From Shinella curvata (GTDB lineage: Bacteria > Pseudomonadota > Alphaproteobacteria > Rhizobiales > Rhizobiaceae), in contig NZ_JALJCJ010000004.1 of NCBI RefSeq assembly GCF_022899935.1, positions 248,001 through 312,000 on the forward strand: a stretch of 64,000 nt of DNA, in the 5' to 3' direction. Position numbers and translations under genes: made by a program. The notes under the pieces are model-generated. The model searched no databases and was not told where the DNA came from. It saw only the letters and a program-made list of their open reading frames with translations. Positions 1 to 64,000 of the stretch are shown one piece after another (position 1 is the first letter of the stretch; each line of letters opens with the position of its first letter).

Positions 1-177
1 GAGGTTCGCCTTGGCGTCGAAATGATGGCGGATAAGCCCGTTGGACACGCCCGCCCGCGCGGCAACCGCGCGCACGGACGTACCCTGGATGCCGAGTTCG
101 GCTATGCATTCGAGCGTCGCCTCGATGAGGTCGCGCTGCTTCCCGCCAGGGGGCAAAACGTCGCCGGCCTCTGTCAT
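1..177 (-). CDS. TetR-family regulator, N-terminal part only
   Basis: The reading frame runs off the left edge, so only about 59 N-terminal residues are visible. They hold a TetR-type helix-turn-helix: a helix rich in E, A and L, then GTSVRAVAARAGVSNGLIRHH, of which VAARAGVSNGLIRHHF is the recognition part. BetI and other choline/amine-responsive TetR proteins look similar. Two in-frame ATGs exist, at 183 and 177. The AAGGAG at 187-192 is about 7 bases from 177 but only one base from 183, so I start at 177. The gene is divergent from the flavoenzyme at 299 and a large palindrome lies between them, so it probably represses itself and that operon. The ligand is unknown. Confidence 0.8.
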   Translation of the reverse strand, partial: MTEAGDVLPPGGKQRDLIEATLECIAELGIQGTSVRAVAARAGVSNGLIRHHFDAKANL

Positions 178-232
178 GTCCATACTCCTTGCCCGGAGGT
201 TTCCTACGCGCAAACATCCCGGATATCCAGAT

Positions 233-277
233 TTCGACTATACAGTCGCATAGTTGCTATGCAAGTGTATAGTCGAA
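233..277. promoter_or_regulatory. nested 45-bp palindrome, probable TetR operator
   Basis: Outer arms TTCGACTATACA (233-244) and TGTATAGTCGAA (266-277) are a perfect 12-bp inverted repeat. Inside them GCATAG (248-253) and CTATGC (257-262) form a second perfect dyad on the same centre, near 255. The element fills the middle of the divergent TetR/flavoenzyme gap. Binding by two TetR dimers is an inference from this geometry. Confidence 0.75.
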
Positions 278-298
278 TGAGACGCCGGGGGAGGAACC

Positions 299-2350
299 AT
301 GCGCGATCCACGTTACGATATCCTGTTCGAGCCGGTTCGGATCGGCCCGGTGACCACGCGCAATCGCTTCTACCAGGTGCCGCACTGTAGCGGCATGGGC
401 CACCGCTATCCCGAGGCGGACCTCTCTCTTCGGCGCATGAAAGCCGAGGGCGGCTGGGGCGTCGTCTCCACGCAGGAAACCGAAATCCACCCCTCCTCCG
501 ACATTTCGCCTTCCAACCAGCAGCGCATCTGGGACGATCACGATGTCGACCGGCTGAAGAAGTTGACAGAGGCTGTGCACGAGCATGGAAGCCTTGCCGC
601 GATCCAGCTGGTTCACAACGGCATCCACACCGCCAATCGGCTGACCCGTATCGCCCCCTATGGCCCTTCGGACATGGTGGTGGACGTCGAGGATCCTGTG
701 CAGGCGCGTGCCATGGACAAGGCAGATATCGCGGCGTTCCGGACATGGCACCGCGATGCGGCGCTCAGGGCGAAGCGGGCGGGTTTCGATATCGTCTATG
801 TCTATGCCGGGCACGACATGACGTTGCTCCAGCATTTCCTGCTCCAGCGGCACAATTCCCGCACCGATGAATACGGCGGCAGTTTCGAAAATCGCTTGCG
901 TCTGTTCCGCGAGGTTCTGGCCGATACACGCGATGCCGTCGGTGATCGCTGTGCCATCGCCGTGCGCTTCGCCGTCGAGGAACTGCTGGGGGCCGACGGC
1001 CTGCAGCATGACGGTGAGGGACGCGACGTTGTCGCGGCGCTGGCGGAAGAGCCGGACCTCTGGGATGTCAACCTTTCCAACTGGTCGAATGACAGCCAGA
1101 CCGCCCGTTTCTCGCAGGAAGGTTTCCAGGAAGCCTATACCGCCTTCGTCAAGACGGTGACGACGAAGCCCGTCGTCGGCGTCGGCCGCTATACGTCACC
1201 GGATGCGATGGTGCGGGCGATCCGCTCCGGCGTGCTCGACCTGGTCGGAGCCGCGCGTCCCTCCATCGCCGATCCTTTCCTGCCGAAGAAGATCGAGGAG
1301 GGCCGCATCGACGATATCCGGGAGTGCATCGGCTGCAACATCTGTACCGCCGGCGACAACACCGTCGTGCCGATACGCTGTACACAGAACCCGACCATTG
1401 GCGAGGAGGCTCGTAAGGGCTGGCATCCGGAGATCATTCCGTCGCTCGCAAAACCCGAAGCCGTGCTTATCATCGGCGGCGGGCCGACAGGGCTTGAGGC
1501 GGCGCGCGCCCTTGCCCAGCGCGGCGCGGACGTCACGGTCGCGGAGGCCGGTCGCGAATGGGGCGGCCGCGTCACAAAGGAGGCGAAACTACCGGGACTT
1601 GCGACCTGGGCGCGCGTGCGCGACTGGCGCATGGGCCAGCTGCGGCAGGCTCCGAATGTCGAGCTTTATCTCGATAGTCCCCTCACCGCCGAGGATGTGC
1701 TTTCCTACGGTATCCGGCATGTGGCGATCGCTACCGGAGCCCGCTGGCGCACCGACGGGGTCGGCCGCCTGCACCGCTCTGCCCTGCCCTTCCTGTCGGG
1801 CAATGCCGTTGTCGGTGTCGACGCGCTTCTCGAACGCGGAACGGCTGCTCTTTCAGGTAACGGTCCGGTCGTGATCTTCGATGACGACCGGTATTACATG
1901 GCAAGCGTGCTCGCGGAAATGATCGCGCTGTCGGGTCGCCGGGTGACCTTCGTCACGCCTGCGTCCATCGTCGCGCCATGGACGGATCACACGCTGGAAC
2001 AGCGCCGGGTACAGACCCGCCTGATCGAGCTCGGCATCGACATCGTGCTGCTGCATCAGCTCGGTGATTTCAGGCCGGATGTCCTGAGCGTCGAGTGCAT
2101 CTATTCCGGACGGCGGCGGGAAATCGACTGTTCCATCGTCGTGCCTGTAACGGCGCGCCTGCCGGTCGCCCGGCTCTGGCATGACCTGTCGGCTCGTGCG
2201 GAGGTCTGGACCGATCACGGCATCGAAACCGTGGAGCGCATTGGCGACTGTCTCGCCCCCGGTATCATCGCAGCCGCCAATTATGCAGGGCACTTCTATG
2301 CCCGAAAGCTGGCCAGTGCGCAAAACGAGGGCTGCGACGCCTATCGATGA
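299..2350 (+). CDS. trimethylamine-dehydrogenase-type iron-sulfur flavoenzyme (probable N-demethylase)
   Basis: A 683-residue protein with the TMADH/dimethylglycine demethylase DgcA architecture: an FMN TIM barrel (about 1-340), a 4Fe-4S motif and a C-terminal ADP/FAD Rossmann region (IIGGGPTGLEAARAL, near 390). The cluster cysteines are C343, C346, C349 and C361. C30 in YQVPHC sits where TMADH attaches FMN covalently. Y169, H172, W262 and D265 match the TMADH catalytic and aromatic residues as I recall them, but residue 60, a tyrosine in the TMADH amine bowl, is glutamate here. Family knowledge predicts oxidative N-demethylation of a methylated amine or betaine with electrons passed to an ETF-like acceptor. 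The exact substrate is unknown. It is probably the first gene of a TetR-controlled unit. Confidence 0.82.
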   Translation: MRDPRYDILFEPVRIGPVTTRNRFYQVPHCSGMGHRYPEADLSLRRMKAEGGWGVVSTQETEIHPSSDISPSNQQRIWDDHDVDRLKKLTEAVHEHGSLAAIQLVHNGIHTANRLTRIAPYGPSDMVVDVEDPVQARAMDKADIAAFRTWHRDAALRAKRAGFDIVYVYAGHDMTLLQHFLLQRHNSRTDEYGGSFENRLRLFREVLADTRDAVGDRCAIAVRFAVEELLGADGLQHDGEGRDVVAALAEEPDLWDVNLSNWSNDSQTARFSQEGFQEAYTAFVKTVTTKPVVGVGRYTSPDAMVRAIRSGVLDLVGAARPSIADPFLPKKIEEGRIDDIRECIGCNICTAGDNTVVPIRCTQNPTIGEEARKGWHPEIIPSLAKPEAVLIIGGGPTGLEAARALAQRGADVTVAEAGREWGGRVTKEAKLPGLATWARVRDWRMGQLRQAPNVELYLDSPLTAEDVLSYGIRHVAIATGARWRTDGVGRLHRSALPFLSGNAVVGVDALLERGTAALSGNGPVVIFDDDRYYMASVLAEMIALSGRRVTFVTPASIVAPWTDHTLEQRRVQTRLIELGIDIVLLHQLGDFRPDVLSVECIYSGRRREIDCSIVVPVTARLPVARLWHDLSARAEVWTDHGIETVERIGDCLAPGIIAAANYAGHFYARKLASAQNEGCDAYR

Positions 2351-2460
2351 GCGGCAAAAGAAGGTGCTTGACCCTTGCCAAGGCGATGTTGCTGGCGTTT
2401 GTTGCGCGCGGAACCGCAGCACGTCTTCGGCGCCGTTCGATGGTTTGACAGGATGATGGA

Positions 2461-4023
2461 ATGACGATGCTCGATACTGCGGCGCTCGACCGGGCGCTGA
2501 ACCGCCTTCCCTACCGTTTTCACGGACCGGGTGGCGTCGCGGGTGTCGTCAAGGATGGCAAGGTCGTGGCGCGTCGTGCCTGGGGCTTTTCGGACATGTA
2601 TCGTCGCCTGCCGATGACGGTGGAGACACGCCTGCCGATCTGCTCGATCTCCAAGCAATTCACCTGCGCCCTGTTGCTTGACCAGTTCGGTGATCCCGCC
2701 GCCTTGGACGACAGGGTCCGCGACTTCCTGCCCCTCTATCGCGACCGGCTGCCGACGGTTACGGAACTCTGCCACAACCAGTCAGGTCTGCGTGATTACT
2801 GGGCCTTGACCGTGCTGCAGGGTGCCTATCCCGAGAGCGAGTTCTGCCGCGAGTATGCCTTGCCGCTCATCGCTAGCGCCAAGACCGGGCATTTTCCGGC
2901 CGGTGCGCATTATTCTTACAGCAACGGTAATTTCCGCATTCTTGGCGAGCTGATCGAGCGCGGCACTGGCCGAGATCTTGCCGGCCTGTTGGCAGAACGT
3001 CTGTTTAGGCCCGCCGGCATGTCCACCGCCGTTCTGTCCCCAAACACGCGTGTGCCACCCGACGGCGTCATCGGTTATGAAGGCAATGACGATGTCGGCT
3101 TCCTTCCGGCGGATAACGGCATCTACTGGTTCGGTGATGCCGGTATCGCCGCTGCGCTCGACGACATGCTTGCCTGGGAGTGCTACATCGATGCGACGCG
3201 GGACGATCCCGATGGTCTCTACAATCGCCTCTCGGCCCCTGTCTTCTATGCTGACGGCGCGCCCGCGACCTACGCCTACGGTTTGCGTCAGGATGTTTAT
3301 CGCGGCTTGACGTTCACCGGGCATGGCGGCGGTCTGCGCGGCTTCGGTTCCTACCGCATGCATGTGGCGGCGGAGCGTCTGTCCGTGGTCGTGATGTTCA
3401 ACCACGGCACAAGTGCCTACAATGCCGCAACCATGCTCGTCGATGCCGCGCTCGGCCTGGGCAAAGCCGACGAAGCGCTCCCTCCGGCGAACTGGAATGG
3501 GCTGTGGCTGGATGAAGCGCAGGGGCTTGTCGTGCGCACCGTGGCGGACGCCGAAGGCGTGAAACTCCACTACGGCCCTTCCGCCGCGCGGGCGGTCGTT
3601 GCATCCGACGGCGCTGCTTACGGGCAGGATTTTTCGCTCCGCAAAGGGGATGAGCATCTGCTCATGCAGCGGCGGAGCGAAAATCTTACCGTCACCGCCC
3701 GTCGGATCGAACCGGTGGAATGGGCGGATGCGAAGCCAATCTCGGGGCGCTACTGGTCCGATGAACTGGAGGCCTTTCTGGAGATCGAGGCGCGCGACGG
3801 TGCGGCCTTCGCGGTTTTTGAAGGCACGTACGGCACAGGGCCGATGGAGCGCATGTATGCATTGGCCGAGGACATCTGGGTCGTCACCAGCCGCCGCGCG
3901 CTCGATGCAGCCGCCCCGGGTGACTGGACAGTGCTGATCCGGCGCGACGCTGCCGGCGCGGTAACGGGCCTTAGCGTCGGCTGCTGGCTGGCGCGGAACA
4001 TAGGCTATCGCCGTGTGATATAG
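2461..4023 (+). CDS. dap: D-stereospecific aminopeptidase (DAP family)
   Basis: A 520-residue serine peptidase of the class C beta-lactamase/penicillin-binding fold. The length and HNQSGLRDYW segment resemble the Ochrobactrum anthropi D-aminopeptidase. Catalytic motifs: S62-I-S-K65, Y153-S-N155 and H288-G-G. The C-terminal part (about 330-520) corresponds to the beta-barrel domains B and C of that family. The family releases N-terminal D-amino acids from peptides and amides. There is no signal peptide, so it is probably cytoplasmic and acts on imported D-aminoacyl amides or peptides. It follows the flavoenzyme by 110 bases. The start at 2461 follows an AGGATGATGGA region; an in-frame ATG at 2467 is an alternative. 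Confidence 0.82.
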   Translation: MTMLDTAALDRALNRLPYRFHGPGGVAGVVKDGKVVARRAWGFSDMYRRLPMTVETRLPICSISKQFTCALLLDQFGDPAALDDRVRDFLPLYRDRLPTVTELCHNQSGLRDYWALTVLQGAYPESEFCREYALPLIASAKTGHFPAGAHYSYSNGNFRILGELIERGTGRDLAGLLAERLFRPAGMSTAVLSPNTRVPPDGVIGYEGNDDVGFLPADNGIYWFGDAGIAAALDDMLAWECYIDATRDDPDGLYNRLSAPVFYADGAPATYAYGLRQDVYRGLTFTGHGGGLRGFGSYRMHVAAERLSVVVMFNHGTSAYNAATMLVDAALGLGKADEALPPANWNGLWLDEAQGLVVRTVADAEGVKLHYGPSAARAVVASDGAAYGQDFSLRKGDEHLLMQRRSENLTVTARRIEPVEWADAKPISGRYWSDELEAFLEIEARDGAAFAVFEGTYGTGPMERMYALAEDIWVVTSRRALDAAAPGDWTVLIRRDAAGAVTGLSVGCWLARNIGYRRVI

Positions 4024-4087
4024 CCCGATAGGCTGGTCGGGAAAAAATCTGCGTCAATGCGCATTTCGCGATTGCTAATCCCCGCTC

Positions 4088-4108
4088 CACTTAATATGTT
4101 GTTAAGTG
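4088..4108. promoter_or_regulatory. 7-7-7 inverted repeat upstream of the XRE-cupin gene
   Basis: CACTTAA (4088-4094) and TTAAGTG (4102-4108) are a perfect inverted repeat separated by seven bases. It ends 12 bases before the ATG at 4121 and overlaps the start of the Shine-Dalgarno GAGGAG. The AT-rich dyad against a GC-rich background fits an autoregulatory operator for the XRE-cupin protein. Confidence 0.55.
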
Positions 4109-4120
4109 AGGAGTGAGGCT

Positions 4121-4738
4121 ATGGATGACATCGCGGTAGCGACAAAGAATCAGGCCGTCATCGGCGAGAAGGTCAAGGCCTTCCGTGCGGCCCGACGCAT
4201 GTCGCTACGGGCGCTCGGCGATGCAACGGGCACGACCGCAAGCTTCCTCAGTCAGCTCGAGCGCGGTCTCAGCGGCGTCAATATCAGCACGCTGATGCGT
4301 ATCGCAGGCGCGCTCGGCATCAGCCTCACCGACCTTTTCGACGACGGCTCGCCGCCAGTCGGCCGGGTATTGCGCAAGGATGAGCGTCCGGCCCTACCGC
4401 CGGCGGAGGGTTATCGCAAGATGCTCCTGTCGCGGCGTCCGATCCGCGACATGGAGGTCTATATCGGCGAGTTCGATCCCGGTGGCTCGACGGGTGAGAA
4501 GCCCTATAGCCACGGGGATTCGCAGGAACTCTTCTTTGTTATCCGCGGCGAGGTGGAGCTTACCCTCGGCGAGGAGCGCCATGTGCTGTCCTCCGGCGAC
4601 AGCATCGAATATCCAAGCTCGGTTCCGCACAAGACCGTCAATATCGGCACGGAAACCGCTGAAGTCATCTGGATGATCGCGCCGCCGACCAGCGTCGCGG
4701 ATGATCTCGACAAATACCTGCCCCGGCCCGGCTCGTAG
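4121..4738 (+). CDS. XRE-family regulator with C-terminal cupin
   Basis: A 205-residue transcription factor. Residues about 15-70 are a lambda-repressor-like HTH (SLRALGDATGTTASFLSQLE) and about 115-190 a cupin_2 effector domain (metal-type SHGDSQELFFVIRGE and PHKTVNIG). PuuR and related polyamine or amino-acid regulators have this layout. I start at the ATG at 4121, which has GAGGAG seven bases upstream; a GTG at 4106 would give five extra residues. It sits between the D-aminopeptidase and the ABC importer and is the obvious candidate to sense the transported compound. Confidence 0.85.
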   Translation: MDDIAVATKNQAVIGEKVKAFRAARRMSLRALGDATGTTASFLSQLERGLSGVNISTLMRIAGALGISLTDLFDDGSPPVGRVLRKDERPALPPAEGYRKMLLSRRPIRDMEVYIGEFDPGGSTGEKPYSHGDSQELFFVIRGEVELTLGEERHVLSSGDSIEYPSSVPHKTVNIGTETAEVIWMIAPPTSVADDLDKYLPRPGS

Positions 4739-4783
4739 CCCCGGCAGGAACAACGTAACGCGAGCGCTACTGGGAGTATCAAC

Positions 4784-5854
4784 ATGAAGAAATTTGCGAG
4801 GGCTCTGGCCCTGACGATGACGTGCGCCCTGGCGTTGCCGGTATTCGCACAGGACAAGCCGGTCGCCGGCGAGGTCAAGGAAGGCTCGCTGAAGGGCAAG
4901 ACGCTGACCTTCGTCTCCTATGGCGGCATCTATCAGGACGGCCAGGTCGCCGCCCTCAAGGAATTCGTCGACAAATCAGGCGTGACGCTGCTCAATGACG
5001 GCCCGACCGAGATCGCCAAGCTGAAGGCGCAGGTCGATGCCGGTAACGTCACCTGGGACGTGGTCGATACCGCTGACCTGCCGCCCTATGTGCATTGCGG
5101 CACGCTCTTCCAGAAGCTCGACCTTTCCAAGCTTGACGTCTCGAAAATCCCGCCTGGCCAGGTCGGCGAATGCTCGGTTCCGGCGATGAACTACGGCGTC
5201 GTGCTGATGTACAAGAACGAGACCTATAAGGATAACCCGCCGAAGAACTGGGTCGATTTCTTCGACACGGAAAAGTTCCCCGGCTCGCGCGCCATCGATG
5301 GTTCGGGTGATCCGACCGGCGGCCTGATTGAACAGGCTTTCAAGGCGACGGGCGGCGATCCGAAGGCGATGACGCCTGACGATATCGAGAAGGGCATCCA
5401 GAAGCTGCGCGATCTCGGCCCGGATACAATCTATTGGAAGACCGGCGCGGAAAGCCAGCAGTTGGCTGAGTCCGGCGAGGCCGACATGATCATGATGTGG
5501 ACCGGCCGCGCCATGACCGCCGTGAAGAACGGTGCCGCCTACACGCCGGTCTGGCAGGACTGGCTGGTCGTGATGGACCAGATGACCATCCCGGTCGGCG
5601 TCAAGGATACGGATGCGGCCTATGCGCTGCTCAACGCCTATCTCGGCGCGAACGCCCAGGCTGTCCTGACCGAAAAGACCTCCTACACGCCGATCAACAC
5701 GGACGCCAAGCCGAAGGTCGACGATGCGACGGCAGCCTTCCTCACCTCGACGCCCGAGCGTAACGCGCAGGGCTATCAGCAGAACATTCCGTTCTGGGTG
5801 AAGAACTTCGATCTCGCCGCCGAGAAGTGGAACGCACTTCTCTCCGGCAACTGA
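4784..5854 (+). CDS. ABC importer A: periplasmic binding protein (PotD/PotF-like)
   Basis: A 356-residue solute-binding protein with a Sec signal peptide (MKKFARALALTMTCALALPV, cleavage likely after VFA). The mature N-terminus has KTLTFVSYGGIYQDG and the lobes are typical of spermidine/putrescine-type binding proteins. Family members bind polyamines, opines or quaternary amines. A strong hairpin follows it before the permease genes, which would give it higher expression than the membrane subunits. Ligand unassigned. Confidence 0.85.
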   Translation: MKKFARALALTMTCALALPVFAQDKPVAGEVKEGSLKGKTLTFVSYGGIYQDGQVAALKEFVDKSGVTLLNDGPTEIAKLKAQVDAGNVTWDVVDTADLPPYVHCGTLFQKLDLSKLDVSKIPPGQVGECSVPAMNYGVVLMYKNETYKDNPPKNWVDFFDTEKFPGSRAIDGSGDPTGGLIEQAFKATGGDPKAMTPDDIEKGIQKLRDLGPDTIYWKTGAESQQLAESGEADMIMMWTGRAMTAVKNGAAYTPVWQDWLVVMDQMTIPVGVKDTDAAYALLNAYLGANAQAVLTEKTSYTPINTDAKPKVDDATAAFLTSTPERNAQGYQQNIPFWVKNFDLAAEKWNALLSGN

Positions 5855-5869
5855 GCAGCTGAGCAATCG

Positions 5870-5893
5870 CAGGCCCGGTTTCGGCCGGGCCTG
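5870..5893 (+). promoter_or_regulatory. intercistronic hairpin after binding-protein gene A
   Basis: CAGGCCCGG (5870-5878) and CCGGGCCTG (5885-5893) form a perfect 9-bp GC-rich stem with a six-base loop. No T-run follows. It lies 16 bases after the binding-protein stop codon, so it is better read as an mRNA-stabilising or attenuating hairpin than a full terminator. Confidence 0.6.
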
Positions 5894-5914
5894 TCTCGAA
5901 AACGGGAGATGCCC

Positions 5915-6805
5915 ATGACCGCGACACATGATGAAGGCTTGAGGGTTGCCGCTGTTCGATCGGCCTTTTTGTCCCGTTTCCGACCGCGCGGGGCGGTTTG
6001 GCTTGCCGCGCCCGCCGTGCTGGTGCTGCTCGTTGTGCTCGCCTATCCGCTCGGCATCGTCGTGTGGCGCTCCTTCACCGATCCCACCGTCGGCGTCGAC
6101 AATTACGTCTGGTTCTTCCAATCCGCGGTGAACCGCACGGTGCTGCAACGCACCTTCGTCGTCGCCGCCTGGGTTACGCTCGTCTCCCTCATCTGCGCCT
6201 ATCCTTACGCCTACGCCATGACCATCGTCGGCAAGAACGTCCGGCTGGCGCTCATCCTCTGCGTGCTCGTACCCTTCTGGCTGAGCGGCGTTGTGCGCAC
6301 CCTCGCCTGGGTGATCCTCCTGCAGGATTCCGGCGTCATCAATTCCATCCTGCGCGGCCTCGGCCTGTCGCCGGTCAAGCTGATCCGCACCCTGCCGGGC
6401 GTCGTCATCGGCATGACGCAGGTGCTGCTGCCGTTCATGATCCTGCCGATCTATTCCGTGATGAAGGGCATCGATACACGCCTGTTGCAGGCCGCCCGCA
6501 GCCTCGGCGCGAAACCCTGGAAGGCTTTCCTGCAGATCTACGTGCCGCTGTCGCTGCCCGGCGTCTATGCCGGTGCGATCATCGTCTTCATCCTGTCGCT
6601 CGGCTTCTACATCACCCCGGCTTTGCTCGGTGGTCCGCGCAGCATTCTCTTGTCCTCGCTGGTGCAGAACCAGGTGTTGAGCCTGCTCAACTGGGGCCGT
6701 GGTGGCGCCATGGGCGTGGTGCTGCTGGTCGCGACCTTCGTGCTTCTCGCCTTGGCCGCTCCGCTGATGCGCCAGAAACACGCATCCTCGCGCAGGGAGG
6801 CTTAG
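5915..6805 (+). CDS. ABC importer A: permease (PotB-like)
   Basis: A 296-residue inner-membrane permease of the binding-protein-dependent family with six predicted membrane helices. The EAA loop that docks the ATPase reads QAARSLGAKPWKAF. It opens with a short cytoplasmic tail and a first helix near LAAPAVLVLLVVLAYPL. The ATG at 5915 is six bases after GGGAG, whereas the ATG at 5909 touches the Shine-Dalgarno sequence. Followed three bases later by the second permease. Confidence 0.85.
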   Translation: MTATHDEGLRVAAVRSAFLSRFRPRGAVWLAAPAVLVLLVVLAYPLGIVVWRSFTDPTVGVDNYVWFFQSAVNRTVLQRTFVVAAWVTLVSLICAYPYAYAMTIVGKNVRLALILCVLVPFWLSGVVRTLAWVILLQDSGVINSILRGLGLSPVKLIRTLPGVVIGMTQVLLPFMILPIYSVMKGIDTRLLQAARSLGAKPWKAFLQIYVPLSLPGVYAGAIIVFILSLGFYITPALLGGPRSILLSSLVQNQVLSLLNWGRGGAMGVVLLVATFVLLALAAPLMRQKHASSRREA

Positions 6806-6808
6806 GCT

Positions 6809-7594
6809 ATGCCGTCGTTCTCCCGCATTTTCCTCGGTCTGTTCTGCCTGCTCGTCGCGATCCTGTTGCTTGCGCCGACGCTGGTCGTGATCCCGATGTC
6901 GTTCAACGGCAACAAGTCCCTCGCCTTCCCGCCGGTCGGTTTCAGCTGGCAATGGTATGAAAACTTCTTCAGCAACCCGGACTGGACGACGAGCTTCTCC
7001 AATTCGCTGATCGTCGCCCTCATCGTCGCGGTGGTGGCGACCGTCATCGGCACCCTCGCCGCCTTCGGCGTCACCCGTGCTGCGGCGCGCACCGGTGGCC
7101 TGCTGCGCGCCCTACTCATCACGCCGATGGTCGTGCCGGGCGTGGTTTTGGCGATCGGCATCTATGCTGTCTATCTCGATACGCATCTCGTCGGCACTGT
7201 CACCGGTTTCGTGCTGGCCCACACGATGCTCGCCATCCCCTTCGTGCTGATCGCCGTGCAGGCGAGCCTCGAAGTCTTCGACCGGCGGCTGGAAACGGCG
7301 GCGTCGAGCCTCGGTGCGGGCCGCCTGACGGTATTCCGCACGGTGACGCTGCCGCTGATCCTGCCCGGCGTTCTCTCCGGCGCGCTCTTCGCCTTCATCA
7401 CCTCGTTCGACGAGATCATCGTCGCGCTGTTCATCACCAGCCCCTATCTCAAGACGCTGCCGGTACAGATCTATTCGTCCATCACGCGGGATGCCGATCC
7501 GACCGTCGCGGCCGTCGGCACGCTGCTCTTCATCGCCACGTCGCTCATCATCATCGCCGGCCTGCTCCTGGGCATGCGCCGCGGAAGGACCTGA
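6809..7594 (+). CDS. ABC importer A: permease (PotC-like)
   Basis: A 261-residue inner-membrane permease, six predicted helices, EAA loop TAASSLGAGRLTVF. It is the partner of the preceding permease; the GGGAGG Shine-Dalgarno lies at the end of that gene. The order binding protein-permease-permease-ATPase and the tight spacing indicate one transcript. Confidence 0.85.
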   Translation: MPSFSRIFLGLFCLLVAILLLAPTLVVIPMSFNGNKSLAFPPVGFSWQWYENFFSNPDWTTSFSNSLIVALIVAVVATVIGTLAAFGVTRAAARTGGLLRALLITPMVVPGVVLAIGIYAVYLDTHLVGTVTGFVLAHTMLAIPFVLIAVQASLEVFDRRLETAASSLGAGRLTVFRTVTLPLILPGVLSGALFAFITSFDEIIVALFITSPYLKTLPVQIYSSITRDADPTVAAVGTLLFIATSLIIIAGLLLGMRRGRT

Positions 7595-7596
7595 CC

Positions 7597-8712
7597 ATGC
7601 ACGCTCCCCAACGTTCAGCCGGCGCCGCGATCGAAATCCGGAAGGCCTCCAAACGCTACGGCGCCTTCACGGCCCTCAACGATATCGACCTGCATATCCG
7701 CCCCGGCGAATTCATGACGCTGCTCGGCCCCTCCGGCTCGGGCAAGACGACGACGCTGAACCTGATCGCCGGCTTTACCGACATCAGTTCCGGCACGCTG
7801 GAGATCGGCGGCAAGAGCGTGACCGGCCTGCCTTCGCACAAGCGCAATATCGGCGTCGTCTTCCAGCACTACGCGCTTTTCCCGCACATGACGGTCGGCA
7901 AGAACGTCGCCTATCCGTTGGCGCTGCGCGGCATCAAGGGCGACGACCGCGAAAAACGGGTCAAGCGCGCGCTCGACATGGTGAAGATGGCCGATTTCGC
8001 CCATCGCTATCCGAACGAACTCTCGGGTGGCCAGCAGCAGCGCGTGGCGCTCGCTCGCGCGCTCGTCTTCGATCCGCCGCTGCTTTTGATGGACGAACCG
8101 CTCGGTGCGCTCGATAAGAAGCTGCGTGAATGGTTGCAGCTCGAGATCAAGCGTATCCATCGGGAACTCGGCACCACCTTCGTCTATGTCACGCACGATC
8201 AGGAGGAAGCGCTCGTCCTCTCCGACCGTATCGCCGTCTTCAACGGCGGCCGCATCGAGCAGATCGGCACGGGCCGTGAACTCTACGACAGTCCGGCAAC
8301 GCTTTTCGTTGGCCGTTTCATCGGCGAATCCACGGTGTTGCGTGGATCGGCTGAGGTTTCGGGTGATGAAACGGTCATGACGATCGGCGAACAGAAGGTT
8401 GTCGCCAATCGTCGCCTTGCCGGCGATGCCCGCCCGGTGATCCTGCTGCGGCCCGAGCGCGTCGCCCTGAAGCGTCCCGGCGCGGATGTCGTTCCCGGCG
8501 AAAACCGCCTCACGGGCACGATTGCGGAAGCGATCTATCTCGGTTCCGGCTCGAAATACGAGGTGCGGCTGGCGGATGGCACGGTGGCCGTGGTGCGCAG
8601 CCCGCTCGGCGCCGCCGATTTCGGCATTGGCGATACGGTTGATATCGCCTTCCTCCCCTCCGATCTCATCCTTCTCCCCGACGACGCCAGCGCCGACGTG
8701 ACGCTGACCTGA
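7597..8712 (+). CDS. ABC importer A: ATPase (PotA-like)
   Basis: A 371-residue ATP-binding subunit. Walker A GPSGSGKTTT, Q-loop near VVFQHYALFPH, signature LSGGQQQR, Walker B LLLMDEPLGALD and H-loop VTHDQEEAL are all intact. The C-terminal part (about 285-355) is a TOBE domain, usual for PotA/MalK-type subunits. Two bases separate it from the permease gene. It powers import through the two permeases. Confidence 0.9.
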   Translation: MHAPQRSAGAAIEIRKASKRYGAFTALNDIDLHIRPGEFMTLLGPSGSGKTTTLNLIAGFTDISSGTLEIGGKSVTGLPSHKRNIGVVFQHYALFPHMTVGKNVAYPLALRGIKGDDREKRVKRALDMVKMADFAHRYPNELSGGQQQRVALARALVFDPPLLLMDEPLGALDKKLREWLQLEIKRIHRELGTTFVYVTHDQEEALVLSDRIAVFNGGRIEQIGTGRELYDSPATLFVGRFIGESTVLRGSAEVSGDETVMTIGEQKVVANRRLAGDARPVILLRPERVALKRPGADVVPGENRLTGTIAEAIYLGSGSKYEVRLADGTVAVVRSPLGAADFGIGDTVDIAFLPSDLILLPDDASADVTLT

Positions 8713-8729
8713 ACCCGAAAGCCCCCGCC

Positions 8730-10115
8730 ATGGACGTCAAGACCAACGGTAACATCTCCTTCTGGTATGCCGATATCGGCGGCGTGCCGCAGAAGCGCCC
8801 TGCCCTGCCCGGCGATCGTGAAGCCGATGTTTGCATCATCGGTGCCGGCTATACCGGCCTCTGGACGGCCTATTATCTGAAGAAGGCCGATCCCTCGCTC
8901 AACATCGTCATGGTCGAGCGCGAATTCGCCGGCTTCGGCGGCTCGGGCCGCAATGGCGGCTGGCTGTCGGGCGGCTTCAGCTGGTCGCGTGAAAAATATC
9001 TCAAGACCTCCAGCCGTGGCGCCGTCGTCGATATGCAGCGCGCGATGGCCGGCACCGTCGACGAGGTGATCCGCGTGACGGAGGCCGAAGGCATCGACGC
9101 GGATATCCTGCGCGTCGACAACATCACCTTCGCCACCAACAAGCCGCAGCTCGAGCGCGCCCGCGAGGAATACCAGTTCTATCTCGATTGGGAGATGCCG
9201 TCGGAACGCATCGAAATGCTGTCCGCCGAGGCGGCGGCCAAACGCATCCGCGTTGCCAATGTGCTGGGTGCCTTCGTCATCCGCGACATGGCACGCGTCC
9301 AGCCGGCCAAGCTGGTGCGCGGCCTTGCGAAAGTGGTGGAAGGGCTCGGCGTCTCGATCTTCGAGGGCACAGCCGTCACCCGCTTCGAGAAGGGCCGCGT
9401 CGAGACCGATCGCGGCACGGTGCGCGCGCCCGTCATCATCCGCGCCACCGAAGGCTTTACCGCCGGCCTGCCCGGCCACGAGCGCACCTGGCTGCCGCTG
9501 AACAGCGCGCAGATCGTCACCGAACCGGTGCCGGAGGCGTTATGGAAGGAGATCGGCTGGGAAGGCCATGAACTGCTCGGCGATGCCGCGCATGCCTATT
9601 GTTATGCCCAGCGTACCCGCGAGGGCCGCATCACCATGGGCGGGCGCGGCGTGCCCTACCGCTTCGGTTCGGCGACGGACGTCAATGGCCGCACACAACA
9701 GGCAACCATCGATGCGCTCCACACTATTCTCACGCGCCTGCTTCCACAGACGAAATCGCTGAAGATCGATCATGCCTGGTGCGGCGTGCTCGGCGTGCCG
9801 CGCGACTGGTGCACGACGGCGGGCTTTGATCGCGACAGCGGCATCGGCTGGGCGGGCGGCTATGTCGGTCTCGGCGTTTCCAGCACGAACCTCGCCGGCC
9901 GCACGCTGGCCGATCTCGTGCTTAATCGCGATACCGAACTGACCGGCCTGCCCTGGGTCAATCGCACCGTGCGCAAATGGGAGCCGGAACCGTTCCGCTG
10001 GCTCGGCGTGCATTCCATGTACCAGCTTTATCGCATGGCGGACGAACGCGAATTCGCCGGCCTCGACCATACATCCAAACTCGCCGGCCTTGCAGACAGC
10101 ATTACCGGTCACTGA
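8730..10115 (+). CDS. FAD-dependent oxidoreductase (DAO family, PuuB-like)
   Basis: A 461-residue DAO-family flavoprotein. The FAD-binding GxGxxG is IIGAGYTGLWTAYYL near residue 36, followed by the acidic strand end VMVERE and GGSGRNGGW; the C-terminal dinucleotide segment is near GWAGGYVGLGVSSTNLAGR. The family oxidises secondary or primary amines (gamma-glutamylputrescine oxidase, sarcosine/glycine oxidase types). It follows importer A by 17 bases, so it probably oxidises the imported amine or its demethylated product. The substrate cannot be read from sequence. Confidence 0.8.
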   Translation: MDVKTNGNISFWYADIGGVPQKRPALPGDREADVCIIGAGYTGLWTAYYLKKADPSLNIVMVEREFAGFGGSGRNGGWLSGGFSWSREKYLKTSSRGAVVDMQRAMAGTVDEVIRVTEAEGIDADILRVDNITFATNKPQLERAREEYQFYLDWEMPSERIEMLSAEAAAKRIRVANVLGAFVIRDMARVQPAKLVRGLAKVVEGLGVSIFEGTAVTRFEKGRVETDRGTVRAPVIIRATEGFTAGLPGHERTWLPLNSAQIVTEPVPEALWKEIGWEGHELLGDAAHAYCYAQRTREGRITMGGRGVPYRFGSATDVNGRTQQATIDALHTILTRLLPQTKSLKIDHAWCGVLGVPRDWCTTAGFDRDSGIGWAGGYVGLGVSSTNLAGRTLADLVLNRDTELTGLPWVNRTVRKWEPEPFRWLGVHSMYQLYRMADEREFAGLDHTSKLAGLADSITGH

Positions 10116-10136
10116 CCCCATTCAAAGGATATTTCC

Positions 10137-10496
10137 ATGATCAGTTTTGAGAATTTCGGCGACCTCCTGAAGCTTGACATCGGCGCCTTCGCGGCAAAGC
10201 CGACCTGTATCGAGGGCGACCAGAAGGAAGCGACGCTGGTGCTCTGGACCAGCGCCAACGCGAAGATGGAAACCGGCATCTGGGAATGCACGCCCGGCCG
10301 CTTCGCCGCCGACCGCACGCAGAACGCCGAGGTCTGCCATTTGCTCACCGGTCGCGTGACGTTGCACAACAGCGACGGCACCTCGCAGGAGATCAGTGCC
10401 GGCGAAATGTTCGCGCTGCCGCTCGGCTGGCGCGGCGAATGGACGATCCACGAGCAGACCCGCAAGATCTATACTTTTCTCGCGAACGATGTCTGA
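10137..10496 (+). CDS. small cupin protein (DUF861 type)
   Basis: A 119-residue single-domain cupin of the EutQ/ureidoglycine aminohydrolase-like group: EVCHLLTGRVTLHNSDG, then a glycine turn and PLGWRGEWTIHEQTRKIYTF. It has a good Shine-Dalgarno (AAAGGA, about eight bases upstream). Such cupins often follow DAO-type oxidases in proteobacterial operons; their biochemical role is generally unknown. Here it lies between the oxidase and the second iron-sulfur flavoenzyme. Confidence 0.75.
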   Translation: MISFENFGDLLKLDIGAFAAKPTCIEGDQKEATLVLWTSANAKMETGIWECTPGRFAADRTQNAEVCHLLTGRVTLHNSDGTSQEISAGEMFALPLGWRGEWTIHEQTRKIYTFLANDV

Positions 10497-10528
10497 CGCT
10501 GCCTGACAGGTTTGGGAGGAGGATCCCG

Positions 10529-12517
10529 ATGACGCAAGCAGAACCTTCCGATGGCGCGATGGTGCCATCAGCGTTTCCACATGTGTTCCAGCCGCTGAAA
10601 ATCCGCGGCGTTGTACTGAAGAACCGCATCATGTCGTCCGGTCACGACACGACGCTGCCGACGGACGGCCTCGTCAACGAAGCCGTGCTTGCCTATCACG
10701 CCGCCCGTGCCAAGGGCGGCGTGGGCCTCATCGTCAGCCAGGTGGCGGGCGTTCATGAGACGGCGCGCTACACTTCGCACATGCTGATGGCAACAGAGGA
10801 CGACTGTATCGACGGCTATCGCCGTCTCGCGGAGCTCTGTCATGCCGAGGACTGCGTGCTGTTCTCGCAGCTCTTCCATCCCGGCCGCGAGATCATGGAG
10901 GGCGGTGACGGTCTTCTGACCGTCGCCTATGCCCCCTCCGTCTCGCCGAACGAACGTTTCCGAGTCATGCCGCGCGCGCTCGACAAACGCATGATTGACG
11001 AGATCGTCGCCGGTTATGCGTCGGCGGCCGGCCGCATGCATGCGGCGGGTGTCGATGGCGCGGAGTTCGTCGCCAGCCACGGTTACCTGCCGGCGCAGTT
11101 CTTCAATCCGCGCGTCAATCGTCGTGAGGATGACTATGGCGGCTCGCTGGAAAACCGGCTGCGTTTTGCCGAGGAGGCGCTTGCCGCCATGCGGGCCGCA
11201 ACGTCGGAGGATTTCGTCATCGGCATGCGCATCAGCGCCGGTGAGCGTGACGAAGAGGGGCTGGCCAACGACGAAGCATTGGAAATCTGTCGCCGGCTGG
11301 AGCCGCTGCTGGACTATGTGAGCATCACGACGGGTACGTCCGCCTCGCTCGGTGGCGCCGTGCATATCGTCCCCCCTATGGCCTATCGTGCCGCCTATCT
11401 GGCAGGAGATGCGGCGCGCTTCCGCAAGACGCTTGGCATTCCCGTCTTCGTGACCGGTCGCATCAACCAGCCGCAGGAGGCCGAGGCCGTCATTGCCGCC
11501 GGCTCTGCGGATGTCTGCGGCATGACACGGGCGATGATCTGCGATCCTGAAATGCCCGGCAAGGCGCAGGAGGGGCGTATGGACGACATCCGCGCCTGTA
11601 TAGCCTGCAACCAGGCCTGCATCGGCCATTTCCATCGCGGCGTGCCGATCTCCTGCATTCAGCATCCCGAAACCGGCCGCGAACTGAAATTTGGCACGCT
11701 CGAACCGGCCGCCAAGCCGAAATCCGTTATGGTGGTCGGCGGCGGGCCGGCCGGACTGAAGGCGGCCTCCGTCGCCGCCGCGCGGGGTCACAAGGTCACG
11801 CTCTATGAAGCCGCGAACCAGCTGGGCGGGCAGGCGCAGCTTGCCCAGCTTCTGCCACGGCGTTCGGAATTCGGTGGCATCGTCACCAACCTCTCCAGAG
11901 AGGTTGAGCTTGCCAATGTGCGCGTGCAGCGCGGCGTTCATGTCGACAGGGCCTTGGTCGAGGCGGAACGGCCGGATGCCGTCATCCTCGCCACCGGCGC
12001 GAAACCCTATCGGCCTGAGCTGCCGATCGACGACAGCGTTCAGGTCGTCGATGCCTGGCAGGTGTTGCGCAAGGAGGTGAAGACGGGCAGCCGTGTCGTC
12101 GTTGTCGACTGGCGCTGCGACTGGATCGGCCCCGGCATTGCCGAACGTCTCGTCGCCGAGGGCTGCAGCGTCGATCTCGCCGTCAATGGCACGCATCCCG
12201 GTGAGCTTCTGCCGCTCTATGTGCGCGACAACATCGCTGCCGAACTGCACCGCATTGGCGTGCGGGTGACGCCTTATGCGCGGCTCTACGGCTGTGACAG
12301 CGGTACGGTCTATATGCAGCATACGACGAGCGACCAGCCGATCCTCTTCGAGGATGTGGACACGCTGGTTCTCTGTCTCGGACACGCGCCGGTCGATGAT
12401 CTTTCGAGCATCCTGCACGATCTCGTGCCGGAAGTGCATGTCATCGGCGACAGTCTCGCGCCGCGTACGGCGGAAGAGGCCGTTTATGAAGGTCTGAAGG
12501 TGGCAGCGAAACTGTGA
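10529..12517 (+). CDS. second TMADH/2,4-dienoyl-CoA reductase-type flavoenzyme (N-methylproline demethylase-like)
   Basis: A 662-residue protein with an OYE-like FMN barrel, a 4Fe-4S site C357-x2-C360-x3-C364-x11-C376 and a C-terminal Rossmann domain (VVGGGPAGLKAASVA). Unlike the enzyme at 299 it lacks the covalent-FMN cysteine (MSSGHDTT in that position) and uses the CxxCxxxC spacing of the dienoyl-CoA reductase/stachydrine demethylase branch. The ATG at 10529 follows GGGAGGAGGATCCCG; the frame is open far upstream, but that overlaps the cupin gene. The operon suggests demethylation or ring oxidation of the same N-methylated substrate. It converges with the small gene at 12524. Confidence 0.8.
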   Translation: MTQAEPSDGAMVPSAFPHVFQPLKIRGVVLKNRIMSSGHDTTLPTDGLVNEAVLAYHAARAKGGVGLIVSQVAGVHETARYTSHMLMATEDDCIDGYRRLAELCHAEDCVLFSQLFHPGREIMEGGDGLLTVAYAPSVSPNERFRVMPRALDKRMIDEIVAGYASAAGRMHAAGVDGAEFVASHGYLPAQFFNPRVNRREDDYGGSLENRLRFAEEALAAMRAATSEDFVIGMRISAGERDEEGLANDEALEICRRLEPLLDYVSITTGTSASLGGAVHIVPPMAYRAAYLAGDAARFRKTLGIPVFVTGRINQPQEAEAVIAAGSADVCGMTRAMICDPEMPGKAQEGRMDDIRACIACNQACIGHFHRGVPISCIQHPETGRELKFGTLEPAAKPKSVMVVGGGPAGLKAASVAAARGHKVTLYEAANQLGGQAQLAQLLPRRSEFGGIVTNLSREVELANVRVQRGVHVDRALVEAERPDAVILATGAKPYRPELPIDDSVQVVDAWQVLRKEVKTGSRVVVVDWRCDWIGPGIAERLVAEGCSVDLAVNGTHPGELLPLYVRDNIAAELHRIGVRVTPYARLYGCDSGTVYMQHTTSDQPILFEDVDTLVLCLGHAPVDDLSSILHDLVPEVHVIGDSLAPRTAEEAVYEGLKVAAKL

Positions 12518-12523
12518 GGATGC

Positions 12524-12685
12524 TTACAGGCTCGCCGGCGCGACGAACTGATAATAGGCCCAGACAAGGGCGATCACGACGACAACGGCAAGCCAGACCA
12601 GTCCCTTTTTCGGTCCCGGCGCAACAGGCTTCTTTTCCTGTTTGGGTTTGCGGGGTTCGAATTTCAGAACATTGTTGTCGTTCAA
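12524..12685 (-). CDS. small single-pass membrane protein with a TTG start
   Basis: A 53-residue protein: polar, lysine/proline-rich N-terminus (NDNNVLKFEPRKPKQEKKPV) and one C-terminal membrane helix, about residues 29-48 (LVWLAVVVVIALVWAYYQF). Similar short proteins beginning NNVLKFE are, as I recall, common unannotated proteins in Rhizobiaceae. I start at the TTG at 12685 because GGAGG lies five bases upstream; the only in-frame ATG (12775) would add a dissimilar leader. Function unknown; N-in topology is inferred from the positive N-terminus. Confidence 0.65.
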   Translation of the reverse strand: MNDNNVLKFEPRKPKQEKKPVAPGPKKGLVWLAVVVVIALVWAYYQFVAPASL

Positions 12686-12771
12686 GGCGTCCTCCGTCGC
12701 GCTGCGAGTCGGCAAGAGACTTAGCGGCGGTGAGGGGGCGACTGCAAGTATCGGAGTGTAGAAAAGCGCGT

Positions 12772-13458
12772 TCAATCCGGATTGCCAAGCACGCCGATCC
12801 GCTCGAAATGACCACGACCGAGATGGCCGGTGCCGTCGCGGATATCGGCAGTGATGGCGGCCTTGAGCGCTTCCGCATCGCGCCTGCCGATGGCCGCGAG
12901 CGCTTCCGCATGGCGGTCCACCTGATATGTTTGCGACAGCGTTTCCCCCGCCCGGCGCATGAAGGGGCCGAGCCGCAGCCAGAGGGATTCGATGAGCGGC
13001 AGCATGATGGTACCCGGCCGCGCTTCATAAAGGCAGCGGTGGAAATCGAAGTTCGCCTCCACCAGCCGTTTGAAATTGCCGATCGCAAGGGCCTGGTCCG
13101 CCTGTTGGTCGAAGGCCTTGAGGCGGGCCAGCCTGACGTCATCGATGAAGGGCATGGCGCGCTCTGCGGCCCGGGTTTCCAGTGCGATACGCGCTTCCAA
13201 CACCTCCTCGAAGCGTTGTGGATCGAGATCCGGGACGCGGACGCGACGGTTGTCGAGAAGCTCCAGTGCGCCCTCGGCGACGAGACGATGCAGCGCCTCG
13301 CGCACCGGCATTGCGCTGACGCCGAGCGCGTCGGCGAGACCATTGATCGTTACCGGTTCCCCCGGCTCGAACTGTCCTGTCATGATGTTCCGCCGCAACA
13401 CGCGGTAGACCCATTGTTTAGCGGATTCGGACGCTTCCCTCCCGGCTGCGACCAGCAT
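12772..13458 (-). CDS. GntR-family regulator (FCD/FadR subfamily)
   Basis: A 228-residue regulator. Residues about 10-75 are a winged HTH (INGLADALGVSAMPVREALHRLVAEGALE) and about 85-215 an FCD ligand domain, with the metal-ligand pattern typical of the group (D and H residues, e.g. NFDFHRCLYEA and VDRHAEALAAI). Good Shine-Dalgarno GGGAGG before the ATG at 13458. It is divergent from importer B and two TGATCA boxes lie in the gap, so it probably controls that operon in response to its substrate. Confidence 0.88.
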   Translation of the reverse strand: MLVAAGREASESAKQWVYRVLRRNIMTGQFEPGEPVTINGLADALGVSAMPVREALHRLVAEGALELLDNRRVRVPDLDPQRFEEVLEARIALETRAAERAMPFIDDVRLARLKAFDQQADQALAIGNFKRLVEANFDFHRCLYEARPGTIMLPLIESLWLRLGPFMRRAGETLSQTYQVDRHAEALAAIGRRDAEALKAAITADIRDGTGHLGRGHFERIGVLGNPD

Positions 13459-13575
13459 GCTTATATCCTCCCGTCTGCCAGACCCGGTCGTGCCGGTTAT
13501 CGTCTTTGGGCTGAATTCTCTGGGCTTTGCACGCAGAACTGATAATGTCGCAAAGCTGAAAATGACCCTTTACAG

Positions 13576-13608
13576 ATTTGATCAAATTATGGTTTGTTGT
13601 GATCATAA
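13576..13608. promoter_or_regulatory. paired TGATCA boxes, probable GntR operator
   Basis: ATTTGATCAAAT (13576-13587) is a perfect palindrome. TTGTGATCATAA (13597-13608) matches its own reverse complement at 10 of 12 positions. The two TGATCA centres are 21 bases apart, two turns of the helix. They lie in the 259-bp gap between the gntR-type gene and importer B; the remainder of that gap shows no gene. Confidence 0.6.
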
Positions 13609-13717
13609 GCAAGACAAGCCTATCACATAAGAGCCGTGATTAGCGGCCGGACAGAGGACAGCCGGCGGTTTGGGGCAGAGGACGCTCGGGGCACGCCGGT
13701 TCACAAACGGGGAACCG

Positions 13718-14815
13718 ATGACTGACACCCGAACGACCGCAGCCCATGGCGGCGCCATAGGCCTGCACGGCATCAAGAAATGGTTCGGCACCTTCCAGGC
13801 CGTCGACAATGTGTCGCTGGATATCCGCTCGAACGAATTCTTCACTCTTCTCGGCCCTTCGGGCTGCGGCAAGACCACACTCCTTCGCATGATCGCCGGC
13901 TTCGAGTTGCCGACCGAAGGTCAGGTCCTCCTCGACGGCGTGGATATTTCCCGCCTCCTGCCGAACCAGCGGCCGGTCAACACCGTCTTCCAGAACTACG
14001 CGCTTTTCCCGCATCTGACGGTGGCCGAAAACATCGGTTTCGGCCTCAAGATGCTCGGCAAGCCGAAGTCGGAGATCGACAGCGTCGTCAAGGACATGTT
14101 GAAGCTCGTTCATCTCGACGGGCGCGGCAACAATCCGGTCACGCAGCTTTCCGGCGGCCAGCAGCAGCGTGTGGCGCTCGCCCGCGCGCTTGCGCCGCGG
14201 CCCAAGGTTCTCCTGCTCGACGAGCCGCTGTCGGCGCTCGATCTCAAGCTGCGCAAATCCATGCAGATGGAGCTGAAGCGCCTCCAGCTCGAAACCGGCA
14301 TCACCTTCGTCTTCGTCACGCACGACCAGGAAGAAGCGCTGACCATGTCCGACCGTATCGCCGTTATGTCGACGGGTACGGTTCGTCAGGTCGGCTCACC
14401 CTGGGATATCTACGATCGCCCGGCCGAACGCTTCGTCGCCGACTTCATCGGCGAGACCAACTTCCTCGAGGCGGAGGTCATCTCGGTCTCCGGAGAGAAG
14501 GCCCGTGTTCGCCTGTCCTCCGGCGCTGAAATCAATGCGACCTATCCGGAAGGCATCACGCCGAAAGGCAAGGTGACGATCGTCGTGCGCCCGGAACATG
14601 CGCGTCTCGGTTCGTCCGGTTCGGGCATGCTGGAGGGTGTGCTCGACGATATCGTGTATCTCGGCACGGACAACCATTTCCACGTCAAGGTCGATGGCGG
14701 CAGCACCTTCATCGTACGCCAGCAGAATGCCAAGAGCGGTCATTGCGGCTTCTCCGAGCAGGAGCGCGTCAGCATCGCCATCAATGACGACGTCGCCCAG
14801 ATCTTGAGGGATTAG
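13718..14815 (+). CDS. ABC importer B: ATPase (PotA-like)
   Basis: A 365-residue ABC ATPase: Walker [11 protein letters not shown], signature LSGGQQQR, Walker [13 protein letters not shown]-loop VTHDQEEAL, and a C-terminal TOBE domain. The ATG at 13718 follows GGGGAACC; upstream in-frame codons have no ribosome site. It is first of a potA-B-C-D ordered operon, the same order as the E. coli spermidine system, and is divergent from the GntR gene. Confidence 0.9.
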
Positions 14816-14819
14816 CCAT

Positions 14820-15743
14820 ATGGTCAGCCCTCAGGACGTCAGCGAACAGCGGCAAAAGAAAGAAATCCGGGATCGCTGGTTTCTCAGCGCTCCCGCACTC
14901 ATCCTCATCCTGGCCGCGAGTGTCGGCCCGCTCGTCATCGTATTGCTCTACTCCTTCCTCGCGCCCGGAAACTACGGCGATGTGAAATGGGAGTTTTCGA
15001 CGGAGGGCTGGTTCAACGTTCTCTTCAGCCGCGATATCTTCGACGATACCGTATCACTCGCGGATGCCCATTTTCTGATCTTCTGGCGGAGCGTCAAGCT
15101 TGCCTTCGCGACGACGATCTTCTGCCTGATCTTCGGTTTCCCGACGGCCTATTTCATCGCGACGCGTGCGCCGCATAATCGTTCGCTCTGGCTGTTCCTG
15201 ATCACCATTCCCTTCTGGACGAACATGCTCATCCGCACCTTCGCCATCCAGGAAGTGATCCGCTCGGAAGGCATCATCAACACGCTGCTGTTGAAGATCG
15301 GCATCATCTCCGCACCGATCCAGATGATGTTCACCGACTTCGCCATTATGCTGGGCATGACCTATGTCTTCCTGCCGCTGATGGTGCTGCCGCTCTATGC
15401 CAGTCTCGAAAAGCTGGATTTCCGTCTGGTCGAGGCGGGTTACGATCTCTATGCCTCGCGTTTCGGCGTACTCTGGCGGATCGTCATTCCGCTGGTGAAG
15501 CCCGGCATCATCGCCGGCTCCATCCTGGTCTTCGTGCCGGCGCTGTCGTCCTATGTGGTGCCGCGCGTTCTGGGCGGCGGCAAGAACCTGATGGTCGGCA
15601 ACCTGATCGAGCTGCAATTCGGTCAGGGGCGAAACTGGCCGCTCGGTGCCGCACTGTCCGTCACGCTCGTGATCATCGTGCTTTTCGCGATGCTCTATTA
15701 TGTCCGTAATGCATCGAAGTCCGGAGGCAGCGCCCATGGCTAA
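14820..15743 (+). CDS. ABC importer B: permease (PotB-like)
   Basis: A 307-residue membrane protein with six predicted helices and EAA loop VEAGYDLYASRFGVLWRI. The DLYAS variant of the EAA motif is characteristic of true PotB/PotH proteins. It starts four bases after the ATPase gene, and its last eight bases overlap the next permease gene, indicating coupled translation. Confidence 0.88.
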   Translation: MVSPQDVSEQRQKKEIRDRWFLSAPALILILAASVGPLVIVLLYSFLAPGNYGDVKWEFSTEGWFNVLFSRDIFDDTVSLADAHFLIFWRSVKLAFATTIFCLIFGFPTAYFIATRAPHNRSLWLFLITIPFWTNMLIRTFAIQEVIRSEGIINTLLLKIGIISAPIQMMFTDFAIMLGMTYVFLPLMVLPLYASLEKLDFRLVEAGYDLYASRFGVLWRIVIPLVKPGIIAGSILVFVPALSSYVVPRVLGGGKNLMVGNLIELQFGQGRNWPLGAALSVTLVIIVLFAMLYYVRNASKSGGSAHG

Positions 15744-16548
15744 ATCCTTCTCGATCAAGCGCCAGCCGGGCTTCGCCACCATTGCGATGTTCTGCTTCTT
15801 CCTTCTCTACCTGCCGATTGCGACCCTCGTCGTCTATTCGTTCAATTCCGGCATGTCGATCGCCACCTGGGAGGGCTTTTCGTTCCGATGGTTCGAAAGC
15901 GCCTGGAACAACCAGCAGGTCGTGGAAGCCTCCTGGCGTTCCCTGAAGATTGCGGCCGTCGCTGCGATCATCGCAACGGCCTGCGCGACGCTGGCCGCTA
16001 TCGCCACGACGCGCACGGGACCCTATCGCGGCCTGACGTTCAAATATTCCGTCATCAATATGCCGCTTCTGGTGCCTGAAATCGTCACGGCCGTGGCGTT
16101 GCTGATCCTCTTCTCGCGCGTCAAAGTGTGGACGGGTTATTCAGGCCTCGGCTACCTGATCGTCGCGCATTCGGCGTTCTGCGTTCCGTTCGCTTATATG
16201 CCGATCAGGGCTCGTCTCGAGAGCATGGACCTCTCTCTAGAAAAAGCGGCGGCCGACCTCTACGCCTCCTCGTTCCAGACTTTCCGCTATGTCACGCTGC
16301 CGTTGCTGTGGCCTGGCATTCTCGCCGGTCTTATGCTCGCCTTCGTCATTTCGCTCGACGATGTCGTCATTACGGAATTTGTGAAATCCGGCGGACAGGA
16401 CACGCTGCCGACCTATATGCTCGGCCAGTTGCGCCGCGTCGTGACACCGGAGATGAACGCCATATCGACAGTCTTTCTTGTGCTGTCGCTTGCGATCGTC
16501 ACCCTCTTCTTCTTCCTGAGCCGTGAGCCTCAGAAGAACAACGAATAG
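15736..16548 (+). CDS. ABC importer B: permease (PotC-like)
   Basis: A 270-residue PotC/PotI-type permease with EAA loop [17 protein letters not shown]. The ATG at 15736 (MAKSFS) is preceded by GGAGG inside the upstream gene; an in-frame codon at 15700 lacks such a site. It overlaps the previous gene by eight bases and is followed 16 bases later by the binding-protein gene. Confidence 0.88.
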
Positions 16549-16564
16549 AAAAGGAGAACAGCTG

Positions 16565-17599
16565 ATGAAAATGAAACTGGGATTGATGGCGCTTGCCGCC
16601 GGCATGATGGCTTCCACCGCCATTGCGCGTGCCGAAGGCGAACTCAACATCTTCAACTGGGGCAACTATACCAGCCCGGAGATGATCAAGAAGTTCGAAG
16701 AGAAGTTCAAGGTCAAGGTGACGATCACCGACTATGACTCGAACGACACCGCCCTTGCCAAGGTCCGCCAGGGCGGCCATGGCTTCGACATCGTCGTTCC
16801 CTCGGCCAGCGTCATGCCGATCTGGATTTCGGAAGGCCTGCTTTTGCAGTCCGAGCCGAACCAGATGGAGAATTTCAAGAACGTCGACGAGCAGTGGGTG
16901 AAGGTTCCCTTCGACGAGGGTCGTCACTATTCGGTTCCGTGGCTGTGGGGCACCACCGGTGTGACGGTCAACAAGTCGATCTATTCGGGTGATCCGAACA
17001 CCTCGGCTATCTTCCTCGATCCTCCGGCCGAGCTCGTCGGCAAGATCAACGTGCTGCCGGAAATGTCCGACGTGATGCACATGGTCGTCACCTATGCGGG
17101 CGGCGAACCGTGCACGGGCGATCTGACGGTCCTGAAGAAGGCGCGCGACATTCTCACCGCCGCCAAGCCGAAGTGGCTTTCGATGGACTACGGCAACATC
17201 GAAAAATACTCCAAGGTCGATATCGCAGCCGGTACGAACTGGAACGGCGCTTCCTTCCGTTCACGTCTTCAGAATCCGGACGTCATTTATGGCTATCCGA
17301 AGGAAGGCTATCCGGTCTGGATGGACAATGCTTCGATCCTGAAGGACGCCAAGAACGTCGAAAACGCAAAGCTCTTCCTGAACTTCATCATGGATCCGGA
17401 AAACGCCGCCATGCTTTCGGCCTTCGGCCGTTATGCCAACGGGATCAAGGGCTCGGAAGCCTTCATGCCGGAAGACATGAAGAACGCGCCGGAAATCGTC
17501 GTGCCGGAAGAGCTGAAGGCAGCTGGCAAGTTCAACCTTGCCTGCCCGCCGGATGTGCAGGAACTCTACACGAAGCTCTGGACCGAACTGCAGAAGTAA
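16565..17599 (+). CDS. ABC importer B: binding protein (PotD/PotF family)
   Basis: A 344-residue periplasmic protein with a Sec signal ([20 protein letters not shown], cleavage near ARA). The mature start [20 protein letters not shown] and the [14 protein letters not shown] segment are hallmarks of putrescine/spermidine-binding PotD/PotF. Of the four binding proteins in this window it looks closest to true polyamine binders. AAGGAG precedes the ATG. It closes the potABCD-order operon and is followed by a strong hairpin. Confidence 0.88.
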
Positions 17600-17630
17600 G
17601 CGGGTTCACCGCACAACGAGGACGGTCCAA

Positions 17631-17655
17631 GCGGGAAGGCCATGCGCCTTCCCGC
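17631..17655 (+). terminator. hairpin after binding-protein gene B
   Basis: GCGGGAAGGC (17631-17640) and GCCTTCCCGC (17646-17655) form a perfect 10-bp stem with a five-base loop; outer CCAAG/CTTGG can extend it past a small bulge. A short T-run (17668-17672) lies 12 bases later. It could be a terminator or a partial attenuator before the serine hydrolase gene. Confidence 0.55.
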
Positions 17656-17673
17656 GCCTTGGCTGGATTTTTC

Positions 17674-18855
17674 ATGATCAAGACCTTTCAGGATAGGCAC
17701 GGCTTCGCCCGCGCCGATGTGACGCTCGCCAATTGGCGCACCTCCCCTTACAGCCGCTGGACCTTCCAGAACGTGCGCGACTTCGTGCCGACGGCCGTGA
17801 TCGCTGCCGAAGCCGTCGTCGCGGAACAGCCGCTTGCCAGCGATACGTTCCTGGATGCGGCCATGGAAACCGGCCTTGCCGGGGCTGATTCCGCGCGTGC
17901 CTTTCTGGAATTCGCCCACACGGATGCCTTCGTGATGATGCGAAAGGGCGAGATCGTCGCGGAATATTATGCCGCGCACGCCAATCCCGATGCGCCGCAT
18001 CTCGTCTTTTCCATTTCCAAGTCGCTGACGGCTGTTATCTCCGGCATTCTGGAGGCGGACGGCATTCTCGATCCCGATCGCCCGGTGACGGATTACCTGC
18101 CGGAGGCCAAGGGCAGCGTCTATGGTGACTGCACCTATCGCGACGTGCTCGACATGCGCGTCAGCCTGGATTTCGAAGAGGCCTATCTCGATCCCTATGG
18201 CGCCTTCGCCCGCTATCGCCGTTCCATGCTTTGGAACCCGCCGATGCCCGGCGCCGAGCCGGAAAACCTCGCGGCCTTTCTGCTGACCTTGCAGAAGGCT
18301 GAACGCCCGCATGGCGGCCCGTTCTATTATGCCTCGCCGAATGCCGACCTGCTCGGCGTGATCATCGAGCGCGCGACCGGTGCCCGATTTGCCGACCTCA
18401 CCTCCGATCTGCTCTGGAAGCCGATGGGTGCGAAGGGACTTGCCGATATCACGGTCGATGCGATCGGCACGCCGCGCACGGCCGGCGGCGTCTCCATGAC
18501 GGCGCGCGATCTCGCCCGCCTCGGTGAACTCCTGCGCAATGACGGCGCGCGCGACGGCAAGCAGATCATCCCCATCGCCTGGATCCGCGACATGCAGGAG
18601 AACGGCGACCGGGAAGCCTGGCAGCAGGGCCGCAATGTCGACCTGCCGAACGGCCGTTACCGCAGCCAGTGGTACCAGTCCGGCGAGGCCGACCAAGCCT
18701 TCTGTGCTATCGGCATCCATGGCCAATGGCTCTATGTCGATCCGAGCACGGAAACGGTCATCGTCAAATTCTCCTCGCAGCCCGAACCGCTGGGCGACGA
18801 AGAAAACCAGGACGTCTTTACCTTCTTCCGGGCGCTCTGCCGCCGGGCAATCTAG
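17674..18855 (+). CDS. class C beta-lactamase-fold serine hydrolase
   Basis: A 393-residue protein of the beta-lactamase/transpeptidase-like superfamily. The catalytic S113-I-S-K116 is clear (LVFSISKSL) and a tyrosine motif follows (FYYASPNADLLG). It lacks a signal peptide, so it is probably a cytoplasmic esterase, amidase or aminohydrolase and not a secreted lactamase. It lies between importer B and an amidohydrolase. Its TAG stop codon coincides with the first bases of a repeat element. The start at 17674 (MIKTFQD) is chosen on homology-like sense; the ribosome site is weak. Confidence 0.75.
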   Translation: MIKTFQDRHGFARADVTLANWRTSPYSRWTFQNVRDFVPTAVIAAEAVVAEQPLASDTFLDAAMETGLAGADSARAFLEFAHTDAFVMMRKGEIVAEYYAAHANPDAPHLVFSISKSLTAVISGILEADGILDPDRPVTDYLPEAKGSVYGDCTYRDVLDMRVSLDFEEAYLDPYGAFARYRRSMLWNPPMPGAEPENLAAFLLTLQKAERPHGGPFYYASPNADLLGVIIERATGARFADLTSDLLWKPMGAKGLADITVDAIGTPRTAGGVSMTARDLARLGELLRNDGARDGKQIIPIAWIRDMQENGDREAWQQGRNVDLPNGRYRSQWYQSGEADQAFCAIGIHGQWLYVDPSTETVIVKFSSQPEPLGDEENQDVFTFFRALCRRAI

Positions 18856-18890
18856 AGCATTTCCAGCCGAAGCGAGATCGCTTCGGCGTC
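18853..18890. repeat. rhizobial-type intergenic palindrome (TAGAGCATTTCCAG family)
   Basis: Begins TAGAGCATTTCCAG and continues into GCCGAAGCGA (18866-18875) / TCGCTTCGGC (18878-18887), a perfect 10-bp stem with a two-base spacer. I recognise the TAGAGCATTT plus GAAGCG...CGCTTC form as a repeat frequent in Rhizobiaceae intergenic DNA. Its TAG serves as the stop codon of the preceding hydrolase. Confidence 0.6.
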
Positions 18891-18915
18891 GGACAATGCG
18901 GCAATCCAAAAACCT

Positions 18916-18947
18916 CGGAGTATTTCCGGCGAACCGGAAATACTCCG
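18916..18947. promoter_or_regulatory. 14-bp-stem hairpin upstream of the amidohydrolase gene
   Basis: CGGAGTATTTCCGG (18916-18929) and CCGGAAATACTCCG (18934-18947) are a perfect inverted repeat around a CGAA tetraloop. It ends 22 bases before the ATG at 18970. It may stabilise the downstream message or act as a repressor site. Confidence 0.55.
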
Positions 18948-18969
18948 GAAAATATCGAGGGAACACACC

Positions 18970-20640
18970 ATGCAGACCGAAGCGAGCTTTATCATCCGCA
19001 ATGCGCGGGTGTTGACCATGGACGAGGCCAATCCGCGTGCAAGCGCGGTCGCCGTTGCCGGCAACCGCATTCTGGCCGTCGGTTCCGAAGCGCAGATCGA
19101 TGCCTTTTCCGGCCCCGATACGCATGTGATCGACGCCAAAGGCGCGACGGTCCTGCCGGGTTTCAACGAGGCGCATATGCATATTTTCGGCGGTTCGGCC
19201 GAACTGCGCGAACTGTCGCTCTACGGTATGAAGGGCTTTGACGCGCTGGACAAGGCGTTGAAGGCCTATTCCGCCGAGTATCCGGAGCGCCAGCTGCTGA
19301 TCGCCCAGCATGCCGACTATACGATCCTCTCCGACGACGAACGCGTGACGCGCCATCATCTCGACCGCATCCTGCCGGATCGTGCCGTCTTGATCTTCGC
19401 GCCGGACCATCACACCGCCTGGGCCAACACGCTCGCCTTGAAGATGGGCGGCATTCTTGAGGGCCGCGACGTCGGCGTCGGCAACGAGATCGTCATGGGC
19501 GATGACGGCCTTGCCAATGGTGAGCTGCGCGAAAGCAACGCCATCCGTCCGGTCTCCGCGCTCAGCGAAACGGGTGGCCGCGAAATGCTCGGCGTGGGCA
19601 CGGGCGGCGATCCCGAGCACGTGACGGCCGAACAGCGCGCAGGCGATATCGAGATCCTCAAGGAAGGCCTCGCCTATGTCGCCTCGCTTGGCATCACTTC
19701 GGTGCAGAACATGGATGGCAGCCTCTACCAGCTGGAAATGCTCGACGAGATCGAAAAGACCGTTGGCCTGCCGGTTCGCATGCGCATGCCCTTCCACATG
19801 AAGAACTTCATGCCGCTGTCAGACATCGAGACCAAGGCCGCCGCCTGGCGCGACCGCTTCAACTCGGATCGTCTGCGCTCGGATTTCGTCAAGCTCTTCA
19901 TGGACGGCGTCACGGAATCCGGCACCGCCGTCTTCGTCGACGACTATTGCCACCAGCCCGGCCTAAAGGGCGATCCGCTCTTCTCGCAGGAGCATTTCAA
20001 CGATGTCGCCATTACCGCCGACAAGCTCGGCCTGCCGGTCGCCGTGCATGCCATCGGTGACGGTGCGGTGCGCATGGTGCTGAACGGCTACGAGGCGGCG
20101 ATAAAGGCCAATGGCAAGCGCGATAGCCGCAACCGCATCGAGCATATCGAAGTGGTGCATCCCGACGATATCAAGCGTTTCAAGGAGCTGGGCACTGTCG
20201 CATCCATGCAGCCGACGCATCCGCCGGGCAGCGCCGGCCTGCCGCTGGAGCCGTATCTCTCCTATATCGGCGAAGACCGCTGGCCCTATGCCTTCGCCTG
20301 GCGCACGCTGGTCGATGCCGGCGCGCCGATCGTGTTCGCCACCGACTGGCCGGTCTCGCCACTCGATCCGATGAACTGCATCCAGTGCGCCATGTCGCGC
20401 GAGGTGTGGAAGGAGGGCATGAAGGACGAGCGCCTGTCGCTGCACGAGACGCTGGCCGCCTATACCAAGAATGGCGCCTGGGTCGAATATATGGAAGACC
20501 GTAAGGGCGTGCTGAAGGCGGGTTACCTCGCTGATATCGTCGTGCTCGACGCTGACGTCGAGGCGACGGACTTCAACAAGCTCGCCACGGTTCGCCCGGT
20601 CACCACCATCTGCGACGGTCGCGTCACCTACCAGGCGTAA
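18970..20640 (+). CDS. amidohydrolase, YtcJ-like (Amidohydro_3)
   Basis: A 556-residue metal-dependent hydrolase of the YtcJ/N-substituted formamide deformylase-like family. N-terminal NARVLTMDEANPRA and LPGFNEAHMHIFGG (HxH metal pair) precede the barrel; AVHAIGDGAV carries the later histidine, and FATDWPVSPLDP the final aspartate. The C-terminus returns to the small beta domain (LKAGYLADIVVLDADV). Family enzymes hydrolyse cyclic or N-acyl amides. The position after importer B and a serine hydrolase suggests it processes the imported amide. No signal peptide. Confidence 0.82.
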   Translation: MQTEASFIIRNARVLTMDEANPRASAVAVAGNRILAVGSEAQIDAFSGPDTHVIDAKGATVLPGFNEAHMHIFGGSAELRELSLYGMKGFDALDKALKAYSAEYPERQLLIAQHADYTILSDDERVTRHHLDRILPDRAVLIFAPDHHTAWANTLALKMGGILEGRDVGVGNEIVMGDDGLANGELRESNAIRPVSALSETGGREMLGVGTGGDPEHVTAEQRAGDIEILKEGLAYVASLGITSVQNMDGSLYQLEMLDEIEKTVGLPVRMRMPFHMKNFMPLSDIETKAAAWRDRFNSDRLRSDFVKLFMDGVTESGTAVFVDDYCHQPGLKGDPLFSQEHFNDVAITADKLGLPVAVHAIGDGAVRMVLNGYEAAIKANGKRDSRNRIEHIEVVHPDDIKRFKELGTVASMQPTHPPGSAGLPLEPYLSYIGEDRWPYAFAWRTLVDAGAPIVFATDWPVSPLDPMNCIQCAMSREVWKEGMKDERLSLHETLAAYTKNGAWVEYMEDRKGVLKAGYLADIVVLDADVEATDFNKLATVRPVTTICDGRVTYQA

Positions 20641-20650
20641 TCCCGAAAAC

Positions 20651-20710
20651 GGCCCTATCGTCTAGGGCCAATCCGTGTCATAGGCCGGGCAAGTCAATTG
20701 CCCGGCCTTT
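20651..20710 (+). terminator. two consecutive hairpins ending locus B
   Basis: GGCCCTA/TAGGGCC (20651-20669, five-base loop) is followed by GGCCGGGCAA (20683-20692) / TTGCCCGGCC (20698-20707), a perfect 10-bp stem with a five-base loop and TTT directly after. The second is a convincing intrinsic terminator of the amidohydrolase transcript. It runs almost to the start of the EamA gene at 20713. Confidence 0.7.
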
Positions 20711-20712
20711 CC

Positions 20713-21594
20713 ATGTATATCGCTGAAATCCTCGCTCTTTCTGCTGCCGTCTGTATTGCGATGAGTGGCATGCTCGTCAGCGAATTGCAGGGCCGTCTGC
20801 CGCTCTTCGATCTTGCCCGCCTGCAGATGATCGCGGCTTTTCTGATGACCGCTGCGGTGTCGCTTGTCCTCGGCGGCTGGCGCACGGTGGAACTCTGGCA
20901 GTTCGGTTATCTCGCCGTCTCCAGCCTGTTCGGCATCATCATAGCGAGCACCACCTATTTCGCGACGATCTATACGGCCGGCCCGCGCACCACGGCCCTG
21001 CTCTTTTCGCTCGCCTCGCCCTTCGCGGTTGTACTTGGCTACGTCTTTCTCGGGGAAACCCTGTCGGGCCAGCAGGGCATCGGCATTGCCTGCGTGCTGG
21101 CAGGCATCATGCTGGCCATCGGTGCTCGGTCGTCTTCGAAGGTCAAGGGCAGTCAAAACAAGACACCTTGGCTCGGCATCCTGCTGGGCGTGGTCACCGC
21201 TTTCGGTCAGGCGCTCGGCAGCCTTGCCGCCCGGCCGGCCATGGCCGGTGGCGTCGAGCCCTTTACCGCAATGGCGGTGCGTTCGGGCCTCGCCGCGGTC
21301 TTCTTCCTGCTTCTGATGGCCGTGCCGCATCCTGCCTTGAAGCCGTCGGCTCATATTACCAAGCGGTCGGTTGGTTTTGCCGTCGGCTCCGCGTTCCTCG
21401 GCGTCGGCCTCGGCATGTCGCTGCTGATGGCGGCATTGGCGCACGGTAATGTCGGGGTCGTCTCGACGCTGTCGTCGATGACGCCCGTCGTTATCCTGCC
21501 GATGGTCTGGGCAAGGAGCGGCATCGTGCCGCCGGCCCCCGCCTGGATCGGCGCAGCGCTCGCGGTATTCGGAACGGCGCTGATCAGCCTTTAG
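20713..21594 (+). CDS. EamA/DMT-family transporter
   Basis: A 293-residue membrane protein with about ten hydrophobic helices in two EamA repeats (first centred on LFGIIIASTTYFATIYTAGP, second on GSAFLGVGLGMSLLMAALAH). The family exports or exchanges small metabolites and amino acids. The ATG at 20713 lies immediately after a terminator hairpin and has no good Shine-Dalgarno, so the start is uncertain; ATG 20761 is the next choice. Its TAG stop is the first codon of a repeat at 21592. Confidence 0.78.
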   Translation: MYIAEILALSAAVCIAMSGMLVSELQGRLPLFDLARLQMIAAFLMTAAVSLVLGGWRTVELWQFGYLAVSSLFGIIIASTTYFATIYTAGPRTTALLFSLASPFAVVLGYVFLGETLSGQQGIGIACVLAGIMLAIGARSSSKVKGSQNKTPWLGILLGVVTAFGQALGSLAARPAMAGGVEPFTAMAVRSGLAAVFFLLLMAVPHPALKPSAHITKRSVGFAVGSAFLGVGLGMSLLMAALAHGNVGVVSTLSSMTPVVILPMVWARSGIVPPAPAWIGAALAVFGTALISL

Positions 21595-21651
21595 AGTGTT
21601 TCCGCAATTCCGGACGCAAAACCGCTGCACACTTTTACTGGAATTGCTCTA
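21592..21651. repeat. rhizobial intergenic repeat, copy 1, supplying both convergent stop codons
   Basis: A 60-bp element beginning TAGAGTGTTTCCGCAATTCC and ending TGGAATTGCTCTA, with core ACCGCTGCACACTTTTACT on the plus strand. This is the common Rhizobiaceae CAGCGGTTTTGCGTCCGGAATTGC repeat in minus orientation. The terminal TAG at 21592 ends the EamA gene, and the terminal CTA (21649-21651) read on the minus strand ends the nitrilase gene. Confidence 0.8.
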
Positions 21652-22431
21652 GGCTGGCCGGCCGAGATCGACGAGATACGTGTTTTCCGCGCGCGACTTA
21701 GCGTAGTCCTCGGGGCGCACTTCCGCGAACAGCAGCGTCTCACCTTCCGCTGGCGCTTCGGCGAGCAGCTTGCCATCGGGTGCGGCGATGCGCGACAGGC
21801 CGGCATAGGTAAAATTGTCGTCGGCGCCGCAATGGTTGATATAGGCGACGAAGACCTGGTTTTCGAAGGCGCGGACCTGGATCATGTGGTTGGCGATGAA
21901 CGTGCCGGAAGAGCCCTTCGGTAGAGCCGTCGGCACGACGATGAGGTCCGCTCCGGCAAGCGCCAGCCTGCGGACGTTTTCCGGGAATTCGACATCGTAG
22001 CAGATCAGCATGCCGAGCCTGAGGCCGCCGAGCTCCACCATCACGGAATTCGGGACGCCGGGCTTGAAGACATCGCGCTCGTAATCGCCATAGAGATGGG
22101 ATTTGCGATAGACGGCATTGGTGCCAATGCCATCGGTGAACAGCGCGCTGTTGTAGATCAACGTGCCCTCCTGTTCGGCAAATCCGGCGACGATGGCGAT
22201 CCGGTTTTCCCGTGCGATGGCGCTGAGGCTCTCGGCCACCGCGCCCGTGGCGGGCGAGGCGAGGTTTTCGAAAGCCGCCTGCCCTGCCCCGTAGCCAGTG
22301 ACGGCCAGTTCGGGCACGATCAGCAGCTTGGCGCCACCTGCGGCAGCATCGGCAGCTGCCGCCGCAATACGCTCGATATTCGCTTCGTCGTCGCCGGCGA
22401 TCGCGTGCATCTGAAGGGCGGCAATCCGCAT
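21649..22431 (-). CDS. carbon-nitrogen hydrolase (nitrilase/amidase fold)
   Basis: A 260-residue cytoplasmic C-N hydrolase with the complete Glu-Lys-Cys triad: E41 (IVPELAVTGYG), K110 (YRKSHLYGDYE) and C144 (LICYDVEFPE). The size fits omega-amidase, N-carbamoylputrescine amidase or aliphatic amidase members. It is the last gene of the minus-strand operon containing an ureohydrolase and importer C; hydrolysis of an omega-amide or carbamoyl-amine from that pathway is a reasonable inference. Four bases separate it from the permease gene. Confidence 0.83.
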   Translation of the reverse strand: MRIAALQMHAIAGDDEANIERIAAAAADAAAGGAKLLIVPELAVTGYGAGQAAFENLASPATGAVAESLSAIARENRIAIVAGFAEQEGTLIYNSALFTDGIGTNAVYRKSHLYGDYERDVFKPGVPNSVMVELGGLRLGMLICYDVEFPENVRRLALAGADLIVVPTALPKGSSGTFIANHMIQVRAFENQVFVAYINHCGADDNFTYAGLSRIAAPDGKLLAEAPAEGETLLFAEVRPEDYAKSRAENTYLVDLGRPA

Positions 22432-22435
22432 GGTC

Positions 22436-23233
22436 TCAATCCTTTGACGACATGGCGCCGAGCAGTTTCGGCAGATCGCCGAAGCGCGCGACGAGGCCGA
22501 AGATGGTGGCTGCGATCGCCACGAACAGAATCGTCACCGAGGCCATGGTCGGCGTATAGCCGTAGCGCAGGGCGTTGAAGATCTTGATCGGCAGCGTCTC
22601 CATCGTGAAGCCGATTGTCATGTAGGCAACGATGTATTCGTTGAGCGACAGCACGAAGGCGAAGGCATAGCCGGAGATGAGGTAGGGCAGGATCAGCGGC
22701 AGGACAACCGTGCGGAAGATCGTGCGGTCATCCGCCCCCATCGTGGCGGCGGCCTCCACCAGCGAACGGTCGATGGAGGAGAAACCGAGCGACAAGGTCA
22801 CCAGCGGCAGCGTCACGAAGAAGATGGCATGGCTGATGACGGCGGTGGCCGGCTGGCCGTAGAAGCCAGTTGCCGCCCAGAATGTCAGCAGGCCAAGCGC
22901 CGTGATGACGGGCGGCAGCGTGAAGGGCGCGATGCCGAGCAGCTGAAAGATGTTCGCCCAGGGTGCATGGCGCCGCCAGAGGAACCAGGCGAGCGGCAGC
23001 GCGATCAGGAGCGCCACGGCGGCGGAAAGCGCCGCCAGCGTTATTGAGGCAAACAGCGCGTTGCGCCATTCGACATTGGCGAAGATTTCGCCGTACCAGC
23101 CAAGCGAGAAACCCTTGGGCGGGAACGCGAGATCTTGCTTCTCATTCACCGAAACGCCGGCGACGACGATGATCGGCAGCGACAGGAAGAGGCCGATGAG
23201 CCCGAAATAGGCCTTCTGCAGAAACCCGTTCAT
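22436..23233 (-). CDS. ABC importer C: permease (PotC-like)
   Basis: A 265-residue permease, six helices, EAA loop EAAATMGADDRTIFRTVV. The ATG at 23233 (MNGFLQK) overlaps the stop of the preceding permease by four bases (ATGA), with GGGAGAAG upstream. A longer frame exists but lies within the other permease gene. Confidence 0.87.
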   Translation of the reverse strand: MNGFLQKAYFGLIGLFLSLPIIVVAGVSVNEKQDLAFPPKGFSLGWYGEIFANVEWRNALFASITLAALSAAVALLIALPLAWFLWRRHAPWANIFQLLGIAPFTLPPVITALGLLTFWAATGFYGQPATAVISHAIFFVTLPLVTLSLGFSSIDRSLVEAAATMGADDRTIFRTVVLPLILPYLISGYAFAFVLSLNEYIVAYMTIGFTMETLPIKIFNALRYGYTPTMASVTILFVAIAATIFGLVARFGDLPKLLGAMSSKD

Positions 23234-24084
23234 GCGGCTTCTCCCTTGCGGCCGGCAATGACCGTGAGTGCCACGAGGCCGAGCGTGACGAGCACGAGGA
23301 ACACGGCCATGGCGGCGGCGAACGGCATGTTGGACTGGTAGATCGCCTGGTCGGTGATGAGCACCGAGAGCGTCCAATGCTGCGGTCGGCCGAGGATCTG
23401 CGGCAAGAGGTAGGAGCCGAGCGCGAAGATGAAGACCATGATCAGCGTGGCGACGATGGTATTCCTGAGCGCCGGCACGACGACCGTGAAGAAGGATTTG
23501 ATCGGCGAGGCCCCAAGCGTGCGCGCGGCCTCCGTCAGCGTCGGATCGAGCCGCACCAGCGCAGGATAGAGCACGAGCACGGTATAGGGCAGCGCCTGAT
23601 AGGTCATGGCCGTCAGCACCGCGCCGAAGCTAGGATTCAGCGCCACTGGCTGGTCCAGGATCCCGAGCATCACGAGAAGATTGGTAATGCCGGCGGTGCG
23701 CGAGAAGAGCGTCGACCAGGCAAAGCCGATGATGACTTCAGACAGCGACAGGATGGACAGCAACGCAACGAGCCAGAGCACCTGCGTTCTGCGCTTGGCA
23801 CGCGATAGCAGGTAGGTGAAGGGCACGGCGAGCACGATGCAGCAGATCGCGACGGTGACGGCGAGAAACAGCGAGAAGCCGAGCACCTTGCCGAAGAACA
23901 GGCTGAGGAACCGAGCGTAATTTTCGAAGACGAAATCCGGCGTGTAGAAGCCGGACGGATTGCGCTTGAAGAACGAGACCGCGATCATCGTCGCGAAGGG
24001 CACGACGAAGAAGGTGATCAGCATGCCCGCGGGGAAGACGAGCGGGCCGTAGTCCGTGAGTTTTTGCGGGGCTTCGCGTCTCAT
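23230..24084 (-). CDS. ABC importer C: permease (PotB-like)
   Basis: A 284-residue permease with six helices and EAA loop EAARTLGASPIKSFFTVV. It overlaps the upstream ATPase gene by four bases and the downstream permease by four bases, so the three are translationally coupled. The first helix starts after MRREAPQKLTDYG. Confidence 0.87.
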   Translation of the reverse strand: MRREAPQKLTDYGPLVFPAGMLITFFVVPFATMIAVSFFKRNPSGFYTPDFVFENYARFLSLFFGKVLGFSLFLAVTVAICCIVLAVPFTYLLSRAKRRTQVLWLVALLSILSLSEVIIGFAWSTLFSRTAGITNLLVMLGILDQPVALNPSFGAVLTAMTYQALPYTVLVLYPALVRLDPTLTEAARTLGASPIKSFFTVVVPALRNTIVATLIMVFIFALGSYLLPQILGRPQHWTLSVLITDQAIYQSNMPFAAAMAVFLVLVTLGLVALTVIAGRKGEAA

Positions 24085-25115
24085 GACTTGAGCACCACGC
24101 AGTCACCTGGGTTGAGCTGGACGCCGACGGACTGGCCGACGGACACGTCCGGTCGGGCGTTCGGCATGGAGACGGCGACGAGCTGCTTGCCACCGGCTTC
24201 TACGAAGGTTTCGATCGTGCCGCCGAGGTCGCGCACGAAGGTAACGGTGCCGGTGACCGGCGCATTGCCCGGTGCTGTGAGATGCACGTCTTCCGGGCGT
24301 ATCGAGATGATGCCGGATTTCAGGCCGGCGGGAACGGCAAGGCCGGGGATCGATGCGCCGAGTACGCTGGCCCCGGAGCCATCAGCGTTGAAATCGATGA
24401 GGTTCGTCATGCCGATGAAGTCGGCGACGAAGGTATCGGCCGGGCGGCGGTAGATTTCCACCGGCGCGGCAGCCTGGCGGATTTCGCCGCCGCTCATCAC
24501 GACGACGGTGTCGGCCATGGTCATGGCCTCGCGCTGGTCGTGGGTGACGACGATGGTGGTGATGCCGAGACGCTGCTGCAGCTGACGCAGTTCGACCTGC
24601 ATGGCCTCGCGCAGCTTGGCGTCGAGGGCCGAGAGCGGCTCGTCGAGCAGGAAGAGTTTCGGTGAAATCGCGAGTGCGCGGGCAATCGCCACGCGCTGGC
24701 GCTGGCCGCCGGAGAGTTTCGCGACCGGCCGGTCGGCATAGCCGGAAAGGTGGATCATCGACAGAAGCTCGTCGACGCGCTTCTTCTGCTCCTCCTTGCC
24801 GACGCCGCGGATGCGCAGCGAATAGGCGATGTTCTCGCCGACCGTCAGGTGCGGGAAAAGTGCCAGCGACTGGAAGACCATGCCGAGATCGCGCTTGTGG
24901 GTCGGGACATTCGTGATGTCCTTGCCGTCGAGCTTGATCGCGCCGCCGGTTGGCAGGTCGAGACCGGCGACCATGCGCATGAGCGTGGTCTTGCCGCAGC
25001 CGGATGGACCGAGAAGGCAGACGAAGGTGCCGTGCGGCACAGTCAGTTCGACATTCTTTACGGCCGTGAACGTGCCGAATTGCTTGGTGACGTTCTGGAG
25101 GGTCAGTCCGGACAT
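24081..25115 (-). CDS. ABC importer C: ATPase (PotA-like)
   Basis: A 344-residue ABC ATPase: Walker [11 protein letters not shown], signature KLSGGQRQR, Walker [13 protein letters not shown]-loop VVTHDQREAM, C-terminal TOBE. The start MSGLTLQ at 25115 has CGGAGAA upstream; the longer in-frame extension to 25241 covers the intercistronic hairpin and is not protein-like. Follows the binding-protein gene after a 101-bp gap. Confidence 0.9.
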   Translation of the reverse strand: MSGLTLQNVTKQFGTFTAVKNVELTVPHGTFVCLLGPSGCGKTTLMRMVAGLDLPTGGAIKLDGKDITNVPTHKRDLGMVFQSLALFPHLTVGENIAYSLRIRGVGKEEQKKRVDELLSMIHLSGYADRPVAKLSGGQRQRVAIARALAISPKLFLLDEPLSALDAKLREAMQVELRQLQQRLGITTIVVTHDQREAMTMADTVVVMSGGEIRQAAAPVEIYRRPADTFVADFIGMTNLIDFNADGSGASVLGASIPGLAVPAGLKSGIISIRPEDVHLTAPGNAPVTGTVTFVRDLGGTIETFVEAGGKQLVAVSMPNARPDVSVGQSVGVQLNPGDCVVLKS

Positions 25116-25149
25116 TGGTTCTCCGCTCGGCGCGTTTGGTTCAAGGCAC

Positions 25150-25184
25150 TCGGCCGCCAGCATAGCCTTTTCGCTGGCGGCCGA
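25150..25184 (-). promoter_or_regulatory. intercistronic hairpin after binding-protein gene C
   Basis: TCGGCCGCCAGC (25150-25161) and GCTGGCGGCCGA (25173-25184) make a perfect 12-bp stem with an 11-base loop. It lies between the binding-protein and ATPase genes on their sense (minus) strand, with no T-run. It probably raises binding-protein mRNA relative to the membrane subunits. Confidence 0.6.
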
Positions 25185-25216
25185 TCGAAGGCTGCAGACG
25201 TTTGATCGGGCTCTTA

Positions 25217-26305
25217 TCAGCCTGCGATCATTTCCGTCCACTTCTGGTTCAGCCAGTCGGCCTTGGACGTGTAGAGGTCATAGCGCGGAATGATCGGATC
25301 GATATCCGACGATACGGCTGCGAACTCTTCGGCCGTAAGGTCGAGCAGGTCGCGCTTGACGGTGGGCGCGGTGCCGACCTTGCGCGACAGCAGCGCCTGG
25401 ATCTTCGGCTGGCTCATATAGTTTATGAAGGTGTGGGCTTCCTCGACCTTGCTCGAGGCGCGCGACAGCGCCCAGCAACCAGAGTCCATGATGCCGCCTT
25501 CCTTCGGGAAGGTGGAGCGGACCGGCTGCCCATCGGCAGCGGCAAGGCCCGTCACGTCGTGGTAGTACTGGCCCATCGGGATTTCGCCCGACTTCAGAGA
25601 CTGCTCGAACTGCGCCTCGTCGCGATACCAGAGGCGCACATTCGGCTTCACTTCGGCGAGCTTTTCGAATGCCTTCAGGAGACCTTCCTCTGTGTCGAGC
25701 GCGTTGGTGCCGCCGAAATGGGTCTTTGCAGTCACTTCGAGCAGGAACGAGTTGGAAACGAGCGCCAGCAGGCCGAGCTTGTCGGCGTTTGCCGGATCCC
25801 ACAGGGCCGACCAGGACGTCGGCGCTTCCTTGAAGACATCGGTGTTGGTGACGAGCGTGATGTACCAGGCAACGGCACCGATGCCGGCAATGCGGCCATC
25901 CGGGTACTTGTTGACGAAATGGTCGATGAGGTTCGACGCGTTCGGGATCTTCGCCGTGTCGAGCGTTGCCCAGAGATCCGTCGACTGGCCCTTGAGCATG
26001 GCGACCTGCGACATCATGGAGACATCGGCCGGTGCCTGGCCGGCCTTGGCGGCCTGCTCGAGCTGGACGAGCCAGGCTTCACCGGTCGGCTCGGCGACCG
26101 ATTCGACGGCGATGCCAGTCTCCTTGGTGAAATCCGCAAAGATGTTCTTGTCGAAGGAATCCTTGAAGTAGCCGCCGTAGACGCCGACCTTCAGCGATTT
26201 GTCCTGCGCGCGCAGCACCGCCGGCATGGCGAGCAGCGAGGCGCCGGCAACGCCCGCGCCCAGCACGGCGCGACGGCTGACATTGGTCTTGAGGATATCA
26301 CGCAT
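25217..26305 (-). CDS. ABC importer C: binding protein with Tat-type signal
   Basis: A 362-residue solute-binding protein of the spermidine/putrescine class. The N-terminus has a twin-arginine motif, S10-R11-R12-A-V-L-G, then a hydrophobic stretch and cleavage near LRAQD, so export by Tat is likely. The mature region starts KSLKVGVYGGYF. It is second in an operon led by the ureohydrolase, so its ligand may be agmatine or another guanidino compound; that is inference. Confidence 0.83.
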   Translation of the reverse strand: MRDILKTNVSRRAVLGAGVAGASLLAMPAVLRAQDKSLKVGVYGGYFKDSFDKNIFADFTKETGIAVESVAEPTGEAWLVQLEQAAKAGQAPADVSMMSQVAMLKGQSTDLWATLDTAKIPNASNLIDHFVNKYPDGRIAGIGAVAWYITLVTNTDVFKEAPTSWSALWDPANADKLGLLALVSNSFLLEVTAKTHFGGTNALDTEEGLLKAFEKLAEVKPNVRLWYRDEAQFEQSLKSGEIPMGQYYHDVTGLAAADGQPVRSTFPKEGGIMDSGCWALSRASSKVEEAHTFINYMSQPKIQALLSRKVGTAPTVKRDLLDLTAEEFAAVSSDIDPIIPRYDLYTSKADWLNQKWTEMIAG

Positions 26306-26373
26306 CGTGGTCTTTCTCCTGTTGGGCCGACCGGTTCATCCGGCCGGAGCGTTCCCGTTGTTGTTATTCTACG

Positions 26374-27423
26374 TCAGGCTGTCCGCGACACGGAAGGGCT
26401 GAAAACCATCAGGCTCAGAATTTCGAACAGAACCTGCGCGCCGGCATGGGCGCTGTTGGTCGTCGCGTCATATTGCGGGGCGACTTCCACCACGTCACCG
26501 CCGACGAGGTTGATACCCTTGAGGCCGCGGATGAGTTCGAGCACTTCTCGGGTGGTGAGGCCGCCGATTTCCGGCGTGCCGGTTCCGGGCGCAAAGCTCG
26601 GGTCGAGGCTGTCGATATCGAAGGAGAGATAGGTCGGGCCGTCGCCGACGATGGCCTTCGCCTTCTCGATGATGGCGGGAATGCCGAGGCCGCTCACGTC
26701 TTCCGCATGGATGACGGTCATGCCGGACTCGTAGGAGAACTCCCAGAGGTATTCAGACGAGCCGCGGATGCCGATCTGGATGGTGCGGGTCGGGTCGAGC
26801 ACGCCATCGAGCACCGCGTTGCGGAACGGGCCGCCATGGTGGAACTTCGTCTGGTCGAACAGGCCGCCGGTGTCGCAATGGGCGTCGATATGGATCATGC
26901 CCACCGGCTGCTTCTTGCCGACGGCCTTCATGATCGGATGGGTGATCGAATGGTCGCCGCCGACGGCAAGCGGGATCACGCCTGCATCAACGATCTGGTT
27001 GAAGCGCTTCTCGATGTCGTCATGGCTGAGTTCGAGGCGATAGCGGCTCTGGAAGGGCACATCGCCGATATCGGCAACGCGCAGGTCGTGAACCGGCGCG
27101 CAGTCGAGAACGTGGTTGTAAGGGCCGATGCGTTCGATCGTGCGCATGGCGCGGGGCCCAAAGCGCGAGCCCGGGCGATTGGTGACGCCGAGATCCATCG
27201 GCACGCCGGTGATGGCGACCTGCAGGTTGCCGAAATCCGGTTCATTGGCATCGACCTGCATATAGGGAGCGGAGAGGAAGGTCGGGACGCCGGCATAGGG
27301 TGCAAGGCGGGTGCCATTCTTGGTGAAGATCTTGTCGGCGACCTTGCGGAAGGCGGGGTCGAACATCTCCCCACCATGGCTCGCGCCGTATTTCGCCTTG
27401 AGTTCGTCCAGCTTGCTGCTCAT
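26374..27423 (-). CDS. agmatinase-family ureohydrolase
   Basis: A 349-residue arginase/agmatinase-fold enzyme. The binuclear metal ligands are visible in GGDHS, DAHCDTGG and SFDIDSLDP. Compared with short agmatinases it has a long N-terminal segment (about 60 residues before GVPMDLGVTNRPGSRFGPR), as in guanidinobutyrase and guanidinopropionase. It would split urea from agmatine, 4-guanidinobutyrate, 3-guanidinopropionate or a related compound. Together with importer C, a nitrilase-fold amidase and the divergent LysR it suggests a guanidino-compound catabolic unit. GAGG precedes the ATG. Confidence 0.85.
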   Translation of the reverse strand: MSSKLDELKAKYGASHGGEMFDPAFRKVADKIFTKNGTRLAPYAGVPTFLSAPYMQVDANEPDFGNLQVAITGVPMDLGVTNRPGSRFGPRAMRTIERIGPYNHVLDCAPVHDLRVADIGDVPFQSRYRLELSHDDIEKRFNQIVDAGVIPLAVGGDHSITHPIMKAVGKKQPVGMIHIDAHCDTGGLFDQTKFHHGGPFRNAVLDGVLDPTRTIQIGIRGSSEYLWEFSYESGMTVIHAEDVSGLGIPAIIEKAKAIVGDGPTYLSFDIDSLDPSFAPGTGTPEIGGLTTREVLELIRGLKGINLVGGDVVEVAPQYDATTNSAHAGAQVLFEILSLMVFSPSVSRTA

Positions 27424-27609
27424 CGTGCCTACCTCATCGCAAATGAAAGATGCGGGCAGACCGGGGGCCGGATCAAAAGCGTTTCGATGTGTTCCCCCGG
27501 GGTCTTTGCCCTCGTTCCGCGTAGTATCGTAACAAAACGGCTAGAAAAGCAATTGACATTGTTATAGCGATTGGCGTGAGAAAAATTCACATATCGGGTC
27601 TTCCCCTTC
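27424..27609. promoter_or_regulatory. divergent promoter region, ureohydrolase / lysR
   Basis: A 186-bp gap between the minus-strand ureohydrolase and plus-strand LysR genes. The stretch 27525-27600 is AT-rich compared with its surroundings. A TTGACA at 27553-27558 on the plus strand and, on the minus strand, TTGCTT (27548-27553) 17 bases before CGATAC (27525-27530) are possible promoter elements. LysR proteins usually bind such gaps. Confidence 0.4.
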
Positions 27610-28626
27610 ATGACTGCGCGCCTTCCGCCGCTCAACCCGCTCCGTGCCTTCGAGGCGACCGCCCGCCGCGGCGCCGTGTCGGCCGCCGCACGGGAATTGA
27701 ACGTGACGCACGGGGCCGTCAGCCATCAGATCAAGGCGCTCGAAGAGTCGCTCGGAACGCCTCTCTTTGAACGTGGCGGCAAGCGCTTGAAGCTGACGCC
27801 GCAGGGTGCTCTGCTGTTGCCCGCCGTCACCAATGCCTTCGGCGAGATAGCGGCGGCGACCGCCCTGATGAAGCAACCGGAGACGAGTGGCGATCTCACC
27901 ATTACCTGTGTGCCGGCCCTGCTTTCGCTCTGGCTCATTCCGCGCCTCAACACCTTCACCGACCAGTTCCCCGGCGTGCGCGTCACGTTGATCGCGTCGA
28001 ACGACCCGGAAAACCTGCGTTCGCTCGATACGGATGTCAGCGTGCTCTATGGCGATGGCAACTGGCCGGATTACTGGACGCGGCTTTGGTCTCGACTGGA
28101 ACTCTTTCCTGTCGCCAGCCCGACCCTGCTCAACAATCGACCGTTGCGGTCTCTGCGTGACCTTTCCGACCATACGCTCTTTCATGGCGACGATGGCCGC
28201 GAGTGGAGTACCTGGCTCTCGGCCGCAGATGCGATCGACATCGTGCGCGGCCGGCAGCATTTCATGAGCGATGCCCGTCTTTCCACCGAGGCCGCCCTGC
28301 ATGGGCAGGGAATTGCGCTTGGTGACACGATTACCGCCGGCCATCTCATCGCGCGCGGCGAACTGGTTGTGCCTTTCGATCTGACTGTGCCGGCCAATGA
28401 CGCCTTTTATGTCGCCTGCCGGCAGTCCATGCGGCAGGCACCTATCGTCAAGGTTTTCATCGACTGGCTGTTCGCCTCGCTCGAAGAAAGCCTGCCCGAG
28501 CCGCAGACCTCCGCCCGTATGCTGCTGCGCGGTCGCGGTACGCGGACGGCCGAGCCCTTTCGCCCGATCCCGGCTCCGGTCAAGCGCCGGACCGTATCCA
28601 CCCCCCAGCGCAAGACCCGCGCCTGA
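27610..28626 (+). CDS. LysR-family regulator (GcvA-like)
   Basis: A 338-residue LTTR. Residues about 5-65 are the winged HTH (LNPLRAFEATARRGAVSAAA, then ELNVTHGAVSHQIKALEESL) in the GcvA style; about 95-295 is the periplasmic-binding-like effector domain. A basic tail of about 35 residues after it (RTAEPFRPIPAPVKRRTVST) is longer than usual. It is divergent from the ureohydrolase operon and upstream of an aminotransferase, so it may control both. No clear Shine-Dalgarno precedes the ATG. Confidence 0.87.
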   Translation: MTARLPPLNPLRAFEATARRGAVSAAARELNVTHGAVSHQIKALEESLGTPLFERGGKRLKLTPQGALLLPAVTNAFGEIAAATALMKQPETSGDLTITCVPALLSLWLIPRLNTFTDQFPGVRVTLIASNDPENLRSLDTDVSVLYGDGNWPDYWTRLWSRLELFPVASPTLLNNRPLRSLRDLSDHTLFHGDDGREWSTWLSAADAIDIVRGRQHFMSDARLSTEAALHGQGIALGDTITAGHLIARGELVVPFDLTVPANDAFYVACRQSMRQAPIVKVFIDWLFASLEESLPEPQTSARMLLRGRGTRTAEPFRPIPAPVKRRTVSTPQRKTRA

Positions 28627-28644
28627 TTTCTGACGGAACTGACC

Positions 28645-29817
28645 ATGTCTCGTTTCAACCCGCTCGTCGAAACCCTTGCCGCCCCGCCGATCCCGCATGT
28701 CTTCGCCTGGGGCGATGCCTATGACGGCCGCAACGGCCCGATGATCGATTTTTCGCAGGCCGTTCCCGGCTATCCGCCACATCCCGACATGCTGCGCCTT
28801 CTTGGCGAATATGCCGCTTCGCGCGCCTATACCGGCTACGGTCCAATCGAGGGTGAGGATAGCCTGCGCAAGGCCTATGCGGCGCATCTTTCCGAAACCT
28901 ACGGCCTGCCGCTCGCCGCTGGCAATGTCCATGTCACGGCTGGCTGCAACCAGGCCTTCATCTGTGCCGCCATGGCCATTGCCGGCGCTGGCGATGCCGT
29001 CTTGATGACGGATCCCTATTATTTCAACCAGGAGACCACGCTCTCGATGCTCGGCATCAAGACGCGTTTTGCCGCCTGCGATGCCGCAAACGGTTTCCTG
29101 CCCGACGTCGCGACAATTGCCGCGGCGATCACGCCGGATGTGCGGGCGCTGGCGCTCGTCTCGCCGAACAATCCGACTGGCGCCGTCTATCCTGCGGCAT
29201 TGCTCTCTGAGATCTACGACCTCTGCGCAGCGCGCGGCATCTGGCTGATCCTCGACGAAACCTATCGTGATTTTCGGCCGGTCGGTGCGGGCCGTCCGCA
29301 TGATCTGTTTGGCCGGGCGGGCTGGGAGAATACGCTGATCAGCCTCTACAGCTTCTCGAAGTCCTTCTGCATTCCAGGCCATCGCCTCGGCGCCATCACG
29401 GCGGGTGCGGACGTGATCGAGCAGGTGGCAAAGATCATGGATAATCTGCAGATCTGCCCGCCGCGTTCGGCGCAGGCGGCGGTCGCCACCGCATTGCCGC
29501 TTCTGGCCGATTGGCGCGACGGGAACCGGTTGGAGATCGCGCGCCGCGTCGAGGCACTGCTGTCCACCATGGCTGGCGCGCCGGCCTGGAAGGTCGGTGC
29601 CGTCGGCGCCTACTTCGCCTTCATCGGCCATCCTTTCGAGGGCGTTCCGTCGGCCCGCGTTGCAGAAAAACTTGCCAAGGAAGCCGGAATCCTCTGCCTT
29701 CCCGGAAGCTATTTCGGTGCCGGCCAGGAGGGCTACCTGCGCTTCGCCTTTGCCAATGCCGACACGCAGACGATCGGGTTGCTGAGGGAGCGCCTCAATC
29801 GATTCGCAATGGATTGA
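28645..29817 (+). CDS. class I/II PLP aminotransferase
   Basis: A 390-residue fold-type I aminotransferase. Recognisable segments: YTGYGPIEGEDSLRKAYAAH, VSPNNPTGAVYP, LDETYRDF (aspartate to the PLP nitrogen) and SLYSFSKSFCIPGHRLG with the Schiff-base lysine in FSKSF. It starts 18 bases after the LysR gene, so they are likely cotranscribed. In context it could transaminate an amino acid produced by the guanidino or polyamine pathway. Specificity is not evident. Confidence 0.82.
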   Translation: MSRFNPLVETLAAPPIPHVFAWGDAYDGRNGPMIDFSQAVPGYPPHPDMLRLLGEYAASRAYTGYGPIEGEDSLRKAYAAHLSETYGLPLAAGNVHVTAGCNQAFICAAMAIAGAGDAVLMTDPYYFNQETTLSMLGIKTRFAACDAANGFLPDVATIAAAITPDVRALALVSPNNPTGAVYPAALLSEIYDLCAARGIWLILDETYRDFRPVGAGRPHDLFGRAGWENTLISLYSFSKSFCIPGHRLGAITAGADVIEQVAKIMDNLQICPPRSAQAAVATALPLLADWRDGNRLEIARRVEALLSTMAGAPAWKVGAVGAYFAFIGHPFEGVPSARVAEKLAKEAGILCLPGSYFGAGQEGYLRFAFANADTQTIGLLRERLNRFAMD

Positions 29818-29996
29818 TCGCGGGTACTCCCCTTTTGGTCGAGTTAGGACGGCCTGAAATATACTCGGAGCGTTACGCTGGGCTTGCAAATTCGCAAAAT
29901 CGTTCCTCACGCCTTGATTGCGTTGGAAAAGCCTGCAATCGCGTATGAAGTGCCTTGCGCCGACCGCGCGGGCTTCTATGGTCATACACAGGCCGC

Positions 29997-30016
29997 ATGC
30001 CGGATTTCTCCGGCAT
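29997..30016. promoter_or_regulatory. 8-bp palindrome in front of marR-type gene
   Basis: ATGCCGGA (29997-30004) and TCCGGCAT (30009-30016) are a perfect inverted repeat with a TTTC spacer, ending 20 bases before the GTG start at 30037. It could be the MarR operator or a 5-prime-UTR hairpin. The rest of the 219-bp gap (29818-30036) shows nothing I can name. Confidence 0.45.
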
Positions 30017-30036
30017 AGGGGAAAGGTGGCCAAGTC

Positions 30037-30504
30037 GTGGAAAAGATAAGCGAAACTTACAATGCCACTTCACCCGAGGCGCTGGCTGCCTCCACGGTCT
30101 CCCAGAGCGTGGTGCATCAACTCCGCCGGGCACACGGCCGGTTCATGCACCGGTTCCTTCACCATTTTTCAGCGGTGAACCTGCGTCCTGCGGAATACAG
30201 CGCGCTGGCGCTGATTGCGGAGAATCCCGGGCGCAAACAATCTGAAATTGCGGCCACCCTTGGGATTCAGCGGGCCAATTTCGTGTCGCTTATGAACGAT
30301 CTCGAAGGGCGATGTCTGACGGAGCGGCGCAGTGTTCCGAACGACCGCCGCTCCCACGCGCTTTATCTGACGGCGTCAGGCCAAAACCTCCTCAGTGACG
30401 CGCGGCGGGCCGAGGCTGATTTCGAGGCCGAATGCCTGGAGCGATTGGGAGGGACACCGGCCCGCGAGCAGTTTCTGGCACTTCTCGCTCGTCTTTTCGG
30501 TTGA
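30037..30504 (+). CDS. MarR-family regulator
   Basis: A 155-residue winged-helix protein with the MarR core: LRPAEYSALALIAENPGRKQ, then SEIAATLGIQRANFVSLMND (recognition helix) and the wing RRSVPNDRRSHALYLTASGQ. The start is GTG at 30037 with AAAGGTGG upstream. It precedes the copper module but the CueR-type promoter at 30527 separates them. Its target may be itself or a remote gene. Confidence 0.83.
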   Translation: MEKISETYNATSPEALAASTVSQSVVHQLRRAHGRFMHRFLHHFSAVNLRPAEYSALALIAENPGRKQSEIAATLGIQRANFVSLMNDLEGRCLTERRSVPNDRRSHALYLTASGQNLLSDARRAEADFEAECLERLGGTPAREQFLALLARLFG

Positions 30505-30526
30505 GCGAGATCCTTGCCGTCGGGGC

Positions 30527-30557
30527 TTGACCTTGCCATGGGGGAAGGCTTCAGCAT
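30527..30557 (+). promoter_or_regulatory. CueR-type promoter of copZ
   Basis: A -35 TTGACC (30527-30532) and -10-like CAGCAT (30552-30557) are separated by 19 bases, the overlong spacer typical of MerR-activated promoters. The spacer holds ACCTT...AAGGC; the two halves are 10 bases apart, one less than the 11 in classic CueR boxes and in the copA box downstream. Confidence 0.65.
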
Positions 30558-30582
30558 GTCCGGGCAAATCAGGAGACTGCCC

Positions 30583-30792
30583 ATGAGCACCACGCTTTCC
30601 TTCACCGTATCGGACATGACCTGCGGCCACTGCGCCAAGACCATTACCGGCGCCGTGCTTGGCGCATACCCGGCTGCGAAGGTGGAAATCGACCTTTCCG
30701 CCAAGCGCGTCTCGATCGACAACGCCGGTGACCGCGCCGCCGTCGCCTCCGTTATCGAAGCGGAAGGTTATACACCTGTCGCTGTGGACTGA
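30583..30792 (+). CDS. copZ: CopZ-like copper chaperone (HMA domain)
   Basis: A 69-residue single heavy-metal-associated domain protein with the metal motif MTCGHC near residue 12 and the ferredoxin-like beta-alpha-beta-beta-alpha-beta pattern. It would carry Cu(I) to the P-type ATPase encoded next. The ATG at 30583 follows AGGAG; longer upstream frames would begin before the predicted transcript start. A separate CueR-type promoter lies both before and after it. Confidence 0.85.
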
Positions 30793-30807
30793 AGGACAAA
30801 AGGCCGC

Positions 30808-30838
30808 TTGACCTTGACATGGTGGGAAGGTGCACGAT
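30808..30838 (+). promoter_or_regulatory. CueR-type promoter of copA
   Basis: TTGACC (30808-30813), 19-base spacer, CACGAT (30833-30838). Inside the spacer ACCTT (811-815) and AAGGT (827-831) form the canonical CueR dyad with an 11-base centre. This lies 28 bases before the copA ATG and matches the architecture of known copper-efflux promoters. Confidence 0.75.
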
Positions 30839-30866
30839 CTATCCAAACAGGATGAAAGGTGCCCCC

Positions 30867-33356
30867 ATGCTCACCACCGTGCCGCCGCAAGCTCGGCAAA
30901 CGATCAAGCTTTCCATCTCCGACATGACCTGTGCGTCCTGCGTGCGCCGGGTCGAAAAGGCGATTGAGGCGGTGCCGGGGGTATCCGGCGCTGCCGTCAA
31001 CCTCGCGACGGAGAAGGCCGATGTGACTTTCGCGGCCGCGCCAGATGCTGTTGCCGTGGCCGAGGCGGTGCGCAAGGCGGGTTACGGTGTTGCGGAAGAG
31101 GTGCTCGAATTTCCTGTCGAAGGGATGACCTGCGCTTCTTGCATCGGCCGTGTCGAGAAGGCCTTGAAGGCTATTCCGGGCGTGACGGATGCGGCCGCAA
31201 ACCTCGCGCAGGAGCGCGCCCGGGTCCGTTTCTTTCGAGGCGCCGCCTCCTTTGACGACTTTGCCGCGGCGGTCGAACGGGCCGGTTACAAGGCGATTCG
31301 CGAAACGGAGGTAGCACCCGTCGAGGAGGATCGTCGGGCTGCGGAGGTCAAAAAACTGCGCCGTGATCTCACGATCGCGGCGGTCCTGACGGCACCGCTC
31401 TTCGTGATGGAGATGGGGGCGCATGCTTTCCCGTCGTTTGGCCACTTCATCCATGAAATGCTTGGGATACAGACGAGCCGCATCATCCAGTTCCTTCTGG
31501 CGACGCTGGTTCTCGCCGGGCCGGGCTTGCGTTTTTTCCGCAAGGGTATCCCGAGCCTGCTGCGCCTTGCACCCGACATGAACTCGCTTGTTGTTATCGG
31601 CACGTTTGCTGCCTGGAGCTTTTCGACGGTCGCCACCTTCGCGCCGGAACTGTTGCCGGGCGGTACTGCGAATGTCTATTTCGAGGCTGCGGCCGTCATC
31701 GTCACGCTTATCCTTGCCGGCCGCTTCCTCGAGGCCCGCGCCAAGGGGCGCACCGGGGAAGCAATCCGGCACCTGGCGGGGTTGCGCGCGAAATCCGCGC
31801 GTGTCCTGCGCGAGGGCAAGGTGGAAGACGTTCCGCTGGAAAGCGTCGCTCCCGGCGATATGGTGCTGGTACGGCCAGGTGAGAAGGTTCCCGTCGATGG
31901 TGAGGTGACGGACGGCAGTTCCTATGTCGACGAATCGATGATCACGGGTGAACCCATGCCCGTTGCGCGTGCGGCTGGGGACATGGTCACCGGCGGTACG
32001 GTCAACACGACGGGTTCTCTGACCTTCCGCGCCACCCGCGTCGGGGCCGACACGGTGTTGTCCCAGATCATCCGCATGGTTGAGGACGCCCAGGCGGCGA
32101 AGCTGCCGATACAGGCGCTGGTCGACCGCGTCACACAATGGTTCGTGCCTGCCGTAATGGGGGCTGCACTCCTCACCTTCGGCATCTGGCTCGCCTTTGG
32201 GCCGAGCCCGGTTCTGGCCCATGCCCTGGTCAACGCCGTCGCCGTGCTCATCATCGCCTGCCCCTGTGCCATGGGTCTCGCGACGCCGACATCCATCATT
32301 ACGGGCACGGGCCGGGCGGCCGAACTCGGTGTGCTCTTCCGGCAGGGCACAGCGTTGCAGACGCTGGAGCGAACCGACATCGTTGCCGTCGACAAGACCG
32401 GAACGCTGACCCTGGGCCACCCCACCCTGACGGAGATCGTGCCGGCAGAAGGGTTTTCGCGCCATGAGGTTCTGTCCCTCGTCGCCGCCGCCGAGGTGCA
32501 TTCCGAACACCCAATCGCCATGGCCATCCATGAGGCCGCAGTCACGGAGGGGATGGATGTTCCCCCTGCCGGCGATTTCACGGCCGTTTCCGGCCAAGGC
32601 ATTTCGGCGGTTGTTAGCGGCCGCAGGGTCGCGGTCGGCTCCGTCGGCTTCCTGCGATCAATCGGCCTCGATGTCGCGGTGTTTGCCGATGACGCCGATC
32701 GGTTGGCCGCTGAAGGCGCCTCGCCGCTCTACGCGGCTATCGATAGCAGGCTGGCCGCCCTCTTTGCCGTGACGGATCCGGTCAAACCGACGACGAAGGA
32801 TGCGGTTGCCGCGCTGAAGGCACTTGGTCTCGAGGTCGCGATGATCACGGGCGACAACCGCCGCACCGCCGAGGCTGTCGCAGCCACGCTCGGTATCGAC
32901 CGGGTCATGGCGGAGGTGCTGCCGGACGGCAAGGTCGCGGCCGTGAAGGCGCTGTCTGCCGGCGGGGCGAAGAAAGTCGCCTTCGTCGGTGACGGCATCA
33001 ACGATGCGCCAGCGCTGGCCGCGGCCGATACGGGCATCGCCATCGGCACAGGCACGGATGTCGCCATCGAAAGCGCGGATGTGGTGCTCATGGCCGGCGA
33101 CATGCGGGGTGTGGCCATCGGGATCGCCCTGTCCCGGGCGACCATGCGCAACATCCGGCAGAACCTGTTCTGGGCCTTCGGCTATAATGCCGCGTTGATC
33201 CCCGTCGCCGCCGGGCTCCTTTATCCGGCGTTCGGCATCCAGCTTTCGCCGGCCCTTGCGGCGGGCGCCATGGCGCTTTCCAGCGTCTTTGTCATCTCGA
33301 ATGCGTTGCGCCTCAAGCGCTTCCAGTTGCCGTTCCAGAAAGGAGGCCGGGCATGA
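30867..33356 (+). CDS. copA: Cu(I)-exporting P1B-type ATPase
   Basis: An 829-residue copper ATPase. Two N-terminal HMA domains carry MTCASC (C22 and C25 in the first; a second about 65 residues later). The transmembrane metal site C465-P-C467 ([14 protein letters not shown]), TGE actuator loop (MITGEPMPV), phosphorylation D509-KTGT, SEHP and [10 protein letters not shown] are all present; about eight membrane helices. It exports Cu(I) from the cytoplasm (called ActP in rhizobia). The ATG at 30867 has GAAAGG upstream; an ATG at 30852 would add five residues. Its stop overlaps the cueR start. Confidence 0.93.
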
Positions 33357-33763
33357 ATATCGGCGAAGCAGCAAACGCAACGGGCGTCACCGCCAAGATG
33401 ATCCGTCACTACGAGCAGATCGGCCTTATCCGCGAGGCCGGCCGCACCGGGGCGGGCTATCGCACCTATGGTCCGAAGGATCTCTCGACGCTGTCCTTCA
33501 TCCGCCGATCGCGGGATCTCGGCTTCTCCATCGTCCAGATCCGCGACCTTCTGGCGCTCTGGCAGGACCGGGCACGCGCCTCGGGCGACGTCAAGCGTAT
33601 CGCCAGCGCCCATATCGATGAAATGAAGGAGAAGATGCGCCTACTGCAGGAGATGGTGCACACGCTGGAGCACCTTTCCGCTCACTGCCACGGTGACGAC
33701 CGGCCGGATTGCCCGATCATAGAGCAACTGGCAGCTGGCAAGGCCGAGGGCAGTTGCTGCTAG
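33353..33763 (+). CDS. cueR: MerR-family copper efflux regulator (CueR/HmrR)
   Basis: A 136-residue MerR protein: N-terminal HTH ([20 protein letters not shown]), dimerisation helix and the copper loop with C112 and C120 (CHGDDRPDC), at the same positions as the Cu(I) ligands of E. coli CueR, plus a Cys-Cys tail. It starts within the last four bases of copA, so it is cotranscribed and should activate the two promoters at 30527 and 30808 when Cu(I) rises. Confidence 0.92.
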
Positions 33764-33813
33764 AACATCCCCGCAAGATTGCGAAGCGGTTTTGCGGCCG
33801 GAAACGCTCGGGA

Positions 33814-34206
33814 TCAGGCGCTAGCAGAAAGATGCTCGTGCACCGCGAGCCAGCGACCTGCGGTATTTCGCGCAAAGACGATGGTTTCGCGCTCGTTGTT
33901 CTTCACCGTCTCGCCGCCGACGGAAACGTCTGTCTCGACGGAATGAGTGAAGATTGCGACATCGCCCACAAGCTGAACCTTGCGATCCGTCGAGCGGCAG
34001 GCCAGCACGCGGAAACCGTCCTGTTCCTCCCAAAGCGCCCACACCGCTTCATAGGCCGCACGGTCATTCAGCGTGTGATCGAGATTGTGGAAGAGAAAGG
34101 TCGCCTCCGGCGCGAAAGCTGCGAAGTAGGCATTGCGATCATGCCGGGAGAAGGCGCCTACCAATGCATCGGCGGCGGCAAGGACGGTGGATTCCATATC
34201 AGTCAT
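33814..34206 (-). CDS. NTF2-like (SnoaL/DUF4440-type) protein
   Basis: A 130-residue alpha+beta-cone protein: helix (LVGAFSRHDRNAYFAAFAPE), then ATFLFHNLD and a C-terminal sheet (TVKNNERETIVFARNTAGR, LAVHEHLS). NTF2-like folds include isomerases, dehydratases and steroid-binding proteins; no function can be assigned. It follows the TetR gene by seven bases on the same strand and is probably cotranscribed with it. Confidence 0.7.
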   Translation of the reverse strand: MTDMESTVLAAADALVGAFSRHDRNAYFAAFAPEATFLFHNLDHTLNDRAAYEAVWALWEEQDGFRVLACRSTDRKVQLVGDVAIFTHSVETDVSVGGETVKNNERETIVFARNTAGRWLAVHEHLSASA

Positions 34207-34213
34207 GCGGGCC

Positions 34214-34840
34214 TCAAACGATCTTGACGGTGCTGATGAGTGCGGCGATGGGCTCGTGCTGCGCGTTGACGCGGGCCTTCAGGTCCTCGAGCGGCATGGC
34301 GTCCACCCGGCAGAATTCCGTGAACATCGCATTGAGGTTGTTGAAGAACACTTCTCCCATGGCCTGCGTGTCGATGCTGGCATGCACCACGCCACGGGTC
34401 TGCAGCGTTTGTACGAGTTGCACGACCTGTGCGCAGAGCTGACTGTCGAGTTCCGTATAGCGGCGGGAGAGCGGCGTTTCCGGCTGCTGGATGGAGATGG
34501 CCATAGCCGTGCGCCACATTTCCTTGGAGAGGTAGAACAGCGAGTGGTCGTAATATTGCTCGATCAGCGTGCGCAGCGCCTCGGCGACGTTGAGAGGCGG
34601 GTTGGCGACGATGCGGGTACCTGCTTCCAGCACTTCCGTCACTTCCATGGCGACAGTCGCTACAAGGATATCCCCCTTGTTCTGATAGTAGTTGTAGAGC
34701 GTTCCGACGGAGACTTCCGCCATTTCGGCGATATCCTCGATGCGAGCGCTGTCATAGCCCTGCTCGCGAAACAGCGTTGTCGCGGATTCGAGAATGCGGC
34801 GGGTCTTGTCCGCCTTCTGTTTTGCGCGCAATCCGGCCAT
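34214..34840 (-). CDS. TetR-family regulator
   Basis: A 208-residue TetR protein. The N-terminal HTH is DIAEMAEVSVGTLYNYYQNK (about residues 32-51), preceded by basic RAKQKADKTRR; the rest is helical ligand domain. GGAGG sits seven bases before the ATG at 34840. It is divergent from importer D; a dyad lies inside a plausible promoter in the gap (34875-34903), so it should repress that operon. Confidence 0.88.
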   Translation of the reverse strand: MAGLRAKQKADKTRRILESATTLFREQGYDSARIEDIAEMAEVSVGTLYNYYQNKGDILVATVAMEVTEVLEAGTRIVANPPLNVAEALRTLIEQYYDHSLFYLSKEMWRTAMAISIQQPETPLSRRYTELDSQLCAQVVQLVQTLQTRGVVHASIDTQAMGEVFFNNLNAMFTEFCRVDAMPLEDLKARVNAQHEPIAALISTVKIV

Positions 34841-34874
34841 CAGAACCTCCGTTGGAATCTCCTCAAAAATGAGA

Positions 34875-34903
34875 TTGACTTAAAAAATGAACTCGTTCAA
34901 TCT
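34875..34903 (+). promoter_or_regulatory. promoter with embedded TetR operator, importer D
   Basis: TTGACT (34875-34880) and CAATCT (34898-34903) are 17 bases apart. Within the spacer and -10, TGAAC-TC-GTTCA (34888-34899) is a dyad, and an outer GATTGA/TCAATC pair (34873-34878 / 34897-34902) brackets it. A repressor here would block RNA polymerase directly. Confidence 0.6.
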
Positions 34904-34970
34904 TTTTCTCAAGGCGTCGTGATGAACGCCATTCGCCAAGGCCAAAAGCCTTCACTCAGAGGGAACGAAA

Positions 34971-36047
34971 ATGACGAAAACCGTTTTGGGCGGACTCTCC
35001 CGCCGCATGCTTCTTGCCACCGCAGCAGCGCTTACGCTTGCACCCGCCGCAGCCAGCGCGCAGGACGAGCTGAATGCGCTCGTCTGGTGCGATCATACCG
35101 ACCCGGCGTTGGTCGAGCCCTTTGAGAAGGCCAACAACGTCAAGGTCAATCTCAAGGAATATGAGGGCACGGGCGCTGCGATCTCGATCATTGAGCAATC
35201 CCGTCCCGGTGATTGGGACGTGCTGGTCATCGACGCCGTCGATGTGCCGCGCGCCATCGACATGGACATTCTCGGCGAAATGCCGGCCGACAAGCTGCCG
35301 CTGAACGACCTCTTCCCAGAAGTCCGCATGGATGCGACGACGACCAAGGACGGAAAGGTCTACGCGGTCACGGAAAAGTTCGGCTACAACACGATTTCCT
35401 ACGACAAGACCAAGGTCGATCCGGCGGATATGGAAGACCTCTCCGTCGTCTGGTCGGACAAGTACAAGGGCCGTATCGCGCTCTATGATTATTATCTTCC
35501 CATGGTCGGCCTGACGGCCGTCGGCATCGGCAAGAAGACCGCCGACCTCAAGCTGGACGATCTGCCGACGATCAAGGAAAAGCTGTTCGAAATGAAGAAG
35601 GTCGCCCGCCAGGCAAGTGACGTCGTTGCCTCGCAGACGGCGCTGGCGACCGGCGAAGTCGATATTGTGGTGGGCGGCGGCGAGTGGCTGACGGCCGGCC
35701 TTTCGGCGGAAAAGCCGAACCTCGATTGGACGATCCCCAAACAGGGTGCACTGCGCTGGGCGCAGTCGATCGGCGTCTTCAAGGACAGCGAAAAGCAGGA
35801 TCTCGCGCTGAAATTCGTGCAGTACATCGTCAGCCCGGAGGGCCAGGCGCGGCTTGCGACGTCCTCCTGCTACTGGGCGATGCCGGCCAATGCCAAGGCG
35901 GGCGAACACCTGAGCGACCAGCAGAAGACGGCGCTGCGCTGGGACAAGCAGCCGGAGTATCTAAAGAATTCGCAGCTTTACCCGGTCGCCGATGCCGATA
36001 TGGATGCGGCGATGCAGGACATCTGGACGGAAACGCTCCAGCAGTAA
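34971..36047 (+). CDS. ABC importer D: binding protein with twin-arginine signal
   Basis: A 358-residue solute-binding protein. The signal peptide contains S10-R11-R12-M-L-L followed by a hydrophobic alanine/leucine stretch and cleavage near ASAQD, so Tat export is likely, as for the protein of importer C. The mature N-terminus is ELNALVWCDHTDPALVEPFE. It belongs to the PotD/PotF superfamily but is divergent from the importer B protein. The ligand is unknown. Confidence 0.83.
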   Translation: MTKTVLGGLSRRMLLATAAALTLAPAAASAQDELNALVWCDHTDPALVEPFEKANNVKVNLKEYEGTGAAISIIEQSRPGDWDVLVIDAVDVPRAIDMDILGEMPADKLPLNDLFPEVRMDATTTKDGKVYAVTEKFGYNTISYDKTKVDPADMEDLSVVWSDKYKGRIALYDYYLPMVGLTAVGIGKKTADLKLDDLPTIKEKLFEMKKVARQASDVVASQTALATGEVDIVVGGGEWLTAGLSAEKPNLDWTIPKQGALRWAQSIGVFKDSEKQDLALKFVQYIVSPEGQARLATSSCYWAMPANAKAGEHLSDQQKTALRWDKQPEYLKNSQLYPVADADMDAAMQDIWTETLQQ

Positions 36048-36063
36048 GGTTGGTGCGGATGGG

Positions 36064-36093
36064 TGGATCCTCGGGTCAAGCCCGAGGATGACG
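36064..36093 (+). repeat. 30-bp repeat, copy 1 (inverted pair)
   Basis: Begins TGGATCCTCGGGTC and ends CCCGAGGATGACG. It is itself a palindrome (ATCCTCGGG/CCCGAGGAT with a five-base loop). Its exact reverse complement occurs at 36173-36202. This is the well-known rhizobial intergenic TCATCCTCGGGCTTGACCC element. Confidence 0.8.
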
Positions 36094-36172
36094 GTGGGGA
36101 GGTGTTGGCGCCTCCTCCTCGAACGATTTGTCATGCACTGCCGCTGCTTTTATCATCGCACATCTCCTCTTT

Positions 36173-36202
36173 CGTCATCCTCGGGCTTGACCCGAGGATC
36201 CA
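36173..36202 (-). repeat. 30-bp repeat, copy 2 (inverted pair)
   Basis: Exact reverse complement of 36064-36093, beginning CGTCATCCTCGGGCTTG. The two copies are separated by 79 bases, so the transcript between the binding-protein and permease genes of importer D can form either two small hairpins or one long 30-bp stem. Confidence 0.8.
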
Positions 36203-36234
36203 CGCTCCCGGCACTCACGTTTAAGGATTGCCTC

Positions 36235-37098
36235 ATGGCTGCCACTGCCCTCGAACGTATGGAGCGCCGCAAGGCCTGGGCCTTCGCCCTGCCGGCGCTG
36301 CTCTGGACGGGGTTCTTCTTCATCGTGCCCTTCGCCTATATGGCGGCGATCAGTTTCTGGACGCGGCAGGGGCGCGAGATCGTCGCGACCTGGACGCTCG
36401 ACAACTACATCGCCTTCTTCGGCAAGGCGCATTTCTTCAAGGGCCTCGTCGTCTCGCTGGAGATCACGGCGACGGTGACGGTTATCTCCATCCTGCTCGC
36501 CTATCCGCTTGCCTGGATCATCGCCGAGCGCGTGCCGAAGAAATGGCAGCGTTTCGCGCTCATCATGGCGATCCTGCCGTTCTGGACCTCCTATGTGGTG
36601 CGCTCCTATTCCTGGCTGCTGGTGCTTTCCAAGGGCGGCGTGGTCAACCAGGCGCTGCTATGGCTTGGCGTGATCGCCGAACCCTTGGAACTCTCGGCCA
36701 ACCGTACTGGCACGGTCATCGGCTTCGTGCATTTCTTCGTCATGCTGCTGACGCTGACGATCTATGCCAATCTCATCCAGCTTTCGCCGAATTATCGCCG
36801 CGCGGCGGCGGACCTTGGGGCGAATGCTTTCCAGACTTTCTGGTTCGTCGTGCTGCCGTTGACGCTGCCCGGCATCATGGTCGGCGCCTTCCTGACTTTC
36901 GTCCTGTGCATCGGAGACTACATCACGCCGCAGATCCTCGGCGGCAACAATGAACTGGTGCTGCCGCAGGTCATCATGCTGCAACTCGGCCGAAGGGCGG
37001 ATTTCCCGATGGCGGCTGCGCTTTCACTGGTGCTGATGGTCGTCGTCACGCTTGCCTATATCGCCTGCGCACGCTGGCTGAAGATGGAGAGGACCTGA
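36235..37098 (+). CDS. ABC importer D: permease (PotB-like)
   Basis: A 287-residue permease with six helices and EAA loop RAAADLGANAFQTFWFVV. The ATG at 36235 follows AAGGATTGCCTC; an ATG at 36259 (MERRKAW) is possible. The gene follows the binding-protein gene by 187 bases, nearly all of that gap being the inverted repeat pair. Confidence 0.86.
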   Translation: MAATALERMERRKAWAFALPALLWTGFFFIVPFAYMAAISFWTRQGREIVATWTLDNYIAFFGKAHFFKGLVVSLEITATVTVISILLAYPLAWIIAERVPKKWQRFALIMAILPFWTSYVVRSYSWLLVLSKGGVVNQALLWLGVIAEPLELSANRTGTVIGFVHFFVMLLTLTIYANLIQLSPNYRRAAADLGANAFQTFWFVVLPLTLPGIMVGAFLTFVLCIGDYITPQILGGNNELVLPQVIMLQLGRRADFPMAAALSLVLMVVVTLAYIACARWLKMERT

Positions 37099-37100
37099 TC

Positions 37101-37889
37101 ATGCGCCATCTTTCAACCATCCTCGTCACGCTCTACGCCGGCCTGATCTATCTTTTCATCTTCTTGCCTGTCGTCGTGCTGGTACTGTTCTCCTTCCAGG
37201 ATGGCTCCCTGCCCGTGCCGCCACTGAACGGGCTGACGCTACGCTGGTACGAGGCGATTTTTGCTGACGGCAAGCTGATGGCCGCGCTCGGCAATTCGCT
37301 GCTGGTCGCGCTGATCTCCTCTGCGGTCGCCTGCGTGCTCGGCTTCCTCGCGGCTTATGCCTTCGCCCGCTATACACTGCCGGCCTCCGGCCTGCTGCGG
37401 GGCCTGATCGTCGCACCGATGACGGTCAGCACGCTGATCATCGGGCTTGGCCTGCTCTCCATTCTCAACATTACCGGTATGCGCCTGTCGCTGGTCACCG
37501 TCGGCATCGGCCATGTGGTGATCAACCTGCCGCTCTGCTTTGCCATCATCTATGCCTCGATGGGTGGGCATCAGGTGAATATCGAGCGCGCGGCGCGCGA
37601 TCTCGGCGCGAAAGATTGGCAGGTCATGCTGCTCGTCACGGCCCCCATGCTGCTGCCGTCTATCCTCGCGGCCTTCTTCCTCTCCGTCACCTTCAGCTGG
37701 GATGAGTTCATCGTTGCCTTCCTGCTGTCGCGCTTCGACGTGACGCTGCCTGTCGAAATCTGGAGCATGCTGCGCTCCGGCCTCGATCCCAAGACCAATG
37801 CCATCGGCAGCGTCGTCTTCCTCATCTCCGTCGCGTTCCTTGTCGTGATGGAATTCACCGTCTTCCGTAAAACCGGGAAATCCTCATGA
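37101..37889 (+). CDS. ABC importer D: permease (PotC-like)
   Basis: A 262-residue permease, six helices, EAA loop RAARDLGAKDWQVMLLVT. Two bases after the first permease and overlapping the ATPase start by four bases (ATGA). GGAGAGGA precedes the ATG. Confidence 0.87.
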   Translation: MRHLSTILVTLYAGLIYLFIFLPVVVLVLFSFQDGSLPVPPLNGLTLRWYEAIFADGKLMAALGNSLLVALISSAVACVLGFLAAYAFARYTLPASGLLRGLIVAPMTVSTLIIGLGLLSILNITGMRLSLVTVGIGHVVINLPLCFAIIYASMGGHQVNIERAARDLGAKDWQVMLLVTAPMLLPSILAAFFLSVTFSWDEFIVAFLLSRFDVTLPVEIWSMLRSGLDPKTNAIGSVVFLISVAFLVVMEFTVFRKTGKSS

Positions 37890-38971
37890 CCGCCGACGTT
37901 TCCATTCGCAACGCCACCAAGGTCTTCGGTTCGTTCCGGGCGCTCGACGATGTTTCGCTCGATATCGCCGCCGGCGAGTTCATCGTGCTGCTCGGCCCCT
38001 CCGGCTGCGGAAAGACCACCCTGCTCTCCATCCTCGGCGGCTTCATCGAACCGACCTCGGGCACCATTTCCATCGGCGGCGAGGACATGACTCATGTCTC
38101 GCCGGCCAAGCGCCCCACGACGACGATGTTTCAGGACTATGCTCTCTTCCCGCATATGTGCCTGCGCGACAATGTCGGCTTCGGTCTGAGGATGCGCGGC
38201 ATGGGCAAGGCCGAGCGCTTCGAGAAGGCCTTTTCCTATCTCGATCTCGTCGGCCTCAGGGCGTCTTCGGCCAAGAAGCCGCATGAACTTTCCGGTGGCC
38301 AGCGGCAGCGCGTGGCGCTCGCCCGCGCGCTTGCCGTCGATCCACATGTGCTGCTGCTCGACGAACCGCTCGGCGCGCTCGACCTGAAACTGCGCCGGCA
38401 GATGCAGGATGAGCTGAAGGCGATCCAGAAGCGCGTCGGCACGACCTTCGTGCATGTTACGCACGATCAGGAAGAGGCGATGGCTATCGCCGACCGTATC
38501 GTCGTCATGAACAAAGGCCGCATTGAGGATGTCGGCACGCCTGCCTCGATCTACATGCGCCCACGTTCGCTCTTCTCCGCCGGCTTCATGGGCGAGGCCA
38601 ATTTCCTGCCGGCCACGGTGCGCGGCACCTCCGGCAGCGAAGCCCAGGTGGAAACCACGCTTGGCCGCGTTGCTCTCCCCGCATCTGCCTTCGTTTCAGG
38701 CTCGCCTGCGGTCGGCAAGGACGTTACGCTCTGCATTCGCCCGGAGCATTTCCGCAACGCCAACGCCGACGTGCCAACCGTCTCGCTCGGTCGCGGCCGC
38801 ATCACCGGCAGCGCCTTCTTCGGCACGCATCACCGCTGCCATGTCGCGGCGGGCGATACGGTCCTGACGGCCCATCTTCCCCAGACCGACAACCCTGAAG
38901 CCGGCGCCGAGCTTGACCTTCGGCTGAAGGCGGATAGCATCGTCGTGCTTCAGGACGGAGCGGGAGTATAA
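37886..38971 (+). CDS. ABC importer D: ATPase (PotA-like)
   Basis: A 361-residue ABC ATPase: Walker [12 protein letters not shown]-loop MFQDYALFPH, signature LSGGQRQR, Walker B LLLDEPLGALD, H-loop [13 protein letters not shown] domain at about 275-355. Translationally coupled to the permease. It is followed five bases later by the metallo-beta-lactamase-fold gene, so that enzyme is part of the same operon. Confidence 0.9.
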   Translation: MTADVSIRNATKVFGSFRALDDVSLDIAAGEFIVLLGPSGCGKTTLLSILGGFIEPTSGTISIGGEDMTHVSPAKRPTTTMFQDYALFPHMCLRDNVGFGLRMRGMGKAERFEKAFSYLDLVGLRASSAKKPHELSGGQRQRVALARALAVDPHVLLLDEPLGALDLKLRRQMQDELKAIQKRVGTTFVHVTHDQEEAMAIADRIVVMNKGRIEDVGTPASIYMRPRSLFSAGFMGEANFLPATVRGTSGSEAQVETTLGRVALPASAFVSGSPAVGKDVTLCIRPEHFRNANADVPTVSLGRGRITGSAFFGTHHRCHVAAGDTVLTAHLPQTDNPEAGAELDLRLKADSIVVLQDGAGV

Positions 38972-38976
38972 GGGTC

Positions 38977-39705
38977 ATGCAGCGCATCCGCCCGGAGGAT
39001 TGGTACAGCGTGCGTCGTCTCGGCGACGACGTGACCTATATCTGCGAGCCCTATATCCAGGAATTCTACCGCTGCAACATCTGGCATGTGCGCGGGCGCG
39101 ACCGCGACATGCTGGTCGATAGCGGTATGGGTGTCGTGTCGCTCACGCAATGGGTGCCGCTGGTGACGGAGCGCGATCTGATCGCGGTGGCCAGCCACAC
39201 CCATTTCGATCATATCGGCTGCCACCACGAGTTCGAATGCCGCGCCGTGCATTCCGCCGAGGCTGATCTTCTCGCCTATCCGACACGGGAAAACACGCTG
39301 GCCGATCCCTATGTCACCGACGAGATTTTCGACGCCCTGCCGCCGGAACCATATTGCTCGAAATGTTATGCCGTGAAGCGGGCACCGGCGACACGCATCC
39401 TTGAAGACGGCGATGTGATCGATCTCGGTGATCGCTATTTTGAGGTCATACACACGCCGGGCCACTCCCCGGGGGGTATTGCGCTCTACGAGAAGGCATC
39501 CGAAATTCTGTTCTCGGGCGACATCGTCTACGACGGTCCGCTGATCGAGGATACCTATCATTCCGATGGGAAAGACTACATCGCCTCGATGGAACGGCTC
39601 ATGTCCCTGCCGGTGCGGTTGGTGCATGGCGGCCATTTTCCGAGTTTCAGCGGCGAACGCTACCGCCAGCTCATCAAGGGCTGGCTCGATGAAAAACAGA
39701 AGTGA
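38977..39705 (+). CDS. metallo-beta-lactamase-fold hydrolase
   Basis: A 242-residue MBL-fold enzyme. The zinc signature HxHxDH is SHTHFDHIG; later ligands are HTPGHSPGG and FSGDIVYDG, and a C-terminal HGGHFPSF. No signal peptide. Related cytoplasmic members hydrolyse thioesters, lactones or cyclic amides. It lies between the importer D ATPase and an aldehyde dehydrogenase, 12 bases from the latter, so it probably opens or deacylates the imported compound. The substrate is not recognisable. Confidence 0.8.
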   Translation: MQRIRPEDWYSVRRLGDDVTYICEPYIQEFYRCNIWHVRGRDRDMLVDSGMGVVSLTQWVPLVTERDLIAVASHTHFDHIGCHHEFECRAVHSAEADLLAYPTRENTLADPYVTDEIFDALPPEPYCSKCYAVKRAPATRILEDGDVIDLGDRYFEVIHTPGHSPGGIALYEKASEILFSGDIVYDGPLIEDTYHSDGKDYIASMERLMSLPVRLVHGGHFPSFSGERYRQLIKGWLDEKQK

Positions 39706-39717
39706 CGGGAGACACGC

Positions 39718-41151
39718 ATGCTCGACAAGCGCAAATTCTACATCGACGGCCAGTGGGTCGATCCGCTGAAGGCTAATGACCTCGCGGTGATCAACCCGGC
39801 GACGGAAAAGCCGATCGCGGTCATCACCATGGGCACGGCCGCCGATATCGACCGCGCGGTCGCCGCCGCCAAGAAGGCCTTTGCGACCTATAGCCAGACC
39901 AGCGTCGAAGAGCGCCTTGCCTTGCTCGAAAAGCTGCTCGACATCTACAAGCGCCGCTATGACGAGATGGCCCGCACCATCACGCTGGAACTCGGCGCGC
40001 CCATCACCATGAGCACCGAGCAGCAGGCCGATGTCGGCGTCGGCCATCTCCAAGGCTTCATCGACGCGCTGAAGCGTCTGAAGAGCCGCGATGTGCTGCC
40101 GAATGGCGACGTCGTGCGCCGCGAGCCGATCGGTGTCTGCGGCCTCATCACGCCGTGGAACTGGCCGATCAACCAGATCGCGCTGAAGGTCGTGCCGGCG
40201 CTTGCCACGGGCTCGACCTGCGTGCTGAAGCCTTCGGAATTCACACCGCTCAACGCCATGCTCTATGCCGAGATGGTGCACGAGGCCGGCTTCCCGGCGG
40301 GTACTTTCAACCTCGTCAACGGCGACGGCCTCGAATGCGGCGCGACGCTCTCCAAGCACAAGGACGTCGACATGATGTCCTTCACGGGTTCCACCCGCGC
40401 CGGCATCGCCGTCAGCAAGGATGCGGCCGAGACGGTCAAGCGCGTGACGCTGGAACTCGGCGGCAAGTCGCCGAACCTCGTCTTCGCCGATGCGGATCTC
40501 GAAGACCGTGTCGCAGGCAGCGTGCGCGAATGCTTCAACAATTCCGGCCAGTCCTGCGACGCGCCGACCCGCATGCTCGTCGAGCGCTCCGCCTATGACA
40601 AGGTGGTCGCGATTGCCGAGCGCGTCGGCAAGGAAGCCGTCGTCGGCAATCCGGAAGAAGAAGGCACGCATATCGGCCCGCTCGTCTCGCACATCCAGTT
40701 CGGCCGCGTCCAGGCGCTGATCGAGGCGGGTGTGGCGGAGGGCGCGCGTGTTCTCGTCGGCGGCCCCGGTAAGCCCGAAGGGTTCGAGACCGGCTACTTC
40801 GTCAAGCCGACGATCTTCGCCGACGTCAACAACGAGATGCGTATCGCGCGTGAAGAGGTGTTCGGTCCGGTTCTCGCTATCATTCCCTTCGACACGGAAG
40901 AGGAAGCCATCGCGATTGCCAACGACACAGCCTACGGCCTTGCGGCCTACCTCCAGACCGGTAACCCGGATCGTGCAGAGCGCGTTGCGGCTCGCCTGCG
41001 CGCCGGCATGGTGCATATCAACGGTGGTCCGCACCGCTATGGCAGTCCCTTCGGCGGCTACAAGCAGTCGGGCAACGGTCGCGAAGGCGGCATGTTCGGC
41101 CTCGAGGACTTCCTGGAAGTGAAGACGGTTCACCGCCCCGATGCGGCGTAA
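39718..41151 (+). CDS. NAD(P)-dependent aldehyde dehydrogenase
   Basis: A 477-residue ALDH. The catalytic base lies in TLELGGKSPNLV and the nucleophile in NNSGQSCDAPTRM; PWNWPINQ is the cofactor region. The family oxidises an aldehyde to a carboxylate with NAD(P)+. It closes the operon of importer D and is followed by a terminator, so the pathway likely runs import, MBL hydrolysis (or amine oxidation elsewhere), aldehyde oxidation. Confidence 0.87.
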   Translation: MLDKRKFYIDGQWVDPLKANDLAVINPATEKPIAVITMGTAADIDRAVAAAKKAFATYSQTSVEERLALLEKLLDIYKRRYDEMARTITLELGAPITMSTEQQADVGVGHLQGFIDALKRLKSRDVLPNGDVVRREPIGVCGLITPWNWPINQIALKVVPALATGSTCVLKPSEFTPLNAMLYAEMVHEAGFPAGTFNLVNGDGLECGATLSKHKDVDMMSFTGSTRAGIAVSKDAAETVKRVTLELGGKSPNLVFADADLEDRVAGSVRECFNNSGQSCDAPTRMLVERSAYDKVVAIAERVGKEAVVGNPEEEGTHIGPLVSHIQFGRVQALIEAGVAEGARVLVGGPGKPEGFETGYFVKPTIFADVNNEMRIAREEVFGPVLAIIPFDTEEEAIAIANDTAYGLAAYLQTGNPDRAERVAARLRAGMVHINGGPHRYGSPFGGYKQSGNGREGGMFGLEDFLEVKTVHRPDAA

Positions 41152-41170
41152 TCGTTGAACCCAGACTTGG

Positions 41171-41200
41171 AAGGCGGTGCCGGAGACGGTGCCGCCTTTC
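41171..41200 (+). terminator. intrinsic terminator after the aldehyde dehydrogenase
   Basis: AAGGCGGTGCCG (41171-41182) pairs with CGGTGCCGCCTT (41187-41198) over 12 positions (two G-U) around a GAGA loop, and the right arm ends in TT followed by TC. It ends the importer D operon. Confidence 0.65.
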
Positions 41201-41300
41201 GCATATGTCCAAAAAATTCCGATTAAATAAGCAGGCTCCATCTGGCTCCTGGCGGCGCGGTCTGATAGCCCGCTGCTTTCGCGATGATCGGACTGCCCTC

Positions 41301-42179
41301 GTGTCCCAGACTGCCTCTTCCTCCCAGACCCGCCTTGCCGTTGCCGCCCTCCTTCTCGGAGGCATGGCCATCGGTGGATCGCCCATCTTCGTGCGGCTCT
41401 CCGAGGTCGGCCCGCTGGCAACGGCGTTCTGGCGAGTCTCGCTTGCCATCCTGCCATTTTTCCTGATGTCCCGTCTGGGAAAGCCGGCGGACGAACAGCC
41501 GTCCGGCCTCCGAGACTACATCCTCCTGCTGCTGCCCGGTGTGTTCCTCGCCATCGACCTCGTCGCCTGGCATCTCTCTCTGCACATGACATCGGTTGCC
41601 AATGCGACGCTGCTCGCCAATCTGGCGCCGGTTTTCGTGACACTGGGCTCCTGGCTGTTCTTCCGTGCCCGCATCACGCCGATCTTTCTGGCCGGGCTTG
41701 CACTCGCTCTCGTCGGGATCGTCGTGCTGAAGGGAGGTCCCCAGGCGATTGGCGGCGGGCAATTGGCGGGGGATGCGACTGCCATCACAGCCGCCTTTTT
41801 CTACGCCTGCTACATGCTGGCGCTCGGCCATGTTCGTGCGCGGTTCTCCGCGCCGCGCATTCTCGTCTGGACGACCGTTTCCGCCGCCGTCTGCATGCTG
41901 CCCATCGCCTTTGTCTTCGAAGGTGGTCTGGTGCCCTCGACACTGTTCGGCTGGGCGATGGTCATAGGCCTTGCGCTGATCAGCCATGTCGGCGGCCAGG
42001 GCTTGTTCACCTATGCGCTCGCTTATCTGCCGACCGCCTTCTCCGCGCTGACGCTGCTGCTCCAGCCCGTCGTCGCCGCCCTTCTCGCCTGGATCCTGTT
42101 GTCGGAACCGCTCGGCATGATGCAGGCCGTGGGCGGCCTGATCGTGCTGGCGGGCATCCTTGTTGCGCGCCGTGGTTGA
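41301..42179 (+). CDS. EamA/DMT-family transporter
   Basis: A 292-residue membrane protein with about ten helices in two EamA repeats (AIGGSPIFVRLSEVGPLATA and LPTAFSALTLLLQPVVAALL). The start is uncertain: GTG at 41301 (MSQTASSS) gives a normal N-terminus, while the frame stays open to 41205 without a usable ribosome site. It is next to a second EamA gene; the pair may export different metabolites. Confidence 0.78.
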   Translation: MSQTASSSQTRLAVAALLLGGMAIGGSPIFVRLSEVGPLATAFWRVSLAILPFFLMSRLGKPADEQPSGLRDYILLLLPGVFLAIDLVAWHLSLHMTSVANATLLANLAPVFVTLGSWLFFRARITPIFLAGLALALVGIVVLKGGPQAIGGGQLAGDATAITAAFFYACYMLALGHVRARFSAPRILVWTTVSAAVCMLPIAFVFEGGLVPSTLFGWAMVIGLALISHVGGQGLFTYALAYLPTAFSALTLLLQPVVAALLAWILLSEPLGMMQAVGGLIVLAGILVARRG

Positions 42180-42290
42180 CGCCCGAACACATGAATGCAC
42201 TGCGTTTGATGCAGCGATCAAAATTGCTGACTGGATCGCTTGTGCGGAATGTGTCACAGCCGCAGCATTCCCGAGACCCGAGTGCCTGAT

Positions 42291-43190
42291 ATGACCGACA
42301 TCGCCGCCCCCTCGTCCGCCACCGGCACCGCGCGCCTCGGCGTGCTGCTGATGCTGCTCGGCATGGTCATGTTCTCGCTGAACGACGTGCTCGGCAAATG
42401 GCTGGTTGCCACTTACTCGGTCGGCCAGTTGATGCTGATCCGCAGCATCGCGGCCCTCGTTGTGCTGGCGCCATTCTTCTGGCGCGTCGGCTTTCGTCGC
42501 CTCGTGGAAGTCGAGCGGCCGAAACTGCACCTCCTCCGGTCTTTCCTCTTCGCCTTCGAAGCGTCCGGCTTCTATTTCGCCGTCGCCTACATGCCGCTCG
42601 CCGATGCCATGACCTATTGGCTTGCCGCACCCATCTATGTCGCGGCCATGTCGCCGCTGCTGCTGGGTGAAAAGGTCGGCTGGCGGCGCTGGACGGCGAT
42701 TCTCGTCGGTTTCATCGGCGTCGTGATCGCCCTTGAACCGTCGAAGGATACATTCACGCTGCCCGCCTTGATCGCTATCGCCGGCAGTCTTGCCTTCAGC
42801 TTCGCCATGGTGCTCGGCCGATCCTTGCGCGCCGCCCCCGATACGACGCTGGTCTTCTGGCAGGTGGCGGGTGCCGCGATCTTTTCCGGCATCTGGTGCC
42901 TTGCCGATCCCGCGGGCTGGGCGCCGGTACGCAGCGTGGATTTCGGCTTGCTGAGCTTGCTCGGCATCGTGGCGATGAGCGCGCATATGCTGGTCAACCG
43001 CTCGCTGAAGCTCGCGGATGCCGCGACCGTCGTACCCCTGCAATATACGCTGCTGCTCTGGGCGGTTCTGTTCGGGTGGATGTTCTTCGGCGATGCGCCG
43101 CGCCCGGCCATGCTGGTCGGCGCCGGCTTTATCGTCGCCTCCGGCCTCTTCATCTTCTTCCGCGAACAGCAGCTCAAGCGTCGCGGCTGA
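42291..43190 (+). CDS. EamA/DMT-family transporter
   Basis: A 299-residue membrane protein with about ten helices; FSLNDVLGKWLVATYSVGQ is typical of the first repeat and LVNRSLKLADAATVVPLQYT of the second. The ATG at 42291 (MTDIAAP) follows CCTGAT; upstream in-frame ATG codons at 42240-42250 encode a non-membrane leader. The 111-bp gap from the previous EamA gene shows no terminator I can see. It converges with the glyoxalase gene. Confidence 0.8.
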   Translation: MTDIAAPSSATGTARLGVLLMLLGMVMFSLNDVLGKWLVATYSVGQLMLIRSIAALVVLAPFFWRVGFRRLVEVERPKLHLLRSFLFAFEASGFYFAVAYMPLADAMTYWLAAPIYVAAMSPLLLGEKVGWRRWTAILVGFIGVVIALEPSKDTFTLPALIAIAGSLAFSFAMVLGRSLRAAPDTTLVFWQVAGAAIFSGIWCLADPAGWAPVRSVDFGLLSLLGIVAMSAHMLVNRSLKLADAATVVPLQYTLLLWAVLFGWMFFGDAPRPAMLVGAGFIVASGLFIFFREQQLKRRG

Positions 43191-43586
43191 TCATTTGTAG
43201 CGACCGTGCCGCTGCAGGACCTCGATCTTGTAGCCGTCCGGATCGGTGACGAAGAAGAAACGGGCGAGTAGTCCGCCATCGCGGTTGAATGCGATGATCT
43301 TGCCGGGTGCGAGGCCAAGGCCCGTGATGCGGGCATGTTCGGCATCGAGATCGTCCACGGAAACGGCGAAATGGCCGTAGCCGTCCCCCAGGTGGTAGGG
43401 TTCGGTGCGATCCTTGTTGATCGTCAGTTCCAGTTCGAACTCGCTGTCCGCGTTGCTGAGATAGACGAGCGTGAAGGTCTCGAAATCGAGCCGTTCGGCA
43501 ACGGAAAGGCCAAATGCCTTCTGATAGAAATCGACGGATCGTGCCTCTTCGAGCACGCGGATCATCGAATGGATGCATTTCGCCAT
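43191..43586 (-). CDS. gloA: lactoylglutathione lyase (glyoxalase I family)
   Basis: A 131-residue VOC-fold protein with the two paired beta-alpha-beta-beta-beta modules: MIRVLEEARSVDFYQKAFGL, ELELTINKD, HFAVSVDDLDAEHARI and FFVTDPDGYKIEVLQR. Metal ligands H, E, H, E are in the expected places, so it may convert the methylglyoxal-glutathione hemithioacetal to lactoylglutathione. The ATG at 43586 has GCGGAG upstream; a longer open frame continues into the neighbouring regulator gene and is not real. Confidence 0.8.
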   Translation of the reverse strand: MAKCIHSMIRVLEEARSVDFYQKAFGLSVAERLDFETFTLVYLSNADSEFELELTINKDRTEPYHLGDGYGHFAVSVDDLDAEHARITGLGLAPGKIIAFNRDGGLLARFFFVTDPDGYKIEVLQRHGRYK

Positions 43587-43647
43587 GGTTTTCTCCGCAG
43601 GTTCGCTTCGTGCAGCCAAGAAACCCATGGGTGGCGCCGCGTCAAGA

Positions 43648-44463
43648 TCAGAAGGTTGGCGGGGTATTGATCCAGATGAGCACCGTTTCGCCGTCGTGAC
43701 GGTTGCGCCAGGCGTGGCGCCGGGCGCTTTCGAAGTAGAGGCTGTCGCCGGGGCCGAGGTCGTGGAACTCCTGGCCGTCGAGCACCATCTCGACGCGGCC
43801 GGAGAGGACATGCACGAACTCCTCGCCCTCGTGTTTATAGGCGCCGTCCGAGGAGGCGCCGGGTGCAAGCACGAAGCGGTGGCAGTCCATCATGTTGCGG
43901 CCGTCGGCCAGGACCTGAACCGTGACGCCGGGGGACGTTTCGGGCCAGAACTTCCATTCCCCGGCGCGGACAACGGAGCGGTTGTCGCTTTCCTCCTCGC
44001 CGGAGAGTTTCGAGACGGTCGTGCCGTAGTATTCCGCCAGATCGTGCAGCACGCGAAAAGTCACACCCTGCGAGGTTCGCTCGAAGGTGGAAAGCACGGA
44101 GGTGGCAATCCCGATATCGCCGGCGACCTGATCCAGCGTCTTGCCGGCATCGTGACGAAGACTGCGCAGCTTGCGGCCGACACCCTGCGGGGTATCGCTT
44201 TCGGCGGCGGTGCTGTCGACGGCGGGATCCTCGGCCTCCAGCGCCTCGCGTATCGCGGCGGGGTTCAGGCCGCGTTCGGTGCGATACCAGGCGATGCGTT
44301 TCAACCGGGCGACATCGTCGGCGCTGTATTGCCTGTGGCCGGTCTCGGAGCGGCCCGGAACGACGAGCCCCTGGGTTTCCCAAAGTCGCAGTGTCGAGGC
44401 GGAAACGCCGGCAAGCCGCGCGGCTTCCGCCACCTTGTAGTGCACCGGTTCCTCGGAACCCAT
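43648..44463 (-). CDS. fusion regulator: MerR HTH + XRE HTH + cupin
   Basis: A 271-residue regulator with three domains. Residues about 5-75: MerR-type winged helix (YKVAEAARLAGVSASTLRLW, then RQYSADDVARLKRI). About 100-160: XRE-type HTH (LRSLRHDAGKTLDQVAGDIG then IATSVLSTFERTSQG). About 185-265: cupin_2 (YKHEGEEFVHVLSGRVEMVL, PGDSLYFESARRHAWRN). It is divergent from gabT; two near-identical dyads lie in the gap. By context it senses GABA, succinic semialdehyde or a precursor and controls gabTD. The ATG at 44463 is the first that gives a MerR-like start. Confidence 0.82.
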   Translation of the reverse strand: MGSEEPVHYKVAEAARLAGVSASTLRLWETQGLVVPGRSETGHRQYSADDVARLKRIAWYRTERGLNPAAIREALEAEDPAVDSTAAESDTPQGVGRKLRSLRHDAGKTLDQVAGDIGIATSVLSTFERTSQGVTFRVLHDLAEYYGTTVSKLSGEEESDNRSVVRAGEWKFWPETSPGVTVQVLADGRNMMDCHRFVLAPGASSDGAYKHEGEEFVHVLSGRVEMVLDGQEFHDLGPGDSLYFESARRHAWRNRHDGETVLIWINTPPTF

Positions 44464-44566
44464 CGCGCCAATCCCTGATTCTGTATATGGTTCGCTTATA
44501 GCATCCGGCCAGCCGCGTATGGCCCGAAAAACCGTCGCATTGCCGGCGTAAAATCCATATTGCATT

Positions 44567-44618
44567 CTTACAGAAAAAATGTAGGAATTCCACTTGAGAC
44601 TTGCAGAAAAAATGTAAG
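44567..44618. promoter_or_regulatory. two 19-bp operator-like dyads, 33 bp apart, upstream of gabT
   Basis: CTTACAGAAAAAATGTAGG (44567-44585) and CTTGCAGAAAAAATGTAAG (44600-44618) match at 17 of 19 positions. Each is a CTTRCA-N7-TGTARG dyad and their start-to-start distance is 33 bases, about three helical turns. They lie in the 248-bp gap between the MerR-XRE-cupin regulator and gabT. Confidence 0.7.
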
Positions 44619-44623
44619 TTAAC

Positions 44624-44670
44624 GCAATTTCAGCAAAGGCACTCAGCGGTTTTGCGTTCGGAATTGCGAT
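44624..44670. repeat. rhizobial intergenic repeat, copy 2, in the gabT leader
   Basis: From GCAATTTCAGCAAAGGCACT to CGGAATTGCG. The core 44644-44668 (CAGCGGTTTTGCGT, then TCGGAATTGCG) matches the reverse complement of the repeat at 21592-21651 at all but one position. It sits directly after the second operator and upstream of the gabT ribosome site. Confidence 0.7.
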
Positions 44671-44711
44671 GAGACAGAGCGAAACGAAGCCCCCAGATTC
44701 AGGATAGCGCC

Positions 44712-45989
44712 ATGACTGCCACGCCCCTTACCGATCGCAAGAACGCCGCCATTTCCCGCGGCGTCGGCATGACCACGCAGATCTATGCGGATCGCGCCGA
44801 GAACGCGGAAATCTGGGACAAGGAAGGCAACCGCTATATCGATTTCGCCGCCGGTATCGCCGTGGTCAATACCGGCCACCGCCATCCGCGCGTCATCGAA
44901 GCCGTCAAGAACCAGCTCGACCGCTTTACGCACACCTGCCATCAGGTCGTGCCCTACGAAAACTATGTCGAACTCGCCGAGCGCCTGAACACCATCACGC
45001 CCGGCAACTTTGCCAAGAAGACGATCTTCGTGACGACCGGAGCGGAGGCTGTTGAAAATGCGGTGAAGATCGCCCGTGCCGCGACCGGCCGCCAGGCTGT
45101 GATCGCCTTCACCGGCAGCTTCCACGGCCGCACATTCATGGGCATGGCACTGACCGGCAAGGTCGTGCCCTACAAGGTTGGTTTCGGCGCCATGCCAGCC
45201 GACGTCTATCATGCACCTTTCCCGGTCGAGATGCATGGCACGACCGTCGAGCAGTCACTTTCCGTGCTCAAGAAGCTGTTTGCCGCCGACGTCGATCCGA
45301 ACCGCGTCGCGGCGATCATCGTCGAGCCGGTGCAGGGTGAAGGCGGCTTCTATCCGGTTCCGGTCAACTTCATGAAGGCGCTGCGCGAGATCTGCGACCA
45401 GCACGGTATCCTGCTGATCGCCGACGAAGTGCAGACCGGCTTTGCCCGTACCGGCAAGCTGTTTGCCATGGAGCACTACGGCATCGCTGCCGACCTGATG
45501 ACCATGGCCAAGGGCCTCGGCGGCGGCTTCCCGATCGCAGCTGTCACCGGCCGCGCCGAAATCATGGACGCCCCCGGCCCCGGCGGTCTCGGCGGCACCT
45601 ATGCCGGTAGCCCGATCGGCGTGGCGGCGGCCCACGCCGTTCTCGACGTCATCAAGGACGAGGATCTCTGCAACCGCGCTGAAAATCTCGGTGCGCGCCT
45701 CAAGCAGCGCCTCGCCTCCCTGCAGGACAAGATCCCCGAGATCGTCGACATCCGCGGCCCGGGCTTCATGAATGCCGTCGAGTTCAATGACGTCACCACG
45801 AAGCAGCCGAGCGCCGATTTCGCCAACAAGGTGCGCCTGAAGGCCCTGGAAAAGGGACTCATCCTGCTCACCTGCGGCGTACATGGCAACGTCATCCGCT
45901 TCCTCGCGCCGATCACCATCCAGGACGAGGTTTTTGCCGAGGCGCTCGACATCCTCGAAGCCGCGATGATCGAGGCCCGCGCCGCCTGA
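44712..45989 (+). CDS. gabT: 4-aminobutyrate aminotransferase
   Basis: A 425-residue class III PLP aminotransferase. Segments typical of GabT: DFAAGIAVVNTGHRHPRV, FVTTGAEAVENAVKIARAAT, VEPVQGEGGFYPVP, LIADEVQTGFARTGKLFAME and TMAKGLGGGFP with the PLP lysine. It converts GABA and 2-oxoglutarate to succinic semialdehyde and glutamate. The next gene, gabD, oxidises the semialdehyde. The gene faces the MerR-XRE-cupin regulator across a gap holding two operators and a repeat. Related class III enzymes use 5-aminovalerate as well. Confidence 0.9.
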   Translation: MTATPLTDRKNAAISRGVGMTTQIYADRAENAEIWDKEGNRYIDFAAGIAVVNTGHRHPRVIEAVKNQLDRFTHTCHQVVPYENYVELAERLNTITPGNFAKKTIFVTTGAEAVENAVKIARAATGRQAVIAFTGSFHGRTFMGMALTGKVVPYKVGFGAMPADVYHAPFPVEMHGTTVEQSLSVLKKLFAADVDPNRVAAIIVEPVQGEGGFYPVPVNFMKALREICDQHGILLIADEVQTGFARTGKLFAMEHYGIAADLMTMAKGLGGGFPIAAVTGRAEIMDAPGPGGLGGTYAGSPIGVAAAHAVLDVIKDEDLCNRAENLGARLKQRLASLQDKIPEIVDIRGPGFMNAVEFNDVTTKQPSADFANKVRLKALEKGLILLTCGVHGNVIRFLAPITIQDEVFAEALDILEAAMIEARAA

Positions 45990-46028
45990 CCGGCGACGCA
46001 AACGACTAAATCAAATCTCTCAAGACGA

Positions 46029-46052
46029 CACCCGGAGCAATCGCTCCGGGTG
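46029..46052 (+). promoter_or_regulatory. intercistronic hairpin between gabT and gabD
   Basis: CACCCGGAGC (46029-46038) and GCTCCGGGTG (46043-46052) form a perfect 10-bp stem with an AATC loop. No T-run follows, so it may set the ratio of the two products or protect the gabT mRNA. Confidence 0.55.
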
Positions 46053-46084
46053 AACGACTGTCTATGTCCGAAAGGGACGCAATT

Positions 46085-47566
46085 ATGGCCTTCTACGACG
46101 CTCTCACCCGGCACCTGAAGTCGACCGAATTCCTGCGCGATGCAGGCTATGTCAATGGCAACTGGATCGGCGGCAACGGTGCGGAGACATTTGACGTCCT
46201 CAACCCCGCAACGGGCGAAAAGCTTGCGACCCTGCCTGAAATGGGCGCGACCGAGACGGCCGCGGCGATCGACGCCGCTTACAAGGCACAGGCCAGCTGG
46301 GCTGCCCGCCCGGCCAAGGATCGCAGCGCGCTTCTGCGCAAATGGCACGACCTGATCATCGCCAATGCCGATGAGCTCGCCGCCATCCTGACTGCCGAAA
46401 TGGGCAAGCCGCTGGCGGAAGCCAAGGGCGAAATCCTTTATGCAGCCTCCTATGTCGAATGGTATGCGGAAGAAGCCAAGCGCATCAATGGCGAAACGAT
46501 CCCTGCGCCGTCCGCCGACAAGCGCATGCTCGTCATCAAGCAGCCGGTCGGCGTCGTCGGCACGATCACGCCATGGAACTTCCCGGCCGCAATGATCGCC
46601 CGCAAGATCGCCCCGGCGCTTGCCGTCGGTTGTACGGTGGTCTCCAAGCCCGCCGAGCAGACCCCGCTCTCGGCGATCGCCCTTGCCGTGCTGGCTGAGA
46701 AGGCCGGCATTCCGGCCGGTGTCTTCAACGTGATCCTCGGCACCGATGGTCCCGCGATCGGCAAGGAGCTCTGCTTCAATCCGAAGGTGCGCAAGATCTC
46801 CTTCACGGGCTCGACGGAAGTCGGTCGCATTCTGATGCGCCAGTGCTCCGACCAGATCAAGAAGGTGAGCCTGGAACTCGGCGGCAATGCGCCCTTCATC
46901 GTGTTCGACGACGCCAATCTCGACGCGGCCGTCGAAGGCGCCATGGTTTCGAAATACCGCAATGCGGGCCAGACCTGTGTCTGCGCCAACCGCATCTATG
47001 TGCAGTCGAATGTCTATGATGCCTTCGCCGAAAAACTGGCTAGGAAAGTCGCCGAGCTTTCGGTCGGCAACGGCTTCGACAAGGGCGTGACCATTGGCCC
47101 GCTGATCGAGGAAGCGGCCATCGACAAGGTTGAGGCCCATATCGCCGATGCCGTTTCCAAGGGAGCTACCGTCGTTGCGGGCGGCAAGCGCATTGCCGGC
47201 AACGGCACGTTCTTCGAGCCGACGGTGCTCAAAGGCGTCGTGCGCGGCATGACGGTCGCGCGGGAGGAAACCTTCGGTCCCGTCGCGCCCCTCTTCCGCT
47301 TCGATACGGTGGAAGACGTTATCGAGCAGGCGAACGACACGGAATTCGGCCTTGCCGCCTACTTCTTCGCGGGTGATCTGAAGAAGGTCTGGAAAGTCAC
47401 AGAAGCGCTGGAATACGGTATGGTCGGCGTCAATACCGGCCTTATTTCCTCGGAAGCTGCGCCTTTCGGTGGCATCAAACAGTCCGGTCTAGGCCGCGAG
47501 GGTTCGGCGCACGGTGCCGACGACTATCTCGAGCTGAAATACGTTTGCATGGGCGACGTCGCCTGA
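46085..47566 (+). CDS. gabD: succinate-semialdehyde dehydrogenase
   Basis: A 493-residue ALDH of the GabD subgroup: VNGNWIGGNGAETFDVLNPA, PWNFPAAMIARKIAPALAVG, VSLELGGNAPFIVFDDA (general base) and RNAGQTCVCANRIYV (nucleophile). It oxidises succinic semialdehyde to succinate for the TCA cycle, most likely with NADP+. The ATG at 46085 has AAGGGA eight bases upstream; ATG 46064 would add seven residues. Followed by a strong terminator. Confidence 0.9.
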   Translation: MAFYDALTRHLKSTEFLRDAGYVNGNWIGGNGAETFDVLNPATGEKLATLPEMGATETAAAIDAAYKAQASWAARPAKDRSALLRKWHDLIIANADELAAILTAEMGKPLAEAKGEILYAASYVEWYAEEAKRINGETIPAPSADKRMLVIKQPVGVVGTITPWNFPAAMIARKIAPALAVGCTVVSKPAEQTPLSAIALAVLAEKAGIPAGVFNVILGTDGPAIGKELCFNPKVRKISFTGSTEVGRILMRQCSDQIKKVSLELGGNAPFIVFDDANLDAAVEGAMVSKYRNAGQTCVCANRIYVQSNVYDAFAEKLARKVAELSVGNGFDKGVTIGPLIEEAAIDKVEAHIADAVSKGATVVAGGKRIAGNGTFFEPTVLKGVVRGMTVAREETFGPVAPLFRFDTVEDVIEQANDTEFGLAAYFFAGDLKKVWKVTEALEYGMVGVNTGLISSEAAPFGGIKQSGLGREGSAHGADDYLELKYVCMGDVA

Positions 47567-47574
47567 TGAACCCA

Positions 47575-47605
47575 AAAATCGCCCCGCCTGGTGCGGGGCG
47601 ATTTT
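47575..47605 (+). terminator. strong intrinsic terminator after gabD
   Basis: AAAATCGCCCCGC (47575-47587) and GCGGGGCGATTTT (47593-47605) form a perfect 13-bp stem with a five-base loop, A-rich on the left and T-rich on the right, so it can terminate in both directions. It separates gabTD from the convergent maiA-like gene. Confidence 0.85.
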
Positions 47606-47711
47606 GTTGAATTGTCCGTGCAGATATGACAATCGCCGGGCATCCGCCGGAAAAGTGCGATCGATGCCAATGCACGCGGTGTCTCTGGGAGCGGCTGGCG
47701 ATTTGTGATCC

Positions 47712-48356
47712 TCAGGCGCCTTTCACCGTTTCGGGATGCGCCGCCTTGAAAGCCGGCAGTGCGCGGCAATTTGCGGCAATGCACTTTACCTGCTCAAGGC
47801 CGGTTATGTCGGCTCCCCAGCGCTCGGCATTGTAGACCTGCGGGACAAGGCAGAAATCGGCCATGGTGGGACTATCTCCGTGGCAGAACGTGCCGGTGGC
47901 GGGATCGTTCAACAGGACTTCCACCGCGGCTAGCCCCTCCCCGATGAATTTCTTCATCCAGGCGATACGGATCGCGTCGCCTCCTCCGGTGATTTCCATG
48001 ACATGGCCGACGATGCCCGTGTTGCAGACGGCGTGGATTTCCATGGCGATGGCGTAGGCGATTGTGCGCACGCGCTGCCGCCCGAGCGGATCGGCGGGAA
48101 GGAAACGCGCCTCAGGGCGCGTTTCTGTGAGATATTCGATGATCGCAAGCGACTGCGTCATCATGTGCCCGTCGATGGCAAGCGCCGGCACGAGCCCCTG
48201 CGGGTTGCGGGCGCGGTGTTCGGCGGAACGCTGGGCACCGGCCAGCAGATCGACGGATTCCCGGCGATACGCAAGGCCGAGGCTTTCGAGCGCGATGCGC
48301 ACACGATAGCTGGCGGATGAGCGCCAATAGTCGAACAGAACGACGTCATCGGTCAA
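47712..48356 (-). CDS. maiA: maleylacetoacetate isomerase (zeta-class GST)
   Basis: A 214-residue glutathione S-transferase-fold protein. The N-terminal active-site motif SSASYRVRIALESLGL and NPQGLVPAL are typical of maleylacetoacetate/maleylpyruvate isomerases. It isomerises maleylacetoacetate to fumarylacetoacetate in tyrosine/homogentisate breakdown. The start is TTG at 48356 (frame MTDDVVLF), with AAGGAA at the end of the preceding FAH gene; no in-frame ATG is nearby. Four bases from the FAH gene. Confidence 0.85.
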   Translation of the reverse strand: MTDDVVLFDYWRSSASYRVRIALESLGLAYRRESVDLLAGAQRSAEHRARNPQGLVPALAIDGHMMTQSLAIIEYLTETRPEARFLPADPLGRQRVRTIAYAIAMEIHAVCNTGIVGHVMEITGGGDAIRIAWMKKFIGEGLAAVEVLLNDPATGTFCHGDSPTMADFCLVPQVYNAERWGADITGLEQVKCIAANCRALPAFKAAHPETVKGA

Positions 48357-48360
48357 GACT

Positions 48361-49377
48361 TCATTCCTTTTCGTATTTTTTGACCGTCTGCTCGATCGCG
48401 CCGAAGATCGAATGGCCGGTCTTGTCCTTCATCTCGATGCGCACGATGTCGCCGAACTTCATGAAGGGCGTTTTGGGGGCACCTGTCGCGATCGTCTCGA
48501 TGGTACGAAGTTCGGCGATGCAGGAGTAGCCGGCGCCGCCTTCCGAGACCGGCTTGCCAGGCCCGCCATCGAGTTTGTTGGAAACCGTGCCGGAACCGAT
48601 GATGGTGCCGGCGACGAGCGGCCGGGTTTTTGCGGCATGGGCGACGAGCTGGCCGAAATCGAAGGTCATGTCGACACCCGCATTGGCGCGGCCGAAGGCC
48701 TTGCCGTTCAGCGAAACCAGCAGCGGCAGGTGCAGCTTGCCGTCCTTCCACGCGTCGCCCAGCTCATCGGGCGACACGGCGACCGGGGAGAAGGCCGATG
48801 AGGGTTTGGACTGGAAGAAGCCGAAACCCTTGGCGAGTTCGGAGGGAATGAGGCCACGGAGCGACACGTCGTTGACGAGCATGACGAGCTTGATGGCGGC
48901 GCGCGCTTCCTCGACGCTCGCGCCCATGGGCACGTCGCCGACGACAACGGCGATCTCCGCTTCCATGTCGATCCCCCAGCTCTCGTCGGCTGCGAGAATT
49001 GGATCACGCGGCCCCAAAAAGCTGTCGGAGCCGCCCTGGTACATCAGGGGATCGGTCCAGAAACTCTCCGGCATTTCGGCATTGCGCGCTTTGCGCACCA
49101 GTTCGACATGATTGACATAGGCGGAGCCGTCCGCCCATGCATAGGCGCGCGGCAAAGGCGAGGTTGCGTCATGCTCGTGAAAGCGAGCGGTCGGCTGCGC
49201 GCCGGTTTCAAGCCCCTCGGCGACGCGCTCCAGCCGCGGCGCGACATGCTCCCAATCATCCAGCGCGTTCTGCAGGGTGCGGGCGATATGACCCACTTCC
49301 GAGCAGCGCGTCAGGTCGCGCGAAACGACGACCAGCCGGCCGTCACGGGTGGAATTTTTCAGCGTCGCAAGTTTCAT
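48361..49377 (-). CDS. fumarylacetoacetate hydrolase family protein
   Basis: A 338-residue FAH-fold enzyme. Metal ligands lie in MEAEIAVVVGDVP and VNDVSLRG, and GTIIGSGTVSNK is the C-terminal signature. Coupled to maiA it is expected to split fumarylacetoacetate into fumarate and acetoacetate, the last step of tyrosine degradation. Homogentisate dioxygenase is not in this window, so either hmgA is elsewhere or the pair acts on a different beta-diketone such as fumarylpyruvate. GGGAGAG precedes the ATG at 49377. Confidence 0.82.
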   Translation of the reverse strand: MKLATLKNSTRDGRLVVVSRDLTRCSEVGHIARTLQNALDDWEHVAPRLERVAEGLETGAQPTARFHEHDATSPLPRAYAWADGSAYVNHVELVRKARNAEMPESFWTDPLMYQGGSDSFLGPRDPILAADESWGIDMEAEIAVVVGDVPMGASVEEARAAIKLVMLVNDVSLRGLIPSELAKGFGFFQSKPSSAFSPVAVSPDELGDAWKDGKLHLPLLVSLNGKAFGRANAGVDMTFDFGQLVAHAAKTRPLVAGTIIGSGTVSNKLDGGPGKPVSEGGAGYSCIAELRTIETIATGAPKTPFMKFGDIVRIEMKDKTGHSIFGAIEQTVKKYEKE

Positions 49378-49490
49378 ACGTCTCTCTCCCGATCTTGTTT
49401 GCGGCCGCCAGATCGTGTCATCCTCCGGCCGCCTGTCTCCACCCTCGTGTGCCACTGTCGCGGCACATCGCTTCTTCAAGGAAATCCCGC

Positions 49491-50051
49491 GTGAACCGCA
49501 CGGTCCGAAACTCCCTGCTGATCGTCATGGCCTTCATCGCCGCGACGGCCGCCATCCTTTATACGATGGGTCAGCCGCTCATCTGCAAGTGCGGATATGT
49601 CAAACTGTGGCATGGCGTCGTTATTTCCTCGGAAAACTCGCAGCATCTGACCGATTGGTACACGCCGAGCCATATTATCCATGGCATTCTGTTCTTCGGG
49701 CTGTTCACGCTGGTCCTGCCAAAGGCGAGCATGAACCTTCGTCTCACGCTGTCGCTGATCGTCGAATGCGCGTGGGAAATCCTCGAAAACACCGACATGA
49801 TCATCAACCGCTATCGCGAGTCGACCATCTCGCTCGACTATTTCGGCGACAGCGTCATAAATTCGAGCATGGATATCTTGGCGATGGTGGTTGGGTTCTT
49901 CCTTGCCTCACGCCTGCCGGTCTGGGCCAGCATCGTGATCATCGTGGTCTTTGAGGCCACGACGACCTATCTCATTCGTGATGGCTTGACGCTGAATATT
50001 CTGATGCTCGTCTGGCCGATGGAAGCGGTGAAGGCCTGGCAAGGCGGCTGA
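49491..50051 (+). CDS. UPF0314 (DUF2585) membrane protein
   Basis: A 186-residue protein with four or five hydrophobic helices. Conserved features I recognise from UPF0314: KCGYVKLWHG, SQHLTDWYTPSHIIHG, ECAWEILENTDMIINRYRES and DYFGDSVINSSMDI. The start is GTG at 49491, seven bases after AAGGAA; the frame stays open far upstream over the divergent FAH gene but that is not plausible protein. Function unknown; the conserved H, E and N residues within the membrane region suggest an enzymatic or metal role. Confidence 0.82.
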   Translation: MNRTVRNSLLIVMAFIAATAAILYTMGQPLICKCGYVKLWHGVVISSENSQHLTDWYTPSHIIHGILFFGLFTLVLPKASMNLRLTLSLIVECAWEILENTDMIINRYRESTISLDYFGDSVINSSMDILAMVVGFFLASRLPVWASIVIIVVFEATTTYLIRDGLTLNILMLVWPMEAVKAWQGG

Positions 50052-50170
50052 CGTCATTTTGCGCTTGCCCCGCGGCCGGCGCGAGTCGGGATGTGGTAAG
50101 CGGTCTCTCCGGGGCTCGTCTTGTGTTTTTGCCCACACGAATCGTGCGACGCCGATTGGTGACGCGAGGT

Positions 50171-50195
50171 CAATAAGCTAGGCTGCAAATTATTG
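50171..50195. promoter_or_regulatory. inverted repeat upstream of repA
   Basis: CAATAA (50171-50176) and TTATTG (50190-50195) are a perfect inverted repeat with a 13-base spacer, 120 bases upstream of the repA ATG. RepA of repABC plasmids represses its own promoter through such dyads. The rest of the 266-bp gap before repA holds no gene I can support. Confidence 0.4.
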
Positions 50196-50317
50196 AAGCG
50201 TCACGGCTTTCCCGTGCCGTGCATTCGCCGTGCCGGCCTTGCCCTTCCTTCCGAATCGGTTCTAAATGCGGTTTAAATCGCCAAATAGGCTTTGAAACGC
50301 ATTTTGAGATTCGCGAC

Positions 50318-51526
50318 ATGAATATGGCTGCAATGTTCGGGCAGGCAATTTCCGAGGTCGATCAACTGATCATCGGTCAGGCCCATGAGCTGTCGGACAA
50401 GCTGAAGCAACATCGGTTGGAAATGTTCCCACCCGTTGCGCAGAAGTCCCTGCGCCAGTTCCAGCTGAGCGAAGCCGCCCATTTCCTTGGTGTCACCAGC
50501 GGTTATCTGCGCAATCTCTCCCTTGAATCGAAGGGTCCGCTGCCGCAGGTCACGCCCTCCGGCCGCCGCTCCTATTCCGCCGATCAACTCCAGGAGATGC
50601 GCAAATATCTGGAGCAGAACAGCCGAGGCCAGCGCTATATCCCGCATCGCAGAGGCAGTGAGCATCTGCAGGTCGTGGCTGTCGTGAATTTCAAGGGTGG
50701 TTCCGGCAAGACCACGACGACGGCGCATCTGGCGCAACATCTGGCGCTTACCGGGCACCGTGTCCTTGCCGTTGATCTCGACCCGCAGGCCAGTCTTTCG
50801 GCGATTCACGGTTTCCAGCCGGAATTCGACGTCAATGAGAACGAGACGCTCTACGCGGCCATTCGCTACGACGACCAGCGCCGGCCGCTGAAGGAGATCA
50901 TTCGCAAGACGAATTTTCCGGGCCTCGATATCGTGCCGGGTAATCTCGAACTCATGGAATTCGAGCACGATACGCCGCGTGTTCTGGCACAGGGCAACCG
51001 GGGCGACTACGGCCGCATCTTCTTTGCCCGTCTCGACGAGGCGCTCTCCTCCGTCGCCGACGACTATGACGTGGTGGTTATCGACTGCCCGCCGCAGCTC
51101 GGCTTCCTGACGATGAGTGCGATCTGTGGCGCGACGGCGGTGCTGATCACCGTGCATCCGCAGATGCTCGACGTCATGTCGATGTGCCAGTTCCTGCAGA
51201 TGCTTGGCGAAGTGCTGAACACGCTGAAGAGCGCGGGTGGCAATATGAATCTCGACTGGTTGCGCTATCTTGTCACCCGTTACGATCCGGCGGACGGGCC
51301 GCAGACCCAGATGGTCGCTTTCATGCGCTCGATGTTCAAGCAGCATGTGCTGACCAGTCCGATGGTCCGCAGTGTTGCCATTGCCGATGCCGCGCTGACC
51401 AACCAGACGCTTTATGAGGTCGATCGCAGTCAGTTCACGCGTGCGACCTATGACCGCGCGTTCGAATCCATGGAAGCGGTCAATTCGGAACTCGTCGAAC
51501 TGATCCACAAGGCATGGGGGCGTTGA
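50318..51526 (+). CDS. repA: RepA, ParA-type partitioning ATPase and rep repressor
   Basis: A 402-residue RepA. Residues about 45-100 hold an HTH (FQLSEAAHFLGVTSGYLRNL); the deviant Walker A is NFKGGSGKTTTT near 128, with LDPQAS and VVIDCPPQLGFLT downstream. It acts with RepB to segregate the replicon and, with RepB, represses the operon. The ATG at 50318 (MNMAAMFG) gives the usual family length; the upstream open frame is GC-random. The repB gene starts one base after its stop. Confidence 0.93.
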   Translation: MNMAAMFGQAISEVDQLIIGQAHELSDKLKQHRLEMFPPVAQKSLRQFQLSEAAHFLGVTSGYLRNLSLESKGPLPQVTPSGRRSYSADQLQEMRKYLEQNSRGQRYIPHRRGSEHLQVVAVVNFKGGSGKTTTTAHLAQHLALTGHRVLAVDLDPQASLSAIHGFQPEFDVNENETLYAAIRYDDQRRPLKEIIRKTNFPGLDIVPGNLELMEFEHDTPRVLAQGNRGDYGRIFFARLDEALSSVADDYDVVVIDCPPQLGFLTMSAICGATAVLITVHPQMLDVMSMCQFLQMLGEVLNTLKSAGGNMNLDWLRYLVTRYDPADGPQTQMVAFMRSMFKQHVLTSPMVRSVAIADAALTNQTLYEVDRSQFTRATYDRAFESMEAVNSELVELIHKAWGR

Positions 51527-51527
51527 T

Positions 51528-52556
51528 ATGGCGCGCAAGAACGTTCTTTCCAATCTGATGGCCCCCGCCAATGACAAGTTGACGCCGGTAAACCCGGTGG
51601 CGGAGGAGCAACGCCAGCATGTCACCTACAAGGGCATCGGCGCACTCGGCGCGGTGACGCGCAGCATCGATGCGCTAGCGGCGAAGGCGGATGCGGCCAA
51701 GGAGATCGAAGCAAAACTGACGGCCGGCGAGGTCGTCATAGAGCTTGAACCGGATCAGATCGAGGACTCCTTCGTCTCGGACCGTCTCGCACATTCCGAT
51801 CAGCAGTTTCAGGAACTGGTGGATGCGATGCGGGTGCGTGGCCAGGATTCGCCGATCCTCGTGCGTCCGCATCCGACGAAGGACGGTGTCTATCAGATAG
51901 CCTTCGGTCACCGACGCGCGAAAGCGGCACGCCTGCTCGGTCGCCCGGTGCGCGCCGTCGTCAAGGCCCTTACTGACCGCGATCACGTTATCGCGCAGGG
52001 TCAGGAAAACAGTGCACGTGCAGACCTCTCGTTCCTGGAACGCGCGACCTTTGCCGGTGAACTGGAAAGCCGCGGCTTTGATCGTGAGACGATCATGGCT
52101 GCACTCAGTATCGACAAGACGACAGTTTCAAAAATGTTGTCGGTTGTGAACAGGATTCCGAAGGCGGTGCGATTGGGTATCGGCCCGGCGCTGGCCATCG
52201 GCCGCGATCGCTGGCACGAGCTCGCGACCCGTTTCGATGAGGCGTCCAATGAGGACAAGGCCATCGAGTTCCTCGGGCGCGAGCGGATCCGGATTCGCTC
52301 GCCGGAGGAGCGTTTCAATCTTGTCAGTGGCCACCTCGCAAAAATGGAAACGCCGGCGCATGCCGCAAGGCCTGCCCCCGCTGCCTGGGAACGCAAGGAC
52401 GGAGCCGTTCGAGCGAGCATCAAGGCCAATGGCCGTCAGTACACGATTGCGCTGAAAGCCGCGGAAGCCGCGGCCTTCGGGGCCTATATCACGCAGAACC
52501 TGGATCGCCTTTACGAGGCGTATCGGGCTGAAAAGAAACAGAAATCGGGAGATTGA
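51528..52556 (+). CDS. repB: RepB, ParB-type centromere-binding protein
   Basis: A 342-residue ParB/RepB protein. The ParB box is at about 95-150 (ILVRPHPTKDGVYQIAFGHR, RAKAARLLGRPVRAVVKALT); the HTH follows near 165-205 (RETIMAALSIDKTTVSKMLS) and the C-terminus carries the dimer domain. It binds parS and loads RepA. I could not find a clean GTTNNCNGCNGNNAAC-type parS in the surrounding gaps. Confidence 0.93.
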   Translation: MARKNVLSNLMAPANDKLTPVNPVAEEQRQHVTYKGIGALGAVTRSIDALAAKADAAKEIEAKLTAGEVVIELEPDQIEDSFVSDRLAHSDQQFQELVDAMRVRGQDSPILVRPHPTKDGVYQIAFGHRRAKAARLLGRPVRAVVKALTDRDHVIAQGQENSARADLSFLERATFAGELESRGFDRETIMAALSIDKTTVSKMLSVVNRIPKAVRLGIGPALAIGRDRWHELATRFDEASNEDKAIEFLGRERIRIRSPEERFNLVSGHLAKMETPAHAARPAPAAWERKDGAVRASIKANGRQYTIALKAAEAAAFGAYITQNLDRLYEAYRAEKKQKSGD

Positions 52557-52561
52557 TCCGC

Positions 52562-52617
52562 AAAAGAAAAAGGCCCCCTCAACGTTACCGTCGCGGAAGC
52601 CCTTCTCATCGTTTAGC
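52562..52617 (-). ncRNA. ctRNA (incA/repE antisense RNA) of repABC
   Basis: In the 157-bp repB-repC gap the minus strand has a consensus promoter: TTGACT (52652-52647) and GACTCT (52629-52624) 17 bases apart. The RNA would begin near 52617 and end at an imperfect stem closed by AAGG/CCTT followed by TTTTTCTTT (52571-52563). Its size, about 55 nt, strand and place match the counter-transcribed RNA that limits repC translation and sets copy number and incompatibility in repABC replicons. Confidence 0.8.
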
Positions 52618-52623
52618 AGCCTG

Positions 52624-52652
52624 AGAGTCGCACTTCCCCGAATCACAGTCAA
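52624..52652 (-). promoter_or_regulatory. ctRNA promoter
   Basis: On the minus strand, -35 TTGACT (preceded by C, giving the CTTGACT form) and -10 GACTCT, spacing 17. This is the most consensus-like promoter in the rep region, as expected for an abundant antisense RNA. Confidence 0.75.
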
Positions 52653-52713
52653 GCGTTTTTGGCATCGGTTTTCGATGAAGGGGTCTCTTTTGCCTTTTTG
52701 AGGGTGAAGAGAC

Positions 52714-54036
52714 ATGGAAACGGATGGGATAACGACGCCCTTTGGGCGCCGAGCGATGACGCTTGGCATGTTGGCAAGCCAGGCTATCGCCAAGACGGTC
52801 TCGCCGGAGGCCAGTATCGACAAGTGGAAGCTCTATCGTTGGCTTTGCGAGGCGCGGCCGAAACTGCGCGTCAGCGATCGCGCGCTCTCTGTCCTGAACG
52901 CGTTGATGAGTTTCTATCCGAAGACGGAGCTTTCAGGCAGCGATAACCTCGTTGTCTTCCCTTCCAACATGCAGCTCTCCTTACGCACGCATGGCATGGC
53001 GGAAACGACGCTGCGCCGGCATCTCGCGGCTCTCGTCGACGCCGGTCTCCTGGTGCGGCGGGACAGCCCCAATGGCAAACGATATGTCCGTCGCGACAGG
53101 GGAGGGGAGATCGGGGAGGCCTATGGCTTTTCATTGACGCCTCTGCTGGCACGAGCAGGAGAGATCGAGCAGCTTGCGGCATCGGTTACAGCGGAACGGA
53201 TGCTGCTGCAGCGCCTCCGTGAGCGCATCACGCTTGTTCGCCGCGATATCGTCAAACTGATAGAAACGGCACTGGAAGACGGCCTTTCTGGCGACTGGAT
53301 GCAGTTCGAAGCCGAATATCGCGTACAAATTCTGGGATTGCCGCGTATTGCGACGCCTGAAATTCTCAATCCGATCCTCACGGCGCTCGAAGCGTTGCGG
53401 GTCGAGATACTCAACTGCATGGAAAAGCAGATTATTGTTCATAATTCGGCTGGCTATCCCGACCAAACTGAGCGGCACAAACAGAATTCAAAACCCGAAT
53501 CCACCTCTGATTCTGAACCTCGCTTCGAAACGAAGCAGGACGGAAAGGTCGAAATTCAATCGGATACGCCGGTGATGGCTGACATGGCGGCGTTGGCCAA
53601 ACCTGCAGGGCCGGCAGAACCGGAAAATTCCCGCGGTGATGAGAGACATGACAGGCGGCAGCGTCCTCTTGGTGCCGGGCCCGAGCCGCAGAAGCCCTAT
53701 CCCCTCCCCCTCGTTTTGCAGGCCTGCCCGGAAATTGTTCCATTTGGTCCCGGCGGCACGATCTCCAGCTGGCGCGATCTGATGACGGCAGCCGTGGTGG
53801 TTCGCTCGATGCTGGCGATAAGCCCGTCTGCGTATGAAGATGCCTGCGGGGTGTTGGGACCGGAGAATGCGGCGACTGTTATAGCCTGCATTCTGGAGCG
53901 TTCCGGCCATATCAATTCGGCGGGCGGCTATCTGCGGGACCTTAGCCGTCGGGCGGAGCGCGGCGAGTTCACGCTCGGTCCGATGCTGATGGCGTTGGCG
54001 CGGGCCAATCAGACACCGGCGAAACGGGCGGGATGA
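52714..54036 (+). CDS. repC: RepC, replication initiator
   Basis: A 440-residue RepC. The N-terminal winged-helix part (about 15-140) holds KLYRWLCEARPKLRVSDRAL and MAETTLRRHLAALVDAGLLV, the DNA-binding core of the family; about 250-310 is a polar linker and the C-terminus (about 340-430) is the conserved RepC C-domain (LPLVLQACPEIVPFGPGGTI). It initiates replication in cis from an origin thought to lie inside repC. GGGTGAAGAG precedes the ATG. Translation is presumably limited by the ctRNA. Confidence 0.93.
   Translation: METDGITTPFGRRAMTLGMLASQAIAKTVSPEASIDKWKLYRWLCEARPKLRVSDRALSVLNALMSFYPKTELSGSDNLVVFPSNMQLSLRTHGMAETTLRRHLAALVDAGLLVRRDSPNGKRYVRRDRGGEIGEAYGFSLTPLLARAGEIEQLAASVTAERMLLQRLRERITLVRRDIVKLIETALEDGLSGDWMQFEAEYRVQILGLPRIATPEILNPILTALEALRVEILNCMEKQIIVHNSAGYPDQTERHKQNSKPESTSDSEPRFETKQDGKVEIQSDTPVMADMAALAKPAGPAEPENSRGDERHDRRQRPLGAGPEPQKPYPLPLVLQACPEIVPFGPGGTISSWRDLMTAAVVVRSMLAISPSAYEDACGVLGPENAATVIACILERSGHINSAGGYLRDLSRRAERGEFTLGPMLMALARANQTPAKRAG
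53400..53560. other. candidate oriV inside repC
   Basis: This segment of repC, encoding the polar linker, is richer in A+T than the flanks and includes GCTTCG (53522-53527) / CGAAGC (53531-53536), a perfect dyad with AAA between. In studied repABC plasmids the origin maps to an AT-rich stretch with dyad symmetry in the middle of repC. Placement here is by analogy. Confidence 0.5.
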
Positions 54037-54128
54037 TCACAAATCGGAACAGGGAATTCGGCTTTGGAAACTGCGTGTTAACCATGCAATCCGTAATCAT
54101 GGGGGGCAAGACAAGGAAGCCCGAATCA

Positions 54129-54422
54129 ATGCCCCCCTACGCCTCCGCCCAGATGCACCGCCGTTTTGTTGCCACCGATACGGGCCCGGTTGTGCCCTTC
54201 CCCGCGGAGCGTCGCACGGCACAAATTCGCCAGTGCGCTGGCGAACTCGATGGTTTGCAGGGCGAGGATGCGCTGCTTTACTGGAGAAAGGTTTGCCGGG
54301 AGCTGGCCGATGAGATGCGAAGGCTCGGGTCGAGTGACGACGGTGCCCGTGCCGCCGTCTTTGCATTTCAGGACGAGGTGCAGCAAGAGCTTATGCGCAT
54401 GCACCTTGTGGAAGAAGCCTGA
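54129..54422 (+). CDS. DUF6074-type small protein
   Basis: About 97 residues with the pattern I associate with DUF6074 in Rhizobiales: VVPFPAERRTAQIRQCAGEL, a tryptophan in LLYWRKVCRELADEMRRLG, and AVFAFQDEVQQEL. It is alpha-helical and charged. The frame also opens at 54033, overlapping the repC stop by four bases (ATGA), and at 54084 and 54099; I choose 54129 because AAGGA is 11 bases upstream, but coupling to repC from 54033 is possible. Function unknown. Confidence 0.6.
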   Translation: MPPYASAQMHRRFVATDTGPVVPFPAERRTAQIRQCAGELDGLQGEDALLYWRKVCRELADEMRRLGSSDDGARAAVFAFQDEVQQELMRMHLVEEA

Positions 54423-54431
54423 TCACCGAGC

Positions 54432-55013
54432 TTAAAGCAGGCCTGTTGCGCTGCTTGCAAGGCCGAGTGAAAAGATGACCAGGAAGACCGCGGCAATCCG
54501 ATAGACCAGTCTTGTCGGCAGGATCGGAACGCGGCCGACAAGACTGCCGAGCACAAGGAAACTTGTTCCTGCCGCCGCAACCAGCAGGCAGAAAAGCCCG
54601 AGCGATGGCGCGATTTCCATGAATGGACCGTGCGGCATGATGACGAGCCCTATTATCGGGGCCTTCGGGTTGAGCGTGGTGGTCAAAAAAACCTGACCGA
54701 CCGTTACGGTTTTTGACGCCCCCTCCCCTTCTTTTCTCGCTGAAACAAGCCAGAGGCGAATGGCGAGAAGAAGAACCCAGCAGGCCGCAAGGATGCGCAG
54801 AACGGCGGAGAGCACAGGGCGCCCCTCAAAGAGGGCAGCGGCGACTGTCGCCAGGGGAACGACCACCACAAGATAGCCGGCCAATTCGCCGAGAAGCAGC
54901 GGCAGGCTTTCGCGAAACCCGCGCGCCGCCGCACCAACCGTCAGCAGAGTGTTGGTCGGCCCCGGCGTCAGGAGCAAAGCGAGGATGGCGAAGATGAACA
55001 GGCTGTCCGGCAT
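54432..55013 (-). CDS. LysE-family amino-acid exporter
   Basis: A 193-residue LysE/RhtB translocator: N-terminal FAILALLLTPGPTNTLLTVG with the conserved PGPTN, then six helices in all, including GFRESLPLLLGELAGYLVVV and TLNPKAPIIGL (the conserved NPK). It exports an amino acid or related metabolite. It is convergent with the DUF6074 gene and divergent from the UPF0303 gene. Confidence 0.85.
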   Translation of the reverse strand: MPDSLFIFAILALLLTPGPTNTLLTVGAAARGFRESLPLLLGELAGYLVVVVPLATVAAALFEGRPVLSAVLRILAACWVLLLAIRLWLVSARKEGEGASKTVTVGQVFLTTTLNPKAPIIGLVIMPHGPFMEIAPSLGLFCLLVAAAGTSFLVLGSLVGRVPILPTRLVYRIAAVFLVIFSLGLASSATGLL

Positions 55014-55175
55014 CGATGGTTCCCAGGGAAGGCGCGATCTCTACTCCTCTTTCTACGTTTCCACCTCGAGAGCAACCTTGATCTCCGTCAAGAGATTGGT
55101 TGCGTGCAAGATCGCTCTTTCCCTCTCCCTTATGTCCCGCTAGGAACAGGAGGCGTTTGGTGCAGGGGGAAGACG

Positions 55176-55676
55176 ATGACGGACATGATTGCAAACGATA
55201 TTCGCCGGATTGAGGAGCAGGAGCGGCTTCTGCGTTTTGATCGGTTCAGCCCGGACGACGCCTGGGCACTCGGCAATTGCGTGCGAGATACCGCACGGGC
55301 CATGGGAGCCGGTGTGGCGATCGATATTTCCTTGCGGGATCGGATTCTTTTCCATTGCGCGCTTCCGGGAACTTCCACGGACAATGTCGAATGGATACGC
55401 CGCAAGCGAAATACCGTGCTGCGGCTTTGGCATTCATCTTATCTGGTTGGCCGTCGCCTGGCGCTTTCAGGTCGGAACCAGGAGGAAGCGCATAATCTCC
55501 CTTTGGCGGATTTCGCCGTTCACGGCGGCAGCTTCCCGCTTTTTGTGGCTGATCTGGGATGTGTCGGTGCGGTCACGGTTTCGGGCGTGCCACAGCGGAC
55601 GGATCACGCGATCGTGGTCGATGCGATCGCCGCCTTCCTGAAGGTTGATCTTGGCGATAGCCGCCTGCCGGACTGA
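55176..55676 (+). CDS. UPF0303 / heme-degrading-domain-like protein
   Basis: A 166-residue protein of the UPF0303 (YBR137W) group, related to the GlcG/HbpS and PduO C-terminal fold. Recognisable segments: GAGVAIDISLRDRILFHCALPG, WIRRKRNTVLRLWHSSYLVG and FAVHGGSFPLFV followed by GAVTVSGVPQRTDHAIVVDA. The start ATG 55176 follows GGGGGAAG. The molecular function is not established. The next gene begins 88 bases later. Confidence 0.82.
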   Translation: MTDMIANDIRRIEEQERLLRFDRFSPDDAWALGNCVRDTARAMGAGVAIDISLRDRILFHCALPGTSTDNVEWIRRKRNTVLRLWHSSYLVGRRLALSGRNQEEAHNLPLADFAVHGGSFPLFVADLGCVGAVTVSGVPQRTDHAIVVDAIAAFLKVDLGDSRLPD

Positions 55677-55764
55677 CCCCTCCCCCTCTGGAAAACGGAT
55701 GAGGGGCTGGTAGGATGGTCCGGCCGGATTCTTTCGGCCGGTGGAGGAGAGGAGCCCCCATTCC

Positions 55765-57588
55765 GTGAAAGTGGGTCAAGCCCTGGCGTTTGCGATCTTG
55801 CCGATCGCCATCGTCCTTGCGATCCTGCAGGGCGGAACGCTGATGACGCGCAGCTACATGGACGAAGCGTCGTTGCAGGCAGGCTCTGCTCTGCGTCTCG
55901 CCGTTGCCGCCCTCGGTGGACACCTCAGCCGATACGAACCCCTGCCCGCGCTGATCGCCGACCATGACGACATCGAAGCGCTCCTTCAGAACCCGGGCGA
56001 TCCGGCCTTTCGCCGTGTGGCGAATGACTACCTGAGGGAAATCAACGGATTACTGGAGTCGTCTGATATTTATGTCATGACGCCCGACGGCAATACGATC
56101 GCAGCCAGCAATTATGACCAGCCAGCAACCTTCGTCGGGCAGAACTTTCATTATCGTCCTTATTTCCAGGATGCGATCGCGGGAAAACAGGCTCGATTCT
56201 ATGCGCTTGGAACCACTTCGCTGAAGCGAGGCTATTATTTCTCCTCGCCCGTGGAGGTTGCCGGGAAGATCCTCGGCGTCATTGTCTTCAAGGTGGATAT
56301 CGACTCCATCGAGACGTCCTGGCGTGGCGGCGAATACAAGATCTTCGTCGCGGATCCCGAGGGGATTATCTTCATGACCGGGAGCCCGGAATGGCTTTAT
56401 ACCGGTATTCTACCCTTGGATGCTGATCGACTTTCCCGCACGCAGGCGTCGCGCCGCTACGCCGAGGCGCATTTGCGCCCCCTCCCCGTGAGTGAGACGG
56501 TTTACCATGGTCAACATCTGATGAGCATAGCTTCCGACGGAGCGAGTCGGGAATATCTCCGGCTCTCCCAGTACATGTCGGAGGCGGACTGGACGGTGAA
56601 TGTTCTTCTCGACACCGCATCGGTGCGCGCACAAGCACGCACCACCTTGATTGCCATTTTGCTTTTCATCTGCCTGGCGGGGCTCGGCGGTGCCGTGCTT
56701 TGGCAGCGTCGCGCTCGCGTGGTGGAGCGCCTGCGCCTGCAGGAGGAAACCCAGGTTGAGCTGGAGCGGCGGGTTGAAGAGCGTACTGCAGATCTTGCGC
56801 GGGTCAACGAACAGATAGAGCTTGAAGTCGCGGAGCGCCGGTTGACGGAGCAGGAGCTGCGCAAAACCCAAGCCGACCTGATCCAGGCGGGGAAGCTTGC
56901 AGGCCTCGGCCAGATGTCGGCTGCTCTCTCGCATGAATTCAACCAACCCCTCGCCGCGGCAAAGACCTATGCGGACAGCGCCAGCCTGCTGATTGATCGC
57001 GGTCGAGTGCCCGAGGCGCAGGACAATGTCCGCCGTATTTCCGGTTTGATCGACCGTATGGCTTCCATAAGCCGGCACTTACGCAATTTCGCTCGCAAAC
57101 CGAATGAAAAGCTTGGGCCGGTTTTGCTCTCGGATGTCATAGCGGACACGCTCGAAATAGTTACGCCGAGACTCAAGGCGGCCGATGCGCAGCTGGTGTT
57201 GCTGCTCGAGGAGCAGGGCCTGGCGGTTCAGGCCGGGCCGGTGCGATTGCAGCAGGTCTTGGTCAATATCGTTAGCAACGCGGCGGATGCCGTCGAGGGA
57301 TTGGAGAACAGGAAGATCCTGCTTTCGGCCGGTCGCACTGATGGGCGTATTGTCATTTCGGTGCGAGATCACGGACCGGGTGTGCCGGCGGCCATAGCCG
57401 AGCGGATTTTCGACCCGTTCTTCACAACGAAAGGCGTTGGCAAGGGGCTGGGACTTGGCCTCTCGATTTCTTATAATATTATCAAAGACTTCGATGGAGA
57501 CCTCACAGTCGGAAACCATCTTGATGGGGGAGCGGTCTTTCGTATCGTACTCGCCCCGGCCGATAATGTTCAGGAGGCGGCGGAATGA
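55765..57588 (+). CDS. DctB-like sensor histidine kinase
   Basis: A 607-residue membrane kinase. First helix at about 5-25 (LAFAILPIAIVLAILQG), periplasmic dCache/PAS-type sensor about 30-290 (SSDIYVMTPDGNTIAASNYD, GQNFHYRPYFQDAIAGKQAR), second helix about 293-312, a coiled coil (LELERRVEERTADLARVNEQ), HisKA with H390 (LSHEFNQPLAA), and HATPase (NIVSNAADAVEG, DHGPGVPA, GLGLGLSIS). This is the DctB layout. GTG 55765 has AGGAG ten bases upstream; GTG 55741 has none. It is coupled to the regulator gene and upstream of tctCBA, so it probably senses a tricarboxylate or dicarboxylate. Confidence 0.85.
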   Translation: MKVGQALAFAILPIAIVLAILQGGTLMTRSYMDEASLQAGSALRLAVAALGGHLSRYEPLPALIADHDDIEALLQNPGDPAFRRVANDYLREINGLLESSDIYVMTPDGNTIAASNYDQPATFVGQNFHYRPYFQDAIAGKQARFYALGTTSLKRGYYFSSPVEVAGKILGVIVFKVDIDSIETSWRGGEYKIFVADPEGIIFMTGSPEWLYTGILPLDADRLSRTQASRRYAEAHLRPLPVSETVYHGQHLMSIASDGASREYLRLSQYMSEADWTVNVLLDTASVRAQARTTLIAILLFICLAGLGGAVLWQRRARVVERLRLQEETQVELERRVEERTADLARVNEQIELEVAERRLTEQELRKTQADLIQAGKLAGLGQMSAALSHEFNQPLAAAKTYADSASLLIDRGRVPEAQDNVRRISGLIDRMASISRHLRNFARKPNEKLGPVLLSDVIADTLEIVTPRLKAADAQLVLLLEEQGLAVQAGPVRLQQVLVNIVSNAADAVEGLENRKILLSAGRTDGRIVISVRDHGPGVPAAIAERIFDPFFTTKGVGKGLGLGLSISYNIIKDFDGDLTVGNHLDGGAVFRIVLAPADNVQEAAE

Positions 57589-58940
57589 CGTCCCCTCGTG
57601 TGCTCCTGATTGATGACGATGACGAAATGCGCCGCTCGTCAGCCCAGGCTTTGGAACTCTTCGATTTCACGGTCGAACCGTTTTCGGCAGCCGAACCGGT
57701 GCTGGAGCGTGTCGGCTATGCTTTCGATGGTGTCGTGGTCAGCGACATCCGCATGCCCGGCATGGACGGGATGACATTGCTCCAGCGTATCCGCGAGGTC
57801 GATCCTGAAGTGCCGGTCATTCTGGTGACGGGACATGCGGATGTGCAGCTTGCGGTCAGCGCCATGCGCGCCGGAGTCTATGACTTCGTTGAAAAGCCCT
57901 TCGCGGCCCAGCATCTGGCAGGCGTCATTCGCCGGGCGATGGACCGGCGCAGCCTCGTTCTGGAGAACCGTCGCCTGCGTGCCGTAGCTGGAAAGCGCGA
58001 TGATATCGAGGCGCGGCTACCCGGGCGAACGCAGGTGATGGTCGACCTGCGATACAGGCTCAGAGCTATCGGGGCGACGGATGCGGATACGCTCATTGTC
58101 GGCGAGACGGGGGTGGGCAAGGAGGTCGTCGCCAGGGCGCTACACGATATCAGCGGTCGCGCCGGCCGTTCGTTCATCGCAATCAACTGCGCGGCGCTTC
58201 CTGAAAATCTGATCGAGAGCGAGCTCTTCGGCCATGAGGCGGGCGCTTTTCCAGGCGCGCTTCGTCCACGCTACGGCAAATTTGAACATGGCCGTGGCGG
58301 CACGATCCTGCTAGACGAGATCGGCTCCATGCCCTTCGATTTGCAGGCAAAATTCCTTCGTGTGCTGCAGGAACGTGTCATCACGCGCCTGGGCTCGAAC
58401 GAACCCGTTGCTCTGGATGTGCGGTTTGTTGCGACGAGCAAGGTCGATCTTGAAGCCGAAGTTGCCGCCGGTCGCTTTCGTGCCGACCTGCTCTATCGCC
58501 TCAATGTCGCGACCCTTCATGTGCCCTCACTGTCGCAGCGTCGGGCCGATATCCCTCTCCTCTTCCTCCAGCTCGTGCGCGAAGCGGCGGCGCGCTACAG
58601 GCGTAGTGATATCGACGTAACGCCGGAGGTGCTGACCGAGATCGCGGCGCGCGGCTGGCCGGGCAATGTTCGCGAACTGCGAAATGCAGCCGATCGGTTG
58701 GTGCTCGGCCTCCCCGCGACGTCGCTGGAAAATTTGCCCGATCTGGCCCCGCAGCGGCTGGCCGACAAGGTTGCGTCCTACGAGCGTGGTTTGATCGCCA
58801 GCGCACTGGCCGTACATGGCGGCAGTCTGAAACCGGTTTATGAACAGCTTGGCGTGTCACGCAAGACGCTTTACGAGAAGATGCAGAAATATGGACTCGA
58901 CAAGGACGTGCGGTCCGATGCTTTTCTGGACGATCCGTGA
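57585..58940 (+). CDS. DctD-like sigma-54-dependent response regulator
   Basis: A 451-residue NtrC/DctD-type activator. Receiver domain with phospho-acceptor D54 (VVSDIRMPGMDG), AAA+ domain from about 145 with Walker A G173-ETGVGKE, Walker B GGTILLDEIGSMP and arginine-finger region FRADLLYRLNV, and a Fis-like HTH (GGSLKPVYEQLGVSRKTLYE). The sigma-54-contact loop reads G220-A-F-P-G-A instead of GAFTGA. It overlaps the kinase gene by four bases (ATGA). A candidate upstream dyad and -24/-12 promoter follow before tctC. Confidence 0.87.
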   Translation: MTSPRVLLIDDDDEMRRSSAQALELFDFTVEPFSAAEPVLERVGYAFDGVVVSDIRMPGMDGMTLLQRIREVDPEVPVILVTGHADVQLAVSAMRAGVYDFVEKPFAAQHLAGVIRRAMDRRSLVLENRRLRAVAGKRDDIEARLPGRTQVMVDLRYRLRAIGATDADTLIVGETGVGKEVVARALHDISGRAGRSFIAINCAALPENLIESELFGHEAGAFPGALRPRYGKFEHGRGGTILLDEIGSMPFDLQAKFLRVLQERVITRLGSNEPVALDVRFVATSKVDLEAEVAAGRFRADLLYRLNVATLHVPSLSQRRADIPLLFLQLVREAAARYRRSDIDVTPEVLTEIAARGWPGNVRELRNAADRLVLGLPATSLENLPDLAPQRLADKVASYERGLIASALAVHGGSLKPVYEQLGVSRKTLYEKMQKYGLDKDVRSDAFLDDP

Positions 58941-58947
58941 TCGCAGG

Positions 58948-58965
58948 TGGGTGGATTTCCACCCA
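58948..58965. promoter_or_regulatory. dyad upstream of tctC, candidate activator site
   Basis: TGGGTGG (58948-58954) and CCACCCA (58959-58965) are a perfect 7-bp inverted repeat with ATTT between, centred about 57 bases upstream of the candidate -24 element. A related half-site CTACCCAT is at 58991-58998. Enhancer-binding proteins of the DctD type use such dyads. Confidence 0.55.
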
Positions 58966-59011
58966 TAGATTGCCTCCAATGTCCCCAAAGCTACCCATTG
59001 GACATGGTTTA

Positions 59012-59026
59012 CGGCGGTAAACTTGC
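59012..59026 (+). promoter_or_regulatory. candidate sigma-54 promoter of tctCBA
   Basis: CGGC (59012-59015) and TTGC (59023-59026) have the -24/-12 arrangement: GG and GC separated by ten bases. The -12 is perfect; the -24 lacks the leading T. The site lies between the DctD-like gene and tctC, 114 bases before the tctC start, and overlaps the dyad GTTTAC/GTAAAC (59007-59022). Confidence 0.5.
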
Positions 59027-59139
59027 CCGTCAACAGGTCAATTGGCTTGCTCCGTTCGACCCTTCCTCCACTCTAAAGACAACCAGACCCGGTGCGGGAG
59101 GAGCTGCGCCGGCTGGTCGTTTCATCTCGGGAGGATTTG

Positions 59140-60123
59140 ATGAAGATCTTGAAAGCCCTGTTTGGTGCGTCGGCTGTGTTGGCAGCCGGCCTGCTTGCAA
59201 CCTCAGCACTTGGGCAGACCTATCCGGAACGCACGATCACCATGGTCGTGCCCTTCTCTGCCGGCGGCCCCACCGATACGGTCACCCGCCTTGTCGCTGA
59301 AGCCATGTCGAAGGACCTCGGTCAGCAGATCGTTGTGGAGAATGTCGGCGGCGCGGGCGGCACGCTCGGCGCGGGGCGTGTCGCGAGCGCTGATGCAGAC
59401 GGTTACACGCTTCTGCTGCACCACATCGGCATGGCCACCAGTGCCACGCTCTATCGCAAGCTGGCCTACGATACCCTCGGTGCGTTCGAATATGTCGGCC
59501 TTGTCACGGATGTACCGATGACCATCGTTGCGCGCAAGGACCTTGAGCCGACGGATCTCAAGGGCCTGATCGAGTACATGAAGGGAAACAAGGACACGGT
59601 GACGGTCGCCAATGCCGGGATCGGCGCGGCATCGCATCTCTGCGGCATGATGCTGATGAGCGCGCTGCAGACACAGTTTACCACCGTTCCCTACAAGGGC
59701 ACCGGCCCGGCAATGACCGATCTGCTCGGTGGCCAGGTCGATGTGATGTGTGACCAGACCACCAACACGACGAAGCAGATCCAGGGCGGTACCATCAAGG
59801 CCTATGCCGTGACCTCCCCTGCCCGTCTCGGCAATCTTCCGGATGTGCCGACGGCGGAGGAAGGTGGCTTGCCGGGCTTTCAGGTTGGTATCTGGCATGG
59901 CATCTACGCGCCGAAGGGCACGCCTGCGGAGGTGACGGAGCGGCTCTCGAAGTCATTGCAGCTCGCGCTGAAGGACCCGAACGTGGTCGCCCGTTTTGCG
60001 GAACTGGGCACTGCCCCCTCCTCTGATGCCGATGCTACGCCGGCCGGTCTCAAGGCGAAGCTTGAGAGCGAAATCGCACGCTGGAAGCCTGTCATCGAGG
60101 CTGCGGGCCAATATGCCGACTGA
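59140..60123 (+). CDS. tctC: tripartite tricarboxylate transporter, periplasmic binding protein
   Basis: A 327-residue TctC/Bug-family receptor with a Sec signal (MKILKALFGASAVLAAGLLA, cleavage near LGQ). The mature start YPERTITMVVPFSAGGPTDT and VVENVGGAGGTLGAGRVA are signatures of the family. It binds citrate or a related carboxylate and hands it to TctAB. ATG 59140 follows GGGAGG; a longer frame to 59092 has no signal peptide. First gene of tctCBA. Confidence 0.88.
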   Translation: MKILKALFGASAVLAAGLLATSALGQTYPERTITMVVPFSAGGPTDTVTRLVAEAMSKDLGQQIVVENVGGAGGTLGAGRVASADADGYTLLLHHIGMATSATLYRKLAYDTLGAFEYVGLVTDVPMTIVARKDLEPTDLKGLIEYMKGNKDTVTVANAGIGAASHLCGMMLMSALQTQFTTVPYKGTGPAMTDLLGGQVDVMCDQTTNTTKQIQGGTIKAYAVTSPARLGNLPDVPTAEEGGLPGFQVGIWHGIYAPKGTPAEVTERLSKSLQLALKDPNVVARFAELGTAPSSDADATPAGLKAKLESEIARWKPVIEAAGQYAD

Positions 60124-60216
60124 TCCTGTTTGAGAAATGGAAACGTGACGGCGGTCAACGCCGTTGCGTTTCCTGCTGTTGCGCGATCTTTCCGGGTTCC
60201 CGGAGGAGGGGATTCC

Positions 60217-60678
60217 ATGAAAAACCTGCAGTTCGACAGCACCAATGCGATATGCGGCCTAACCTTTATCGCTCTTGGTGGCTTCTTTATTTATCAATGC
60301 CTTAGCTTGGAGCTGGGCACCGCTTTACGCATGGGGCCGGGGTATTTTCCACTGGCTCTGGCAACGATTCTGACCTTTCTCGGTGTTGTGGTCCTTGGGC
60401 AGTCTACGCGGGTTCAAGGCGAGCCGATCGGCCCAATCGCCGTTCGTGGCATGCTGTTCATCCTGCCCGCTCCGGTCTTTTTCGGGTTGACCGTCCGCGG
60501 TCTTGGCTTCGTGCCGTCATTGTTTTTCGCGGCACTCATCGCCGCCTTCGCCTCCAGCCGTATGAAGCCCGGCATGGCGGTGGTCCTCGCCGCTGCCATC
60601 ACGCTCTTTTCTGTCGTGGTGTTCAGCTACGCCCTCGGCCTACCCTTCGTGCGGTTCGGCCCCTGGACACGGCTCTAG
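60217..60678 (+). CDS. tctB: tripartite tricarboxylate transporter, small membrane subunit
   Basis: A 153-residue TctB with four predicted helices (AICGLTFIALGGFFIYQCLS; RMGPGYFPLALATILTFLG; VRGMLFILPAPVFFGLTV; and a C-terminal pair near AVVLAAAITLFSVVVFSYA). The MGPGYFP motif is typical. The ATG at 60217 follows CGGAGGAGGGG. It partners TctA, 11 bases downstream. Confidence 0.87.
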   Translation: MKNLQFDSTNAICGLTFIALGGFFIYQCLSLELGTALRMGPGYFPLALATILTFLGVVVLGQSTRVQGEPIGPIAVRGMLFILPAPVFFGLTVRGLGFVPSLFFAALIAAFASSRMKPGMAVVLAAAITLFSVVVFSYALGLPFVRFGPWTRL

Positions 60679-60688
60679 GAGGCCCGGC

Positions 60689-62194
60689 ATGGATCTCATC
60701 AGCAATCTGGCGCTTGGTTTTTCCACGGCCGCCTCTCCCGCCAATCTCGCGTTCTGCCTCATCGGCGTTCTTCTCGGTACGCTTATCGGTGTTCTACCCG
60801 GCATCGGTGCCACCGCGACGATCGCCATGCTTCTGCCGATCACCTTCCAGCTTGAGCCGGTGTCGTCGCTGATCATGCTTGCAGGCATCTATTACGGCGC
60901 GCAATACGGTGGCTCCACCACGGCGATCCTGATCAATATGCCGGGCGAGTCGTCCTCCGCCGTGACCGCCATCGACGGCTACCAAATGGCGCGCAAAGGC
61001 AGGGCGGGGGCGGCGCTGTCGATCGCAGCGCTCGGCTCTTTTTTTGCCGGCACGGTTTCCACGTTCCTCGTTGCAATCTTCGCCCTGCCGCTGACGGCCA
61101 TCGCGCTGAAATTCGGTGCGGCGGAGTATTTTTCGCTGATGGTCGTTGGCCTCGTCTCCTCCATCGCGCTTGCCCATGGGTCCATCGTCAAGGCGCTCGC
61201 CATGGTCGCGCTGGGTCTGCTGCTGGGTCTCGTGGGTACGGATATCTATACGGGTACGCCGCGGTTTACCCTGGGCATTCGCGAATATGCCGACGGTCTC
61301 AACTTCGTCGCGGTCGCCGTCGGCGTTTTCGGCATTGCTGAAATCCTGCGAAACCTGGAAGGCGAGAAGAACCGCACCGTTCTGATGGCCAAGGTGTCGG
61401 GGCTTTGGCCCACCAAAGAGGATTTCAAGCGCATGGCTGCACCCGTGCTGCGCGGCACGGCCATCGGTTCGGCACTCGGTATCCTGCCAGGGGGAGGCGC
61501 CATCCTTGCCGCCTTCGCGTCCTACACGGTGGAGAAGCGCGTCTCGGATCATCCGGAGGAGTTCGGGCATGGTGCAATCGCCGGCGTCGCAGGCCCGGAA
61601 TCGGCCAACAACGCCGGTGCTCAAACGTCGTTTATCCCATTGTTGACGCTTGGTATTCCGGCAAATCCCGTTATGGCGCTCATGGTCGGCGCCATGATTA
61701 TCCAAGGCATCGTGCCCGGCCCGAATGTCGCCACCGAACAGCCGACCTTGTTCTGGGGCATCATCGCGTCCATGTGGATCGGCAATCTGATGCTGGTGGT
61801 ATTGAACCTGCCGCTGATCGGACTGTGGGTGAAGCTTCTGACGGTGCCCTACTATGTGCTCTTCCCGATCATCATGGCGTTCTGCTCGATCGGCGTCTAC
61901 AGCGTGAACTCCAATGTCTATGACCTCTATGCGGTCGCGCTGTTCGGTCTTGGCGGATACCTGCTGGTGAAACTGCGCTGTGAGCCTGCGCCTCTCTTGC
62001 TTGGTTTCGTGCTCGGCCCGCTTTTGGAGGAGAACCTGCGACGTGCGATGATCCTGTCGCGCGGGGACCCGACGACGTTTGTCACGCGTCCGATCAGTGC
62101 GATCCTGCTGGCCATCGCGCTCGCCGTTCTCGTCGTCGTCTTTTTGCCCTCGGTCAAAAAGAAACGCGAGGAGGTGTTCCAGGAGGAGGACTGA
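60689..62194 (+). CDS. tctA: tripartite tricarboxylate transporter, large membrane subunit
   Basis: A 501-residue TctA with 10-12 helices. Family signatures: GVLLGTLIGVLPGIGATATI near residue 27, YYGAQYGGSTTAILINMPGE, and GVAGPESANNAGAQTSFIPL. It forms the sodium- or proton-coupled permease for the carboxylate delivered by TctC. Good Shine-Dalgarno AGGAGG. Followed by a strong terminator. Confidence 0.92.
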   Translation: MDLISNLALGFSTAASPANLAFCLIGVLLGTLIGVLPGIGATATIAMLLPITFQLEPVSSLIMLAGIYYGAQYGGSTTAILINMPGESSSAVTAIDGYQMARKGRAGAALSIAALGSFFAGTVSTFLVAIFALPLTAIALKFGAAEYFSLMVVGLVSSIALAHGSIVKALAMVALGLLLGLVGTDIYTGTPRFTLGIREYADGLNFVAVAVGVFGIAEILRNLEGEKNRTVLMAKVSGLWPTKEDFKRMAAPVLRGTAIGSALGILPGGGAILAAFASYTVEKRVSDHPEEFGHGAIAGVAGPESANNAGAQTSFIPLLTLGIPANPVMALMVGAMIIQGIVPGPNVATEQPTLFWGIIASMWIGNLMLVVLNLPLIGLWVKLLTVPYYVLFPIIMAFCSIGVYSVNSNVYDLYAVALFGLGGYLLVKLRCEPAPLLLGFVLGPLLEENLRRAMILSRGDPTTFVTRPISAILLAIALAVLVVVFLPSVKKKREEVFQEED

Positions 62195-62212
62195 GGCGTT
62201 TCCAGTGAGTGC

Positions 62213-62249
62213 CGGAAGGGGCGGTCCAGCGGGCCGCCCCTTCCGTTTG
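62213..62249 (+). terminator. intrinsic terminator after tctA
   Basis: CGGAAGGGGCGG (62213-62224) and CCGCCCCTTCCG (62234-62245) form a perfect 12-bp stem that can extend inward by three more pairs; TTTGT follows. It ends the tctCBA transcript. Confidence 0.8.
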
Positions 62250-62297
62250 TGCCGATATTGCAATGCAGTAGCGTTCGGGATAAAACTTGACAACTTT

Positions 62298-63206
62298 ATG
62301 AAGGAATTCTTGGTCGGCGCTATGACGTTCCAGCCGCGCATGCAAAACAAGATCGAAGGATTTTCGGTGGTCGGCGGGCTCAACCGGCGGCACTGGAATG
62401 GTATCGTGGCGGATGTGTGGGACGTGGAATGCGCGCCCCGCGCCGGCGGCTACTATGTCGGACGCGATCCACGGCTCTTCATTCTCCTCGACAAGCGGGG
62501 GCCGGGCGCGTCCCGCACCCGCGTGGCGCCGGGCGGCGAGGAGACCGTCGGTGATTGGGCAAGCCGGCCGATTTCGTTCATCCCGGCGGACTTCGAGCTT
62601 TGGGCCGACCTCCCCGACCATCGGTTCCTGCGTCACCTCGACCTGCATTTCGACGTGGAAACCATCAGCCGGCGGCTTGCCGAAGATCTTGATCCGGAGC
62701 GTCTCGGGACGCCGCAACTCTTCTTTGCCGATACCAGGCTCCTGTCGCTCGCGCAGTTGATCGCGGCCGAATGCACCAATCCGCAGCCACTGCATGATCT
62801 TTACGGCGACGGGCTCTCGCTGGCGCTGATCATCGATGTGATGAAACTCGCCAAGGCGCCGGGTCGTAAGCGCAGCAAACTTGCCGCCTGGCAACTGCGC
62901 CGCGCGACGGACTTCATTGAAGAAAACTGCTTGCGCAGCATCAGGCTGGAAGAGGTTGCGGGTCTCATGGGCCTGTCGCAATCCCATTTCAGCCATGCCT
63001 TCAAGGCATCGACGGGCGTTGCCCCACATCAATGGCAGGTGAACGCGCGGCTTCGACATGCCAAGCAACTGATTCTCAAGGGCGAACAATCCCTGACGGA
63101 GATTGCGGCCGAAACCGGTTTTGCCGATCAGGCGCATTTCACCCGTGTCTTCCGCAAAAACTTCGGCACGACGCCGGCCCATTGGCAGAAAGCGAATCTG
63201 GCCTGA
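62298..63206 (+). CDS. AraC-family regulator
   Basis: About 302 residues. The C-terminal AraC domain (about 205-300) has both HTHs: IRLEEVAGLMGLSQSHFSHA and LTEIAAETGFADQAHFTRVF, ending in FGTTPAHWQK. The N-terminal 190 residues are a less conserved sensing domain (WNGIVADVWDVECAPRAGGY). The start is uncertain: ATG 62298 has a weak ribosome site, and 62322 or 62340 are possible. It lies directly upstream of a siderophore receptor gene in the same direction, as with other AraC regulators of siderophore uptake. Confidence 0.8.
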   Translation: MKEFLVGAMTFQPRMQNKIEGFSVVGGLNRRHWNGIVADVWDVECAPRAGGYYVGRDPRLFILLDKRGPGASRTRVAPGGEETVGDWASRPISFIPADFELWADLPDHRFLRHLDLHFDVETISRRLAEDLDPERLGTPQLFFADTRLLSLAQLIAAECTNPQPLHDLYGDGLSLALIIDVMKLAKAPGRKRSKLAAWQLRRATDFIEENCLRSIRLEEVAGLMGLSQSHFSHAFKASTGVAPHQWQVNARLRHAKQLILKGEQSLTEIAAETGFADQAHFTRVFRKNFGTTPAHWQKANLA

Positions 63207-63294
63207 TGAAGGCTGTGGGCGAATATTCGCATTGCGGAAAATTGCCCAAGAATGTTCTATTTTCGCGGAATGTGACAATCCCCTTTGTTAAAAT

Positions 63295-63309
63295 TGAGTT
63301 AATCACTCA
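63295..63309. promoter_or_regulatory. candidate RirA iron-responsive (IRO) box
   Basis: TGAGTTAATCACTCA fits the TGA-N9-TCA pattern of RirA operators in Rhizobiaceae and is a dyad (TGAGT/ACTCA). It lies 51 bases before the TonB-receptor ATG, in an AT-rich stretch, with TTGTTA at 63286-63291 as a possible -35. Confidence 0.6.
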
Positions 63310-63359
63310 TCTTATCGTAGCCTGCCCGGAGAGGGGCGGCGTGAGTGGGGTGTCATAGA

Positions 63360-64000
63360 ATGCAGAAGATCGGGAAAGAGCAGCGGATGAGACTGGCGCT
63401 TGCCTGCGGTACGGCGGCAATCGCGCTCCTGGCGCCAATGGGCGCGTTCGCGCAAGATAGTGGCGATGCAACGCGGCTGGAAGAAATTCGGGTCGAGCAG
63501 GGCGGCGAGACGGCCAAGACGGGCGTGGAGCCGGTAAAGGGCGTCGTGGCGAAATCCACGCGTTCCGGCAGCAAGAGCGCCACCGCACTCACCGAGATTC
63601 CGCAATCGGTCACGGTCGTGGGCCGCGAGCAGATGGAAATGCAGAGCCCGCAGAAGATCGATGAGGCGCTGCGCTACGCGCCGGGCGTCAATCCATCGAC
63701 ATACGGAACCGATTCCGACACCGACTGGGTCTTCATCCGTGGTTTCCAGGCCGACCAGAGCGGCGTCTTCCTCGACGGCCTGTCCTTTTACCAGACGGGC
63801 TTCGGCACCTTCCTGATGGATCCGTTCTTCCTCGAGCGCATTGAGGTGGTAAAGGGTCCGTCGTCGGCGCTCTATGGCGGCGGCAATCCGGGCGGCTTCC
63901 TCAACTATGTCAGCAAGCGCCCCGGTGAACGTCATCGCTATATCGAGACGGGCGTCAACAGCTTCGGCAACGGCTACCTTGCCGCCGATATCGGCGACGA
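63360..64000 (+). CDS. TonB-dependent siderophore receptor, N-terminal part
   Basis: The frame runs off the right edge with 213 codons visible. After a signal peptide (RLALACGTAAIALLAPMGAFAQ) comes the TonB box region and the plug domain: TEIPQSVTVVGREQMEMQSP, KIDEALRYAPGVN, FIRGFQADQSGVFLDGL, IEVVKGPSSALYGGGNPGGF and NYVSKRP. These are the signatures of FhuA/FoxA-type ferric-siderophore receptors. ATG 63360 or 63387 may be the start; both keep the signal peptide. Probably regulated by the adjacent AraC protein and by iron through the box at 63295. Confidence 0.87.
   Translation, partial: MQKIGKEQRMRLALACGTAAIALLAPMGAFAQDSGDATRLEEIRVEQGGETAKTGVEPVKGVVAKSTRSGSKSATALTEIPQSVTVVGREQMEMQSPQKIDEALRYAPGVNPSTYGTDSDTDWVFIRGFQADQSGVFLDGLSFYQTGFGTFLMDPFFLERIEVVKGPSSALYGGGNPGGFLNYVSKRPGERHRYIETGVNSFGNGYLAADIGD

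Follow-up and report, generated by a model that had tools for sequence, protein, structure and literature searches.

By gene content, order and conservation, the row of ten same-strand genes at the start of the window (the whole 64,000-nucleotide stretch of Shinella curvata DNA analyzed) is two adjacent units: a conserved seven-gene core, and amine enzymes joined at its ends. Across the genomes compared, these extra amine-degrading enzymes occupy the core ends in few related soil bacteria only. The core (4088-10496) is probably a widespread, apparently unstudied module for the uptake and oxidation of a small, GABA-like nitrogen compound. In the reading we favor, with a probability of about 0.55, it would be a cassette for a compound of the GABA/5-aminovalerate class that is repressed by its XRE-cupin regulator, and two regulatory units would lie side by side, unit A (1-4023) being a separate neighbor of unit B (4088-12517). 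An improbable ten-gene pathway is thereby resolved into testable pieces.

A sequence check placed all ten named genes on the + strand (Table 1) with small gaps of 110, 97, 45, 54, 3, 2, 17, 21 and ~30 nt from first to last gene, as a preliminary description had reported. Gene families come from searches of NCBIfam, Pfam and PDB sequences. The TetR gene starts at ~213 on the minus strand and extends beyond the left edge of the window; its full product in the genome has 217 aa. The start of the last gene was corrected to its ATG from a mechanical ORF start at 10286. For the XRE-cupin gene, the probable start is ATG 4121 and not GTG 4106, because the gene is 618 nt long in annotated relatives and GTG 4106 falls inside a palindrome.

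Table 1. Features of the gene row and the basis of each assignment.
Feature	Position	Strand	Basis or remark
TetR-family regulator, 5' part	1..213	-	family by eye from sequence
Imperfect palindrome, possible TetR operator	235..275	.	in the gap between TetR and first gene
Histamine-dehydrogenase-family Fe-S flavoprotein, 683 aa	299..2350	+	profile, PDB-sequence search, residue alignment
D-aminopeptidase DAP, S12-type	2461..4023	+	NF009622 684.9 bits, cut-off 443; S62xxK, Y153xN, H288GG
Operator-like palindrome CACTTAA-N7-TTAAGTG	4088..4108	.	last base 12 nt 5' of XRE-cupin ATG
XRE-cupin regulator, core gene 1	4121..4738	+	best NCBIfam model PuuR, 47.1 bits, below cut-off 211
SBP_bac_8 solute-binding protein (SBP), core gene 2	4784..5854	+	W239-T-G-R242 ... 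D265 = Atu4243 W200/R203/D226
PotB-type ABC permease, core gene 3	5909..6805	+	NCBIfam, Pfam
PotC-type ABC permease, core gene 4	6809..7594	+	NCBIfam, Pfam
PotA-type ABC ATPase, core gene 5	7597..8712	+	NCBIfam, Pfam
DAO-fold FAD oxidoreductase, 461 aa, core gene 6	8730..10115	+	families and predicted fold
Small Cupin_3/DUF861 protein, 119 aa, core gene 7	10137..10496	+	Pfam
FadH/OYE-type FMN + 4Fe-4S flavoenzyme, 3' of core in this clade	10529..12517	+	TIGR03997 582.8 bits, cut-off 793.15

Conservation of the core and its candidate operator

The core, comprising the XRE-cupin regulator, binding protein, two permeases, ATPase, DAO-fold flavin oxidase and small cupin, is collinear in Shinella, Rhizobium and Mesorhizobium and also in Mycolicibacterium and Nonomuraea. 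Five annotated plasmid records (two from Shinella, two from Rhizobium and one from Pararhizobium) carry it without the first two genes of the row, as checked by tblastn, and these plasmid cores share 84-87% DNA identity with that of the window. Among 61 genomes compared, 16 have the full core and the other 45 do not. We also surveyed the best 80 loci of oxidase relatives with up to 10 kb on each side (both flanks complete in 58 of the 80). Thirteen have XRE-SBP-TM-TM-ATP-DAO in this order, including three from Actinomycetota (L112, L114 and L142), and a cupin gene follows the set in 12 of the 13. The core set is also present in L154, where an XRE gene was not detected. Loci were clustered with a simple gene caller that misses or misplaces genes; except for the aldehyde dehydrogenase count given below, the families used as evidence here were confirmed by tblastn or profile.

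A palindrome of its own, located in the gap 3' of the D-aminopeptidase gene, marks the start of the core. This palindrome has exactly one site in each of the 16 full-core genomes; the other 45 have an exact site in one genome and two one-mismatch sites. As a control, the reversed pattern matched in 12 of the 61 genomes, one of them full-core. Among the 13 distant full-core loci the arms are exact in seven, two of which also belong to the 61-genome set; L086, L087, L112 and L114 have different palindromes, L142 has a near match and L092 has neither. We rejected a regulon in trans, given one copy per full-core genome, 5' of the XRE gene. With this single copy, copies of the first and last genes elsewhere are therefore not under an exact or one-mismatch site.

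As expected of an XRE-cupin local metabolic unit, a regulator with an XRE helix-turn-helix and a cupin domain lies beside metabolic genes, and a palindrome with few sites per genome adjoins the regulator gene. In Pseudomonas aeruginosa, the accessible part of one report has the XRE-cupin protein PA4987 repressing the SBP gene PA4985 and the oxidoreductase gene PA4986, and PA0535 repressing pauB1 (PMC7901475). These too are XRE-cupin repressors beside an SBP_bac_8 and/or oxidoreductase gene, with local regulation (PMC7901475, PMC11113362; excerpts), and P. aeruginosa XRE-cupin factors with determined motifs have palindromic sites, like the candidate operator here (PMC7901475, excerpt). In contrast to those units, the core has genes for all parts of an ABC importer, together with those for a DAO-fold oxidase and a Cupin_3 protein, in one collinear unit. 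We propose that the imported substrate or its product would bind the cupin sensor and so take the repressor off its single operator.

A narrow literature search found no published description of the core cassette, and to that extent the system may be called undescribed, as had been suggested. Searches on XRE-cupin with Mesorhizobium returned nothing, and those on DUF861 with FAD-dependent oxidoreductase nothing relevant. This two-phylum cassette has one oxidase, a ligand class that can be predicted and a clear candidate for its operator.

Binding protein, oxidase and predicted substrate class

The three best PDB relatives of the binding protein are GABA-binding proteins or sensors (PDB-sequence search). 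It belongs to the same SBP family as the GABA-binding Atu4243 (4eq7/4euo) and PA0222 and keeps Trp, Arg and Asp at the equivalents of Atu4243 W200, R203 and D226, which we take to be ligand-contact residues. It differs from both in its distant sequence (170 bits) and in having its gene beside a flavin oxidase gene. Among 18 aligned core-type SBPs, Trp and Arg are present in all and Asp in 17, the exception being the weakly aligned protein of L154. In the three remaining Pot-type SBPs encoded in the window, the site of this Arg is occupied by Ala in two and by Val in one. Because the three residues match those of Atu4243, they suggest a core substrate with amine and carboxylate groups, for example GABA or 5-aminovalerate. 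PA4985, predicted as a spermidine/putrescine binder, prefers GABA and 5-aminovalerate, and bound ethylenediamine as well and spermidine weakly, according to the available excerpt of PMC11113362; for the core protein, the ligand class is a prediction from sequence.

In the favored reading, the Pot-type ABC importer would take up a small molecule bearing a terminal amino group and, at the opposite end, a carboxylate; the DAO-fold oxidase would then oxidize the C-N bond of this molecule. The semialdehyde or imine product would pass to an aldehyde dehydrogenase encoded elsewhere, with the small cupin in an auxiliary role. Glycine and sarcosine oxidases are closest to the oxidase in predicted fold, and such modeled matches do not distinguish amino acids from amines; in the PDB-sequence search its matches were weak (best 44.9 bits). 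The His ligands classically found in cupin motifs are absent, by eye, from the small cupin. Should the cassette's ligand be an amino acid of the GABA class, an oxidase-based entry would be added beside the usual transaminase route. A more far-reaching version, which we regard as unlikely, makes the core a transaminase-independent flavin-oxidative route for a GABA-class (or N-substituted) omega-amino acid, in the form of a seven-gene transferable cassette common to Rhizobiales and Actinomycetota, with the DUF861-type cupin as oxidase partner (for example, acting on the imine or aminal).

Enzymes encoded near the oxidase relatives bear on another, less probable reading, in which the core serves diamine or polyamine utilization: a putrescine-like compound would be imported and oxidized to an aminoaldehyde, which an aldehyde dehydrogenase and an aminotransferase encoded elsewhere would finish. 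Five aldehyde dehydrogenases were scored from four loci, two of which (L143 and L067) lack the core importer beside the oxidase. Three exceed the cut-off of 615 for NF010000 aminobutyraldehyde dehydrogenase (L112, 741.5; L154, 693.1; L143, 675.9), and thus favor a diamine over an amino acid. Class-III aminotransferases occur in L112 and L143, and aldehyde dehydrogenases of one cluster in eight of the 80 loci as called by the simple gene caller. The best transporter and regulator models are of Pot and PuuR type, all under their cut-offs, and PauB oxidases of P. aeruginosa are under XRE-cupin control (PMC7901475, excerpt). However, gamma-glutamylpolyamine synthetase is absent from the core, and neither it nor PuuC/PuuD, which would link the oxidase to PuuB/PauB, was found within the core, either in the window or in the five plasmid records. 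At the position of the Arg, polyamine binders carry a residue that is acidic or small (PotF D247), and the Arg kept in all 18 core-type SBPs argues against a diamine. Moreover, in the excerpted literature, SBPs predicted as polyamine binders bound GABA or 5-aminovalerate.

It is distinctly improbable that the core handles an opine, an Amadori compound or another N-substituted amino acid, through a mannopine/agropine-type SBP and oxidative C-N cleavage. MotA and the agropine-binding protein are the next PDB relatives of the binding protein after the GABA binders and an unnamed ABC binding protein (4i1d), but they score below the GABA binders. Among the predicted-fold matches of the oxidase, iminodiacetate oxidase stands at rank 30 and a flavin opine dehydrogenase at rank 33, but the core has no gene for an opine-cleavage partner.

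Enzymes at the ends of the core

By score and aligned residues, the first gene, which has a divergent TetR gene next to it, encodes an amine dehydrogenase of the histamine dehydrogenase type. It scores 763.5 bits against histamine dehydrogenase and 532 bits against TMADH. The aromatic bowl of TMADH is formed by Y60, W264 and W355; the window protein has Glu60, Trp262 and, opposite W355, a gap beside Asp353. With one of three bowl residues kept, we rejected the TMADH-like demethylase of the preliminary description. The protein has Cys30, Tyr169, His172, Trp262, Asp353 and CxxCxxxC...C, corresponding to Cys30, Tyr171, His174, Trp263, Asp354 and the 4Fe-4S motif of the histamine dehydrogenase family. 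This set is shared with the histamine dehydrogenases of known structure (PDB 6de6, 3k30) and with Pno, a 6-hydroxypseudooxynicotine oxidase (PMC5500553, excerpt). For the catalytic-triad Asp, window Asp265 lies opposite Nocardioides simplex Asp270, and window Asn264 opposite Rhizobium Asp265. The substrate pocket differs: Gln60, Phe72, Glu74 and Phe176 of the Rhizobium histamine dehydrogenase, as given in an excerpt of PMC10180351, are replaced by Glu60, Ser72, Gln74 and Met174. A relative of the first gene is present in S. meliloti.

The D-aminopeptidase exceeds the NF009622 cut-off, has the DAP_B domain, SxxK and YxN, and matches DAP (PDB 1ei5) over its full length at 510 bits with both DAP domains; what sets it apart from DAP is its location, with an amine dehydrogenase gene on one side and an importer cassette on the other. 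Of the 61 genomes, three (G000, G014 and G015) have the histamine-dehydrogenase-like gene next to the core, and two have the D-aminopeptidase gene there. Within the flanks surveyed around the 80 oxidase loci (58 complete on both sides), the D-aminopeptidase had no match and the first gene none of full length; the two remote matches were one of 30% in L131, where an OYE relative is located, and one of 25% over 350 aa in L100. With the first two genes in few relatives and the core widespread, conservation beyond close relatives, whose lack had been named in advance as evidence against a common system, is found for the core and fails for these two. A catabolic set with a dedicated importer therefore stands for the seven genes, not for ten. 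A single operon for degrading a substrate that combines an N-methyl amine with a D-aminoacyl or amide bond, as first proposed, is hardly credible: the genes are co-directional with small gaps and the full order recurs in G014, but the rarity of the first two genes beside the core, their lack of full-length matches in distant loci, the separate palindromes preceding first gene and core, and the largely lost TMADH bowl all argue against it, and the proposed substrate found no support.

Unit A would thus consist of the histamine-dehydrogenase-like enzyme, the divergent TetR gene and the D-aminopeptidase, located here in few close relatives only. The TetR gene and the first gene look like a separate divergent unit, and the palindrome between them, imperfect in the window, has 19-bp perfect arms in a relative (G015). 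We infer separate transcripts for units A and B. A scan of the 97-nt gap between them found no terminator-like site, so read-through from A into B could occur. The promoter and terminator scans gave less than the shuffled means (1 versus 2.7 and 8 versus 9.4) and carry no weight as support.

The last enzyme has the domain order and Fe-S motif of FadH/OYE TIGR03997 and 2,4-dienoyl-CoA reductase, but it falls under the TIGR03997 equivalog cut-off and was not assigned as mycofactocin OYE_2. Its gene is present in 14 genomes, following the core cupin gene in six and accompanied by its own divergent XRE-cupin-like gene in eight. It may have been captured at the 3' end of unit B from a module that carried a separate XRE-cupin-like regulator. 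This suggests a possible mode of growth for catabolic islands on these replicons, in which an enzyme is taken under a neighbor's operator and its own regulator is lost. Membership of the last gene in a second ABC set (13.7-17.6 kb) was rejected from G008, G001 and G012, where the gene follows the core and the ATPase and permease of that set are unmatched in the fetched stretch. Against this rejection, the second ABC set adjoins the last gene in G014 and G015, as in the window, and another Pot-type ATPase (42%) does so in G003 and G020.

Gene row and its composite make-up

The window (G000:C14:248001-312000) lies within a 6.07-Mb genome and contains ctRNA_p42d and an S-element at 52.5-52.7 kb, which we take to be typical of repABC replicons. 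All the genes named in the preliminary description are present on the + strand, with small gaps of 110, 97, 45, 54, 3, 2, 17, 21 and about 30 nt between successive genes. Judged from sequence, the XRE-cupin gene probably starts at 4121, because the gene is 618 nt long in annotated relatives and the GTG at 4106 falls inside a palindrome.

Ten-gene row of the window, with the searches supporting each family assignment
Feature	Position	Strand	Basis
Histamine-dehydrogenase-type Fe-S flavoprotein (first gene)	299-2350	+	NCBIfam, Pfam and PDB-sequence searches
D-aminopeptidase	2461-4023	+	NCBIfam, Pfam and PDB-sequence searches
XRE-cupin (probable start)	4121-4738	+	NCBIfam and Pfam searches
SBP_bac_8 (binding protein, SBP)	4784-5854	+	Pfam and PDB-sequence searches
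Two Pot permeases	after SBP_bac_8 gene	+	NCBIfam, Pfam
PotA-type ATPase	after Pot permeases	+	NCBIfam, Pfam
DAO oxidoreductase	8730-10115	+	NCBIfam, Pfam and PDB-sequence searches
Cupin_3	10137-10496	+	Pfam
FadH/OYE-type flavoenzyme (last gene)	10529-12517	+	NCBIfam and PDB-sequence searches

The ten genes had been read as one pathway for a compound with both an N-methyl amine and a D-aminoacyl or amide bond. This reading is not supported; the row is composite. When the whole stretch served as a DNA query, 58 plasmid records matched, none with coverage >80% of the query, and in the best 16 the match started at 4041-4088 and ended near 10474 or 12500. The seven-gene core, from the XRE-cupin gene to the small cupin, stands without the first two genes in the 24-26 kb fetched from each of five annotated records: two from Shinella and one each from Rhizobium ACO-34A, R. 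daejeonense and Pararhizobium qamdonense. We checked these records by tblastn because two have unannotated upstream gaps.

Among 61 whole genomes (the window's own, G000, plus 20 of the genus, 16 others of the family and 24 others of the order), the full core was found in 16 by DNA match with genes confirmed by tblastn, a count that more diverged cores may escape. The first gene borders the core in the window and, at 92-93% identity, also in G014 and G015, and relatives at 68-71% occur away from the core in seven genomes (G036, G005, G003, G020, G002, G017 and G007). The D-aminopeptidase lies between the first gene and the core only in G000 and G014 of the 61 genomes; in G015 the first gene directly abuts the core and the D-aminopeptidase (82%) is on a different contig.

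Spread of the core and its candidate operators

Relatives of the oxidase were sought in a single genome of each species, and the best 80 of 588 confirmed ones were taken as loci. The order XRE-SBP-TM-TM-ATP-DAO was detected by tblastn with the ten window proteins in 13 of these 80 (L077, L078, L080, L081, L082, L085, L086, L087, L092, L093, L112, L114 and L142), with the cupin following in 12. L154 has the core set with no XRE gene detected by tblastn, and in the other 66 of these best 80 the full set does not accompany the oxidase. As L112 and L114 are mycobacteria and L142 and L154 other actinobacteria, the core order is common to two phyla. Tblastn found neither a D-aminopeptidase match nor a full-length match to the first gene in these best 80 of 588 loci, of which only 58 have both flanks complete. 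L100 has a partial match to the first gene (25%), and L131 an OYE relative (32%) where the first gene also matches (30%). Outside the 80 loci, genes for an OYE-type enzyme (56%), an oxidase (46%), an MFS transporter, a cupin (27-28%) and a succinate-semialdehyde-dehydrogenase-like protein scoring below the model's cut-off stand together on a Rhodococcus plasmid.

The core probably belongs to the XRE-cupin local catabolic units, a kind already known; a narrow literature search, of open PubMed Central papers only, found no published description of the core itself.

Immediately upstream of the XRE gene is CACTTAA-N7-TTAAGTG (4088-4108), the only match in the window at up to 3 mismatches (0.27 expected), and it is kept among relatives whose sequence farther upstream diverges. 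With up to one mismatch allowed, all 16 full-core genomes have exactly one site, mismatch-free, and 3 of the 45 others have a match, which is exact in one and carries one mismatch in two. As a control, the reversed pattern matched in 12 of the 61 genomes, one of them full-core. Among the 13 distant full-core loci, the arms are exact and the loops vary in seven (L077, L078, L080, L081, L082, L085 and L093, of which L077 and L078 belong to the 61-genome set too). L086 and L087 have a different palindrome, L112 and L114 a third and L142 a near match; in L092 we found neither a near match nor another palindrome. A separate palindrome occupies the gap between the TetR gene and the first gene; its window copy (235-275) is imperfect, and its G015 copy has 19-bp arms. 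The row would likely comprise two units, the second starting inside the gap after the D-aminopeptidase; a scan of that gap found no terminator-like site.

In the Nonomuraea locus (L142), the XRE gene at about 5.4 kb has CACTTAACAACCTGTTCAGTG ahead of it, a sequence similar to the rhizobial palindrome. Relatives of the small cupin (47-50%) on Roseovarius and Pseudosulfitobacter plasmids (L072, L073) stand in a row with a Pot-type importer, an FAD oxidoreductase, a GMC oxidoreductase and an enolase-family gene.

Substrate class and enzymes

The closest solved structure to the core SBP is the GABA-binding Atu4243 (170.4 bits), together with two GABA-sensor constructs, followed by the unnamed binding protein 4i1d, MotA and an agropine binder; spermidine/putrescine binders scored 65 bits or less. 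Trp239, Arg242 and Asp265 of the SBP (numbers counted from the alignment) align with W200, R203 and D226 of Atu4243, presumably its ligand-contact residues. An alignment of 18 core-type SBPs shows the Trp and Arg invariant and the Asp differing once (L154); at the Arg position, the window's three other Pot-type SBPs carry Ala, Val and Ala. What the analysis supports is a conserved core, for which a GABA-class substrate is plausible. In two studies of P. aeruginosa, SBPs from this Pfam family whose predicted ligand was spermidine/putrescine were found to bind GABA or 5-aminovalerate; one of them, PA4985, bound ethylenediamine as well and, weakly, spermidine (PMC6829864, PMC11113362). The XRE-cupin PA4987 represses PA4985 together with the oxidoreductase gene PA4986 (PMC7901475). 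Other observations speak against a GABA-class substrate and for a diamine pathway, which we consider less likely. Of five aldehyde dehydrogenases that lie close to the oxidase and were scored, three (L112, L154 and L143) pass the aminobutyraldehyde-dehydrogenase cut-off, and L112 and L143 have class-III aminotransferases; both features would be expected of a diamine pathway.

The fold predicted for the oxidase (mean pLDDT 87.9) comes closest to glycine oxidase, then to sarcosine oxidase, amino-acid deaminases and proline dehydrogenase, at 12-21% identity throughout the best 50 matches; these matches do not decide the substrate. A classical metal site in the small cupin is doubtful on its alignment, because of the positions that we take to be the classical metal ligands only Glu65 is kept (by eye).

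By its aligned residues, the first enzyme is classed as an amine dehydrogenase of the histamine-dehydrogenase family, keeping Cys30, Tyr169, His172, Trp262, Asp353 and the 4Fe-4S motif. For the triad Asp the alignment is ambiguous: Asp265 stands opposite N. simplex Asp270, but Asn264 stands opposite Rhizobium Asp265. Gln60, Phe72, Glu74 and Phe176 of the Rhizobium enzyme, as given in PMC10180351, are replaced by Glu, Ser, Gln and Met. Another relative is 6-hydroxypseudooxynicotine oxidase (PMC5500553). Relatives of the first gene at 68-71% adjoin transhydrogenase and "penicillin-binding protein 2" genes on Shinella plasmids (L061, L062); in S. meliloti (L076) the neighbours are genes for Ldh and for alcohol and succinate-semialdehyde dehydrogenases.

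The last gene and other genes of the window

At E up to 1e-150 the last gene occurs in 14 of the 61 genomes, and all 14 belong to the window's genus. It directly follows the cupin in six (G000, G014, G015, G008, G001 and G012). In the other eight it is paired with a divergent XRE-cupin-like gene whose identity to the core regulator is 30-34%; this pair lies just upstream of the core in G018, G004, G010 and G011 and elsewhere in G003, G007, G017 and G020. These two contexts correspond to two groups of identity to the window gene (89-100% and 81-84%). That the gene adjoins the core in 10 of 14 genomes, and does so in two different arrangements, speaks for a functional tie. Loss of the gene's own regulator fits a capture by the core operon, which we infer.

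Two more Pot-type ABC sets occur at 13670-17599 and 34971-38971 (ATPases and one SBP by search, the rest by similarity or eye), and another importer of this type at 22436-27423 on the minus strand (ATPase by Pfam, other subunits by eye), making four sets in the first 39 kb with the core. Beside the 22436-27423 importer is an agmatinase-family ureohydrolase (TIGR01230 196, cut-off 174.3), and the two may possibly serve guanidino-compound use. A regulator gene at 43648-44565 (minus) looks MerR/XRE-like by eye, its end resembling a cupin; a profile search gave no NCBIfam match for it. Divergent from it are gabT (NF005692 858.1, cut-off 724) and then a succinate-semialdehyde dehydrogenase gene (TIGR01780 730.5, cut-off 646.35), at 44712-47566.
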